Made by a program: the position numbers and the translations under genes. This document shows positions 1 through 64,000 of a stretch of DNA of 64,000 nt, in pieces (position 1 is the stretch's first letter; every line of letters begins with the position of its first letter). The DNA lies in assembly GCF_029227915.1 (NCBI RefSeq), contig NC_079876.1:26693828-26757827 (forward strand), given 5' to 3'. The notes under the pieces are model-generated. The model worked only from the letters and a program-made list of their open reading frames with translations, was not told where the DNA came from and made no database searches. Source of the DNA: Hydractinia symbiolongicarpus (lineage: Eukaryota > Cnidaria > Hydrozoa > Anthoathecata > Hydractiniidae).

Positions 1-2
1 AC

Positions 3-918
3 AGAAATTTGCAAAGTGTACAACAAAAGCTATTTACATACGATAACATAAAACAATTTCCACAAAGGTTCAAATATTTGTGCGGCTTTGAAATAAAAAA
101 ATTCAATCTAGTCATGGAAATTATGCAACCTTATGTACATCTTGTACCTTGGCGATTGCAAACCTAGTGCAAAAAATAAAACTGTTGATGTTGCCACACA
201 ATTCCTTACTGTTTTGGTAATTTGTCGCCATGGAATTGATATAAGATTTATGGCTTATATTCTTGAAAAATCTGAGACAGCAGTTCAGCGAATTTTTGAT
301 GCCTGGGTAATTTTCCTTGCTACGTTATTCAATCGTATCAAATTAAAACCCAGTCATGGTTATTTGTTATGAAAAATGCCAAAATCATTCACCGAAACTG
401 ATCATGGTCTCACAGATATTGTTATTGATGCAACCGAATTCAAATTTCAGCATGCCTCAAATTTTGAATTAAACAGTTTAATGTTTTCAAATTACAAAAA
501 CACAGTCACTGGCAAAGCACTGATTGGCATTTCACCACATGGTATGGGCTTATTTTTCAGTGATATTCCCAGGATCAATTTCGGACTCAGAAATTACTGA
601 GAAAACTGGTATTCTGGAATTTGTACAAGAAGAGCATGAGGTTATGTCGGACAAAGGCTTTTCAATCCAAGAATTATGTACAAGTAAAGTATCACTTAAC
701 AGGCGGAAACAAAAAAATAATCCTCAATTCAGTGAAGCAGAAATCCAAGACAATTTTTTACGCGTATACACGTTAAAAGATTTATTGGCCGTGTCCGAGA
801 TTGGACTATATTGAACAATGTTTGGCCATTAAATAAAATGGATCTCCTTAGTTCTACTTGGATAATGCTTTGCCATATTGCAAATATAACAACGCCTTCA
901 ATTGGCCCTAAAGAGTAG
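3..918 (+). pseudogene. DDE transposase (DDE_Tnp_4 type, ISL2EU-like), broken
   Basis: A transposase of the DDE_Tnp_4 class enters from the left edge. Coding sense is open in frame 3 from base 3 (residues such as FKYLCGFEIKKFNLVMEIM, the usual N-terminal start of the DDE region). It shifts to frame 1 near 140, hits a TGA at 370-372, continues with VIDATEFKF (first catalytic Asp region) and shifts again near 580 to a block with the second Asp (VMSDKGFSIQ). A last shift near 780 leads into a C-terminal block ending at TAG 916-918, with RVRDWTILNNVW. There are thus at least three frameshifts and one stop. With the convergent YqaJ-type gene downstream, this two-gene layout resembles ISL2EU elements. 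The catalytic family is fairly sure, the superfamily name less so. The 5' end and left terminus lie outside the window. Confidence 0.7.
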
Positions 919-1045
919 TTTGATCTGTTATCGTCATTTTTCTTTAAACAGTGCGTAAAAAACGTACTCTTTCCTAGTGGAGGTATTGTTTTATTTAAGT
1001 TTGTTTTTGTATATATTTTTTACTAAAGCATAATGTTTTTTAAAG

Positions 1046-2499
1046 TCATATGGTATTAAAATCGTCTATAAATTCAACAGTTTGTACCGATTTAGTGCAA
1101 GTTTTGACGTAAGTCCTGAGTGATTTTAATGCTTTAAAGTCCAAATTTTTTTCTAAGAGTGCTTTTCCAAGTTGTTCCAAAACTCTTGTCTCTGTGTATG
1201 GCCAATCATATATTTTTTGATCATTTATAATACTGTCGCAAATAAGTGTTATGATGTCCAAAAGCAGATCATCCCTTTTGATGAGGAAAAACGTACCATT
1301 TTGAGTCTCAGGATGGTAAGAAACCAAAACACAAAATTTCGCGTCTGTGCATGACATCTGCAATTGACATTGAACAAAATAATTTGGAAAGGAATTCAAA
1401 GATTGAGTTGGGCCATCTGAATTCTTTACTCGAGTTTTAATTTCGACCAATAAAGCACATGGGCCAAAAGCGTCAGGGTACCATATCTTTTGTTTACTGG
1501 ATGCGTGAAGAATCCACATGTTTCTGTTGAAGCTTTGGAAATTTTTTCAAAATATTTTATCCCTTCTGCTTCGTATGTTCTCACAATATTTTCAATTCCA
1601 TCCAATAAACCTTCGTCGCTTGCTCCACTTTGTACAATATTCCAATATTTTTAAAACTTTTCCTGCCCGTATAATCCCAACAATGATGGTAATCGGTTTC
1701 CCGTAATCATAAATTTGCTAGCCTTGTGTCATTTTTCTGAAGTCTGACAAACATCAATGTAATCAGAACCGCATGGCTTCGGATCAATTAGAAAACTGAT
1801 ATTTAATTTGATTGGGTTTAAATTGTTTTGTTTACAAATAGCCTTGCAAATTTCTTGTGTTGAGTTATTTTGTATGTCGTATGTTGTAGTAGCCGTTTCA
1901 ATATGTATAGCAAACAAATTTTGCTCCAGAATTTGCTGCACTGTAATTTTACTACACTCAGTATCTTGTACACTTGACAACAAAGAAGTACCTTCAGGCT
2001 CAACTTGAAACCCTGTGCGGTTTTTGATTTGTTCCACTTTCAGCGGTTCAATCCCTAACACATGACTTTTAAAAACTTCTTTACTAACATACTTATGGTC
2101 AGCTAAATAATGAAGTTTGTAGGTATAACACAAATGCTCACCCACTGAAGTTTTACGTCCAATTTCTGATTGAGAGAGAACAGTGCAAACATGTTCTGAT
2201 ACAGGCTTTTCTAGATCTAACTTTGCATTTAGGTCCTGGATTATTGAAGAAACATTTCTTTTAAAGTAGGATTTGTCAGAATCTGCAGCACTAATAGCCA
2301 TCTGCTTGTGTTTCTTCATACTAGCTGATTTTAGATTAATATCCTTTAATGGTATCATGGGGATAGATCCTTTTGAAATTCTGCGAAGTTTTTCTGTACA
2401 TGTTAATTCGAGTATTTTCTCTTTGGTATCAGTCAGAACATCACAACATAGTCCACTAGCTCCCACAGAGCAGACACGTGTCTTACGCTGTGGTACCAT
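1046..2499 (-). pseudogene. YqaJ-type recombinase/nuclease of the same transposon, broken
   Basis: Minus-strand gene convergent with the transposase. The N-terminal half (2499-1729, starting MVPQRKTRVCSVG) has no domain I recognise. The C-terminal half carries a YqaJ-like PD-(D/E)XK nuclease pattern. Near 1715-1660 is TGNRLPSLLGLYG, the TG-R-LLG signature, then a TAA stop and frameshift near 1640. Near 1520-1450 a GFFTHP block runs into PDAFGPCALLVEIKTR across another frameshift, and YFVQCQLQM follows, so the E-x-K and Q-x-Q residues are both present. YqaJ-family proteins are known as partners of ISL2EU transposases. At least two frameshifts and one stop make it non-functional. Family recognition is by motif only. 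Confidence 0.68.
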
Positions 2500-2539
2500 T
2501 TTGCTCAGAGTCAGAAAAAAACTACAGCTGATATTGTAG

Positions 2540-3905
2540 AGACCAGTCTTTCGCAGCGGTATTTCGGGTTAGCATGAGTAGCGACATTACTTTACTGGAA
2601 GCCGAAATAAAGCTATAATGGAGCCATTTTGTGCAGATAGACTATGTATATTAATGTATAGATATAAATTTATACTTAATTTAGGAAATAACATTTTTGC
2701 GCTAAAAAACATTCCCGTTCTGATCTCCGAGCTTAAAGGAAGTGGGAAAATACTAAACAAAGTCGCGGGAAATTGCACGTCCAGGAGAAATACAGAGAGT
2801 TTGCAAATATCATAGAAAAAAAGCCAAAGTATGCATTTTTTTTAATAATCAGATTAATCGCCAAAAAAATACTGCTCGCTAATTACCGCTACTAATCTAA
2901 TCTGTTGTTAGAATGCCCGAACCCATTACTTTGTCCCGTTTTCAGTTTTATTTTACATTTTTTGAAGGTTTTTGTAATTTCTGCTGCCATTATCATCGTG
3001 TACATAAGATTTTTTAGCGTTGAAAATAATGTGCATACAGGAATCGTTGTTAAGCATTTAGTAAACACGACTTAAAAGTACCACAGAAATCATGTCTTAG
3101 AGGGGAAGACATTTAATTTAATCAACAACTAAATGATTTTGATATCTTTTGATGCCTAATAAATCTGTCCGAAAGTTTAAATGATATGCTGAATGTCCGA
3201 AATTGCTTTTAAAAAGTTGCGAGGGTTGAAGTTATAGGGAAAAATATGCCGTTACTAAAACATGTTCGTTTGATCGTATTTTTAAATATTTAGTGAGATT
3301 ACATGACACTGCGCACTGCTAACTTATCTAAATTTATTCAACAAAAAGGCTTATTTAACACCATGTTATTATGTTCTAATATGATTAGCAAGTAATCCAA
3401 CTCAATCGAAATGTCTAAAAGAAATAGTTGTCATGTACGGAGAGCAAATAAAAAAGATATATCACGGAATAAGGACAAGTTCATCAAAAAGGTACTTATT
3501 TTCTTGTATGAATCTCTCCTTCTACTGTTGCGAGAGAAATATTGGTATGATACATATTGTAAAACACTCAAATCTATGTGCAGGCATGCAATGGTTGCGG
3601 AAATCAAACAAAAACACTTTTTTATAAGAAGGCTGGGATTTCCTCAAAAATCTAACCTCAATCATTTTTAAAGTATCTTCACGAACCAGGTATTGTAAGT
3701 TAGAAACTTAAAAAATTAAGTTACTTCCATTAAATAATAGTAGTGTATTATATATTATTCGATAGTCGCTTGCCTGTCGAATAATTATTTGTCTAAGTCA
3801 GTTTTTGATAGCCTGATATAATATACTTGATATTACATCAGGATATATAAACTGACTTAGAAACCAAATATTTAAGTATGAATTATATCTTTTTTTTAGA
3901 TTAAT
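2540..3905. other. Non-coding stretch, nothing recognised
   Basis: About 1.4 kb of AT-rich sequence between the decayed transposon and the first exon of the MS4A-like gene. Open frames here are short and lack recognisable domains. It presumably holds the unseen right terminus of the transposon and the promoter and 5' UTR of the downstream gene. No convincing TATA box or terminal repeat was found. Confidence 0.4.
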
Positions 3906-3910
3906 TAACA

Positions 3911-6900
3911 ATGATGTCTCAACAAACAGGCAGTAACCCTTCGGGCCATTTAAAAATGCTCGGAATACTTCAATATTTGGTAAGACCACCATGTGTTGCG
4001 CGTAGAATACCCTTTGAAAAATGAAATTTTGTTTGTTTGTTTTATTTTACCTTTTTTGTTTTGAATGCAAAATATCAGAAAAAGTTATTGATATCTGTGT
4101 TAATCTTTTTCCTATCAATTCATCTTTACGACCCATCCGCCTTTTTTCGTATATAAGCTATAAACTCCAGAGGCAAGGGAAGTTTTTGGATTCTGCTTCA
4201 GTAATCATTACAACTCGACTTTTTTACCATTAGGAATCGTTTTGATCATTACTGGTGTCATTACATTTGTTTGCGGCATAAGTATTTATGCAACTCTGCG
4301 TATTGAAGGGGTTCCAATAAATCAACATGGCACATCTGTAGTGGCATCAATATGGATCGTTATCACTGGTATACAGTGCGTGTTGATGCGATGGAAATCA
4401 CGCAATTTGAGTTTTGTTGGAATTTGCAATACATTTGTGGTAATTACTAGCGGTATAGTATTTGTCGCTACAGCAACATCGATAGTTGGACTCTCGTAAG
4501 TAAGAAATAAATCTACAAGATGAACGTTCCTTTTTCTTTCAACATTACATAAATACGTTCGATTTTTAGAAAGTACGCTGATTGTGAAACTAAATTAGGC
4601 TTTTACAACATCCAATGTGTTAAAAGATATGAATATGGATTAGCTGTGTACGCAATTCTTCTGGTGTTGCATCTCGCTCAAATGGTAGTCGCTCTGACAG
4701 CAACAGTGTATGGGTTCAGAATACATAATTGCTGTATTGAAAATCGAGGTTGGTGAACTAATATAAATGTAAGCACCAATTACTGCTAAAGTTGAAGCTT
4801 ACCTTCTGCCAAAAAACAAGTTGATTTCATATAAAAGAGCTTTAAACGTTGTCTAAAAATGTTTTTATCATTTTATAAAATCTTTATTGCTTTCCGAGCT
4901 AGTTATGCGGAATTGTGACATTATCGATTACATACTCAGAAACAATTGCTGGTAAAAATAATAATCAGGATAACTAAACATTAAACTGGAAAGGTGATAG
5001 CATATTTACATCACCACGTACCTTGATGAACCCTTAAAACAGCACCTTATTGAATTTTCGCGCCCGAAGGCGTAGGAAATTCTTTAAAACCGTCGTTTTT
5101 TTCTTTCGAAGCATTTTTTGAGAAAAAATCGACCCTGGGATTTTACGTTCCTCTGAGAGGAGGATAGTATTGGTATAACTGACTAACTAACTAACCCTGT
5201 CCCAAACGGACAATTGCAACGTCACAGATTTAAACTTCGTACCCAAGCTCCCTAAGTACTGGGAAGTCATTTAAATGACGTTTCAGGCCAAAATTGGTAT
5301 TTGTTTTTGACAAAATTTGGCACAGTTAACAAAAAAGTATGCTGAACATAATGGTGCCATCTTGATTTTGATTTTTGTCACCTAAATTTCATTTTAGGCC
5401 AAAATTGGTCCAAAAACTAAAACTACTTTATTTTCAACAAAATTTGACACAATTAACGTATGCTGAACATGATGGTAACATCAAAATTTTGGTTTTTTGC
5501 CACCTTAAATGTCATTTTAGGCCAAAATTGGTCCAAAAATTAAAACTACTTCATTTTTAACAAAAATTGGCAAAGTTAAAAAAAAGTATGCTGAACATAA
5601 TGGTGACATCAAAATTTTGATTTTTGTCACCTAAATGCCATTTTAGGCGAAAATTGGTCCAAAAATTAAAACCACTTCATTTTCGGACAAATTTGGCACA
5701 GTTAACAAATAAAGCATGCTGAAAATGATGATGATACAAAAGTTTGATTTTTTGTCACCTAAATGTCATTTCAGGCCAAAATTTGTCCAAAAATTAAAAT
5801 TACTTTATTTTCGACAAAAATTGCCACAGTTAATAAAAAAAGTATGCTGAAAATGATGGTCACATCAAAATTTTGATTTTTTGTCAACTAAATGCCGTTT
5901 AAGACCATAAACGTTTCAATCGCAAGACTTTCAACCATAAATGATAGGCTGTATTTTTTGTTAGCAATTTCTTTTAAAATGAGTTTATTATGACACGTTT
6001 CGTTTTGTTTGCGTTTCTTGTAAGATATAATGTCACTTGTGTGCTTTATCTTCAGAGCTTCATGCGCCAAACCTCTTCGAATGTTTGGCATGATAACACA
6101 ACAAATTAGCAGGTTGTCATCAAATATTTTGGTAGCGAGCGGAAAATTCATAGAGCCCCCAGGGCTTCTTGTTTTCTTTAATTCGTGATATCATGAATTG
6201 ATTAGCATAATTATCAAAACTTTTTAAATAAGAAATCTTAAAAACCGATTTTACAAAAGAATAAAAAAATTCGTAGCCAAAGTGTCAAGCTTTTTTATAT
6301 GAAGCCAACTTGTTTTTTGCAGTATTTAAGCTTTAAGTTAAAAAATTAGTTTGATCTTTGCTAATACATTGTAGAATTTTTCCTCATCACGATTACCTCG
6401 CATGAAAATTTAAGATATCATTTTATATGGAATAGCTTGAACTTTGTCTTAGGTGGGAGGTGTCGTGTTTATCTTTTTTACTAAGATATTTTTACAGTTA
6501 GCTACATATGTTATTGCCAGTAAGTTTAGCGTTTAAACCGTATACATGAATTTTAATATTTGGTTTCAATAATCATGCTTGATTTTAGAGCTAGCTAGCT
6601 AGAGTTCATGATGTTATAATTTCGCATAATCAGCGAACCTTTTTAGATCTATATATTAAAAAGAAATAAAAGATTTTTAAATAACTTTTGAACCTTTTTC
6701 ATGCAATACCACTTCTTGTTGTTCACGGAAGGTAAACATAACCAGAAATGCACCAAATAATAACTAAATGCAAAAAAAAAAAAAAAAAATAGCGTAAGCA
6801 ATGAATAACTTAAGATGTAACATGCTAGTGAACTTTTTTTTAATTTTTTTTTTAGAACCACAAACAAATGTCGAGACTTTCGAAGCAGCACCACAACCGA

Positions 6901-7094
6901 CTATACTACAAAACTGCACAGTTGCTCAACAACAGCCATACCAACTACAGCAAGATCAAATATTTGTGACTAGCTCCTCAGGCCAACAGTTTAAACTGAT
7001 ACCTGCAACACAGTTTTCACAACAAACAGGAATTGTTTCGCCTGTTTCGACAACACGTGCAACTCCAAGTGCCCCTCCACCTTACGTTGAATGA
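3911..7094 (+). CDS. MS4A/CD20-like four-pass membrane protein, four exons
   Basis: Exons at 3911-3979, 4234-4495, 4570-4748 and 6856-7094, about 250 aa. Exon 1 encodes MMSQQTGSNPSGH then KMLGILQYL, the short cytoplasmic lead-in typical of MS4A proteins. Exon 2 holds TM1 (GIVLIITGVITFVCGIS), TM2 (VVASIWIVITGIQCVLM) and TM3 (ICNTFVVITSGIVFVATATS). Exon 3 holds a Cys-containing extracellular loop (YADCETKLGFYNIQC) and TM4 (LAVYAILLVLHLAQMVVAL). Exon 4 is a Gln-rich cytoplasmic tail ending PSAPPPYVE, a PPxY motif of the kind bound by WW-domain proteins. Junctions 2/3 (phase 2) and 3/4 (phase 1) are clean GT-AG. Junction 1/2 is one nucleotide out of phase at the obvious sites although the protein reads perfectly across it. 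Likely a plasma- or endomembrane protein; ligand and function unknown. Confidence 0.72.
5270..5905. repeat. Degenerate tandem repeat, about 112-127 bp unit, in intron 3 of the MS4A-like gene
   Basis: Five or more imperfect copies of a unit that begins near GGCCAAAATTGGTCC, passes through AGTATGCTGAACATAATGGT and ends near TTTGTCACCTAAATG. Copies start at about 5285, 5396, 5520, 5646 and 5773, with a decayed partial copy near 5890. It is intronic and carries no open frame of note. Confidence 0.8.
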
Positions 7095-7477
7095 ATGGGT
7101 CTTAGAGTAACCTAAATTTTTTAAAATCAGTTTCACTTTGTAAAAATCTACGAATACAAGAAATCGGTAAAGAAAAATTTAACAACAGCGCAAAACATAT
7201 TTAAACATATTTCTTGTTATTTAAACATATTTCTTTTGAAGAAGTCAAAAAGACAAAGAATTCGTTTTGGGGTATAGTAATTCTGTTAGCTGTGCAAACA
7301 AATGAGTTGTGTATTGGTGTTTAGTCAGAATTACGTATTTTGACAAGTCCAAAATATACTATAGTTTCAAGATATTTTATTTTAAAAACGAAGTAATTTA
7401 TGCATTTTAAGAAAAAGAAATTAGATAAGCTTGAAGCTTTAATAAATGACTTATTTTTTACTAAAGCTATTATGATT

Positions 7478-7674
7478 TATTATAACAATAGCGTTCATTT
7501 TGACGGCAATATTTTTATTTACCGACCGCGGAATGAAATTTTCAGCCTGACAGTATCATTTACACCCGATGCGAAGCAGAGTGTGTAAATGAGAGTGGAA
7601 GGCTGAAAATTTCACTCTAAGGGCGAAGTAAATAAAAATATTGACCGAAAAATTAATGCTATTGCTATTATAAC
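7478..7674. repeat. Long imperfect palindrome (foldback/MITE-like)
   Basis: The left arm (from about 7478: TATTATAACAATAGCG, then GGCAATATTTTTATTTAC, then GAAATTTTCAGCC) is mirrored by the right arm ending near 7674 (GGCTGAAAATTTC, then GTAAATAAAAATATT, then GCTATTGCTATTATAA). Arms are about 90 nt with mismatches and surround a short centre near 7570-7580. This is the form of a foldback or miniature inverted-repeat element. No coding capacity; no target duplication could be fixed. Confidence 0.75.
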
Positions 7675-7918
7675 TTAGTTCAATATCTTTAAAGCAAAGT
7701 TGTTGTTTTTTTGTTGTTTTTTTTCGTATTTCAAAATTTCCGAAAGTAGCCGTAACAGTAATCATTTTTGAATACTGTTTTTAAGCAAACCAAATTTGAG
7801 AAAACTAAAAATCAATTAAAAAAAATGAATCATTTTAATTATTAAAAAGTGCAATTATTATTTAAAAAAACAAACAAAAAAGACATTTCTGCACAATTTT
7901 AACTAATAAGTAAATTAA

Positions 7919-8500
7919 TTATAAAAACCTTAGTATAAACCTTAAAATATTGTAACAAGCAAAAGATATTATGTCAAAATATAAAGTTGAAGATTGATGG
8001 TGCAGTTTGTAAAGGTTCCATTTGGTATCACAGACTATATTAAAGATTTGTGGGTCTCGTTGGGATTTACTTCCACATCTACAATCGAAGGTGATGTTGC
8101 GGTTGAAGAGGACGACGAGGTCGAAATAGTTTGCAAGAGAGGTCTTGTCAAAATTTGAGAGTTCTTTAATGTAGACTCGCTCTTGGGCTTGGTAATAGAG
8201 CAAATGTGTTGGGTGTCAATTCCAGCATGATACAGATTTTGACTGTAGAGGCTCGCACACAATGATTGGTGTAGATTCTGCTCAATCTTGCTGATTTATA
8301 AATCTGATATTGACAAGAGTTTTCTTACAGATGACTTCCTTAGTGTACCATTCTTCATTTGGAAACACTTTCTTAGCTTCAGCAAACAATACTGGATTTT
8401 GAGAATTGAGCTTTTCAACGTGAATTCAAAGGCTGGAATAGGATCAAGAGGATTTGTACTCTACATTCTTACATCACTGTAGTCCTGAGCACTTTGTTTA
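7919..8500 (-). other. Unassigned coding-like stretch, broken
   Basis: On the minus strand several short frames look protein-like but are interrupted: FAEAKKVFPNEEWYTKEV near 8380-8300, HAGIDTQHICSITKPK near 8220-8170, and FDKTSLANYFDLVVLFN near 8150-8090. They do not join in a single frame and I recognise no domain. This could be a decayed retroelement or exon fragments. No firmer call is possible. Confidence 0.25.
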
Positions 8501-8568
8501 TAGCCCCCAGGATTGTTTTTTATACTCTCTGTAACTATCACTTCCAAATTATCGATTCACTTGGGCAT

Positions 8569-8761
<193 letters not shown>

Positions 8762-8940
8762 TACAAAAGAAACACATCTAACCATGACATATACATACAT
8801 TTTTTTTCATGATTTATATTTTGTGTAAAAACTTTCTACATGCACTTCCTCCGTCGTTATTTATTCCGTTTTATCTCTATATATTCCTCTTTCTTTCTTT
8901 CTTTTTTTTTTTTAATATGACCAGCATATATTATTTAAAA

Positions 8941-11900
8941 CTATTTACAAGACACATCCATGTTCATAAAACATATATTACAAATAACTCTAGCCGTGTG
9001 TGTAAAGATATTTCTTCCAAAACGTGTCGTTGTACGTGTGTTGGGACGCAAGTTGTAACAATCCCTGCCTCGATTATTTACATTCTCCTCCTCTTGTTCT
9101 AAATCAGATGATTCATCGTAATCTACTAATACCGGCTGTACGTGACCTTCATGTATTGTATCCGGTGGCGTAACAACGGTGGGAGGTCTTAATTTTAACT
9201 TATCTCTTGTAACCCACTTGAGGCACTTATCACCATTGGTGTTAAAAGTTTCAATTTCGTAAGAAGGGTGTGAAACCTTGTTTACTTTATACGGCCCTTC
9301 CCAATTCATTCTTAACTTTTGAGAAATGTTTCTAAAAAGCAGAACGTAAAGTAAATCACCTTCCTTCAAAACATTATCTTTAACTTTTCTATCATAATAC
9401 GTTGCATACTTAACTTGCCTAGTGTTCATGTTTTCCCTAGCAACAATGTAAAGTTGCTGAAGTTTCTTTTCGTATTCAAAGAGAGATGTTACTTTATGAT
9501 CATCCTTAGTTACTCCGTAGATAACATCGATAGGGATTCTATATTCGCGACCAAACATAAGTCGGGCCGGAGTATAACCTGTGCTAGAATGTATACTGCT
9601 ATTGTAAGCAAATGCAGCTTTTCTCCACCACAGATCCCATTTCTCTGTCGATGTTTTTACAAAAGCTGTTAAATAGTTCTTAACAAACTCATTTGTTTTT
9701 TCTGTTAGGCCATTTGCTCTAGGATTATAAACTGTAGTTCTTAATTTCTTAACGCCTAATTCTTTCATTAAAGATTGAAATAAAGCTGCTTCATAACGGA
9801 TCTCTATCTGAGTATAATTTTAAAGGTATGCCAAATTTCTCAAAGCAATCAAAAACACATTTCACAGCAGTTTTCGCAGTACGATCTTTCACTGGATATA
9901 TGGATATATATCAAAATGTGTCTATTTCCGCGTGAAGTCGGGGTAAATAATCAATCGAGACCAACTCCATAGTAGAAGTGGAAAACGGGCGAATTCCCAT
10001 TCTTCCTGGATTCCGATGTTGCGGTTTGATCTTTATACACATTTCACACTTAGCAACAAAACTACAAACAGACTGTTGTAACTTGGGCCACGAAAAAGAT
10101 TCTAAAACGCGGCGGTAAGTTTTATCTACACCATTGTAAATGACATAATCTTCAAGTTTCCTCACGTAAGTCGTGTGGTACTACATATAATAACTTATCG
10201 TGGTGTTTGTACTGCAAAATGTTGTCGCTTATTAGTTTTTGTTGATATCTAGAAAATTGTTTCGGAAACATATCATAAATGTGATCCTGCAGGGATTGTT
10301 TCACCTGACGCAATGTTGGATCGTTCATTTTTGAAACTATAAGATCATCAACATCATAGCTCATAGCACTTAGTTCTAATAAACAAGTGGAGATAATGTC
10401 TAGTTTCTTAGTTTCCTTGATATTTCTAGAAATAAAATCAGCCACGACATTGCTCTTGCCTTTTATATAACATAGTTTTGCACTCATACTTTCTAAATAT
10501 TGGATCCATCTAAACCTACGGTTAACAACATCCTCCAAGACTAATTAATATATAACGTAATCATAGCCTAACACATACACTTCACAGTTTTTCAAAGTTT
10601 TTCTAGGAGTTCACGATCTACAGTAGCATATTTTCGTTCAGCATCACTGAGTACTCTTCCGCCAAACATGATTGGGCAAACCCGGTCCTCATGTAATTGT
10701 GCTAACATGAAACCGATTGCAATAGCGGATGCGTCACATTGTATAAAAAATGGTTTGTCAAATTTTGGGTGAGCTAAAAAGGTTGTATTTTTTAACTTAC
10801 TTTTGATATAAAAAAACCCTGTTTACATTCACTAGACCATACAAATTTTGAATTTTCCTTTACAAGATCGAACAATAGAGCTGCATGTTGTGCGAAGTTC
10901 GGCACAAATTTACGAAAAATCGAGGCCATTCCTAAAAATGACTTTACCTCGGAAGCACAGGTAGGCGTGCTAAAACGCATCACTTCATCTACCTTGCTCA
11001 CTTGAGGTTTTACTCTTCCTGCACTTAATTCATGTCCTAAAAATAAAACCTTTTCTTTCATAATTTGACACTTAGATAAATTAACTTGTAGTTCAAACTC
11101 AGCAAATTTCGTAAAAACTTTATCTAGATGATCAAGGTAATCGAGTCTAAATTTAGATACTCCTACATATCCATATACTCCTACAAATCCTTTAAAATCA
11201 TTGAAAATATAAGTCATAGCCGCAGATAATAAAAAAGCAGCGCCATGCAGACCAAAAGGCATACGCAACCACTGAAACTTTTCACAACCGTGAACAAACG
11301 TAGTCTTACGCTTATCTTTCGCGTTCATGGGAATACGATATATGCTTCTTTCAAATCAAGACGGGAAAAACAGTAGAACCACTAACGCCTTCTAATAGAT
11401 CCTCTAAGCGACTAACGGGATAAGAATTGCATATAGTTTTACTATTTATACCTCTATAATCTATACATAACCGCAATGAACCATCTCTCTTTATCACAGG
11501 AACGATCGGAGCACCGTATGTTGATGTCGATTCTTCGATAAACTTTTTATCAGCCAGTGTCTTCAGTTGTCTGTCAATTTCTTCTCTTTACTATACGGTA
11601 CTCTTCTGGTTGGAAACGCTACTGGATTTTCGTCTTTAAACGGATGGAATGTTCACATGGTACTCTCGGCACACTCTTATCGGAGTTCTTCATTTTACCT
11701 TGATAGTTTCGGATTATTTCATTTATTCGTTCGCATTCGTGTGGTAATAAATAGTTGCGATTCTTTTCTATGTGTTGTTGTTCCTTACTTTCATTTCGCA
11801 GATCTATTTCTTCTACCTCTCCCACATTAGCAATGAATTCACTTTTCTTTTATTTGACACTTTGTCCAGAAGTGTTGGCCACCGGTATGGATATCGATTT

Positions 11901-12118
11901 AATAACATTATCAAATTTAAGGTTACATTTTTCCACGTCTTCATGAAGAAATACATCATCGTTCTTAATAATATACGATTTCTCATTTTGTAAACGCTTG
12001 ACATTAAACATTTTTCTTTTTACATATTTGGTTGTGATGTCCGGTATAATTGTTGACTTAGCAATTTTCACGTACGCTGTTGTCGAAGAAACTGATTCTT
12101 TAAAACATTTAATTGTTG
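8941..12118 (-). pseudogene. Ty3/gypsy retrotransposon pol (RT, RNase H, integrase), broken
   Basis: Minus-strand pol read right to left. 12118-11850 is the protease-RT linker (STIIPDITTKYVKRK). 11825-11619 is the start of RT (EHSIRLKTKI). 11328-10792 is RT, with FQWLRMPFGL and NLSKCQIMKEKVLFLGHEL. About 10790-10152 is RNase H, ending GKSNVVADFISRN. 10165-9911 is the integrase zinc-binding region (SFVAKCEMCIKI) and first Asp (ELVSIDYLP). 9768-8941 is the integrase C-terminal half, with the catalytic Glu block ANGLTEKTNEF and the GPY/F block MNWEGPYKV. RT is dead: the YxDD box is replaced by VYGYVGVSK. Several stops and frameshifts separate the blocks. Gag and protease of the same element lie at 14-20 kb, displaced by later insertions. 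No 3' LTR was recognised left of 8941. Confidence 0.88.
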
Positions 12119-12119
12119 G

Positions 12120-14243
12120 TCAGCGCCGTCAGGTAGCTGATCTTTCATTTCAGTTTGCCTTTTTGTGTTCGTGTGTTATTCTGTCCGTCCCTAGTCAGCT
12201 TCCCGACCACCTTATTACCGCCTACTTAATCCAAAAGCCGTTTTCACTCATCAACCAATCAGGAGGCACGAGTCATGAGTTTCCAGAACCAAACGACATT
12301 TTAAAAGAAATAAACTGATCTGATCAGATCTGAAATACAGCTAAAATATAAATAAAACCAAATATATTTCCGGTTTTGGCTGTCTGACTGGTAGTTACAT
12401 CTCCGTACACTGAAGATCTCACTGGTTTTGTTGTTCTTTGACCATTTTCAAGGCAAGTTATTCTACTTATCTATTTATTGTTTTATAGCTAGCTAGCTAT
12501 TAGGTAGCTACCGTTAATGCATTTAAGTATTCCCAAACCTCAACAGGTTTCTAATTTTTGCCAGTCGCACTGCATAGCTTATTAGCTACCTAGCTAATTA
12601 ATTTCTGTCAAAAATTGGAAAATTGGCCTTTGGCGAAAATAATTCCATTTTTAAGATTTTAAAGTTTTGCATTTGTGATTATTTTATTTTATTTTGTGAA
12701 AATGTTTTCAAAGTGTCGATTCGACGTTAGGGGGGTGGGCTTGGTTCTTTTCGACGTTAATATCCATGGTAGAAAAAAAATATCGCTTTGATATATTTGA
12801 TAAAACGATCGTATTTTGCAGTGCCCGGATCTTGTCTGTTTACGAACGCAAGAGAGGGGGTTCTTCCATGTAGCATCAAACAAACTACATTTGGTCAGAA
12901 TGTACTTTCGTCATCATGATGGCAGAGCGTACTGCGATTGAAACATCATGACTAAACCTACCTCTTTTGCAACTGCCATGACCTGATACTACTGACAGGG
13001 GGTGGGGGTGGGGGTTTTCAAAGTAACGTCGAATCAACGCTTAGTTTGGCAATGGGAGCATATGGATGCCTACCCTAAACGAAGATGGCAAATGTTAGTG
13101 ATGAACAAAGTAGTTCTTCTTCAATATATTTTTTTCTTTAATACGGTCTTGATATATTTAGTAGCATTATCCTCATAATTTACTTTATGGGGCATTAATT
13201 TGGATTGTGAAATCGAAAATGGAGCTTTTGATGGTCCCTAATTTTCGCAAATTTTCCTTCTTGCAAAAGTTTCTTCCCTTTGTTTACAAAATATTGTGTA
13301 TTTTTTTTTTCTTCTTTTCTTATAGGTCAAGCAAAAGAACAACGGTTTACCTGGTTACTTGTTTACACACGTTTACTTTGTTACTATTTAATCTCTTGTC
13401 AGACTTGGACACTACCTTGATCTTACAATATACTTTTACATATATATAACTTATAGAATAGATTTTTTTAAAATAAAAAATAATATATATAAAAAATATA
13501 TATAGCTAGCTATATAATTTTACTGTTCTACTTTGTTGTATTTTTACGATCTAGGCATATCGCATTGCTATTGGAACTTTCGGTTCAACCACTCAGCTCA
13601 GTTCAGAACTACTGTTTCTGAAGAAATTTTCTCGCTCTTATTAAGGCCAGCTCCATTCTGTTCAATTTTTGTGTAAATATTACTTTGGCTTTTCTAATGG
13701 CTAGTGACGTTTAGTCCAACCCCGGGCCTGTCAACCCAGATAAAATAGTAATGGGCTCATTTCATCAAGGTCATTCTAGATTTGGAGAATCAGCGGGTAG
13801 CCAATGCGTGTGCAATGCTTTGTGGGCCATCTGTTACCCTTCTATTGCGTCTGTGCGTTTTACACTAGGGAATGATCTTTACGTCAGCCTAGGTTACACC
13901 AGTCAATATCTTGCTTTAGACGAACTGCCCAATTCAATTGCAACTGAAAACGGGAATATTCAAATTGAAAAGTCAGATTCCTATTTATTTCAACTTTCGA
14001 GAAATAGTACTTCCTTTCTCCGTGCCCAGTAATATGTCAATTATCTCACGCTATCTCGCAGTGAAACCAAGCATAAGAAGTGAGACGATATTTGAACTAA
14101 TATCGTTATTCAGAGGAAAGTGGGTAAATTTTACTATCTTGAAGCGGAAGAAAATTATCTTTTTTACTTTCGTGGATAAACAATTCTCACTCACACATTT
14201 AAAGTTCTCAGTCACGCTGATCTCAAGGCCTAAGGGCCTCTAG
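12120..14243 (+). mobile_element. Helitron-like non-autonomous insert in the Ty3 element
   Basis: About 2.1 kb interrupts the Ty3 reading between its protease tail (14244 onward) and pol (12118 downward). The insert begins TCAGCGCCG. It ends with the small hairpin AGGCC-TAAG-GGCCT immediately followed by CTAG and then T, a reasonable match to the Helitron 3' pattern of a hairpin plus CTRR before T. No target duplication or inverted terminal repeats are seen, as expected for Helitrons. The stem is short and unusually close to the end, so the class is tentative. It contains a cysteine-protease remnant at 13.69-14.04 kb; the rest is non-coding. Confidence 0.42.
13690..14033 (+). pseudogene. 2A-like peptide plus tegument/OTU-type cysteine protease remnant
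   Basis: Reading from TTTCTAATGGCTAGT gives MASDV, then stop TAG 13712-13714, then SNPGP. This is the 2A ribosome-skipping motif DVExNPGP with its Glu codon GAG changed to TAG. In frame after it, MGSFHQGHSRFGESAGSQC and CVCNALWAICYPS resemble the catalytic start (Gln-Cys) of herpes-tegument/OTU-like cysteine proteases carried by some invertebrate transposons. DELPNSI follows, and the frame ends at 14033. Relative to the other copy, about 30 bp are missing after SIASVR (the segment encoding EWDLDRI). The catalytic His region is not found. Strand and order fit a fragment of a Helitron polyprotein. The family assignment is from memory of the motif pattern. Confidence 0.5.
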
Positions 14244-14437
14244 TTAACTTTTGATTAGTGTTTTTAATTGTATACGTAATGGTTTTATTAAGAGCTTCAC
14301 GTGTAAATGTTGAAATTCTTTCTTCGGTTTTCATTCCAAATGTATTTGTTGTTACGCTCTTTGAAACCAAAACCGGTTCATAATCAATGTTGAAAACGTT
14401 ATTTTCTTCATCAATCAATCCCAACTGTAAAGCTCTG
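14244..14437 (-). pseudogene. Ty3/gypsy protease C-terminal fragment
   Basis: Minus-strand reading ALQLGLIDEENNVFNIDYEP, then VLVSKSVTTNTFGMKTEER, looks like the second half of a gypsy-type aspartic protease. It is cut on its upstream side by the Harbinger inverted repeat at 14438 and on its downstream side by the Helitron-like insert. Its partner upstream half sits at 19.06-19.3 kb, across the Harbinger insertion. Confidence 0.6.
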
Positions 14438-14729
14438 TTCTCACTATGGGCTAAGGATGAGCTAACCATAGTGCGCATGATACGCTAAGACCTTAGCCCA
14501 TAGTGTGAACGTAAAAGTGCCTGCTTAGCTCTTCGCTAAACTCTTCGTTAGCTCATCGTTAGGCGATTTTTTGAAATCAAAATTTTTTGATATTTTTTTT
14601 CGGCTAACAGTGAGATAAGCTCACTTTCAGCGATCTTCAAGGGAGGCCGATATAAATCGTGCTCAAAGGGATTTATTTTTTTACAAATAGTAGTATGCTT
14701 TGTTGTAAAAGGTCATTTCAGAACTAAAA

Positions 14730-15514
14730 TGGTTGACAAAATAAAAAAAACTTTCGTCCGAAGAAGAAGAAAAGTTTGCATTCAGGGTGAAAGATTATCC
14801 CTGTTTTTTAAAAAAAACGGATAGGGTTACAAAGAGATAGACTGGGTAAAAATGCGTGGGAAGAAGTGGCTAATTCTTTCAAATTCCTTGAAAATGGTAA
14901 GTGCAAATTGGCAATGTGTATTATCTGTTTTTTCAAGTCATACTAGCTTTAAAGTATTCTTGTTAAAAACGCATACTGGAAATTTACGAAAGATTATTGT
15001 TTTTACACCGTGCTGCAAAGACCTCCTTTGAGAAGCTTCGAAAAAGATATAATAAAAAGAAGAATGATTTTAAAAAGTTAAAAAAATCTGGAACATCCAC
15101 CAAAGAGAGTAAAAAAGCTGAAAAGGCTTTGGAGTTGTACAAATATCTTTCCTGGCTAGATAACTTCATGTACGTCCGTGAGAGTAGAAGCAACATTCAT
15201 AGGGATTGTAGTTCTGATGAAGAGTGAGATGAAGACACGGAGTTTCCCGTTGATCTCACCGAAAATGAGGACGATAGCGACGATGGGGCATCTGAAACCT
15301 TCAGTAGGACAAGTTCCTTAACCTCACCTGTGCCACAGCAACAACAGCGCACTCTAAAAAAAAGAGGTCGACCTGCAAACGGACAAGCGAAAGATGACAA
15401 ATGGCACATTTTAGTCCAGATCACAATCGTATTGTTACACCGACTGCATCAAACCAAAATGATGCAATGAGTACACCGGGGAATGGATTTTACACGCGAA
15501 TGGTGCATAATTAA
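14730..15514 (+). pseudogene. Harbinger I partner protein (MADF/Myb-SANT, BESS-less copy)
   Basis: The ATG at 14730 begins MVDKIKK, but an extra A in the following A-run shifts the frame. A second shift lies in CCCTGTTTTTTAAAAAA and a third in AAATTGGCAA. The MADF pattern is nevertheless clear: AFRVKDYPC, NAWEEVANSFKFLENG and, after an intron ending GCTGCAAAG, TSFEKLRKRYNKKKNDF. A TGA follows at 15225-15227. Compared with copy 2 this copy keeps the second half of the MADF exon (YKYLSWLDNFMYVRE) and an acidic linker but has lost about 180 bp encoding the BESS-like C-terminal helices. MADF proteins of Harbinger elements assist nuclear import and DNA binding of the transposase. Non-functional. 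Confidence 0.7.
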
Positions 15515-15593
15515 GATATTTTTTCTTCTAAATATTACACTAGGCAACAAATGAAACAGTGTACATGTAATATATAACCGTTTTTCATAAAAA

Positions 15594-16697
15594 CTAAGAA
15601 CCGAAAGAGTGGTGACTTGTTCTCCTTATATAATCGTATTGCCACGAGACTGCACCAACAGCACTTTTAACATAATCTGTAATAGTATTCCTCATTTGCA
15701 GGGCATCTTCACTATATCTAGACCCGCGAATCGGATTTAGGTTTTGAAACATCGTTGTAAGATTTTTTCTCATCGACCTCCACTCTCCCTCCTTAATCTG
15801 ACCATCTTTGCTTTCAGAGTCAAGGAAACCCTGCGGAGTATACATCGCGTTGTCGGTTTGTCTCAAATAGTTGTGAAAACTAAGGCAAGCGAGAGTGTAA
15901 TCTTCAACATTTTTAACGCTAGCTTTGATGGGCTTGTGGAAGATTCTCCATCTGGTGCTAAGGATGCCAAATGCGTTCTCAATTACCCTTCTTGCTCTGG
16001 AAAGCCGATAACTAAAGATTCTCTTTTCTTCTCTGGTAAGAACAGATCCAGGGTAGGGTCTCATTAACCAAGTTTAAGAGGAAAAATTTCATCTCCAACA
16101 AGATAAAAAGGAACTGGTCCGGTGTTTTGATTAATAATCGTGCCCTTGGGAACATTCAATGCATCCTTTTTTCAATGCCTTTCCCATTGCTAAATTGGCC
16201 AGTACCCCACTGTCATTGTTGCTTCCAAATTGTCCCACATTATACATTGTGAAACAAAAATTGGCATCACAAACTGCCATTAAAACTAAACTAAGAAAAC
16301 CTTTAAAGCTATAATATTGTGTGCCTGTGAATTTTGGACATTGGATCCTGATATGCTTCCCATGTATTGCTCCTATTACATGTGGCATGTTCCAATTCGC
16401 GGTGACATCCGCAAGTACCTTAATAAAATTAACACCGATACCCTAATCATGATATGCAAATACAACTGACTGTAGGATCAGCGAACATAATTTTACCTGA
16501 AGAAATACTCTCTGTCGGAAGCTTTAAGTTCTTGAAATAAACGATGGTATTCTCCAAGCTCTTTTCTTCCAAGAAAGACTTCTCTGACCTAAAATCTTTT
16601 CTTTCTTTGCAATTTTGTTAATGCTCTTCTTTCTAGGCTACGTCGTCTTCTTCGAAGTAAAATAACAACAAGACTTTTTTTCGTTCTTTCTTTTTTA
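15594..16697 (-). pseudogene. HARBI1-type Harbinger transposase, copy 1
   Basis: Convergent with the MADF gene. 16388-16131 carries MPHVIGAIHGKHIRIQCP (first catalytic Asp replaced by His in IHGKH, compared with IDGKH in copy 2) and GQFGSNNDSGVLAN (second Asp region). 16064-15594 carries RARRVIENAFGILSTRWRIF (catalytic Glu) and ends SFGS. About 290 bp of N-terminal coding present in copy 2 is deleted at GCGGTGACAT near 16400, and a frameshift separates the two main blocks. The first exon remains at about 16697-16500 (ERRALTKLQRRKRFWVREIF-like). Dead copy. Confidence 0.8.
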
Positions 16698-16702
16698 TAA
16701 CT

Positions 16703-18925
16703 CAGGGTTCCCACAGAAATTTTCTAAAACTTTTCCCTGAGCTTTTAAGAAAAGCATATAAAATTCCCTGGACATGACCCTTGAAAAGTATATTATTTTC
16801 CCTGGGTCACATAAAAAAACATATTGTTTTCCCTGGGTCTCCAAGGTAATAAACATTAAGCATACTAAGTTCAATTCCTGGTTCCCCAAGTAAAAAACAG
16901 CAGGCATTAGATATTACTAAATAGCGTCTAAAAAACTAGGGTCATTAAATAGAAACATAAATATTAGACAGTGGGAGAAATTGAAACTGAAATTGAAACA
17001 TTTGGGTGTATATTATCCAGCATTTGAATACAGGTGTGTATGTAAACTTCAGCAAAAGAAGATTTATGTACTTCTGAACACTGCTAACTGCCAGAAACTG
17101 TTATTCCATTTAGCTTGATATTAGTCTGAAGTTAACTACTGCAGAACAGTTTCAAGCCCAGAAAGTGGAACATTGACTTAAGACAGGTTAGTGGGTAGCC
17201 AGGCCCATCTAATAAGGTAAATTGTGCTGGTTAAAAACGTATCTTGAGAAGTTTGACTTCAGTCCAAAATAAAACAAAACGAAATGGGTTACAGTCAAAC
17301 AAAAACTAAAGATCTATCCAGAAGACAAAATCAGTCCAACACAAAAACAAACAAAATAGAAACAGCCAGTTGTTTAGTCGTTTTTATTTAGAAACTTTCC
17401 TCCTCTTCTCCTCTAAAACCAAGAGTGCTTCATCTAAGCTTTTTACTTGAGTTTTCAACTCAACACTTCTTCTTTTCAATGCATTTGCCTTGGTTACAAG
17501 TGACACAACGTTATCTTTATCTTTTTCAGCTTTCTCTACTGATGAAACGAATTCTTTGTCTAATGCTTCACATGTCTTCTGCAAATCATCACGTTTAGCT
17601 TTTGTGTCTCTTATTTCATCATTTAATATGCGCTTTTGATTCTCATCTCTTTCATTGCGTTTTTTCTGTCTCTGTAGTTCTAAACTGTCTTCATACTTTT
17701 GTCTTGCAGAAGCTACAGATCGAAGCAGCTTGTTAGTTACCTGAATACTATCAGGTTTTAAACCATTAGCAATCATATGATCACTCACAACCTTTTTAGC
17801 TACGATAGATTCTTCTTTCATGTTTTGTCTGAGGACAGAGTTGTTAATACTAAAACTTCTTTCAACTGACGCTTGACCATGACTTAATGTTAAGACTAAT
17901 TTGATAAGAAAAGAAAGTTCCTTGAAACTTTTTACGCCCACATCACCAAAATAAAATTCATCTAAGTCTTCTTGAAACCTATCAAAACTCTGAAATTTCA
18001 GTAACCATTACCTTGGGATCAAATATAGTGGAATTTTTAACAACATTTTTTGACAACGGACTCTTGTCGAATAACTTCTCAACAATAGATCTAACAAATA
18101 TAACAGCATCAGTAAAGAACTTAGCCACCTGTGCATTAGTTACTAGATCTTCTCTTTTTAATTCGTTTATTTCAAATCTAGTAGCAAAGCCTAAATTATA
18201 ATTCTTTGGTTTCATAAGCACTGAATTATCATTCAAATTGACAGCTTTTAAATCACTTATTGATTCACATTTTGTTAACACATCAGGCTTAACAATCAAT
18301 CTCATTAAATTCTTTAAAAGCTTGGTCAAGTCTTGATACATATAAGGAACCATTGGTTTGTCCGTTTGGTACATTACCAAAAATGGTTGCAAAATTCCAG
18401 CTAAGAAACTGAAAAACTTCAATTTCGCAGGTGTGAGCAGGTCTTTAGCAGCATCTTTCACATAACCATAGCTCTTAGAAGCAGGTCGTTTTGATTTCGG
18501 AAGACCTTCCCAAAACTTTACGATTTTCACAATATTTTCCCAAATTTCAATGAGACGCTCTGCTACAACTTTGTCTTCCACCCACCTGAAAATGAAAACA
18601 TATAACCTACATTACTACTAAACTTTTCAACATATAGACATATTACAGTACAATTTACATATTTCTCAATAAATTAGCTTTTTTCTAATACCACATACTG
18701 CAATTTAAATTCAGGTGACCATTATAATTTATTATTAATGCACATGAATTAAAAATGATACACTTTGTCTTTCTACCACCAAGAGAGTAGCTTACTATAC
18801 CGTGTAGCACAAAAATTTAGCGGTTAAACATTAGATGATGTCACACTTTCATAATCATCTCTTCTGGCTGGTGTGTCGTGCAATATTTGGTAAGAACCAT
18901 GGAGTATTTTCTTAATGTTCCATTC
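16703..18925 (-). mobile_element. hAT fragment inserted in Harbinger element I
   Basis: Copy 2 runs straight from CTTTCTTTTTCATAG into CTCGTTTTAG, whereas copy 1 has about 2.2 kb inserted there. The left end reads CAGGGTTCCCACAG, a typical hAT terminus, with repeated TTCCCTGG motifs just inside. No matching right terminus or clean 8-bp target duplication is evident, so the right side is probably truncated. Transposase coding is minus strand and 5'-truncated. Confidence 0.65.
17384..18583 (-). pseudogene. hAT transposase, C-terminal part with dimerisation domain
   Basis: The coding exon begins after the acceptor TTTTCAG at 18583 (VEDKVVAERLIEIW), runs to about 18000, then a one-base frameshift leads into the second block. 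That block contains LSFLIKLVLTLSHGQASVER and SFSINNSVL, the hAT C-terminal dimerisation signature (ERxFS). A long Lys/Glu-rich coiled-coil tail ends EEKRRKVSK at 17384. BED finger and most of the RNase H-like core are absent upstream. Present only in copy 1 of the duplication, so it arrived after the copies separated or was lost from copy 2. Confidence 0.75.
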
Positions 18926-19063
18926 ATTCCATTCTCGTTTTAGTTTCGGCTAAAAAAGAGCTAACGATGCGCTGTTGTGTGAACGTAAAATGGACATATC
19001 AGGTAGCTGTAGCTCAAAAATCATGCGCATCACATCATGCGCACTATGGTTAGCTCATCGTTA

Positions 19064-20060
19064 AATATGCCACACTGTCAAATGTGAAGGAGGATTCATC
19101 AATTCCAACTCCTGACTTTTTCACTTTTTGTAGCTGCGGTGAAGCTAAGTTGTTGTATGTTTCTCTTGTTATTTTTGACAATTGACTTCCCGGATCGTGC
19201 AAAAAGTCATAGTTTTTACCTGCAATGTTTATTTTAAAAATTGTGCGACCAGCTGGCTCTAATGCGTCATGTTTTGTTATAGAATTTGAATTTGCTGCAG
19301 AAAATTTTAAACTGTCATCTTTGTTCTTTTTGTTGTGGCAAAACTTTGCGATTTGCCCAGTCTTCTGGCAAACAAAACATTTTCTAATTCGGAAACAATT
19401 ACTCAAGACGTGATTGATTCTCCCACAATGAAGGCAGTTACGGTTTTGTCTCGTGTCCATGCCTTCAATTTTTGACGCTAGTGTTTCAACCATGCTCTCA
19501 AGTCTTTCTAGGCGTGGATTCTCAGTTTTAGTTTTTACACAGAAGCTCCGGCTACCATAAGAGGATTTCCTTCCATTTTTGATTCGATTAATTCCAACAT
19601 GGTTTCTAGCGATTTATTACGAGTTCATTGCAAAATTTGAACTTCTTTTTTGAATTCTTCGTCTTGTTGTGCTACCACGTGGTTTATAGCAATCGCTTCT
19701 GTTGCATCAGCATCCATTTCATCGATATTATAAAGTTCTTTTATTATAGTTCTTAAATCGTTAGCATATGTATTAATACTCGTACCTTTTTTAAATGATA
19801 ATGATCGTAGCTTAGTTTCTAAAGTTCTGCGGTAATCTTTTCCTGCAAGGCGATTTTTCAACACGTCTTTTAACTCACTCTAAGTAATTTCTCCATTGTT
19901 TGCGATCACATTTGATACAGTAGCAAATGCACTCGATTCGGTACAACATATTAACATTTGCCTACGTCTGTCGATTGGCCTACCCAATGCTGCAAGTTGT
20001 GCTTCGAATTGTAAAATCCATTGATCAAACGATACTGAATTATCTCCTTTATTTTAATAA
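19064..20060 (-). pseudogene. Ty3/gypsy gag and protease N-terminal half, copy 1
   Basis: Read right to left: SFDQWILQFEAQLAALGRP and KNRLAGKDYRRTLETKLRS are retrotransposon gag. CLHCGRINHVLSNC is a CCHC zinc knuckle, and CFVCQKTGQIAKFC is a second knuckle with His replaced by Gln. KNYDFLHDPGSQLSKI is a retropepsin active-site block with DPGSQ in place of DTG/DSG. In-frame stops occur after GEIT (TAG, near 19880) and after ILQ (TGA, near 19627). The reading stops where Harbinger element I inserted. The downstream protease half is at 14.24-14.44 kb. Confidence 0.82.
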
Positions 20061-20076
20061 CGTTTTATTTATCTTA

Positions 20077-20232
20077 TCTCGGTAGAACCTCCAAAATGTT
20101 GTCTGGTTTGAGAAAGATTAAGACACGTGTGTGTCATAAAATGTTTTTACTCATAACTAACTATGTACAGGTTGGTTCACGTATATATATATACAAGTTG
20201 TCTCGCTTACCCAATGTACAATAATACAACAT
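20077..20232 (-). other. Candidate primer-binding site and short 5' LTR of the Ty3 element
   Basis: Minus strand TGGAGGTTCTACCGAGAT (20093-20076) begins with TGG, the complement of a tRNA CCA end, as a PBS should. Three bases before it the sequence ends ..CAACA, and the plus strand runs TGTTGTCTGG (20097) to TACAACA (20232). A TGTTG...CAACA-bounded LTR of about 136 bp would be short, and no second copy was found left of 8941, so this is tentative. Confidence 0.3.
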
Positions 20233-20354
20233 ATAGACTACGGGTTTCGGTTATCGAGGGACTGGGCTGGACTACGATGTTGCCGCGTAAATTTAAAATA
20301 GTTAAGCAAGCACGCTTATGCGATCTAGTACGGTGTTCATCTATCAGTTGAATT

Positions 20355-21345
20355 ATGCCTTATAAACGGGAAATGAGAGAGATTGTATTGCTATCTTACG
20401 ATGAAGGACTAATTGATGATGAAGAGATGGTTTTACTCTACGATATGAATAAATCTAAAAACCCTGATTTTCCGTATTGGAAGTATTTCTATAAGAACGA
20501 CATGTTTAACTTCAAAGAAACTCTCCAGATACCTGAAGAAATTGAATGTTACAACAGAACAGTAATAAGTGGAATTGAAGCCTTGTGTATATTCTTGAAA
20601 CGATTTGCTTATCCATGTCGGTATGGTGATATGATACCCTTGTTTGGCCGATCAGTACCAGAGCTAAGTATCATATTGCACTTTTCTCGACTCCTATCTG
20701 ATTTAAACCAACCATATTTACAGCCTGGTCAGTTGGAAATGTATGCCAATACTGTTCATGCAAAAGGTGCTGCACTGGATAATTGCTGGGGATTTATCGA
20801 TAAAATAGTGAGGGCCGTTTGCAGAGCAACAAATAACCACTTTACAACGGCCATAAAAGAGTACACTCCATCAAATTTCAATCGGTAGTGATACCTAATG
20901 GATTAATTGCTAACCTCTGGGGTCCCATGGGAGGTAAACGGCATGATTGTGCATTACTAAATAATTTAGGCTCACTCAATAAACTTAATCAACATTCGTT
21001 TTCCCTAGCTGGCAATCCCTTGTGCATCTACGGAGATCCTACGTATCTTTTACACCTACAAAGTCCAATAAGAGGCGCTAGATTAATCCCAAATGAAAAG
21101 TTGTTTAACCAATCTATGAGTTCAGTCAGGATATCGGTTGAATGGGTGTTCGGTGACATTGTCGAAAATTTGGCATTCTTGAACTTTCGTACTTTCGTAA
21201 GAACTTGAAGATTGGACTAAGTGCTGTCGGAAAGATGTACACCTGGTACATGCGCCTTGCTACACAACGAACTTGCTTGTATGGTAACATAACATCAGAG
21301 TACTTTGACTTAGATGCACCTAAAATTAACGACTATTTTTTGTGA
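20355..21345 (+). pseudogene. Harbinger-type DDE transposase II, copy 1
   Basis: Begins MPYKREMREIVLLSYDEG. The catalytic core is recognisable: CWGFIDKIVRAVCRA (first Asp), LWGPMGGKRHDCALLNN, CIYGDPTYLL (second Asp) and VRISVEWVFG (Glu). The end is YFDLDAPKINDYFL, with TGA at 21343-21345. The frame is broken near 20870, where TAG ends the first frame while the adjoining frame gives FQSVVIPNGLIANLW, and again near 21205. Both duplicated copies share these two lesions, so they predate the duplication. All three acidic catalytic positions remain. Confidence 0.8.
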
Positions 21346-21620
21346 ATACATTTTGCTGTTTGTTTATCACTGATCCTTAGAATAGACTGTTTCTTTCATA
21401 TTCCGTTCTGTATTGTAACCAAAATTTTGTTTTTATTGCTTAATCAGCGGAAATTCTGAATTCCTAGCCAATCAAAATGCTTAATTCTACAAAATTCCTA
21501 GTAAAATCATACTGTACTGAGAACTGTCAAGGAAAAAAAAAAGAAAAATAGCGAGGTTGATGTCTAGAAAATAATTCTACTTGTAAATAAAAAAAACAAA
21601 ATACAACTTCTAAGTGTTAC

Positions 21621-22335
21621 CTATGTCCCTTGATGTCCCGTTGTTACTCTTTGTTGCATCTGCATCGACATGTTGTTTTGTTGCTGCTGTTGCTGCATCT
21701 GAAGCATAGCTTGTTGTTGTTCCATCATGCGATTAAATTAAGCATCCTGATTCTCCAAACTTTTTATTTTTATTTCTTGTTGCTTCTTTCTTAAATAAAT
21801 TTCCTGTTCTCTCGCGTTGAATTCTTTTTCAGCCTTTTCTTTCAAATAACCTATAGTTTCGCTCCCAGAAGATCTAGTTCTCTTTGGTCTTTCCCCTCTT
21901 CAAGATCTTGTTTTCTTTTAGAGGTTTCAGAAAATGTTTCCATGCATGTCCTTCTCATATCTTTGGCCTTACTCTCGTCACTTTCCTGTTTTTCTCGTTT
22001 CAATAAAGCTTAGTCTTCAAGCTCCTTTTCATACTTTATAATTTTGTTTAGTATTTCTTCCATCAAAATATCAAGCTCAGTTACATCAGTTTCGATCCCA
22101 GATGCTTTTTTTTCATCTGATGCCGTTTTCTCATGCCTCTTCCGCATGGCAGCAAAATGCTGTCGAACAGCTTTTTGATAGACTAAGAAGGAAGGAACTA
22201 ATTCGATACTGTTGAGGTTAACAGCGACTTTGGACCAAGAATCACCTCTTTCCTTGGCGTTTTTTTAATCTGGTAAGGTTCGATTAACATGATCTCGCGA
22301 CACAACAAGATTTCTCTTTCTTTGTTCCAAAACAT
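21621..22335 (-). pseudogene. Harbinger II partner protein (Myb/SANT-like, coiled coil), copy 1
   Basis: Starts MFWNKEREILLCREIM and shifts frame to KERGDSWSKVAVNLN, VRQHFAAMRKRHEK and TDVTELDILMEEIL: a SANT/trihelix-type DNA-binding region followed by helical segments. TAA and frameshift breaks follow. The last block, YLKEKAEKEFNAREQEIYL, has a TAA within it and ends in a Gln/Met-rich tail (MLQMQQQQQQNNMSMQMQQR). This is the usual second gene of Harbinger elements. Same lesions in copy 2. Confidence 0.6.
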
Positions 22336-22781
22336 TGGACTCCTACAGAGAAAATCAAGAGAACCAAGTAATTGCCATTAAGAAACAACAAGAACTGAAA
22401 ATAGTGGTATTGACTGTAAATAGAGTAATAAAATTGCATAACTTACTGTATTTTTGGGGTTTTTTTGTGGTGCATACAGCCATCCTTTTGCTCGTATTCT
22501 TCACTCCGACTGAAGTATCAACATGGCGTGGTCTACGAGTATAGGACTACACAAATTTGGGATTTTCTCTGAGTTGCGCATGTGCAATGACTAAATATTT
22601 ACGCTGAAGCCCGTAGCATATTCTCACGTCGTTGTTGCTTAAGGTCCCTAATACCGTCATGAAACCTATTCCATAAAATAAAATTGCTGAGTGATTGTTT
22701 TAGTTGGACTGGGTAACGACGGGCTATTTCCTGTGTTTCTATTTAAAACTGAAGTTCTGACTGAAGTTCTGTGAAATTGTC

Positions 22782-23015
22782 TTGTCGCTTTTGCGCTCAC
22801 TTCTGTACTGTTATGAGGGGAAAATTTTAGTGAAAGAAAAAAGTTTTAGTCTTCCTAGTAGGGATTACCTTTCCGAAAAAAATATTCAAACGAAATATGG
22901 GAATTTTTTTGTAAAAAGCAATAGACCTATTTTAATATCGCCTTTTCATGATCAGCCGTGGTGGCGAAAAATCAAAACATTGCATGAAAACGAGGTTAGT
23001 GTAGATAAAGTTTAG
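22782..23015 (+). other. Unassigned open frame, possible exon, copy 1
   Basis: An open frame with plausible composition (FSLPSRDYLSEKNIQTKYG, then ISPFHDQPWWRKIKTLHENE) ends at GAG followed by GTTAGT, a possible splice donor. In copy 2 the frame continues further (DAKLFTSCSDLSYQQMLVL); in copy 1 a TAG closes it. The stretch from AGACCTATTT to AACGAGGTTAGT recurs in inverted form at about 24630-24570, at the end of the minus-strand unassigned exons. No domain recognised. Confidence 0.25.
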
Positions 23016-23256
23016 GACGCCAAGGTTTTATAATTTTCAACTGCCATATTGAAAGGATCGTAGTGGATACAAGTATATTGAGGGTATTAGTAGTGGTAGT
23101 GTGACAACAATTATGAATATTTATTTATATTAAGTGTGTATTTATGGCAACTTTAAAGTTTAGCTAGCCAGACAACACCAAAGCTTTAATGTTGGCTTTA
23201 ACCTTTCCATTTAGTATACATTTATAATAAACATATTTTGGCTCAACCCAATGTAC

Positions 23257-24054
23257 TCAGTAATCACGAATTGTTTATTGTTTTGGTATTGGTTTGTCTG
23301 TTCATATTCATATTATTTCAAGAAATGATAAACCTACAATACTAATCACAAATTGTTTATTTTTTCGGTTCTGGCATAAACCATTTTTTTTCAGAAGGTG
23401 AAGAAACAACTGAAAATGCTGCTGTTCTTACGAAAATGTTTTTATCACAGGTCACACATTTACATAAATAAAAATATTTAGTAGGTGTAGTGTTGCTCTA
23501 TTCTCTAAGAAAATAGATTCAACGTTCTTAAAATTGTTCTTATAAGGGAGTGCTGCCCAGCTTAACTGGCTAAACCTTATTGCATTGAAACAACATGTGA
23601 CTTGGAACAAATCGTGAGCGGGTTGTTCATCTAAAATTCTATTAGTTTTTAAAGAGATCACCCCCCCCCCCCCAAAAAAAAAAAATGCCTATTGATTATT
23701 ATTTCATTAAAATACATAGTTTTCTGTATAACAAATATATTGCCCTCCTACAGTAGCTTAAATTCGTAAACTCAACAAGTATAATACAGAAAAGTTTTTA
23801 TGTTAATTCTATCAGATTTGTCTAAGAAGAGCACCCTTTTAAAAAATTATTTTTACATAAGTTTTTGATCTTTGCTTTTACGTACAAATAAATTACAATA
23901 CCCATAGTTATACCTGATGTGGAATAACAATCTGGCAATACTTATAAATATAATATCACTGGCAATACTTATAGAAAAATACTACATATTGACAGAATAT
24001 TGTGAATTTAAAAAACAACAACAATTAGCTGTGGCTGCAACCGTAACATTCTTA
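23257..24054. other. Copy-1-specific non-coding segment
   Basis: This 0.8 kb is absent from copy 2, where AATGTAC joins directly to CAGGCCATAA. It includes a C-run then A-run at 23661-23686 and no coding sense. Either an insertion here or a deletion in copy 2; no terminal repeats or target duplication were seen. Confidence 0.5.
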
Positions 24055-24575
24055 CAGACCATACTTTTTAAATAATCAAGGCTCAAGGATACTTATGAGT
24101 ATTACCTTGGGTGATTGCATTGCTTTTATTACATTTTGTTGAATATATAACATGAAAACCAGTATTCAATCTAATACCACCAACCCAACATCCTTACGAT
24201 AGCCAAGTAATAATGTTATTTACAGATGTTTTAAAATATAAAAGATATCCAATAACAAAGAATATGTGTATATATATGTCAACAACATTGGTTAAAGCTC
24301 CAACTAGCTAGCTAGAAGTAACCAATAATAGTGCTAGTGTAACTAAATATAAAATCCAAACCAATAAACCTTAGCTAGCCAGCTAAACACTAGAAAAAAA
24401 TATAAACCAGCAATTTTAATACGCCCAATGGGTATAAAATAAGTGCCATGTTCCATTTTTTTTTACCAAAAGTTCATAATTTGCCCACTTAACAAGTTAA
24501 CTTGAGAAATAATAAAGGTAAACAAACTATATGTTCATCACTTCGCTGACAAATTAAAATTGTCTCTAAACTAAC

Positions 24576-25520
24576 CTCGTTTTCATGTTAGTATGCCTAT
24601 TCCGGCTGTGTATCTTGCGGAATGGAAATGGATATTGAAATAGGTCTATTAAATTAATTTTTATTGTTCTTCGTGGCGTAAAATAATCACATGTTTCCAG
24701 ATCATCGGCTTTTATTGCGTAAACCTTCCGAGCAGCGGCTTTCCAGAAGCTTATTCCCGTAAGAAAAAAGTGTTCTCTTTAAAACTGTAAATAGGAAAAA
24801 CATGACCGAATTTTCATTCATATAGGTGCATATATATATACACACACCTCTTGTGGCTGCGGAGTCCTCGTACCGCAAACCACCTCCTCGCACTAACACC
24901 AACGTTCGATCACCGAATCGTGTTTTTGCCATCTCCGTAATTGCGGCGACGTTTGCTTCTGCTTCCGTTATTGTTATAAACGTAATTCGTTTCTGATTAA
25001 CTGTAAAAAAATGAGTATTTATAATTTATTATTGTGTTAAATTAGAACGTTTAGTATGGAATAATATCAACTTACCGATTTTCTTGTTCTCTCTATCCGC
25101 CAGAACAACTTTTAAAACAGTTCTTCGCAGCCGCACCTACACGTTTACGCGACATCATGGACGAAGATGTATGCGACATTGTTGGCCTTCGAAACTCACC
25201 GATGTCATTGACCATTCATGTCGGTAGGTTTCCAACCCGACTCATGCCCTGACTCCTTCCACTTGGTAATACGTGCCAGAAGGCGACTCCCGAAGGCAAT
25301 CAAACGTCTCATCCAGATTCGGAAATTCTGAGGAATCGAACTCCTCTGTTATGCACACCGATGTAACGTCCAGCTATAATCAACAAGAATGAAATTATCA
25401 TAGTTCTTTGAAACTCTACTAGTCTACAATGGTGTGAATAACGCATACCTTGTAAATCACTGCCAGTCTTTGGACAGATAGTTTCTCTGCAGTGTTCTTT
25501 CTGTGCGAGCCCCGTCACGG
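24576..25520 (-). CDS. Unassigned multi-exon coding-like region, copy 1
   Basis: Several minus-strand segments look like exons. 25000-24848 lies between a TTTTTTTACAG acceptor and a G|GTGTGT donor and encodes QKRITFITITEAEANVAAIT, then EMAKTRFGDRTLVLVRGGGL, RYEDSAATR. The preceding segment, ending at the donor 25076/25075, encodes RRTVLKVVLADRENKKI and joins it in phase 1. A following segment (24784-24576) contains FWKAAARKVYAIKADDLETC in another frame. Upstream segments near 25519-25450 and 25371-25240 encode SVQRLAVIYK and VTSVCITEEFDSSEFPNLDE, GTYYQVEGVR. Phases do not all agree, so the model is incomplete or the gene is decayed. Copy 2 has the same segments with few changes. I do not recognise the family. 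Confidence 0.33.
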
Positions 25521-26285
25521 CTATTGTAAAAAATAAATGATGAATCCATATTTTCTATCGTGTGCAAATTAATTCTGCAACTTACTCATCACCTCCCACT
25601 GGAGGAGTTATATAGGCATGTACTAGGACACACCAAAAAGGGGGTTAATGCAAGGGCTAGACCCTTTTGAAAAAAAAAAGTTTAAACAATCACCTAAATA
25701 TGCTGCAGTTCAGGGGGTCGGCAAAAAAATGCGGGAAACGCAAATCTTATTGCATCACAAATATGATTACGAAATAGTGGTATGCAAGAACTTAACCACC
25801 TGTCATTTTTATTTTTTAAATTTTAAATTTTGATTTTTGATTTTCAATTTAGTTGAAAATCAAATGGCCCTAAGGGTTGCATTTCTTTATACAAAGATTA
25901 CATTATTTACCATTAGCTTCTGAACTACTATATATATTGGCGGATAAGTTAAATTATAAAACCTTCTTAAAAAGCAAATTAAACGGAAAAAGGGACAAAA
26001 CAATAACAAAGAGAAAAATGCATATGACTAGTTGGGCGTATTTTCATGTTACCGCGTGAGTGATCACATGCTTTTTCGTAACTTCTGTAACGTGAGAGAA
26101 GACGTAAGCATGTAGACACTTTATTATTAAAGAAAACGTTTTTATTGTGGCTTTACACAATTCTCCAGTAATGTGGCGCCACTAATAGAAGTGTTATAGG
26201 AGTATAAATTTATTAAACAAAGTATGTGTGTGTGAGCCTTGTATTGCGATTGCAATAAAAATATACTTTGAAACTTTAATTACAG

Positions 26286-26549
26286 CTTTTAAATTACCTA
26301 GTGATTTGCCTTGATTTTCTGGGAAATGGTGCTCTTGATGCTGCAGAGGATGAAATGTTCACATTTAACAAAAAATTGCTTTACTGTTCACTGAAAATAA
26401 AGATAACAATTAAATACAATTGTAATCCTAAAGTATTGAAAGATTGTTTTTCAATGCCAAAAACAAGTTTTGCTCGCCAAAAGAATGTTTTAATCAGCAG
26501 TGGCACACCAGATAATTTGTTGATGTCAATTCCTTTGAAAAAATCTTGA
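26286..26549 (+). other. Possible terminal exon, unassigned, copy 1
   Basis: After TTTAATTACAG the sequence is open: NYLVICLDFLGNGALDAAED, then KVLKDCFSMPKTSFARQK and NLLMSIPLKKS, then TGA. The copy-2 frame is almost identical. The antisense frame is also open, so the coding strand is uncertain. No upstream exon was linked. Confidence 0.22.
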
Positions 26550-28230
26550 AATGATTGATTGTGAGATAACAAAACAGCAAGCTGTAATGATGGAACTAGT
26601 CTCATGACTCTTTTGTTTTTGAATTTTAGAGGTTACACCCTCCAGAGATCTATATTCAGTGCAAGATCTCCCTTTTTACAAGGATAGTCTGCAGAATCAA
26701 AGTAATTGAACTAATGACCCTCTATAGACAATACATCACAAACATCTACTGACAGTTACAAATTCCTATACAACATTAAAAGAAACAAATAAATATAATG
26801 TAAATATAAAACTATAAATAAGAGCAGACAACTACCCATGCGCCAGGACTTGTGAACCTGGCCGTAGCTTTCCACATGTATTACGGGATCCAACACTCAG
26901 CCCTACACAGGTGATTGACGCTTGGGACCAGCCCTATGTTAGGACCAGCCTAAAGTCCACGAAGACCCAAAAAAAATTTCAAAGCCCCTTGCAAAGCTTC
27001 TTATAACAATAACTGTGGGTACATCAGGATTGTTAACCCTGTAGACGAAGTGAGCAAACTTGGCCTCCCTAATGGACCGGGGTTAAAGGTGGGACTGTCA
27101 CACCCAAAGACAAGACAGATTGTCAAACCCCCTTGCTTATCTTCTTTTAATTACTCTGTAAGAGAGTGGGGAGTGAGCAAACTCCTGAATTACGGTAGGC
27201 TGCCAGTGAAAATAACAGACATATATCCGATGAAAAGCTGAAGATGAACTTTTGGAGCATTGACTAAAAACACCTTTCTAAATAGACTTACGCACCAACA
27301 TTGATTAATTATTGAGACGCTGTACTCACCTTGAAAGAAATTGATGCTTCCTGTATCTCACATTTTCGTTTCCAATAAATTAGTTGTTACCCAGTTCCAT
27401 AGTCGCCCGACTTCCGTGTTTTGACTAGAAAAAACCACGGCTAGCTTGTCGATAGATTTTTACAAGTCGTATAAATTTCCGCGTTACTATTTGGTGAGTC
27501 TTTTAGCATGACATCACTTGTTGTGAAAAAAAAGAATACGGTTACTATTATTATTGTCAAGACAGCAGTGAATAATGCGTTTATATTAGCCGATTTAATA
27601 CTTAATATTAAATAATAGAATGCTCGCTTTTCGGCAAAAAGAATGACAATGAACTAAAAAACACAAAACCGTACAAAAGTGTAAATAGGTATACATGTTT
27701 TATGAAACACTGTATGAATAATTCTAAAATTTTTAAATTATTGAAATCGCATTGTTTTATTATTGAAACTTCTCAAGTTTCTCTTAACAAAGCTTAACTG
27801 ACATATGAAATAAAGCAAGAAATACAAAAAAATAGATAAAAGGACATTCTTTTAATGATTTTAATACTTGTTTTTAATTTTTTTGTACAGAAAACAAACA
27901 AATGATTCTAGTTTTATAGAGTTTATAACTGCGGAAATACTAGCTCCTCCCTCAATTTCCTTTTAATACCCATTTGACCCTAAAAACTTTAAAAAAAAAA
28001 AAAAAAAAAAAAAACACCACCAGTTTTACAAAATAACCGGTTATTTAAGCTACCATTTTTGCTAAAAAACCAGAGGAATTCCAATCAGGAAAAATCGCTG
28101 GCCCTCCAACATTCACAGGCATATTTCGTGCTTCATTCGCCAAAGTAGTGATTTATTGTGCGGACACTGAATTAGTAAAGTAAATATAAATTTTACGTAT
28201 TTGTTCCTAACTACTGCTTCTGTCCTTTAG
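26550..28230. other. Non-coding stretch, very similar in both copies
   Basis: No recognisable gene. It contains an A-run at about 27990-28013. Short open frames such as that at 27050-27241 lack domains. The two copies are almost identical here (61145-62823), more so than over the transposon-rich part. Confidence 0.5.
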
Positions 28231-28432
28231 CACGACTTTGGATACGCGCAGATACATGCAAAATGCAATTGTTTTAATAGAAACAAGAGGGGTGGCCCGA
28301 TGTTGCTCTCCCGATGGAGAGCTTTGGTACACGACTTCGATACGTTTAGGACAGTTTAACTGTTTATGCACACCAAGAGGCAGGTACGCTTTGTACAGAT
28401 TAATCAAATGCAACTCAGCCAAGAAAACATAA
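28231..28432 (+). CDS. Cys-rich terminal exon of a possible secreted protein, copy 1
   Basis: The acceptor TGTCCTTTAG at 28221-28230 is followed by an open segment TTLDTRRYMQNAIVLIETRG, VARCCSPDGELWYTTS, RLGQFNCLCTPRGRYALYR, LIKCNSAKKT and TAA. The Cys spacing CC..C.C..C suggests a small disulphide-rich extracellular module. The translation is identical in copy 2. The antisense frame is also open (121 codons, hydrophobic), so strand is not certain. No upstream exon or signal peptide was located. Confidence 0.35.
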
Positions 28433-29084
28433 ATTAAAAGACATGGCAAAGTCCAAGTCAACAAAAAACACAGACTGTAAAGCCTGTCATTAAACAGTAA
28501 TTCAACTTTTGTTAGCAGGCAAAATGATTCCGCAAAAGTTGTAAAATCAATCATGGGCAAATTACAGAGCACCTATCTCATAAGCTATAAAAGTTTGTTT
28601 ATCTATTCCGGTCGGCGTTAGTCTGTCATAACTAAAACGTCCAGCTACAATTTCTAGTTTTCAGGTTCCTATATAACAGTTAAAATATTTTACAGTAATC
28701 GACAGGAGTTGCCATATTTAAACTATATAAAAAATTGGTTGATAGGCAGTTACGTAAGGAAAAGAACCTCGAAGCAGTGTAAAGCTGCGTGATTGATTAA
28801 TTCTTTGACGTAAGTTCAACGGTTGCCTTAGTCCCTATTACGCAGGTGATTTAGTTTGGTTTATATTTTTCATGTATGCGTTTATTCCCTCGTATGGTTT
28901 TTGTATAAATAAATAACAGAACTGCGGTGAAACTATCTAAAATACATAGTATTTACTTAATAATATAAAATATAATGATTATTCATCGCTTCATCAATTC
29001 AACTAAACCACAGTATTATCGAGATATTTTTAAAGAAAAGCCAAAACAGTTATGGTATTCAGTTACTGACTAACTCGAGAAGAA

Positions 29085-30541
29085 ATGATGTTTATATTCC
29101 TTAAACTCTTAGTCGTTGCATTTCTGATAACCCTTGTTGTGGGTGACTTATACACTCCGGACGATGAATTACCTAAAGGAGGCATAACGAAATATCTAAA
29201 AGGAGAGACGGAAGTAAGCTGTCTGTTGCAATGTGAAAGAGATCAGCAATGTGATAACGCCATGTTTAAATCGAAAAATAAACAGATGAGACGTGGAGAT
29301 TGCTGGTTTGTAAAAATGAATGCAACTGATCAGGGAGAAGAAATGCAAATGTTGAAAACAGATGAAGCAATCACCAGTTACAAGAAGGTAAGTGTAGGGA
29401 AAGGTGCCGAGTTTTGTGTAATATTGTATTGGTCTGTGCATTTGGATATATACTTTATATAAAAAAACTTGTTGTTGAAGGCATATATATAATAATATAA
29501 CACTTTAAGTTAAATATATATCGACAAAGGCATTCATGTTATTGGAATATACATATTAAAGTTTTGGCTAAACTTTGTCATTTTTTTGCATATAACCTCA
29601 GTTGATTTCATAAAGCTTTTATTATTTCTAAAAGCAAGCATTTATTACCTTTCCTTTAAATGGGTTAATTTTGATTTTAGGTACTACCTAAATGTCCACA
29701 AGGTAAGTTTCATTCTTCACATAATTATACTGCTAAGATCTACTCAATTTGTAGTCTTCTATGTTGAGGCAGCATATACTGTAAAAGTAATTTATTACAA
29801 TTGTGAAGAAGTTGAATTTTGCACATTTAAGCAAAGACTCAAAATTACACTGGACATAACAGTTTAAGATGTTTGCTTCTTTCTTGTTGACTGATCAGAT
29901 CTTCGACACACCTAAACAGAGAATAATATATTTAAATATCTGTGAAAAATATGTTAAAAAGTTTACAATACACTGTTAAAAAGTTTGTTTCATCATAAGT
30001 CGCTTCCGTATAAGCGATACTGAAAAATTTAGTCGATATATGATATATGTTAAATAATGGAATAATGGTAATGTACTTTTTAGACGAGTGGACTTTATTA
30101 AAACGCAATGTCTGCTTTGGAGCACGTCCCAAAGAATACGGGGAATTTAAAGTACAGTATGATGCAGTTATAAAAAGCATAAAATTGGTCCATGTTGGAG
30201 GAATTGGTGTAAAATGCGTTGATTACAGACCAGCGACAAAATGGGGTTGTAGAGTCAACGAAATTCCTCCTTTTGGCGAGGAGAATATTGCAGTTGTCAT
30301 TACAGATAAGCAAAATAAATTACTTTATCCTGATACAGCATATCACAAGGGTGCAGGTTTCTTTTTTCTCCCCGGATACAACTCCACCTCTGCCTACTTG
30401 ATTTTACCTGGACCAAGCGAAATTATTCATAAAGGTCAAGAATTGAGATTGCATTTTAGTGAAGATTTGTATGAACTCGACGCCTCGGATAACAGTGGCG
30501 AATCTTGCGCAGATATTTATGCAAAATTGTGTGCAACCTGA
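29085..30541 (+). CDS. Secreted PAN-like protein with cnidarian-type C-terminal domain, three exons
   Basis: Exons 29085-29387 (101 codons, phase 0), 29681-29702 (a 22-nt microexon) and 30084-30541; 260 aa. Residues 1-21 (FIFLKLLVVAFLITLVVG) form a signal peptide, with cleavage probably before DLYTP. Residues about 33-100 have the PAN/apple pattern: VSCLLQCERDQQCDNAMF and GDCWFVKMN. The microexon adds VLPKCPQ. Exon 3 carries a domain with WTLLKRNVCFGARPKEYGEF, SIKLVHVGGIGVKC, IAVVITDKQNKLLYP, GPSEIIHKGQELRLHFSEDL and ESCADIYAKLC, resembling a widespread secreted family of cnidarian extracellular-matrix-type proteins. Six or more Cys suggest disulphides. All junctions are canonical and in phase, so it is probably a working host gene. 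Confidence 0.8.
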
Positions 30542-30844
30542 ATGAATTTGTTTTCCTCCACTAAAAGGAAAACATGATCGTTTAAGCATTTAAGTTTCCA
30601 TACGATTCGTGTTTCTGAGGCTATTCGAAAGTAATCATTACAAAATGATTCTTTCTAGGAAAGGAACCTTGAAAGAAATTAAAAAAGGAGCAAATAAATT
30701 AGTGTTTTTTTTTCAAAGCCTGTGTATATCTGTTACCCTGAAACAAATTATAATTTTGACAACAGTAGTTAGCAAAATGGGTTAGCTAAATGACTTTTAG
30801 TTGATTTAATTTGGGTTTCACAACTGGTGGTTATATACACTAAA

Positions 30845-30845
<1 letters not shown>

Positions 30846-30880
<35 letters not shown>
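30846..30880. repeat. (ATT)n microsatellite at the left edge of the novel element
   Basis: About eleven ATT units. A longer (TTA)n tract sits at 39267-39371, on the other side of the recombinase-helicase element. This could mark an insertion into a microsatellite, or be coincidence. Confidence 0.9.
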
Positions 30881-30882
<2 letters not shown>

Positions 30883-31303
30883 GCGTATGAAATTATAATG
30901 GTCCGTGATTCTATGTGCGATTATCTTACACCCTAAACACATTAAATACTTCACATGTTCCAATTTTTTAAAAAAGAACCATTTTTAAGGAACTTGGTGT
31001 TCTTTAACAACTTATTAAAACATTGTTATAAAAGCGGAATGTATTGTTCTATTGTTACTCACAAGACAAGAACGTGTCGTTCCCATAGGGAATTTGATGG
31101 AATTTATGTGACGGTATATATCGTTCCACTCTATTTGTTCCGTTGAATTCTTTTATATATCATAACGATAATATATGCGAAATGATTATCTTGAGGAATA
31201 GTTATTTAATTATGAATACTCTGCAGTCTAATTTATATTGTGCCACTTGAAATAATTCCGTTTTCGCTGCTACCTTAACTCTGCTATGGAGAGCGTCCTT
31301 CAT

Positions 31304-31313
31304 TATAAAAAGG
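31304..31313 (+). promoter_or_regulatory. TATA box of the tyrosine recombinase gene
   Basis: TATAAAAAGG lies 58 bp upstream of a clean donor (AAG|GTAAGT at 31371), which pairs with the acceptor TTTCTAG ending at 31505. The transcript would have a short spliced 5' UTR with the ATG at 31526, 20 bases into exon 2. Confidence 0.5.
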
Positions 31314-31525
31314 AATTGTTTTAATGAGAAGTTTCTCAACTAATACTTTGTATACGAAGTAAAGTATAAGGTAAGTTGTTCAAACTTTAAATTTATAGTT
31401 AATAGGATTCTTTTTTTATTCAAATGAATTCTTTTTTTTATCCTACTTTCTATGCTTTGTTAAAAACTAATATTGTTATAAACTTTCTATAAATTTTGTT
31501 TCTAGAGAACTTTAAAGAAATCGGA

Positions 31526-33172
31526 ATGACAAAACGAGTCTTGCAAAAGCCTGCGTGGAAAGAGGCATTGGGAGCCTCAATGAGATCGAAAAGGCTTAAG
31601 TTAATGCCTGATAAAGATAACCGCTTTTGTTGTCCTGTGGCTGATTGTGACAGCGAGTCGTATGGAAGTAAAAGAGGGTGTAGAAAACATGTCTATAACC
31701 GTCATGGATGGTTTTATTATTTCGATAAAAGACCGAATATCGACGAAGTACTTCCCCACTTCAGTACGAGAAATCGCATAAAAGATCCCCAAAGAAAGCG
31801 CGCCTCCACATTTTCAATGCCGTCTTTTGCTAAAACATGTAATTTGGCAGTTGCATTTAGGACATGGTTAAAAAGTCCAGGTGGTGGTGGTAAAGATCAT
31901 TCTCAGGCCGATCAAATAACTTGTAAAGTTTTAAAGTATGCCAAATATTGCTGCGAGGATTCTCCTTCGGTATGGGAAGTACCATTCCCTGTTATCGACT
32001 ACTGTGTTGGCTCTATTAATATGCTTTCTGATTTCGTAGATTTTTTGAGAGACCAATGGAAGGTTGGCTTCTCAGGAATAATTGGCTACATGAATGCTAT
32101 TGGGCACATGCTTGATTACAGACGAAGCACAGGTACGACTGAAAAAAATTTGTCGGTATTTGTTGCTGCAGAGATTTATTTGCACCGTGTTAAGAAATTC
32201 CTCCTTCGTAAAATGAAAGCTGAATGGAAGTGTATCTTAAGTGTTGAATATCTAAACAGTATAGACTGTTGGGCGACACTATATGATTTACAAAAGGTGA
32301 TACCATACCATAGTGAAAAATATAAACAAATTGTGTTAAATGCTAAAAACGCAAGTGCATGTGTCGCAGCACACGATTTATCATTTTCGACTTCCTTCAT
32401 AGTAGCTGTATTATTTTTAATGGTGAAGGCTTCAAGACCCATGACGTATCAAACTCTTACAGTAACAATGATTAAAGGCGTGAAAGAGGATGGTTTTATA
32501 GATCAGAATGTCTTTAAAACTGCGGAGAAATACGGATTTGACTCTCTTTATTTTTCCATAGATGTACTCACACTAATAAACGAATACATTGACAATGTAC
32601 GACGAAGATTGAACCCCACCAACGATTATCTACTAGTGTGTCGAAATGGTAAGCAGTTGACGCGTATTTCGGACGTATTCGGTAGAATTGTTTATCAAGC
32701 AATTGGTAAGTATATAAATCCTACACGATATAGGCAAATCATCGAAACCGAAAGTGTTGCACACTTAGAAACAAAAGAACAAGCAATTCTTTCTCAAGAT
32801 CAAAAACACACGTCGCAGGTAGCTAAAGTTCATTACCAGAAGACTGAATCGCGCAATATAGCTGCAAAAGCCAGGTTATGTATGGATAAATTACGAGATC
32901 AAACAACGTGTACTTTAACTGTAAGCGAAATCAATAGTAACACCAAAAATGTGAAAACGTCTGGAAGTACTTTGGAACACGAAACACCTGTTCAAACGAG
33001 ACAGAAAAAAGTTAGTTTTAGTGCCATGGAGGACAAGTTTTTACAAGCTGGGCTACAAAAATATGGCAATGCAAAATGGACTTCCATTCTCGCAGATCCC
33101 AACTACTCCTTTCATTGTAGCCGTAAAGCTAGTACATTGGCGGTTAGAGCGAAGACAAAACAATTTATATAA
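31526..33172 (+). CDS. Tyrosine recombinase with C2H2 finger and C-terminal Myb-like domain
   Basis: 548 aa in one exon; ATG chosen because it is the first after the acceptor at 31505. Residues 36-60 form a C2H2 finger (C36, C41, H55, H60). About 100-290 is a helical core-binding-like region. The catalytic domain follows: R304 (KASRPMTYQTL), R401 (YINPTRYRQIIE, with Asn where HxxR has His), H428 and Y437 in LSQDQKHTSQVAKVHYQK, where the H-to-Y spacing of nine matches phage-type integrases. Residues 494-548 are a Myb/SANT-like domain (FSAMEDKFLQAGLQKYG, AKWTSILADP), like telomere-repeat-binding Myb domains. The closest known class is Crypton-type transposases; fusion to a Myb domain and linkage to an SF3 helicase are unusual. 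Expected role: site-specific excision and integration, with Myb and finger giving DNA specificity. No stop or frameshift. Confidence 0.78.
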   Translation: MTKRVLQKPAWKEALGASMRSKRLKLMPDKDNRFCCPVADCDSESYGSKRGCRKHVYNRHGWFYYFDKRPNIDEVLPHFSTRNRIKDPQRKRASTFSMPSFAKTCNLAVAFRTWLKSPGGGGKDHSQADQITCKVLKYAKYCCEDSPSVWEVPFPVIDYCVGSINMLSDFVDFLRDQWKVGFSGIIGYMNAIGHMLDYRRSTGTTEKNLSVFVAAEIYLHRVKKFLLRKMKAEWKCILSVEYLNSIDCWATLYDLQKVIPYHSEKYKQIVLNAKNASACVAAHDLSFSTSFIVAVLFLMVKASRPMTYQTLTVTMIKGVKEDGFIDQNVFKTAEKYGFDSLYFSIDVLTLINEYIDNVRRRLNPTNDYLLVCRNGKQLTRISDVFGRIVYQAIGKYINPTRYRQIIETESVAHLETKEQAILSQDQKHTSQVAKVHYQKTESRNIAAKARLCMDKLRDQTTCTLTVSEINSNTKNVKTSGSTLEHETPVQTRQKKVSFSAMEDKFLQAGLQKYGNAKWTSILADPNYSFHCSRKASTLAVRAKTKQFI

Positions 33173-33210
33173 GTTTAAATTGTATTTATAATAAAAATAA
33201 CTTTGTAAAT

Positions 33211-33549
33211 TTACAAAGATTTTTGAAAACCAGAATATTCAAATAGTCTTTTAACTTTGTTACAGTCAAAACCGGCGTACACATAAAGGCTTTTTTTCCT
33301 CTTTCGATTTGGCCAATAATCTGGTGTATTAAGTACCCTCGTGTGTGAAGGCGGTTCGCAAAAACTTGGTTCTCCCTTCAAAGCCGCTATCGGTATAGTT
33401 AGGAAAACTTCATCATCTGATAAGCAAACAATATTTTTTTCCACGGAAATTGCCAGCGTTGAACAGGAATGCGAGAACGGTAAAACCTCCTTAGATGCTG
33501 AGCATTCGTTATCCGAAACGTTTACCACAACTGCCTCTTCATTCACCAT
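33211..33549 (-). CDS. Small element protein with SUMO-interaction-like motif
   Basis: 112 aa from the ATG at 33549 (MVNEEAVVVNVSDNECSAS); the frame is open a little further upstream without an ATG. Contains EKNIVCLSDDEVF, a hydrophobic core followed by acidic residues in the form of a SUMO-interaction motif, and a basic stretch WPNRKRKKSLYVY that could be a nuclear localisation signal. Ends GFQKSL. It is convergent with the recombinase gene (38 bp between stops) and lies beside array 1. The helicase protein has similar motifs at its C-terminus, which argues that this is a real gene of the same element. No catalytic domain. It might be the 3' exon of a longer gene. Confidence 0.5.
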   Translation of the reverse strand: MVNEEAVVVNVSDNECSASKEVLPFSHSCSTLAISVEKNIVCLSDDEVFLTIPIAALKGEPSFCEPPSHTRVLNTPDYWPNRKRKKSLYVYAGFDCNKVKRLFEYSGFQKSL

Positions 33550-33671
33550 TTTAGCGTACACATAAGCGTCCACACAGTTTAGGTGAAACTTACACGCTGT
33601 AAGCCTTTAAGTATGCAAATAATGGCGCAAATGCGACATTCATTAAACGCACACTCATCCCCATTCCTACT

Positions 33672-34866
33672 TAAAATGACTAAAGTGATTCTTGTAACAC
33701 CTTGTAACGCATGGACATGCTGATTGTAACGCCTTGTAACACGTTGTAACGCTTTGTAACCTATTTCCATGCAAAAATGACTGTGAAATTTTTGGAAATG
33801 GCTAGAGTGATTCTTGTAACGCCTTGTAACGCATGGACGTGCTGATTGTAACGCCTTGTAACACGTTGTAACGCTTTGTAACCTATTTCCATGAAAAAAT
33901 GACTGTGAAATTTTTGGAAATGGCTAGAGTGATTCTTGTAACGCCTTGTAACGCATGGACGTGCTGATTGTAACGCCTTGTAACACGTTGTAACGCTTTG
34001 TAACCTATTTCCATGAAAAAATGACTGTGAAATTTTTGGAAATGGCTAGAGTGATTCTTGTAACGCCTTGTCACGCATGGACGTGCTGATTGTAACGCCT
34101 TGTAACACGTTGTAACGCTTTGTAACCTATTTCCATGAGAAAATGACTGTGAAATTTTTGGAAATGGCTAGAGTGATTCTTGTAACGCCTTGTAACGCAT
34201 GGACGTGCTGATTGTAACGCCTTGTAACACGTTGTAACGCTTTGTAACCTATTTCCATGAAAAAATGACTGTGAAATTTTTGGAAATGGCTAGAGTGATT
34301 CTTGTAACGCCTTGTAACGCATGGACGTGCTGATTGTAACGCCTTGTAACACGTTGTAACGCTTTGTAACCTATTTCCATGAAAAAATGACTGTGAAATT
34401 TTTGGAAATGGCTAGAGTGATTCTTGTAACGCCTTGTCACGCATGGACGTGCTGATTGTAACGCCTTGTAACACGTTGTAACGCTTTGTAACCTATTTCC
34501 ATGAAAAAATGACTGTGAAATTTTTGGAAATGGCTAGAGTGATTCTTGTAACGCCTTGTAACGCATGGACGTGCTGATTGTAACGCCTTGTAACACGTTG
34601 TAACGCTTTGTAACCTATTTCCATGAAAAAATGACTGTGAAATTTTTGGAAATGGCTAGAGTGATTCTTGTAACGCCTTGTAACGCATGGACATGCTGAT
34701 TGTAACGCCTTGTAACACGTTGTAACGCTTTGTAACCTATTTCCATGAAAAAATGACTGTGAAATTTTTGGAAATGGCTAGATTGATTCTTGTAACGCCT
34801 GGTAACGCATGGACATGCTGATTGTAACGCCTTGTAACACGTTGTAACGCTTTGTAACCTATTTCT
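33672..34866. repeat. Iteron array 1: about ten 122-bp units
   Basis: Exact 122-bp period: the marker CTGTGAAATT recurs at 33781, 33903, 34025, 34147, 34269, 34391, 34513, 34635 and 34757, with a diverged first unit from 33672. Each unit has six TTGTAAC heptamers. Read on the minus strand as GTTACAA they are spaced 10, 10, 10, 22 and 10 bp. The rest of the unit is AT-rich (AAAATGACTGTG, TTTTTGGAAATGG). Units differ by only a few point changes. The array lies between the small gene and the 3' end of the helicase gene. Proposed role: multimeric binding site or replication origin. Confidence 0.9.
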
Positions 34867-34952
34867 GTAGAGAAAACCGCTTTTCGCATGTCACTTTAGA
34901 AAAGGAGTATGTGGTGGGATATGAGGGAAGGAAAACGCAAAAAAGTTTTTTT

Positions 34953-37900
34953 TTAATTGTCTTCTTCGTCCGAACTAATGCAGATAACATCACAATCGAG
35001 AGAAGTGGTTGAATTATCTGCGGAAAATAGCTCTAATTTTACTGAAGAAATTTCAGGAACACTTTCATCATCTGACACGAGGTCTATAAAAGCAGTACTG
35101 TTATTTGCTGGACAAAACGGCATATATTCTTGCTTAACAGTGGAAACAGGTTTTGTCGACTTAGCATTGATTTCATGTTCTTCTGTTTCTTCTTCTTCCC
35201 TATGACCTTCCTCCTCTTCGTTTGTTTCCTCTTCTTCTTCCTCGTTCTCTTCGCGGTCGTGGCTACTACCTTCTCCTTCGTCTTCGTCTTGCTCAATTAG
35301 TTGTGCCCAATCAGGGTAGAGCTCCTTCATTTCTTTCGTCGGGAAGCAATCGCGGCAGGAGTTTGTAGCAAGCAACCACGTGTCGTAGAACGTGTCACTA
35401 CCCTGCCAGTTGATCCTTTTACGGCGTTTGAATGCTACCAAGGTCTCATCGTTATTAATTAATGGGCAGATTTCCTCCCATGCCCCAGCGGCTATCTCGT
35501 ACATTTTGCGCATATATTCAGCACTGTGTAACTTGTTTTCTATGTCAAACAGTTCATGATCAAAGTTAAGCGCATGGTACAAAATGCCATCCCTATCGTC
35601 GGCCGCAATAATGGCATAGTCGATAGCCTCTTGCGGAACTGCATTCTCAATCTGAACTCGTGTGCTTAGACAACTGCTAGATGCTTCCAATGTTTGCTCT
35701 TCGTCCAAGAAGACCGACGGATCGCAATCAACGTCGTTGTACACAGCGCCTACTTGATTTTTCTTCGCAACATTGGTTTCGCTGGTGAAAAGCGAGATGT
35801 CTTTCAACTGGCTGGCAACGTACACAAATATTTCCATGCAGTGCATTCTCATCCACTCTACGGGAAAAAAGTCATTACTTATTTTTATGCATATTGATTT
35901 ACACCATTGTTATCATTTATTCTCATGAGATACTTACTTGTTATGCTATTGTCCTTCACTCGAAGTGTCTTAGTTTCGAAAACTTCAAGACGACGCAGGA
36001 TAGCCTCACCATCTACACCATTTCCGAAGTCCGGCATTATATTAGTTGTTATAAAAAAACCCGAATTGTATTGAAAACGGGCCGGTTCTTTGTGTTTTTG
36101 CGGGATCATAACCAAGCCGCCTATAAGAGAAAGTGGTATCCCATCTGCACATTGCCACATTTTATTCAAAGTAAATGTTCATGTACTGCATCGACATCGA
36201 CTTACCTTGCAATATTCTTTTTGCATCTTCACAACATAGACTGTCGCTAGTCCATTCATCCATAAATACGACTTGTGTATTTCTATTTATCAGGTGGCCT
36301 GAGAATCGACCATCCCGAACCACGCCAGCAATGTACATTTCTGGAATAATGCCTAAAAGGACAAATGTATGTCAGTAAGTGCCGTCTAAAAGTCAGAAGT
36401 TTTCACGAACTTTATTTAATTACCTTGAAATGGAGCAAACCAACTAGTCTTTCCACTATCAGGAGGACCTACCAGCAACAATTTCTTTTCTTTCATGGGA
36501 TACTGACCGGCGAGCAAAATTTGGTACCATTTTTGATAAAAACGCAACCGCACATTTCTATCTGGGAAACTATTTTCGACACCTACAAATGTAGTTCAGT
36601 GCACCTTTTTTAGAACTACGTTACAACAAGTTACAATACGTTACAACACGTTAAAAGAAAAAGAGCCAACATTTTCACTGACAATGCGTTACAACAAGTT
36701 ACAATACGTTACATCACGTTACAACTACCACCTTGATATGTTACAACACGTTAAAAGATAAAAAAAAACATTTTCTTCATTGACAATGCGTTACAACAAG
36801 TTACAATACGTTACAACACGTTACAACTACCACCTTGATATGTTACAACGCGTTAAAAGATAAAAAAAAACATTTTCTTCACTGACAATGCGTTACAACA
36901 AGTTACAATACGTTACAACACGTTACAACTACCACCTTGATATGTTACAACGCGTTAAAAGATAAAAAAAAACATTTTCTTCACTGACAATGCGTTACAA
37001 CAAGTTACAATACGTTACAACACGTTACAACTACCACCTTGATATGTTACAACGCGTTAAAAGATAAAAAAAAACATTTTTTTTACTGACAATGCGTTAC
37101 AACAAGTTACAATACGTTACAACACGTTACAACTACCACCTTGATATGTTACAACGCGTTAAAAGATAAAAAAAAACATTTTCTTCACTGACAATGCGTT
37201 ACAACAAGTTACAATACGTTACAACACGTTACAACTACCACCTTGATATGGTACAACGCGTTAAAAGATAAAAAAAAAACATTTTTTTCACTGACAATGC
37301 GTTACAACAAGTTACAATACGTTACAACACGTTACAACTACCACCTTGATATGGTACAACGCGTTAAAAGATAAAAAAAAAACATTTTTTTTACTGACAA
37401 TGCGTTACAACAAGTTACAATACGTTACAACACGTTACAACTACCACCTTGATATGTTACAACGCGTTAAAAGATAAAAAAAAACATTTTCTTCACTGAC
37501 AATGCGTTACAACAAGTTACAATACGTTACAACACGTTACAACTACCACCTTGATATGTTACAACGCGTTAAAAGATAAAAAAAACATTTTCTTCACTGA
37601 CAATGCGTTACAACAAGTTACAATACGTTACAACACGTTACAACTACCACCTTGATATGTTACAACGCGTTAAAAGATAAAAAAAAACATTTTTTTCACT
37701 GACAATGCGTTACAACAAGTTACAATACGTTACAACACGTTACAACTACCACCTTGATATGTTACAACGCGTTAAAAGATAAAAAAAAACATTTTCTTAA
37801 CGCGTTAAAAGAAAAGTAAAAACAATTACCTTCTATAAATGGCTTTGGTTCGGGATTTTTTCCCTCACGATGAAAGTACCGTACGAATGCTCGGGGAGAT

Positions 37901-38990
37901 CCCTTTAAATTTGGCTTGACATCGAAACATTTTTTGGCGATGTTATAACAAACTCCATTTGGCAAGCATTCAATGTAATTGTAATCCAGAGTTATTTGAT
38001 CAATTATTTGACACTCGCCGTCCGACAGCAAAAATACCAACTCTCGTAAATTTGGCGTAATTTCGTTGGCGATTGCTTTGTTTTTCAACGAGCGATAGAG
38101 ATAGCTTTTCACCGAACAACAGTAAACGTATGTGTATCTGCTTTCTCCTATTTTTTTGTATACACCTCCATTGCACAGTCCAAAGCTATTCCTCTCCATC
38201 ATCCTTCGAACTATATCCACGGATTGACAAAGTTTGTTAGTTGGCTTAACGGGAATAGTTACTTCTGTGCCTATGCGTGTAACAATGTAAAAACATGTTT
38301 TAACTTCTACAAAAAACTTAGTCTTATTATTGGAGAAGTAAGTAAATTTGTTCGTGGCAACTTACCTTCCGATTTATCAATTACTTTTAAATCAAGCGAT
38401 GTAAATCTGATTTCGGATAAACCACGAATTACATCTTGATATACCTCTTTATCAATATTTTTTGTTAGAATTAACTGACAGGGTTTCATCGAGTACTGTT
38501 CGCTTTCCATTACAGCAACGTGGTCAAGTTGAACACCTTCATCTCTAGCTGCACTCCTAATCATTGTGCGATGGGATATCTCAACTATCCGTTTTGCTTC
38601 TTCCCTATTGTGGTCTTTCAAGACTTGGTATAACGATCCTGAGAATGCTTGCAATGCACTGGTTTTGCCTACAAATATCAAATGTGGCGTAAAATATTCG
38701 AAAAACATTGACAGTATTTCAAGTACTAAAAGGTTCAAGTATTTACCTCTTGTCTGTATAGCATTGCACGTTGTTAAATTCAACCCGGCTTGCATAAAAG
38801 ACTTCGACAAATTTGTTTCAAATTGACTTAAGGTACAGTTTGGCAAGTCGCACGCGATCCAGAAAGAAATGCCAGGAAATGTTTCAGGCGCATTTGCGCC
38901 GTTTCTGTTATCACCTTCACTGCTAGAGTCGGCTCCTTCTTCTTCCTCCCCTTCATTCCTCATCGACTTTCTCTTACGAGGTCTGGCCAT
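34953..38990 (-). CDS. Superfamily 3 helicase replication protein, seven exons
   Basis: Exons (minus): 38990-38747, 38668-38366, 38270-37830, 36582-36424, 36352-36206, 36144-35938, 35857-34953. Every intron is GT-AG and phase 1, giving 801 aa without a stop. An in-frame upstream ATG at 39206 would add 72 residues. N-terminus: basic MARPRKRKSMRN plus an acidic stretch. Residues 82-329: no recognised fold, possibly origin binding; no HUH motif. SF3 core: Walker A GPPDSGKTS (368-376), Walker B VVFMDEW (410-416), motif C FFITTN (461-466), then AILRRLEVF (Arg 482/483). This is the order seen in parvovirus NS1 and papillomavirus E1 helicases. The C-terminus has a strongly acidic tract (about 690-729) and two SUMO-interaction-like motifs, FIDLVSDDE (757-765) and VICISSDEE (791-799). 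Intron 3 contains iteron array 2. Likely a hexameric origin-unwinding helicase. Confidence 0.82.
36618..37800. repeat. Iteron array 2: about eleven 102-bp units inside helicase intron 3
   Basis: The marker ACAATGCGTT recurs at 36681, 36783, 36885, 36987, 37089 and on to about 37700, a 102-bp period (101-103). On the plus strand each unit has GTTACAA four times at 10-bp spacing, then after 22 bp GTTACAA again, then at 10 bp GTTAAAA, a degenerate sixth site. The remainder is an A-rich run followed by CATTTTCTTCACTGAC. The layout is that of array 1 in opposite chromosomal orientation, although the sequence between heptamers differs. It lies wholly within the 1247-nt intron 37829-36583. Confidence 0.9.
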
Positions 38991-39262
38991 ATAGGTAATA
39001 CAAGAAAAAAAACAGGATACTTGTTCGTTGCTAAGCAATATGTTCTCCATCTGCATTCTCTTGCCCCAAATGACCTCGCGGGCATCAACATCACTTCCCC
39101 ACATCGCACGAACGGCTACTACCTGATATTTTCTTATTACCGGTTGGACGATGCATGCCTTCAGGGCGCGTTTCAAAACTTCACTTCGCAGTTGCCTGTT
39201 AGCCATGTTCTGCTAAGTAATACAAACGAATGCTGTAGCGGAACAAAAATAATCTCCTATGG

Positions 39263-39371
<109 letters not shown>

Positions 39372-42365
39372 TTACGGATTTGAACGTTTTGCTCGAATAT
39401 CTAAACATTTTACGATCCCACATTGTTTATTTCGTTTCTATATTTTACCCGTGAGTTTCCCAAAACAATGACTCAAACGAACCAATTTTGTTTTCCTATA
39501 TCATTACGCTGGATAGTTAATAAAAACTGTTCCAGGTCAAACCTTGTTTCAGGGAATAGTTTTATTTTGTCTTTTGCAGTGTTTGATTATCAAATCCTAG
39601 CTTATTTATAATTTTTGGATGCTGTATTTAAAAAATTGTTAAATTTAGCACCATTGCTTTGCAATGAAATATATAAATAATGTATTGTTAGCTGATCTTG
39701 TTTTTAACTTGTTTCTACTTCTTGTTTTGATCTGTGTTCATCTACTTTAACTTAATTTACCCAATTTTCACAGTTAAGGCAACGCTATTAGCACCAGGGG
39801 ATATTTTACCAATATCTAATGTCATTTTTTGTTTACGTGAAACTTAGGTTTCTTGCTGTCCTTTTAAGCTTGTCGTGTGGGTAAAGTTTCCTTGTCTGGT
39901 ATCCCTTTGTTATTAAGTTAAAAAAATTTATTGCTGATCCTTGTATTATTTAATAGTAGCGCGTTTTCTATAATTTTAAACAGGGATGCAAATAACACAC
40001 ATATTGAAGTGACTTTACTAGCATAAACATCTTTTTAATCAAGTAAACTGACACCATTTTTCTGCATTTAACAATATTTTTATCATTATTGCAATGATTT
40101 TTTTTCACGCCTTTTGCACATTAATCCCGCAGTTTAAACTGAGATTAACAACTTTACCCATAGACTATTATGTTAATTTTCGTTACTATGTTCTCTAAAT
40201 ACACTTTTCTTTCTCTAAATAATAATTTCTATTTGCCGAAGATTAAAATTTGCTCCCTGCATTGTTGAAGTTATTCTCCCTTAGGTCCTGAAAATAAATC
40301 GTAAACGATCGTTTTCGAACGATCGCTTTTCGAGTGTCTTGTTGCAATTTCCTCCCTGTTTTTTATTTTCTTTTTGTTTGCGGATTGTCCTTTAAGACCA
40401 AATATTTATCGTCCTTTGCGACTGCTTTTGACTTAAAATGATTATTTTATTGTAGATACGTGTATATGTTATTAGCTTAGAAATATTTTTTCACTTGATA
40501 ATGAACACTGTTACAAAAAACTTCGTGCACTATGAAATTGTTAAATAAAGTGTATTGGTGTTAATAAATTACCACATCATAAATTTTTAATAAAGAGAAA
40601 CATATTCACGAAATGTTCATATTAAAATTAAAAAAAGGAAGAAATTTTGTTAAAAACGAATGCTATTGTAAACGAGCCTTTACAGATTCCATAGACGAAT
40701 ATGATTACTCTGAAAATGCATAAAACATAAATAAAGAGGACACCAAAGTGCAACATATGTCATTCCCTTAGAGTAAAAAATGTTTTTATCAGTCCTAAAA
40801 ATATGCATGTACCTTACAGAACCTCCCCATCCATGTTCAATTCGTGTTGTGTTTTCAGAATTTTTAAAATGTTTTTCATCCTACGAATTTATGTATATTG
40901 AATGGTGAACAAATTTCTGGTTTCAATAAGTCGAAACATTGAAAATAACAATATGAAAAGTAACCGCGATGCATATTTATTACTTTTTATATTTAGTGGG
41001 AAAAGTGTAATGCATGTATAATTACTTCATTATAATTTAATAACCATGTGAGGTATGACAAATACCTTGTTGGTTTTTTTTCCATAAACTTGTTATCCAA
41101 TCCTCTTTAAACTTCTAGCAATAAGATTTGCTGCAAGCTAAATCCATCATTATTGATACTCCAACGCAATGGATAGTATATAGTGTGTTCAAATTATGCA
41201 CAAAAAACCATTAAATCTGTTTTCCATTCATATTAACTTTCGATTTTCAAAACAATTTGTTTTGGAATTTGTAGACGCATCCTTAAATATCTTCTGATAC
41301 CACAAAAATTAATATTTTCTTTTGTTTTACAAATGATTGGGTGTCTCTTTTAGTTGAGTGCATACGTCACAATTTTTAACAAATTTTACCTAAAAAGACC
41401 GGTTCGGAAAACATTTCACCAACTAAAGCGACCCTCTTGTAGGAATATGTTACAAATAAAATAATAATAAAAATAAATACAATTCACACAATACAGTGCA
41501 TACCAAACAGATAAATATAAAACATATCTCATATATTAATTCCCTTGCGTGAGTAAAACTGTGAGTCCACAAACACGGAAATCACGGGTCACTTTCTCAT
41601 GACGTGGCTGTACGCTAAAATTTAACTAAAAAAGTTAGGGATGTACTTCATAGAAATTGCACATAAGGTGTAAATGTATAACCCGCAGCTAATAACGATA
41701 TAAATATATACACCCTTATGCCAAAAAATGAGCATACATATAGGTATCGCTACATATGACAAAGCATAGGGATTGTTAAACGAAGTTCCTAGCATAAAAC
41801 GGAAATTGTGTTTACGAAAAAGATGGCTGTTCTTTTTGAGTATTCTCTACTCTTTCCTTCAAATTAATCTTTAAAAAAACATTTGAATAAGAGCATGGTT
41901 TTATAAATTAATCATAAGGTTTCTGTAAGGTTTTTATGTTTTTTTTCAGTTTTAACATTATTAATGCGAGACATGTTTGTTAGGTAGCATCATAAAATGC
42001 CAACCACTAACAACAACTAGCTAGCTAGCTAGGAATTTATATATGTGTAGACATGTTCTTTATACTTAGCTAAGTCTCCAGTTTATGTTTAAGTGACCAG
42101 CTATTAGCTGCTGTAGCTAGCTAATGTTAGCTTTAAACTAAAGATTCCCAGTAGCTACCTACCTAGCTAGCTAACCTGTGAGTTTTATGTTGCTTTTACA
42201 TGTAGTTAGCTAACTGAAGTTATCTTTGTGATCTTTGCTAGGATATTCCTAACTTATTTGACTTGACCTTTTAAGTTTAAATTAGAAGATATAACAAGCC
42301 ACAACACCTTTTAAGAAATTATTACATAATATTTAAGGATATTCTTTTTTATGCAAATATATATA
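39372..42365. other. Long non-coding stretch between the novel element and duplication copy 2
   Basis: Three kb of AT-rich sequence without credible open frames, RNA genes or transposon domains. Runs of GCTAGCTAGCT occur near 42017-42029, 42115 and 42165, as at several other places in the window. Confidence 0.5.
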
Positions 42366-42962
42366 ACTAGTCGATAAGGCCCGTGGAAAAATCCACTTAG
42401 GCAGGATAACAGAGAAAAATAACCGTCATTTAAATTTTGATGACGTCAGCAGAGACATGTCAGAACACAAAACTTTTTTTTTAGAAATGTGTATGCCTGT
42501 TGCTTTCATCGTATAGATCTTGAAACGCTGATCAAGAAAGTGTATAGGATCGTGTATTTTTGACAAACGGTTGCAGAGATATTAAGATTTGAATGTTTTT
42601 TGATGACGTCATCAACCCCTCCATTCCGAAACGGATTTGGGGACCCAGGTTTGGGAAACTTACCCAAATTGGTCCTAGGTGGTCCCTAGTTACCCAGGCG
42701 GTGAAAAATCATTGACGTCACCAATTCGTTTCCAAGTTATTTGGCCTCAAAGTTTTAGGTGCACTGTAATGGCTTCACTAATTTAAAGATATTGACGTTA
42801 AAATAGTGTTTTTGACGTTGCGCCGTAACGTCAGAAAATTTAACACATTAGACATGCATTTTTCGGTTACTTCAAAGAAAATTTTGGTAAGATCAAAGGA
42901 AAATGAACACATCCACTTTGCCTGTCACAGAGACACGGAACTGGCGTATTATTATAATAGAT
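42366..42962. repeat. Repeat-like segment with three CRE-type TGACGTCA sites
   Basis: This segment differs from its surroundings: less AT-rich, beginning near ATAAGGCCCGTGGAAAAATC and ending near GGCGTATTATTATAATAG. It contains the palindrome TGACGTCA at 42441, 42604 and 42713 and several one-mismatch forms (TTGACGTTA, GTAACGTCAG). It looks like a dispersed non-coding repeat, but no second copy is in this window, so the call is from texture only. Confidence 0.3.
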
Positions 42963-43098
42963 GTATTTTTTCACAATTTGTGTAACTAAACTTAGATTGG
43001 TTGCATGCAATAAGACAAAAGCATTTTTATTTAACATGTAGTAATTCAGGTAGCTTAATTGTGCTGATTTTTATTGTTCTAGATCTTCTGACTTAAAT

Positions 43099-43479
43099 GT
43101 GTGGTAATAAATAGTCGCGATTCTTTTCTATGTGTTGTAGTTCCTTACTTTCATTTCGCAGATCTATTTCTTCTACCTCTCCCACATTAGCAATGAATTC
43201 ACTTTTCTTTTATTTGACACTTTGTCCAGAAGTGTTGGTCACCGGTATGGATATCGATTTAATAACATTATCAAATTTAAGGTTACATTTTTCCACGTCT
43301 TCATGAAGAAATACATCATCGTTCTTAATAATATACGATTTCTCATTTTGTAAACGCTTGACATTAAACATTTTTCTTTTTACATATTTGGTTGTGATGT
43401 CCGGTATAATTGTTGACTTAGCAATTTTCACGTACGCTGTTGTCGAAGAAACTGATTCTTTATAACATTTAATTGTTGG
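43099..43479 (-). pseudogene. Ty3/gypsy protease-RT linker fragment, copy 2
   Basis: Minus strand KIAKSTIIPDITTKYVKRK and FDNVIKSISIPVTNTSGQ as in copy 1. RT, RNase H and integrase are absent because the duplication begins here. Confidence 0.75.
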
Positions 43480-45035
43480 TCAGCCCCGTCAGGTAGCTGA
43501 TCTTTCATTTCAGTTTGCCTTTTTGTGTTCGTGTGTTATTTTGTCCGTCCCTAGTCAGCTTCCCGACCACCTTATTACCGCCTACTTAATCCAAAAGCCG
43601 TTTTCCACTCATCAACCAATCAGGAGGCACGAATCATGAGTTTCCAGAACCAAACGACATTTTAAAAGAAATAAACTGATCTGATCAGATCTGAAATACA
43701 GCTAAAATATAAATTAAAACAAATATATTTCCGGTTTTGGCTGTCTGACTGGTAGTTACGTCTCCGTACACTGAAGATCTCACTGGTTTTATTGATCGTT
43801 GACCATTTTCAAGGCAAGTTATTCTACTTATCTATTTATTGTTTTATAGCTAGCTAGCTATTAGGTAACTGCCGTTAATGCATTTAAGTATTCCCAAACC
43901 TCAATAGGTTTCTAATTTTTGCCAGTCGCACTGCATAGCTTATTAGCTACCTAGCTAATTAATTTCTGTCAAAAATTGGGAAATTGGCCTTTGGCGAAAA
44001 TAATTCCATTTTTAAGATTTTAAAGTTTTGCATTTGTGATTATTTTATTTTATTTTGTGAAAATGTTTTCAAAGTGTCGATTCGACGTTAGGGGGGTGGG
44101 CTTGGTTCTTTTCGACGTTAATATCCATGGTAGAACAAAAATATCGCTTTGGGCCCAGATACAGGAGAGATATATTTGATAAAACGATCGTATTTTACAG
44201 TGCCCGGATCTTGTCTGTTTACAAACGGAAGAGAGGGGGACCTTCCATGTAGCATCAAACAAACTACATTTGGTCAGAATGTACTTCCGTCATCATGATG
44301 GCAGAGCGTACTGCGATTGAAACATCATGACTAAACCTACCTCTTTTGCAACTGCCACGGCCTGATACTACTGAAAGGGGGTGGGGGTTTTCAAAGTAAC
44401 GTCGAATCAACGCTTAGTTTGGCAATGTGAGCATATGGATGCCTACCCTAAACGAAGATGGCAAATTTTTTTGCACGCCCACCACATTTTCATTATGCAT
44501 AAATGACACGAACTGAACATTTTATTGATGTCGGCTTTAGCAGTTAGGACAGTACGTCATTAACTAGCTAAATTTCAGTTAATGTTGCCATAGATGTAAA
44601 AATTGCATAATATTGCACAATATATATATATATTCACGCTGAAATAACTGGGCATGTTTCCTGCAATTACAGCAGGAATAAATTGTGGAGGATTTTGCAA
44701 CTTTAGAATCTAAAAGTTACCGATCCGCAAAAATTAATTTCTGTCAAAAATTTAAAAATTGGCCTTTGGCGAAAATAATTCCATTTTTAAGATTTTAAAT
44801 ATTATTTGCCAATTTCGAGTTTTTGTCCCAATTTACAAAAAGACTTTCAAAGATGGTGGATATTTCAAAAACACAGTTTTTTATAGCTGATTTAAAATTT
44901 TGGTACTGGACCGTAGAATTTATCGGTAAAAATACATTATCAGCCATCAGACTTTTTGTCTGCCATATTCAAAATAATGAAGTTCTTGGTGAAAATCTGC
45001 TTCGCTCCTAATGCAATGTATAATGCGTGTAAATC

Positions 45036-45163
45036 ATATTGAAGAAGAACTACTACACTAACATACTGCCAAGCAGTGAGCAGGATTCGATCCGCGGTCC
45101 GCAGAACTGGGAGCCGCTTGGCAGTATGTTAGCGATGAACAAAGTAGTTCTTCTTCAATACAT
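45036..45163. repeat. Strong foldback with tRNA T-arm-like core
   Basis: ATTGAAGAAGAACTAC and CTAACATACTGCCAAGC on the left are perfectly complementary to GCTTGGCAGTATGTTAG and GTAGTTCTTCTTCAAT on the right. The central loop contains GGATTCGATCC, like a tRNA T-arm/B box, but no full cloverleaf can be drawn. Copy 1 keeps only the right arm (near 13100), so this belongs to an insertion or rearrangement in copy 2. Confidence 0.65.
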
Positions 45164-45722
45164 TTTTTTCTTTAATACGGTCTTGATATATTTAGTAGCA
45201 TTATCCTCATAATTTAATTTATGGGGCATTAATTTGGATTGTGAAATCGAAAATGGAGCTTTTGATGGTCCCTAATTTTCGCAAATTTTCCTTCTTGCAA
45301 AAGTTTCTTCCCTTTGTTTACAAAATATTGTTTAATTTTTTTTTCTTCTTTTCTTATAGGTCAAGCAAAAGAACAACGGTTTACTTGGTTACTTGTTTAC
45401 ACGCGTTTACTTTGTTACTATTTAATCTCTTGTCAGACTTGGACACTACCTTGATCTTACAATATACTTTTACATATATATAACTTATAGAATAGATTTT
45501 TTTTACAATAAAAAATAATATATATAAAAAAAATATAGCTAGCTATATAATTTTACTGTTCTACTTTGTTGTATTTTTACGATGTAGGCATATCGCATTG
45601 CTATTGGTACTTTCGGTTTAACCACTCAACTCAGTTCAGAACTATACTGTTTCTGAAGAAATTTTCTCGCTCTATTTAAAGCCAGCTCCATTCTGTTCAA
45701 TTTTTGTGTAAATATTACTTTG

Positions 45723-46100
45723 GCTTTTCTAATGGCTAGTGACGTTTAGTCCAACCCCGGGCCTGTCAACCGAGATAAAATAGTAATGGGCTCATTTCAT
45801 CAAGGTCATTCTAGATTTGGAGAATCAGCGGGTAGCCAATGCGTGTGCAATGCTTTGTGGGCCATCTGTTACCCTTCTATTGCGTCTGTGCGTTACTCGA
45901 CTGAATGGGATCTTGATCGTATTTTTACACTAGGGAATGATCTTTACGTCAGCCTAGGTTACACCAGTCAATATCTTGCTTTAGACGAACTGCCCAATTC
46001 AATTACAACTGAAAACGGGAATATTCAAATTGAAAAGTCAGATTCCTATTTATTTGAACTTTCGAGAAATAGTACTTCCTCCTTTCTCCGTGCCCAGTAA
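45723..46100 (+). pseudogene. 2A-like peptide plus cysteine protease remnant, copy 2
   Basis: As in copy 1 with the same TAG inside the 2A motif (45747-45749, MASDV-stop-SNPGP), so that lesion predates the duplication. Keeps the segment STEWDLDRIFTLGNDLY that copy 1 lost, matching the protease pattern better. Ends at the TAA at 46098-46100. Confidence 0.52.
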
Positions 46101-46311
46101 TATGTCAATTATCTCACGCTATCTCGCAGTGAAACCAAGCATAAGAAGTGAGACGATATTTGAACTAATATCGTTATTCAGAGGAAAGTGGCTAAATTTT
46201 ACTATCTTAAAGCGGAAGAAAATTTTCTTTTTTACTTTCGTGGATAAACAATTCTCACTCACACTTTTAAAGTTCTCAGTCGCGCTGACCTCAAGGCCTA
46301 AGGGCCTCTAG

Positions 46312-46504
46312 TTAACTTTTGATTAGTGTTTTTAATTGTATACGTAATAGTTTTATTAAGAGCGTCAGGTGTAAATGTTGAAATTCTTTCTTCGGTTTTC
46401 ATTCCAAATGTATTTGTTGTTACGCTTTTTGAAACCAAAACCGGTTCATAATCAATGTTGAAAACGTTATTTTCTTCATCAATCAATCCCAACTGTAAAG
46501 CTTC
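46312..46504 (-). pseudogene. Ty3/gypsy protease C-terminal fragment, copy 2
   Basis: Reads ALQLGLIDEENNVFNIDYEP, then TTNTFGMKTEERISTF, as in copy 1, ending at the left Harbinger terminal repeat. Confidence 0.6.
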
Positions 46505-46796
46505 GTTCTCACTATGGGCTAAGGATGAGCTAACCATAGTGCGCATGATGCGCTAAGACCTTAGCCCATAGTGTGAACGTAAAAGTACCTGCTTATCTCT
46601 TCGCTAAACTCTTCGTTAGCTCATCGTTAGCCGATTTTTTGAAATCAAAATTTTTTGATATTTTTTTTCGGCTAACAGTGAGATAAGCTCACTTTCAGCG
46701 ATCTTCAAGGGAGGCCGACATAAATCGTGCTCAAAGCGATTTATTTTTTTACAAATAGTAATATGCTTTGTTGTAAAAGGTCATTTCAAAACTAAA

Positions 46797-47655
46797 ATGG
46801 TTGACAAAATAAAAAAACTTTCGTCCGAAGAAGAAGAAAAGTTAGCATTCAGGGTGAAAGATTATCCCTGTTTTTGACAAAACGGATAGGGGGTACAAAG
46901 AGAAAGACTGTGTAAAAATGCGTGGGAGGAAGTGGCTAATTCTTTCAAATTCCTTGAAAATGGTAAGAGCAAATGGCAATGTGTATCTGTTTTTTCAAGT
47001 CATACTAGCTTTAAAGTATTCTTGTTAAAAACGCATACTGGAAATTTACGAAAGATTATTGTTTTTACACCGTGCTGCAAAGACCTCCTTTGAGAAGCTT
47101 CGAAAAAGATATAATAAAAAGAAGAATGATTTTAAAAAGTCAAAAAAATCTGGCACATCCACCAAAGAGAGTGAAAAAGCTGAAAAGGCCCGTTGATCTC
47201 GGGCATCTGAAACCTTCAATAGGACAAGTTCCTTAACCTCACCTGTGCCACAGCAACAACAGCGCACTCTAAAAAAAAGAGGTCGACCTGCAAACGGACA
47301 AGCGAAAGATGACAAGGACGCTGCAAAACGAAGAAGAATAAACAAAAACGAATACCTCGATGACATGGAACTCAATTTAATTCGTGATTTGGGTAAATCA
47401 ATTAAGGCTGATTCCACCGAAAAAGAGATGGATGCAATCGATTTTTATGTGAAGTCACTGGCGGCTGATTTGCGAAAGCTTTCAGAGCGGGAATATATTT
47501 TGGTGAAACACGAAATTCAAGGAGTTTTATTTAAATACCAAATGGCACATTTTAGTCCAGTTCACAATAGTATTGTTACACCGACTGCATCAAACTAAAA
47601 TGATGCAATGAGTACACCGGGGAATGGATTTTACACGCGAATGGTGCATAATTAA
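46797..47655 (+). pseudogene. Harbinger I partner protein (MADF-BESS), copy 2
   Basis: The ATG at 46797 gives MVDKIKKLSSEEEEKLAFRV. A frameshift in CCCTGTTTTTGACAAAA ends the frame at TGA, and NAWEEVANSFKFLENGKSKW follows in another frame. The intron begins GTATCTG and ends GCTGCAAAG. In the second exon about 130 bp after AEKA are lost. The C-terminus is complete: DDMELNLIRDLGKSIKAD and AIDFYVKSLAADLRKLSERE match a BESS motif. A TAA at 47596-47598 (CAA in copy 1) truncates the last 19 or so residues. Copy 1 has the opposite deletion. Confidence 0.72.
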
Positions 47656-47741
47656 GATATTTTTTCTTGTAAATATTACACTAGGCATCAAATGAAACAG
47701 TGTACATGTAATATATAACCGTTTTTCATAATATATAAAAA

Positions 47742-49129
47742 CTAAGAACCGAAAGAGTGGTGACTTGTTCTCCTTATATAATCGTATTGCCACGAGACTG
47801 CACCAACAGCACTATTAACATAATCTGTAATAGTATTCCTCATTTGAAGGGCATCTTTACTATATCTAGACCCGCGAATCGGATTTAGGTTTTGAAACAT
47901 CGTTGTAAAAATTTTTCTCATCGACCTCCACTCTCCCTTCTTAATCTGACCATCTTTGCTTTCAGAGTCAAGGAAACCCTGCGGAGTATACATAGCGTTG
48001 TCGGTTTGTCTCAAATAGTTATGAAGACTGAGGCAAGCGAGAGTGTAATCTTCCACATTTTTAACGGTAGCTTTGATGGGCTTGTGAAAGATTCTCCATC
48101 TGGTGCTAAGGATGCCAAATGCGTTCTCAATTACCCTTCTTGCTCTGGAAAGCCGATAATTAAAGATTCTCTTTTCTTCACTGGTAAGAACAGATCCAGG
48201 GTCGGGTCTCATTAACCAAGTTTTAAGAGGAACAATTTCATCTCCAACAAGATAAAAAGGAACTGCTTCGGTGTTTTGATTAATAATCGTGCCCTTGGGA
48301 ACATTCAATGCATCTTCTTCCAATGCCTTTCCCATTGCTGAATTGGCCAGTACCCCACTGTCATTGTTGCTTCCAAATTGTCCCACATACATTGTCAAAC
48401 AATAATTGGCATCACAAACTGCCATCAAAACTAAAGTAAAAAAACCTTTATAGTTATAATATTGTGTGCCTGTGAATTTTGGACATTGGATCCTGATATG
48501 CTTCCCATCTATTGCTCCTTTTACATGTGGCATGTTCCAATTCGCTTCAAAGGTATCTGCAATTCTTAGCCAATCTTCCTGCGAATTTGGAGCGTTCAAA
48601 TACTTGATTTGAGCTGCTCCTAGATTGCAATACACGTTTCCGAAATAATTGATGATATTGTTGATTTGCCAATACGAAAGGAATAGCATAAAGATTGCTG
48701 AGCATCACCACTTGATAGATACCTTATGGTAATGACCAGCCGCTGTTCCGCTGATATCGATTCTCTCATATGAGTGTCTTGTCTTTGAATTACTGGACCA
48801 ACCAACGACAACAGATGTTCGAATCGGTCCGGTGACATGCGCAAGTACCTTAATAAAATTAACACCGATACCCTAATCGTGATATGCAAATACAACTGAC
48901 TGTAGGATCAGCGAACATTATTTTACCTAAAGAAATACTCTCTGTCGGAAACTTTAAGTTCTTGAAATAAAAGATGGTATTCTCCAAGCTCTTTTCTTCT
49001 AAGAAAGATTTCTCTGACCCAAAATCTTTTCCTTCTTTGCAATTTTGTTAATGCTCTTCTTTCTAGGCTACGTCGTCTTCTTCGAAGTAACAGTAACAAC
49101 AAGACTTTTTTTCGTTCTTTCTTTTTCAT
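47742..49129 (-). pseudogene. HARBI1-type Harbinger transposase, copy 2 (nearly complete)
   Basis: Exon 1 (49129-48927) encodes ERRALTKLQRRKRFWVREIF and YHLLFQELKVSDREYFF. The intron 48926-48849 joins in phase 2 to exon 2 (from 48848): YLRMSPDRFEHLLSLVGP, GKSTISSIISETCIAI. Next come a TAG and a one-base shift near 48620. The long frame 48600-47742 then holds VKGAIDGKHIRIQCP (first Asp), GQFGSNNDSGVLAN (second Asp region) and RARRVIENAFGILSTRWRIF (Glu), ending SFGS. Only these two adjacent lesions keep it from being an intact catalytic gene. It is the best-preserved transposase in the window apart from the novel recombinase. Confidence 0.85.
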
Positions 49130-49288
49130 AGCTCCTTCTCGTTTTAGTTTCGGCTACAAAAGAGCTAACGATGCGCTGTTGTGTGAACGTGAAATGAACA
49201 TATCAGGTACCTGTAGCTCAAAAATTGAAATCGGCTAACACAACATGCGCACTATGGTTAGCTCATCGTTAGCCCATAGTGAGAACCA

Positions 49289-50308
49289 AGCTTTAAGATC
49301 AAAGTTTTTACCATGTTGATTAAACGAAGAGTTGATAACTAGTGCCGCACTTGAAACAGGTGTGCGATCTCTAAAACTTTCAGAATTATTTTCTACATTC
49401 GGCACAACATTTGTTTTCTCACGTGCTGATATTTCGGTTTTAAAAACATCTAAAACTTGTCTAATATCCCAACATTCATTTTGATTACATTTTCGACTGA
49501 CCATTGAATTAAGTTCGGTAGGTGTTTTTGCCATTAACACTGGAATGAGCAGAGGTCCGTACATGTCCGAATTTATCCCTAATGCTTCCAAACTGCGCAC
49601 CTGGCTCTCAACATTATCATAAACCATTCTTAATTTTTTAACATCATTAATGTCGCTGATTACTTCCAAAGAAATAAGCATTTGCATATGTGCAGAAATT
49701 TGTAGTTGTTTCTTACCGTATCTTTCTTTTAGTAAATTTAACGCGACTTCGTAATTATTGTTTGTTAACTTTATACCCTCTAGTGTCGATGCGGCGTCCT
49801 TTTCCACCAAATTTTTCAAATAGGTTAATTTTTGTATGGATGACAGAGAATCATTTTTGTCAATTGCGCATTCAAAAGAATCAATAAAAGTTTGCCAATT
49901 TGAGGGTTGGCCGTCAAATATTTTAATTTCTATACGAGGTAATTTACGTTTGATGCTGAAGCACTTGAACTAAAAGTTCTTTCTGATGACGCAGTTTTCA
50001 CAGTTTTATCGATAAAAGAATCAATCTATTTCAGTTTTAAACATTATGATAAATTCTGTGGATAGTTGTTCTTCAGCATCTAAATGTGAATCTTCCTTGT
50101 CTAATAAAAAGTTCATGACAGCTTCGTCCAAAGTTTTCAATTTTTCAAATTTTTTACTTAATGTATTCTTCAACGATAATATTTTAGAATAGTCCGCATT
50201 TTCAGTATCTTTGATTTTTTCGATTTCAGCGTTAGCTTTGTCAAACAAAACAGAAATGCCCCTCTTAACCGTACCTCTCGACCTTTTAGCTTTTCTTAAC
50301 GTATGCAT
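49289..50308 (-). pseudogene. BEL/Pao retrotransposon gag (DUF1759-type), truncated
   Basis: Starts MHTLRKAKRSRGTVKRGISV at 50308; a stop/shift lies near 50020-49930. Then YLKNLVEKDAASTLEGIKLT, VALNLLKERYGKKQ, RSLEALGINSDMYGPLLIPV and SMVSRKCNQNECWD match the gag-like region of BEL/Pao elements. It ends abruptly at the right terminus of Harbinger element I; zinc knuckles, protease and RT are absent. Found only in copy 2 of the duplication. Confidence 0.82.
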
Positions 50309-52060
50309 ATTTTCTGGAGCGCAAAAGACAAAATGTAAACAAATAACGTCAAGTCAAAACAAACCTCAAAAACAACGTAAAAACATTAACCAATACCGTA
50401 GTCTATCAACTCAAAAATTCAAACAATAAAACAATAAAACCTCTCTTACCACAAACAAAAAATATTTTCATAAAAATTACGACACGTTTTATTTTTAACA
50501 TGTTTCGACTTTACCAAAGTCATCTTCAGAATATTATACAAAAGTTGATACATACATTCTTTATACAAAAATTTTTTCAAAAATTATTTAAATATTTCCC
50601 AAAAGTACAATTTTATATGAATTATACAAAATTAAACAAAAAAATGTAGAGAAAGTGATCTCTCCGACGGCTCCAATTTTCTGTCTCTTGCACAGAAAGA
50701 ACGACTGATTGCGATAAGAGTTATAAACGAACTGCCACAAGAAGGCCGAAGGCGCGAGAAACGTGAGGAGGACTGGGACTAACAGAAGCGAATCTAAAAA
50801 CAAAAAAAACCTAACACAATCTGCCAGGCTTGGACTAAGCATCCTTATTCTCGCAAACATTCAACCTTAAAAGATCCTTCACACCATGTACCTTTTCAGA
50901 TCTCCCTGGATTGCCGTCAGCACCAAATCTAGTTTCAGCTTGCTTCTTCTAAGCTGAAATTCAAGATTATCGTAGAAGTGCTTTTTCTCCTGGGCTGAAC
51001 TAAATTCTTACACAGTTTATAAGACCACTGACGGTGGAAAAGACCATAGATTGTGAAGGCTTTTTGTTTTTGATGACTGAAGAGTGTGTGTTGTTCATTG
51101 GTTGGATGGGTCTTCAATTGCAATCTCGAGACGATTGATAACTCCTTTCGAAAATGGAGCGTGGCGGATTTCGAAGCATAAAAGTTGACTGGGTGGTGAA
51201 GTGAATTACTTGTTTAAGTTTGAGACGATATGTAATGGTTTTTTGGGTCGCCGTTGCTGGGTTCCATGTCTGCCTTTCTAAGGGGCGGTTGCTTGGTCAG
51301 CCCAAGTATTACGATACGATTTCACAAGTGTTCATGTATAAGGTCGGAAAGCTTATTTGTTTCCAGGTTTGCTGCTTTTCATTCTTTGTCACAACCTTTC
51401 TAAGGGCTTGGTTCCAAGTCTACCTTTTTAGCCCTGGGTTCTGTGGAAGTAGGTAAAACAACAACGATACGAATTGTAGTTGTCGACTCTTCTTTTTCCA
51501 ACGTTTAACAAAAGTTATTGGTTTTGGCGAATGGTGTCAATGAGTGTGGCTGGTGTCTTGCAGGAGACAGGGGTTGCTTACTGAATGACCCGCACCAGAT
51601 CCCAAGCATGAGTGAATTTCACCAATCCTCATGTTTCCACATTGATAGGTGTTTGTTTCAGTACAGCCGAAATCCATTAGCTTTTCGATAATCCCTGTAA
51701 AGGGGAGAATGCAGAAGTTTTCCAGTGGCTTCTTATTCTTTGGAGAGAAACCTCCTTTTTTTCATTAACATATGTCTGTCTTAAAAGACTAGTTATATCT
51801 GCATTGCCATGTAGTTACTCCTATTCCCTTTGACAATTTTAGCTGTGTGGTGTTTTTGCGCAGCTTTAGAAATATTAAGGCAGGTAGGGTGTGTCAAGTT
51901 AAGGCACTGAGAATATTGTAAACGTTTTCTGTTAGTGCCACCCCATTCTGAACATTTCGGCGTAACTTTTTGATTGTGTGTACCAGGACCTTGGTTAAGT
52001 TCAATATCAATGAATTAGGGGGACTTTATATATAGCTAACTTTATTTCCAAACTGATGGC
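50309..52060. other. Unassigned segment of the copy-2-specific insert
   Basis: No LTR for the BEL gag could be fixed. Around 50490-50540 the minus strand reads CTGAAGATGACTTTGGTAAA then GTCGAAACATG, a sequence style often found near the 3' end of non-LTR or Penelope-type elements, but no RT or endonuclease domain is recognisable in the broken minus-strand frames at 51200-50590. 51.2-52.06 kb holds nothing I can name. Confidence 0.3.
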
Positions 52061-52334
52061 TTTTATACTTATAGTTTTAGTTAATTTACACTTCGTAAAA
52101 TATGTGTATATCTTAACACACCATATATATAAGATACTGATAATTTTAAATTAGTGACTTCTGCGGTAGCCATATTTTCAACCACGCCCTTGTCTTTAAC
52201 AACATCAATATGACCATTTGCAAGTGTCCTTCTTGTTAAGTTGCAAATGATTGTGACAATATTGCAGTAATCTATATATAGTACATGCAATACAATTTGA
52301 TCAATGACATGTTTTAACAATCCCGTTACAACCT

Positions 52335-53730
52335 CACTAGGAAGTAGTAACATTGCCCTCACGGTATTCGACTAGCATATTTTTTACAACTTGCTTCTGA
52401 TGTTCTTCAGCCCTTCGAATGGGATTCCTATTGAGAACAGCTGTAGCATTGTTTGTCTGAAGAAACTCAAAGGGAAGCAAGGGACAGCTACCTTCACAAT
52501 CACATTTTTTGTTGCAGAAAGAGCAACAATTATGCCCTGGTGACAAAGGGATTTTTGTATTGACATCTTCATGAAATGGAGGGAATAGAGCTGTCCTTAC
52601 GCAACTTTGCGTTCATTACGAATGTAAGCCATCATAGATTTCCTTATTCTTCTCTGACTTTGTGAAAATGTGTAGAGTATTGCGTGACAAAGTCTAGTGC
52701 AGCTCCATAATGGATAATATACTTAACATTTTTTTGTATTTACACCGTATCCCAAGGAACTTGTAGCAACTTCAAACCTGCTCACACCAGTGAGTAATGT
52801 TTCTTTCTTTAGCATCTTTTGCACATGGTAAAAAATAAATCCGCACAAACACACAAAACGACAAAACAATATAACCTTGGGTGCATCAAGACCTCTTACT
52901 AAAATATTAATAACCCATCTTAAACTTTCAACATTTTCACGGTCAGGGATGTCAATGATTGTGTCAAACGGGATGTCAAAACGAATGTTCTTTCTATCAC
53001 TACAAGTGGATATGACAAATTACAGCTGCTGATTATTAGTTGACTGAGATCAACATCAACTGTTGCACTGTGGGCAAGAACTGGCAAATTTTTAAATAAA
53101 AATTGATCTCATCTCGCTAATTCTACTAAATGCTTCACGGAACGGTTCATTATTTCTGTTCGCTGCTACACCCTAAATAGAAAATGATTTCAAACTTTAG
53201 CGTTAGTTTGACACTGGTATAATCAAAATATAGATAGCTAGCAATTATTTGTGTATAAAAAATAACACATTCAATTCACTTTGTGAACTTCGTCCACAAG
53301 ACAAACGACATTATCCACCATATATTTACTGCATAAAAATTCTCTCCACTTTTAATTATCAAGCCATGACTCACGAAAGAAAATATTGTACTCTCCACAA
53401 CAATTTTTTTGAGAAAAAGCCACATCCAACTTGGAAGCCTGCAATCCCAAAGCAGACAACGAATTTGCTGAAGCTACTTAATCTTCTATCAGGGAAATTA
53501 AAGGAGACACAACGAAAACCTAAGGGAAGAAGATGCAGCTACACGCAACTTGGTACATACAAATAGCAACAACTGATAAATCGAACTTCCATAAGACGTG
53601 GGAAACACACACAACGTAGCTACGCCATTTAACACATTTAGTAGACCCTGCAACTGTTTTGGCTTCATAAAAATTTAAAGCTGGCCAGTGCTTGTGCAAC
53701 AGTATTAGATTCGTCTGCTAACGTCGCCAT
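52335..53730 (-). pseudogene. RecQ-like helicase remnant
   Basis: Minus-strand blocks in the order of a RecQ helicase, in shifting frames. A possible first exon MATLADESNTVAQALASF lies at 53730. Near 53170-53050 are PFREAFSRISEMRSI and LPVLAHSATVD (motif III-like, LALTATA in intact RecQs). Near 53010-52880 are DRKNIRFDI, then ESLRWVINILVRGLDAPKVI and LFCR. Near 52790 is SSLGYGVNTKK, near 52720 IHYGAALDFVTQYS, and at 52546-52450 a Cys cluster HNCCSFCNKKCDCEGSC like a RecQ zinc-binding region. Stops and shifts separate all of them. The N-terminal Walker A part is missing or unrecognised. Such helicases occur both as host genes and within some animal transposons. Confidence 0.55.
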
Positions 53731-54245
53731 GTTGAAAGTAATGATTTATAAGCGCAATTTAAAAAAATCAGTCTCACTATAATATAATAAGTATGCGTAA
53801 TATAATTATTTCTTTAGGAAGTGTATCCACCGACTACAACACTTTATGTAATTATTCCGAGAGAATATAAACCAATCAGAGAGGGGCAGTCAACTACTGG
53901 CTCCGGGTTGGACCTGTCTCTCTTTTCTGCGAGAGAGTAAAAAAATACAGCGCAATAGCGAAAGCAGGAAAGAGAGGCAGGTATCCTTTCCACTGCTACC
54001 TGAGCGCTACCTGAGCTATTTCATCAGCCTTAATTTCAGGCATGTATCTGTATGCAGCAGCAAAAAAGTAACTCTGTGCATTACACCCTGAACAGTTTGC
54101 ATTACGTCTTCTCTACAGCCAATATTTTCGGAAAGTGTCATTCTTCTATTGAGTACTCTACCTGCTCCATGAATATAAATTTGGTTAAAAACAGGAGAAT
54201 GTCCCTCAGGAGGTTGAAAATCCCCAACATGACGAAAGCATGTTG
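53731..54245. other. Right part of the copy-2-specific insert, no gene recognised
   Basis: Contains short inverted motifs (CTCTCTTTTCTGCGAGAGAG near 53919) and repeated CTACCTGAGC near 53995-54013. Only short unconvincing open frames are present. It may hold the upstream region of the RecQ-like gene. Confidence 0.35.
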
Positions 54246-54355
54246 TAACTCCTTCTCGTTTTAGTTTCGGCTACAAAAGAGCTAACGATGCCCTGTTGTG
54301 TGAACGTGAAATGAACATATCAGGTACCTGTAGCTTAAAAATCATGGGCATCACA
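54246..54355. repeat. Second copy of the Harbinger I right subterminal region
   Basis: ACTCCTTCTCGTTTTAGTTT through TATCAGGTACCTGTAGC repeats 49128-49230 almost exactly and corresponds to 18930-19040 in copy 1. The 5-kb BEL/RecQ insert is therefore bracketed by direct repeats of the Harbinger right end. The outer terminal repeat is deleted here. Confidence 0.85.
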
Positions 54356-55330
54356 TTATGTGAAGGAGTATTCATCAACTCCAACTCCTGACTTTTTCAC
54401 TTTTTGTAACTGCGGTGAAGCTAAGTTGTAAGTTTCTCTTGTTATTTTTGACAATTGACTTCCCGGATCGTGCAAAAAGTCATAGTTTTTACCTGCAATG
54501 TTTATTTTAAGCATTGTGCGACCACCTGGCTCTAATGCGTCATGTTTTGTTATAGAATTTGAAATTGCTGCAGAAAATTTTAAACTGTCATCCTTGTTCT
54601 TTTTGTTGTGGCAAAACTTTGCGATTTGCCCAGTCTTCTGGCAAACAAAACATTTTCTAATTCGGAAACAATTACTCGAGACGTGATTGATTCTCCCACA
54701 ATGAAGGCAGTAACGGTTTTGTCTCGTGTCCATGCCTTCAATTTTTGACGCTAGTGTTTCAACCATACTCTCAAGTCTTTCTAGGCGTGGATTCTCAGTT
54801 TTAGATTTTACAGAAGCTCCGGCTACCATAAGAGGATTTCCTTCCATTTTTGATTCGATTAATTCCAACATGGTTTCTAGCGATTTATTACCAGTTCATT
54901 GCAAAATTTGAACTTCTTTTTTGAATTCTTTGTCTTGTTGTGCTACCACGTGGTTTATAGCAATCGCTTCTGTTGCATCGGCATCCATTTCATCGATATT
55001 ATAATGTTCTTTTATTATAGTTCTTAAATCGCTAGCATATGTATTAATACTCGTACCTTTTTTAAATGATAATGATCGTAGCTTAGTTTCTAAAGTTCTG
55101 CGGTAATCTTTTCCTGCGAGGCGATTTTTCAACACGTCTTTCAACTCACTCTAAGTAATTTCTCCATTGTTTGCGATCACATTTGATACAGTAGCAAATG
55201 CACTCGATTCGGTACAACATATTAACATTTGCCTACGTCTGTCGATTGGCCTACCCAATGCTGCAAGTTGTGCTTCGAATTGTAAAATCCATTGATCAAA
55301 CGATACTGAATTGTCTCCTTTATTTTAATA
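54356..55330 (-). pseudogene. Ty3/gypsy gag and protease N-terminal half, copy 2
   Basis: As in copy 1: gag (KNRLAGKDYRRTLETKLRS), the same in-frame stops after GEIT and ILQ, knuckles CLHCGRINHVSSNC and CFVCQKTGQIAKFC, and protease block DFLHDPGSQLSKI. It ends GVGVDEYSFT at a TAA created by a deletion at the Harbinger junction. Confidence 0.82.
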
Positions 55331-55599
55331 ACGTTTTATTTATCTTATCTCGGTAGAACCTCCAAAATGTTGTCTGGTTTGAGAAAAATGTTTTTACTCA
55401 TAACTAACTATGTACAGGTTGGTTCACGTATATATGTACAAGTTGTTTCGTTTACCCAATGTACAATAATACAACATATATACTACGGGTTTCGGTTATC
55501 GAGGGACTGGGCTGGACTACGATGTTGCCGCGTAAATTTAAAATAGTTAAGCAAGCACGCTTATGCGATCTAGTACGGTGTTCATCTATCAGTTGAATT

Positions 55600-56590
55600 A
55601 TGCCTTATAAACGGGAAATGAGAGAGATTGTATTGCTATCTTACGATGAAGGACTAATTGATGATGAAGAGATGGTTTTACTCTACGATATGAATAAATC
55701 TAAAAACCCTGATTTTCCGTATTGGTAGTATTTCTATAAGAACGACGTGTTTAACTTCAAAGAAACTCTCCAGATACCTGAAGAAATTGAATGTTACAAC
55801 AGAACAGCAATAAGTGGAATTGAAGCCTTGTGTATATTCTTGAAACGATTTGCTTATCCATGTCGGTATGGTGATATGATACCCTTGTTTGGCCGATCAG
55901 TACCAGAGCTAAGTATCATATTGCACTTTTCTCGACTCCTATCTGATTTAAACCAACCATATTTACAGCCTGGTCAGTTGGAAATGTATGCCAATACTGT
56001 TCATGCAAAAGGTGCTGCACTGGATAATTGCTGGGGATTTATCGATAAAATAGTGAGGGCCGTTTGCAGAGCAACAAATAACCACTTTACAACGGCCATA
56101 AAAGAGTACACTCCATCAAATTTCAATCGGTAGTGATACCTAATGGATTAATTGCTAACCTCTGGGGTCCCATGGGAGGTAAACGGCATGATTGTGCATT
56201 ACTAAATAATTTAGGCTCACTCAATAAACTTAATCAACATTCGTTTTCCCTAGCTGGCAATCCCTTGTGCATCTACGGAGATCCTACGTATCTTTTACAC
56301 CTACAAAGTCCAATAAGAGGCGCTAGATTAATCCCAAATGAAAAGTTGTTTAACCAATCTATGAGTTCAGTCAGGATATCGGTTGAATGGGTGTTCGGTG
56401 ACATTGTCGAAAATTTGGCATTCTTGAACTTTCGTACTTTCGTAAGAACTTGAAGATTGGACTAAGTGCTGTCGGAAAGATGTACACCTGGTACATGCGC
56501 CTTGCTACACAACGAACTTGCTTGTATGGTAACATAACATCAGAGTACTTTGACTTAGATGCACCTAAAATTAACGACTATTTTTTGTGA
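55600..56590 (+). pseudogene. Harbinger-type DDE transposase II, copy 2
   Basis: Nearly identical to copy 1, with the same two frameshifts. An additional TAG in CCGTATTGGTAGTATTT (AAG in copy 1) near 55727 and ATG-to-GTG at the following Met disrupt the N-terminus. Catalytic blocks GFIDKIVRAVCRA, IYGDPTYLL and VRISVEWVFG are kept. Confidence 0.8.
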
Positions 56591-56865
56591 ATACATTTTG
56601 CTGTTTGTTTATCACTGATCCTTAGAATAGACTGTTTCTTTCATATTCCGTTCTGTATTGTAACCAAAATTTTGTTTTTATTGCTTAATCAGCGGAAATT
56701 CTGAATTCCTAGCCAATCAAAATGCTTAATTCTACAAAATTCCTAGTAAAATCATACTGTACTGAGAACTGTCAAGGAAAAAAAAAAGAAAAATAGCGAG
56801 GTTGATGTCTAGAAAATAATTCTACTTGTAAATAAAAAAAACAAAATACAACTTCTAAGTGTTAC

Positions 56866-57580
56866 CTATGTCCCTTGATGTCCCGTTGTTACTCTTTGTT
56901 GCATCTGCATCGACATGTTGTTTTTTTGCTGCTGTTGCTGCATCTGAAGCATAGCTTGTTGTTGTTCCATCATGCGATTAAATTAAGCATCCTGATTCTC
57001 CAAACTTTTTATTTTTATTTCTTGTTGCTTCTTTCTTAAATAAATTTCCTGTTCTCTCGCGTTGAATTCTTTTTCAGCCTTTTCTTTCAAATAACCTATA
57101 GTTTCGCTCCCAGAAGATCTAGTTCTCTTTGGTCTTTCCCCTCTTCAAGATCTTGTTTTCTTTTAGAGGTTTCAGAAAATGTTTCCATGCATTTCCTTCT
57201 CATATCTTTGGCCTTACTCTCGTCACTTTCCTGTTTTTCTCGTTTCAATAAAGCTTAGTCTTCAAGCTCCTTTTCATACTCTATAATTTTGTCTAGTATT
57301 TCTTCCATCAAAATATCAAGCTCAGTTACATCAGTTTCGATCCCAGATGCTTTTTTTTCATCTGATGCCGTTTTCTCATGCTTCTTCCGCATGGCAGCAA
57401 AATGCTGTCGAACAGCTTTTTGATAGACTGAGAAGGAAGGAACTAATTCGATACTGTTGAGGTTAACAGCGACTTTGGACCAAGAATCACCTCTTTCCTT
57501 GGTGCTTTTTTAATCTGGTAAGGTTCGATTAACATGATCTCGCGACACAACAAGATTTCTCTTTCTTCGTTCCAAAACAT
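56866..57580 (-). pseudogene. Harbinger II partner protein, copy 2
   Basis: Same blocks and the same internal stops as copy 1, including TAA in the NQDA-stop-FNRMM stretch and the Gln/Met-rich tail, with a few further substitutions. Confidence 0.58.
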
Positions 57581-58010
57581 TGGACTCCTACAGAGAAAAT
57601 CAAGAGAACCAAGCAATTGCCATTAAGAAACAACAAAAACTGAAAATAGTGGCTGTAAATAGAGTAATAAAATTGCATAACTTACTGTATTTTTGGGTTT
57701 TTTTGTGGTGCATACAGCCATCCTTTCGCTCGTATTCTTCACTCCGACTGAGGTATCAACATGGCGTTGTCTACGAGTATAGGACTACACAAATTTGGGA
57801 TTTTCTCTGAGTTGCGCATGTGCAATGACTAAAAATTTACGCTGAAGCCTGTAGCATATTCTCACGTCGTTGTTGCCTAATACCGTCATGAAACCTATTC
57901 CATAAAATAAAATTGCTGAGTGATTGTTTTAGTTGGACTGAGTAACGACGGGCTATTTCCTGTGTTTCTATTTAAAACTGAATTTCCGACTGAATTTCTG
58001 TGAAATTGTC

Positions 58011-58304
58011 TTGTCGCTTTTGCGCTCACTTCTGTACTATTATAAGGAGAAAATTTTAGTGGAAGAAAAAAGTTTTAGTCTTCCTAGTAGGGATTACCTT
58101 TCCGAAAAAAATATTCAAACGAAATATGGGAATTTTTTTGTAAAAAGCAATAGACCTTTTTCAATATCGCCTTTTCATGATCAGCCGTGGTGGCGAAAAA
58201 TCAAAACATTGCATGAAAACGAGGTTAGTTTAGATAAAGTTCAGGACGCCAAGTTGTTTACTAGCTGTTCTGACCTTAGTTATCAACAAATGTTGGTTTT
58301 ATAA
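58011..58304 (+). other. Unassigned open frame, possible exon, copy 2
   Basis: Longer than its copy-1 equivalent: FSLPSRDYLSEKNIQTKYG, PFHDQPWWRKIKTLHENEV, SLDKVQDAKLFTSCSDLSY, then QQMLVL and TAA. No domain recognised. GTTAGT after HENE is a possible donor, in which case the remainder is intronic. Confidence 0.25.
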
Positions 58305-58464
58305 TTTTCAACTGCCATATTGAAAGGATCGTAGTGGATACAAGTATATTGAGGGTATTAGTAGTGGTAGTGTGACAAAAATTATGAATATTTATTCATT
58401 AAGTGTGTATTTATGGCAACTTTAAAGTTTAGCTAGGCAGACAACATCAAAGCTTTAATGTTGG

Positions 58465-58613
58465 CTAGCTAGCTGTAAAGCTAGCTAGCCAACAACCGTC
58501 TTATTTCTTACTCCTACAGAAAGTTTATATTCTATACTGTAAGTTATAAAATGTTTACCTAGTTTACTGAAACTATGTATCGTTATTATTGTCACACTCC
58601 CCTGCTAATATGC
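58465..58613. repeat. Copy-2-specific small insert starting with a perfect hairpin
   Basis: GGCTAGCTAGCT-GTAA-AGCTAGCTAGCC is a perfect 12-bp stem. The roughly 150-bp segment is absent from copy 1, where TGTTGGC joins TTTAACC directly. It could be a tiny non-autonomous element. Confidence 0.55.
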
Positions 58614-59173
58614 TTTAACCTTTCCATTTAGTATACATTTATAATAAACATATTTTGGCTCAACCCAATGTACAGGCCATAATTTTTAAATAATCAAGGC
58701 TCAAGGATACTTATGAGTATTAACTTGGGTGATTGCATTGCTTTTATTACATTTTGTTGAATATATAACATGAAAACCAGTATTCAATCTAATACCACCA
58801 ACCCAACATCCTTAGGATAGCCAAGTCATAATGTTATTTACAGATGTTTTAAAAAATAAAAGATATCCAATAACAAAGAATAAAGTGTATATATATGTAA
58901 ACAACATTGGTTAAAGCTCCAACTAGCTAGCTAGAAGTAACAAATATAAAATCCAAACCAATCAACCTTAGCTAGCCAGCTAAACACTAGAAAAAAATAT
59001 AAACCAGCAATTTTAATAAGCCCAATGGGTATAAAATAAGTGCCATGTTCTATTTTTTTTACCAAAAGTTCATAATTTGCCCATTTGACAAGTTAACTTG
59101 AGAAATAATAAAGGTAAACAAAATATATATGTTCATCACTTCGCTGACAAATTAAAATTGTCTCTAAACTAAC

Positions 59174-60111
59174 CTCGTTTTCATGTTAGTATGCCTTTTC
59201 CGGCTGTGTATTTTGCGGAATGGAAATGGATATTGAAATAGGTCTATTGAATTAATTTTTAGTTCTTCGTGGCGTAAAATAATCACATGTTTCCAGATCA
59301 TCGGCTTTTATTGCGTAAACCTTTCGAGCAGCGGCTTTCCAGAAGCTTATTGTCGTAAGAAGAAAATGTTCTCTTTAAAACTGTAAATAGGAAAGACCGT
59401 ATTTTCAGTCATATAGGTGTATATATATATACACACACCTCTTGTGGCTGCGGAGTCCTCGTACCGCAAACCACCTTCTCGCACTAACACCAACGTTCGA
59501 TCACCGAATCGTGTTTTTGCCATCTCCGTAATTGCGGCGACGTTTGCTTCTGCTTCCGTTATTGTTATAAACGTAATTCGTTTCTGATTAACTGTAAAAA
59601 AATGAGTATTTATAATTTATTATTGTGTTAATTTAGAACGTTTAGTATGGAATAATATCAACTTACCGATTTTTTTGTTCTCTCTATCCGCCAGAACAAC
59701 TTTTAAAACAGTTCTTCGCAGCCGCACCTACACGTTTACGCGACATCATGGACGAAGATGTATGCGACATTGTTGGCCTTCGAAACTCACCGATGTCATT
59801 GACCATTCATGTCGGTAGGTTTCCAACCCGACTCATGCCCTGACTCCTTCCACTTGGTAATACGTCCCAGAAGGCGACTCCCGAAGGCAATCAAACGTCT
59901 CATCCGGATTCGGAAATTCTGAGGAATCGAACTCCTCTGTTATGCACACCGATGTTACGTCCAGCTATAATCAACAAAAATGAAATTATCATAGTTATTT
60001 GAAACTCTACTAGTCTACAATGGTGTGAATAACGCATACCTTGTAAATCACTGCCAGTCTTTGGACAGATAGTTTCTCTGCAGCGTTCTTTCTGTGCGAG
60101 CACCGTCACGG
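59174..60111 (-). CDS. Unassigned multi-exon coding-like region, copy 2
   Basis: Equivalent of 24576-25520. The exon 59591-59439 encodes the same TFITITEAEANVAAITEMAK and LRYEDSAATR reading, with the GGG of copy 1 changed by one residue. Upstream and downstream segments are also conserved. The conservation could reflect selection or merely a recent duplication. Confidence 0.33.
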
Positions 60112-60880
60112 CTATTGTAAAAAATAAATGATAAATCCATATTTTCTATCGTGTGCAAATTAATCCTGCAACTTACACATCACCTCCCACTGGAGGAGTT
60201 ATATAGGCATGTACTAGGACACACCAAAAAGGGGGTTAATGCAAGGGCTAGACCCTTTTGAACTCACACACAAAAAAGTTTACACAACCACCTAAATATG
60301 CTGCAGTTCAGGGGGTCGGCAAAAAAAATGCGGGAAACGCAAATCTTATTGCATCATAAATATGATTACGAAATAGTGGTATGCAAGAACTTAACCACCT
60401 GTCATTTTTATTTTTTAAATTTTAAATTTTGATTTTTGATTTTCAATTTAGTTGAAAATCAAATGGCCCTAAGGGTCGCATTTCTTTATACAAAGATTAC
60501 ATTATTTACCATTAGCTTCTAAACTACTATATATATTGGAGCCAAGTTAAATTATAAAACCTTCTTAAAAAGCAAAATAAACGAAAAAAGGGACAAAACA
60601 ATAACAAAGAGAAAAATGCATATGACTAGTTGGGCGTATTTTCAAGTTACCGCGTGAGTGATCACATGCTTTTTCGTAACTTCTGTAACGTGAGAGAAGA
60701 CGTAAGCATGTAGACACTTTATTATTAAAGAAAAAGTTTTTATTGTGGCTTTACACATTTCTCCAATAATTGGCGCCTGATAAAAGTGTTATAGGAGTAT
60801 AAATTTATTAAACAAAGTATGTGTGTGTGAGCCTTGTATTGCGATTGCAATAAAAATATACTTTGAAACTTTAATTACAG

Positions 60881-61144
60881 CTTTTAAATTACCTATTGAT
60901 TTGCCTTGATTTTCTGGGAAATGGTGCTCTTGATGCTGCAGAGGATGAAATGTTCACATTTAACAAAAAATTGCTTTACTGTTCACTGAAAATAAAGATA
61001 ACAATTAAATACAATTGTAATCCTAAAGTATTGAAAGATTGTTTTTCAATGCCAAAAACAAGTTTTGCTCGCCAAAAGAATGTTTTAATCAGCAGTGGCA
61101 CACCAGATAATTTGTTGATGTCAATTCCTTTGAAAAAATCTTGA
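60881..61144 (+). other. Possible terminal exon, unassigned, copy 2
   Basis: Same open segment as 26286-26549 after TTTAATTACAG; ends MSIPLKKS, then TGA. Confidence 0.22.
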
Positions 61145-62823
61145 AATGATTGATTGTGAGATAACAAAACAGCAAGCTGTAATGATGGAACTAGTCCCAT
61201 GACTCTTTTGTTTTTGAATTTTAGAGGTTACACCCTCCAGAGATCTATATTCAGTGCAAGACCTCCCTTTTTACAAGGATAGTCTGCAGAATCAAAGTAA
61301 TTGAACTAATGACCCTCTATAGACATTACATCACAAACATCTACTGACAGTTACAAATTCCTATACAACATTAAAAGAAACAAATAAATATAATGTAAAT
61401 ATAAAACTATAAATAAGAGCAGACAACTACCCATGCGCCAGGACTTGTGAACCTGGCCGTAGCTTTCCACATGTATTACGGGATCCAACACTCAGCCCTA
61501 CACAGGTGATTGACGCTTGGGACCAGCCCTATGTTAGGACCAGCCTAAAGTCCACGAAGACCCAAAAAAAATTTCAAAGCCCCTTGCAAAGCTTCTTATA
61601 ACAATAACTGTGGGTACATCAGGATTGTTAACCCTGTAGACGAAGTGAGCAAACTTGGCCTCCCTAATGGACCGGGGTTAAAGGTGGGACTGTCACACCC
61701 AAAGACAAGACAGATTGTCAAACCCCCTTGCTTATCTTCTTTTAATTACTCTGTAAGAGAGTGGGGAGTGAGCAAACTCCTGAATTACGGTAGGCTGCCA
61801 GTGAAAATAACAGACAGATATCCGATGAAAAGCTGAAGATGAACTTTTGGAGCATTGACTAAAAACACCTTTCTTAATAGACTTACGCACCAACATTGAT
61901 TAATTATTGAGACGCTGTACTCACCTTGAAAGAAATTGATACTTCCTGTATCTCACATTTTCGTTTCCAATAAATTAGTTGTTACCCAGTTCCATAGTCG
62001 CCCGACTTCCGTGTTTTGACTAGAAAAAACCACGGCTAGCTTGTCGATAGATTTTTACAAGTCGTATAAATTTCCGCGTTACTATTTGGTGAGTCTTTTA
62101 GCATGACATCACTTGTTGTGAAAAAAAAGAATACGGTTACTATAATTATTGTCAAGACAGCAGTGAATAATGCGTTTATATTAGCCGATTTAATACTTAA
62201 TATTAAATAATAGAATGCTCGCTTTTCGGCAAAAAGAATGACAATGAACTAAAAAACCTAAAACCGTACAAAAGTGTAAATAGGTATACATGTTTTATGA
62301 AACACTGTATGAATAATTCTAAAATTTTTAAATTATTGAAATCGCATTGTTTTATTATTGAAACTTCTCAAGTTTCTCTTAACAAAGCTTAACTGACATA
62401 TGAAATAAAGCAAGAAATACAAAAAAATAGATAAAAGGACATTCTTTTAATGATTTTAATACTTGTTTTTAATTTTTTTGTACAGAAAACAAACAAATGA
62501 TTCTAGTTTTATAGAGTTTATAACTGCGGAAATACTAGCTCCTCCCTCAATTTCCTTTTAATACCCATTTGACCCTAAAAACTTTAAAAAAAAAAAAAAA
62601 AAAAAAACACCACCAGTTTTACAAAATAACCGGTTATTTAAGCTACCATTTTTGCTAAAAAACCAGAGGAATTCCAATCAGGAAAAATCGCTGGCCCTCC
62701 AACATTCACAGGCATATTTCGTGCTTCATTCGCCAAAGTAGTGATTTATTGTGCGGACACTGAATTAGTAAAGTAAATATAAATTTTACGTATTTGTTCC
62801 TAACTACTGCTTCTGTCCTTTAG

Positions 62824-63025
62824 CACGACTTTGGATACGCGCAGATACATGCAAAATGCAATTGTTTTAATAGAAACAAGAGGGGTGGCCCGATGTTGCT
62901 CTCCCGATGGAGAGCTTTGGTACACGACTTCGATACGTTTAGGACAGTTTAACTGTTTATGCACACCAAGAGGCAGGTACGCTTTGTACAGATTAATCAA
63001 ATGCAACTCAGCCAAGAAAACATAA
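62824..63025 (+). CDS. Cys-rich terminal exon, copy 2
   Basis: Translation identical to 28231-28432 (VARCCSPDGELWYTTS, FNCLCTPRGRY). Same acceptor TGTCCTTTAG. Confidence 0.35.
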
Positions 63026-63677
63026 ATTAAAAGACATGGCAAAATCCAAGTCAACAAAAAACACAGACTGTAAAGCCTGTCATTAAACAGTAATTCAACT
63101 TTTGTTAGCAGGCAAAATGATTCCGCAAAAGTTGTAAAATCAATCATGGGCAAATTACAGAGCACCTATCTCATAAGCTATAAAAGTTTGTTTATCTATT
63201 CCGGTCGGCGTTAGTCTGTCATAACTAAAACGTCCAGCTACAATTTCTAGTTTTCAGGTTCCTATATAACAGTTAAAATATTTTACAGTAATCGACAGGA
63301 GTTGCCATATTTAAACTATATAAAAAATTGGTTGATAGGCAGTTACGTAAGGAAAAGAACCTCGAAGCAGTGTAAAGCTGCGTGATTGATTAATTCTTTG
63401 ACGTAAGTTCAACGGTTGCCTTAGTCCCTATTACGCAGGTGATTTAGTTTGGTTTATATTTTTCATGTATGCGTTTATTCCCTCGTATGGTTTTTGTATA
63501 AATAAATAACAGAACTGCGGTGAAACTATCTAAAATACATAGTATTTACTTAATAATATAAAATATAATGATTATTCATCGCTTCATCAATTCAACTAAA
63601 CCACAGTATTATCGAGATATTTTTAAAGAAAAGCCAAAACAGTTATGGTATTCAGTTACTGACTAACTCGAGAAGAA

Positions 63678-63980
63678 ATGATGTTTATATTCCTTAAACT
63701 CTTAGTCGTTGCATTTCTGATAACCCTTGTTGTGGGTGACTTATACACTCCGGACGATGAATTACCTAAAGGAGGCATAACGAAATATCTAAAAGGAGAG
63801 ACGGAAGTAAGCTGTCTGTTGCAATGTGAAAGAGATCAGCAATGTGATAACGCCATGTTTAAATCGAAAAATAAACAGATGAGACGTGGAGATTGCTGGT
63901 TTGTAAAAATGAATGCAACTGATCAGGGAGAAGAAATGCAAATGTTGAAAACAGATGAAGCAATCACCAGTTACAAGAAG
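63678..63980 (+). CDS. Secreted PAN-like protein, copy 2, first exon only
   Basis: Exon 1 is identical in translation to 29085-29387: signal peptide, VSCLLQCERDQQCDNAMF and GDCWFVKMN, ending at donor GTAAGT (63981). The remaining exons would lie beyond the window, so whether this second copy is complete is unknown. Confidence 0.75.
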
Positions 63981-64000
63981 GTAAGTGTAGGGAAAGGTGC

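Follow-up and report, generated by a model that had tools for sequence, protein, structure and literature searches.

A mobile element of Hydractinia symbiolongicarpus, contained in the 64,000-nucleotide stretch of DNA analysed here (the window), carries two arrays of the heptamer GTTACAA whose sites follow one and the same geometry, 10-10-10-22-10, at two places with different intervening sequence. One array lies inside an intron of a helicase gene and the other directly behind that gene. The reading we prefer, which we hold at somewhat short of an even chance and which is drawn from sequence, is that the arrays are iteron-type initiation sites, on which the SF3 helicase predicted for the element would assemble for replication of a presumed circle. 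The features concerned are listed in Table 1.

Table 1. Features of the element and its arrays, in window positions.
Feature	Position	Strand	Basis or remarks
Mobile element between two terminal cores, about 8.4 kb	30883..39262	.	Alignments to other copies; ends read letter by letter
Left terminal core TTATATA	30876..30882	+	Preceded by (ATT)n; ATT run 30845-30877, then ATATAGCG
Predicted tyrosine recombinase, 548 aa; N-terminal Cys/His-rich part, C-terminal TRF-like Myb domain	31526..33172	+	Open reading frame, relatives, predicted fold
Third ORF, 120 aa, two SUMO-interaction-like motifs	33211..33573	-	Stop-free matches in other copies
Array 1, ten 122-bp units, each with six phased GTTACAA sites	33674..34865 (sites 33692-34858)	-	
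E1-like SF3 helicase gene, intron-split	34953..39206	-	Block-by-block matches to P0121, P0123 and P0124; motifs; last ORF 34953-35852
Helicase intron holding array 2, ends approximate	36584..37828	-	P0121 match breaks at 37828 and resumes at 36583
Array 2, one short and 11 full units (about 102 bp), each full unit with five GTTACAA and a sixth site GTTAAAA	36620..37798	+	
Right terminal core TTATATA	39263..39269	+	CTCCTATGG-TTATATA-TTATT; (TTA)n after; ATT run 39269-39370

The window contains 132 copies of GTTACAA. Dinucleotide shuffles average 17.0 (sd 4.1), and none of 100 reached 132. The initial annotation had described array 1 as minus-strand units of 122 bp with sites at offsets 0/10/20/30/52/62; this was confirmed in all ten units, where the step is constant at 122 and 57 sites are exact; the remaining three carry a single mismatch, in each case at the fifth site. 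For array 2, described as following the same grammar on the plus strand with a sixth site GTTAAAA, the offsets proved identical to those of array 1 in the 11 full units (step 101-103), but the description failed at the start of the array, where a short first unit begins with a heptamer at 36620 and makes the first step 68 rather than 102. The 55 exact sites of array 2 comprise 52 in full units and three in the short one; GTTAAAA stands at the sixth site of every full unit (11 of 11), two units have GGTACAA at the fifth site and one has GTTACAT at the third. The annotated site numbers (about 60 and 55) and the opposite orientation of the arrays stand.

That the sequences between the heptamers differ, as had also been noted, agrees with our comparisons. 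With the spacers held in register, 10 of 27 letters match (shuffle mean 6.8, P 0.10), seven of them among the 15 letters of the 15-bp spacer; for the linkers, the alignment does not beat that of shuffles (P 0.12). As neither spacers nor linkers align, a recent common origin of the arrays is not seen; the two clusters may still share an old one. Scanned across 480.9 Mb, the genome contains three sites at 10-bp steps 899 times and a backward control pattern not once. The three-site pattern was also met at 115 public viral or prokaryotic loci, from searches giving 36 (two sharing a contig) and 79; at most four of the six sites are exact in this grammar at any of them.

The placement of the arrays follows from the coding matches. 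P0121, an NCBI model from another nearly identical copy, reads ...PFIEG|VENSF... across the break in the match and leaves the helicase frame soon afterwards; together with the break itself, the reading across it indicates that array 2 fills one helicase intron, within which it lies almost wholly. Array 1 occupies the stretch that separates the stop codon of the helicase gene (34953) from the third ORF. Directly repeated, phased sites thus adjoin a gene of initiator type, which is, as sequence, an iteron-type arrangement. From the arrays it is 2.8 kb to the left end of the element and 1.5 kb to the right, and no exact GTTACAA was found in the element outside them.

The extent of the element comes from comparing it with all or part of three other copies (alignments no longer than 300 bases were dropped, as were those no longer than 150 in the comparison with older copies). 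Two copies elsewhere align to the window from 30845/30851 to 39374 and not beyond, that is, from ATT tract to ATT tract; a third, L148, also ends at 39374, its other side being cut by the stretch fetched. The element runs from (ATT)n-TTATATA-GCG on the left to GG-TTATATA-(TTA)n on the right, with the 7-bp TTATATA as a short direct repeat at both ends. A left end is visible in 18 non-tandem copies: (ATT)n surrounds 17 of them (L168 is the exception), and the left core is exact in 17 (L171 differs). Letter-by-letter reading covered the right ends of the window copy, L146 and L147, and alignment that of L148; the right end of L168 was not found in stretch L182, and the stretch fetched beside C7:18135570 (L183) gave no element match.

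Five copies, in three clusters (C4, C9 and C10), begin directly after the right end of another copy with no ATT between. The junction sequence, ...CTCCTATGG-TTATATA-GCGTATG..., is exact in four of the five and has one base changed in L164. Such end-to-end junctions are what the joining of ends in a circle, itself a presumed form, would give, and they would fit both (i) insertion of a circle at an occupied site and (ii) insertion of a multimeric circle. A genome search with the recombinase returned at least 52 matches, of which 21 are full length or nearly so and 16 of these 21 lack a stop. The element is present as many nearly identical copies in Hydractinia.

Relatives of the recombinase number 669 at E 0.001 or better, of which 120 were listed, the best named one among these being the H. 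symbiolongicarpus protein P0002; 18 drawn from these 120 were aligned with the window sequence. R304, R401, H428, H436 and Y437, to which we assign a putative catalytic role, are invariant in all 19 sequences, and the Myb domain is likewise present in 19 of 19. The core of the predicted structure has the catalytic-core fold, resembling Xer, integron, Cre and lambda integrases, and its C-terminus resembles the Myb domains of TRF1 and TRF2 (51-52 residues, 1.1-1.6 A). A Foldseek search with this model, taken by itself, gave no match at E 0.001, and viral contigs searched with the recombinase alone and with the recombinase alignment A1 yielded no confirmed relative.

The helicase gene was traced through minus-strand coding matches at 39206-38364, 38271-37828, 36583-36422, 36353-36189 and 36127-35936, and then from 35855 to the stop at 34953; the first of these blocks may contain a further short intron that the P0121 model reads through. 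Relatives were found in Clytia and Dendronephthya, the Clytia protein matching 39197-38355, 38262-37765, 36583-36422 and, with large gaps, 36353-35337. The exons encode, in order, GPPDSGKT, VFMDEW, QKHKE and FFITTN, which we take to be the Walker A, Walker B, KH hairpin and TTN motifs; this is the motif set of an SF3 helicase, and it recurs with small changes in P0123, P0124 and P0126. With a profile of three relatives, the top solved structure was replication protein E1 (1tue, presumably the papillomavirus protein), a weak match (E 0.45) in which all four motifs are aligned. The predicted helicase model has a pLDDT under 50 in the part where a hexameric AAA+ fold would lie. For the N-terminal part (P0123, residues about 28-245), a mixed alpha/beta fold is predicted with fair to good confidence, its structural matches being ferredoxin-like, though not decisive. 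One 24,956-base contig is listed for both P0122, which is related to the N-terminus of the helicase, and P0003, a recombinase relative at 67%, suggesting that the helicase and recombinase probably travel as a pair.

Other searches with the helicase returned little. No relevant match was found in PDB sequences with three single exons, nor any with P0123 alone; no Pfam family scored above cut-off for the helicase pieces and relatives (weakest lead DUF5906, E 0.055); PHROGs gave weak matches only, the best being residues 401-534 of P0126 with a DNA primase family (E 0.0064). Foldseek found nothing at E 0.001 for the helicase model, and a low rank there is no argument against Rep or origin-binding folds. 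Viral contigs searched with the helicase alignment A3 gave no confirmed relative, and phages searched with P0123 gave none.

The third ORF has a stop-free match in 14 of 15 copies examined, three of these 14 being in two pieces owing to frame breaks, and contains three stops in the diverged C7 copy. SUMO-interaction-like motifs occur in two element proteins. The recombinase, the helicase gene, the third ORF and the arrays take up most of the element; a Pfam scan of six element ORFs found no family above cut-off and no capsid among the weak matches, a scan that a highly diverged capsid could escape.

We compared the arrays between copies, leaving out of the 26-copy count (i) repeats of a copy (L149, L150, L152, L161, L166, L173, L176 and L181) and (ii) L178, L179 and L180, which have no array or a relic. 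The spacing rule claimed for the window extends to the other copies: 10-10-10-22-10 is kept in 168 of 181 parsed array 1 clusters (26 copies) and in 55 of 60 array 2 clusters (five copies), a conservation that is partly shared ancestry and not independent evidence, as all DNA copies read belong to one family. The one recurrent spacing variant has 33 in place of the 22-bp gap, through an 11-bp duplication, in five array 1 clusters, one each in L153, L154, L157, L162 and L163; the added 11 bp equal one helical turn and keep the phase, and the five clusters may descend from one event. The remaining off-grammar clusters are damaged, cut by a locus end, or edge units. A candidate spacing of 10-10-10-28-10, in three array 2 clusters, is taken to be the short edge unit mis-parsed (28 plus 10 gives 38, which is how far GTTAAAA lies from the following unit). 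Compared between units, heptamer letters proved less variable than spacer letters in array 1 (8/1554 vs 15/1036); in array 2 they are no less variable (14/2310 vs 8/1540).

Unit number differs between copies, from 1 to 10 in array 1 and from 1 to 21 in array 2. In the ten copies in which both edges of array 1 were seen (percentages give identity of the recombinase DNA), there are 10 units in the window and in L146 (100%), eight in L147 (99.9%) and L165 (99.5%), six in L156 (99.9%), and four in L155 (99.9%) and L168 (98.9%); at lower identity, there are seven in L169 (98.3%), two in L177 (96.2%) and one in L175 (92.8%). Of copies with one edge seen, a 95.2% copy shows two units and a 96.4% copy, against the trend, at least eight. 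Full units of array 2 number 11, 11, 12 and 21, and one in the 92.8% copy. In this diverged copy (C7:19365730; 92.8% over 1454 of 1647 bases), each place holds a single six-site cluster. The array 1 cluster shows two heptamer and two spacer changes, and the array 2 cluster an altered first site and the loss of 1 bp at site 5; by eye, the 15-bp spacers of its two clusters are no closer to each other. Since the element match stops before array 2 in the stretches of the older copies C3:18265614 and C2:19590044, both places are visible in one diverged copy only. One reading of these counts is growth of the arrays in the younger lineage; the other is contraction in dead copies.

Two places with one geometry and different spacers, the tolerance of one helical turn, the nearby helicase of initiator type and the absence of sites from the ends together point to a multi-subunit DNA-binding complex of the element. 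We postulate that the recombinase would join the ends at the TTATATA core, yielding a circle that it could reinsert into (ATT)n tracts. GTTACAA would be read by the N-terminal domain of the helicase, with its predicted ferredoxin-like fold, and a multi-subunit complex would be seated on the four same-face sites, the two-turn gap and the two further sites, while tandem units would raise the site dose. The second candidate reader is the Myb domain of the recombinase, which might then play the part of an E2-like loader; we give the helicase about an even chance of being the reader, regard the Myb domain as a possible but less favoured candidate, and think a host protein quite unlikely. Taken as a whole, the picture would be of a plasmid-like animal transposon, whose recombinase-made circle hops and which copies itself from spacing-ruled iterons, with twin clusters of the same geometry for a multi-subunit helicase, a dose raised within the lineage from 1 to 21 units, and one cluster inside the intron of its own initiator gene; this composite is possible, although we hold it with considerable doubt.

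Control of transcription would make array 2, in its intron, and array 1, between genes, into enhancers or silencers through which the Myb domain of the recombinase or a host Myb protein sets expression of the helicase and the third ORF. These positions suit such a role, as do the Myb domain of the aligned recombinases and the heptamer itself, which contains GTTA, the core of Myb-type sites, and is preceded by C at 70 of 112 exact sites. We nevertheless consider it unlikely, for transcription control alone leaves unexplained both the 22-bp gap at the same place in the two clusters and their opposite orientation. Partition or tethering, in which the arrays would hold the circle on host chromosomes as the family of repeats of Epstein-Barr virus oriP does, again with the Myb domain or a host protein as reader, strikes us as distinctly unlikely: the tandem arrays are long (up to 10 and 21 units), the clusters are two and separate, and SUMO-interaction-like motifs are at hand, but the one or two units of some older copies are few for a tether and a segregation protein was not recognised in the element.

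We give little credence to the idea that a six-site stretch was copied long ago to two places, that its spacers drifted, and that both copies grew by slippage without function. The differing unit number among near-identical copies, the array 2 heptamers that vary as much as their spacers, and the seven matches in the 15-bp spacer are what it would lead one to expect. Against it, heptamer letters and distances agree at two places where the other letters mostly differ (10 of 27), and drift would not be expected to leave five distances and almost all 42 letters intact; in addition, the 15-bp spacers are no closer in the old copy and the array 1 heptamers vary less than the spacers. Accessory recombination sites that fold the element ends together, like the arm-type sites of lambda integrase, would suit the extra DNA-binding domain of the predicted recombinase, yet we rank them as very improbable, as no exact heptamer lies near the ends or elsewhere in the element outside the arrays, both arrays are kilobases from the ends, and the more than 100 sites far exceed any arm set known to us.

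How eukaryotic tyrosine-recombinase DNA transposons gain copies is, to our knowledge, not settled. Circle-based movement has been proposed for them (PMC3212892), and a recombinase, an E1-like helicase and phased arrays in one element suggest a testable answer on copy gain: replicate as a circle, then reinsert. The arrays offer a ready binding substrate, and the natural copies, with 1 to 21 units and gaps of 22 or 33, a natural series on phase versus dose. Word searches of the open-licence literature found no paper combining Crypton, tyrosine recombinase, helicase and Myb, and none combining tyrosine recombinase, SF3 helicase, eukaryotic and transposable element; searched as a word, the heptamer gave nothing of visible relevance among the matches listed.

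The papillomavirus E1/E2 origin consists of arrays of short initiator or loader sites. The element is like it in its E1-type helicase motifs and arrayed short sites, and unlike it in that no capsid gene was recognised, integration is predicted to be by a recombinase, site and spacing are different, and the match to E1 is weak. Bacterial iteron plasmids carry directly repeated, phased sites beside an initiator gene, in variable number; the element departs from them in its animal host, the intron location and an SF3 helicase in place of a bacterial Rep. EBNA1 is not a helicase. Epstein-Barr virus oriP (see PMC2654434) likewise has two separate site clusters for one protein on a circular replicon, but with another site size and spacing, whereas the arrays here lie within and behind a helicase gene. 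E1-type Rep genes occur in circular viruses, some of them from sea anemone data (PMC11071296). Polinton-like viruses, according to PMC4642659, can also combine a tyrosine recombinase with an SF3 helicase in integrating eukaryotic elements; they carry capsid proteins and a packaging ATPase, whereas no capsid gene was recognised in this element.

Set beside Cryptons by description (PMC3212892), the element shares with them a tyrosine recombinase, a lack of inverted repeats, the short direct end repeats of several groups and a proposed circular intermediate. It differs in its SF3 helicase, third ORF, C-terminal Myb domain, phased arrays and 7-bp core in (ATT)n; published Cryptons with end repeats have 4-6 bp, and the word helicase does not appear in the main text of that paper (PMC3212892). 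In animal Cryptons, the same source reports no C-terminal domain and no terminal repeats found; with a C-terminal Myb domain and a terminal core present, the element is not filed with the animal Cryptons (groups A and I). We place it among the tyrosine-recombinase DNA transposons, as a new variant that would move like a Crypton and replicate like E1 or an iteron plasmid, with a full fit to neither.

Within the window, runs of at least five ATT or AAT were found at only two places, one on each side of the element. Large stretches to the left of the element recur to its right at 95-98% identity (pieces longer than 800 bases, compared within the window). The left and right repeats are a segmental duplication, with the element lying between its two parts. 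Element copies also occur in head-to-tail tandem, their ends joined directly, at three places in the genome.

Two further features of the window were recorded: an imperfect tandem repeat (~128-249 bp), which a repeat adjoining another element copy (L168; adjoining stretch, L182) resembles when compared by eye, and broken ORFs that, by eye, resemble a retroelement polyprotein with integrase- and reverse-transcriptase-like parts.

The third ORF of the element contains VVNVSD and IVCLSD, and the last ORF of its split helicase gene contains IDLVSDD and VICISS, all of which are SUMO-interaction-like motifs.

On nine JAKSNS contigs of one Paludibacteraceae assembly, the three-site GTTACAA pattern was observed in inverted pairs, ~270-290 bp apart; these pairs probably belong to an unrelated, multicopy bacterial element.

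Locations of the features described (window positions unless a C number, a place in the Hydractinia genome, or an L number, a locus outside the window, is given)
Feature	Location	Recurs at
ATT/AAT runs	30845-30877; 39269-39370	
Repeat pair	24053-29407	58671-64000
Repeat pair	19082-23030	54358-58260
Repeat pair	pieces of 11739-16400	43099-48545
Tandem, 4 copies	C4:15236474-15262441	
Tandem, 2 copies	C9:4054759-4065345	
Tandem, 2 copies	C10:7529825-7540152	
Imperfect tandem repeat	5310-5907	
Broken ORFs	8941-11328 (-)	
Third ORF	33211-33573 (-)	
Helicase last ORF	34953-35852 (-)	
Inverted GTTACAA pairs	L042, L047, L054, L057, L064, L073, L088, L094, L096
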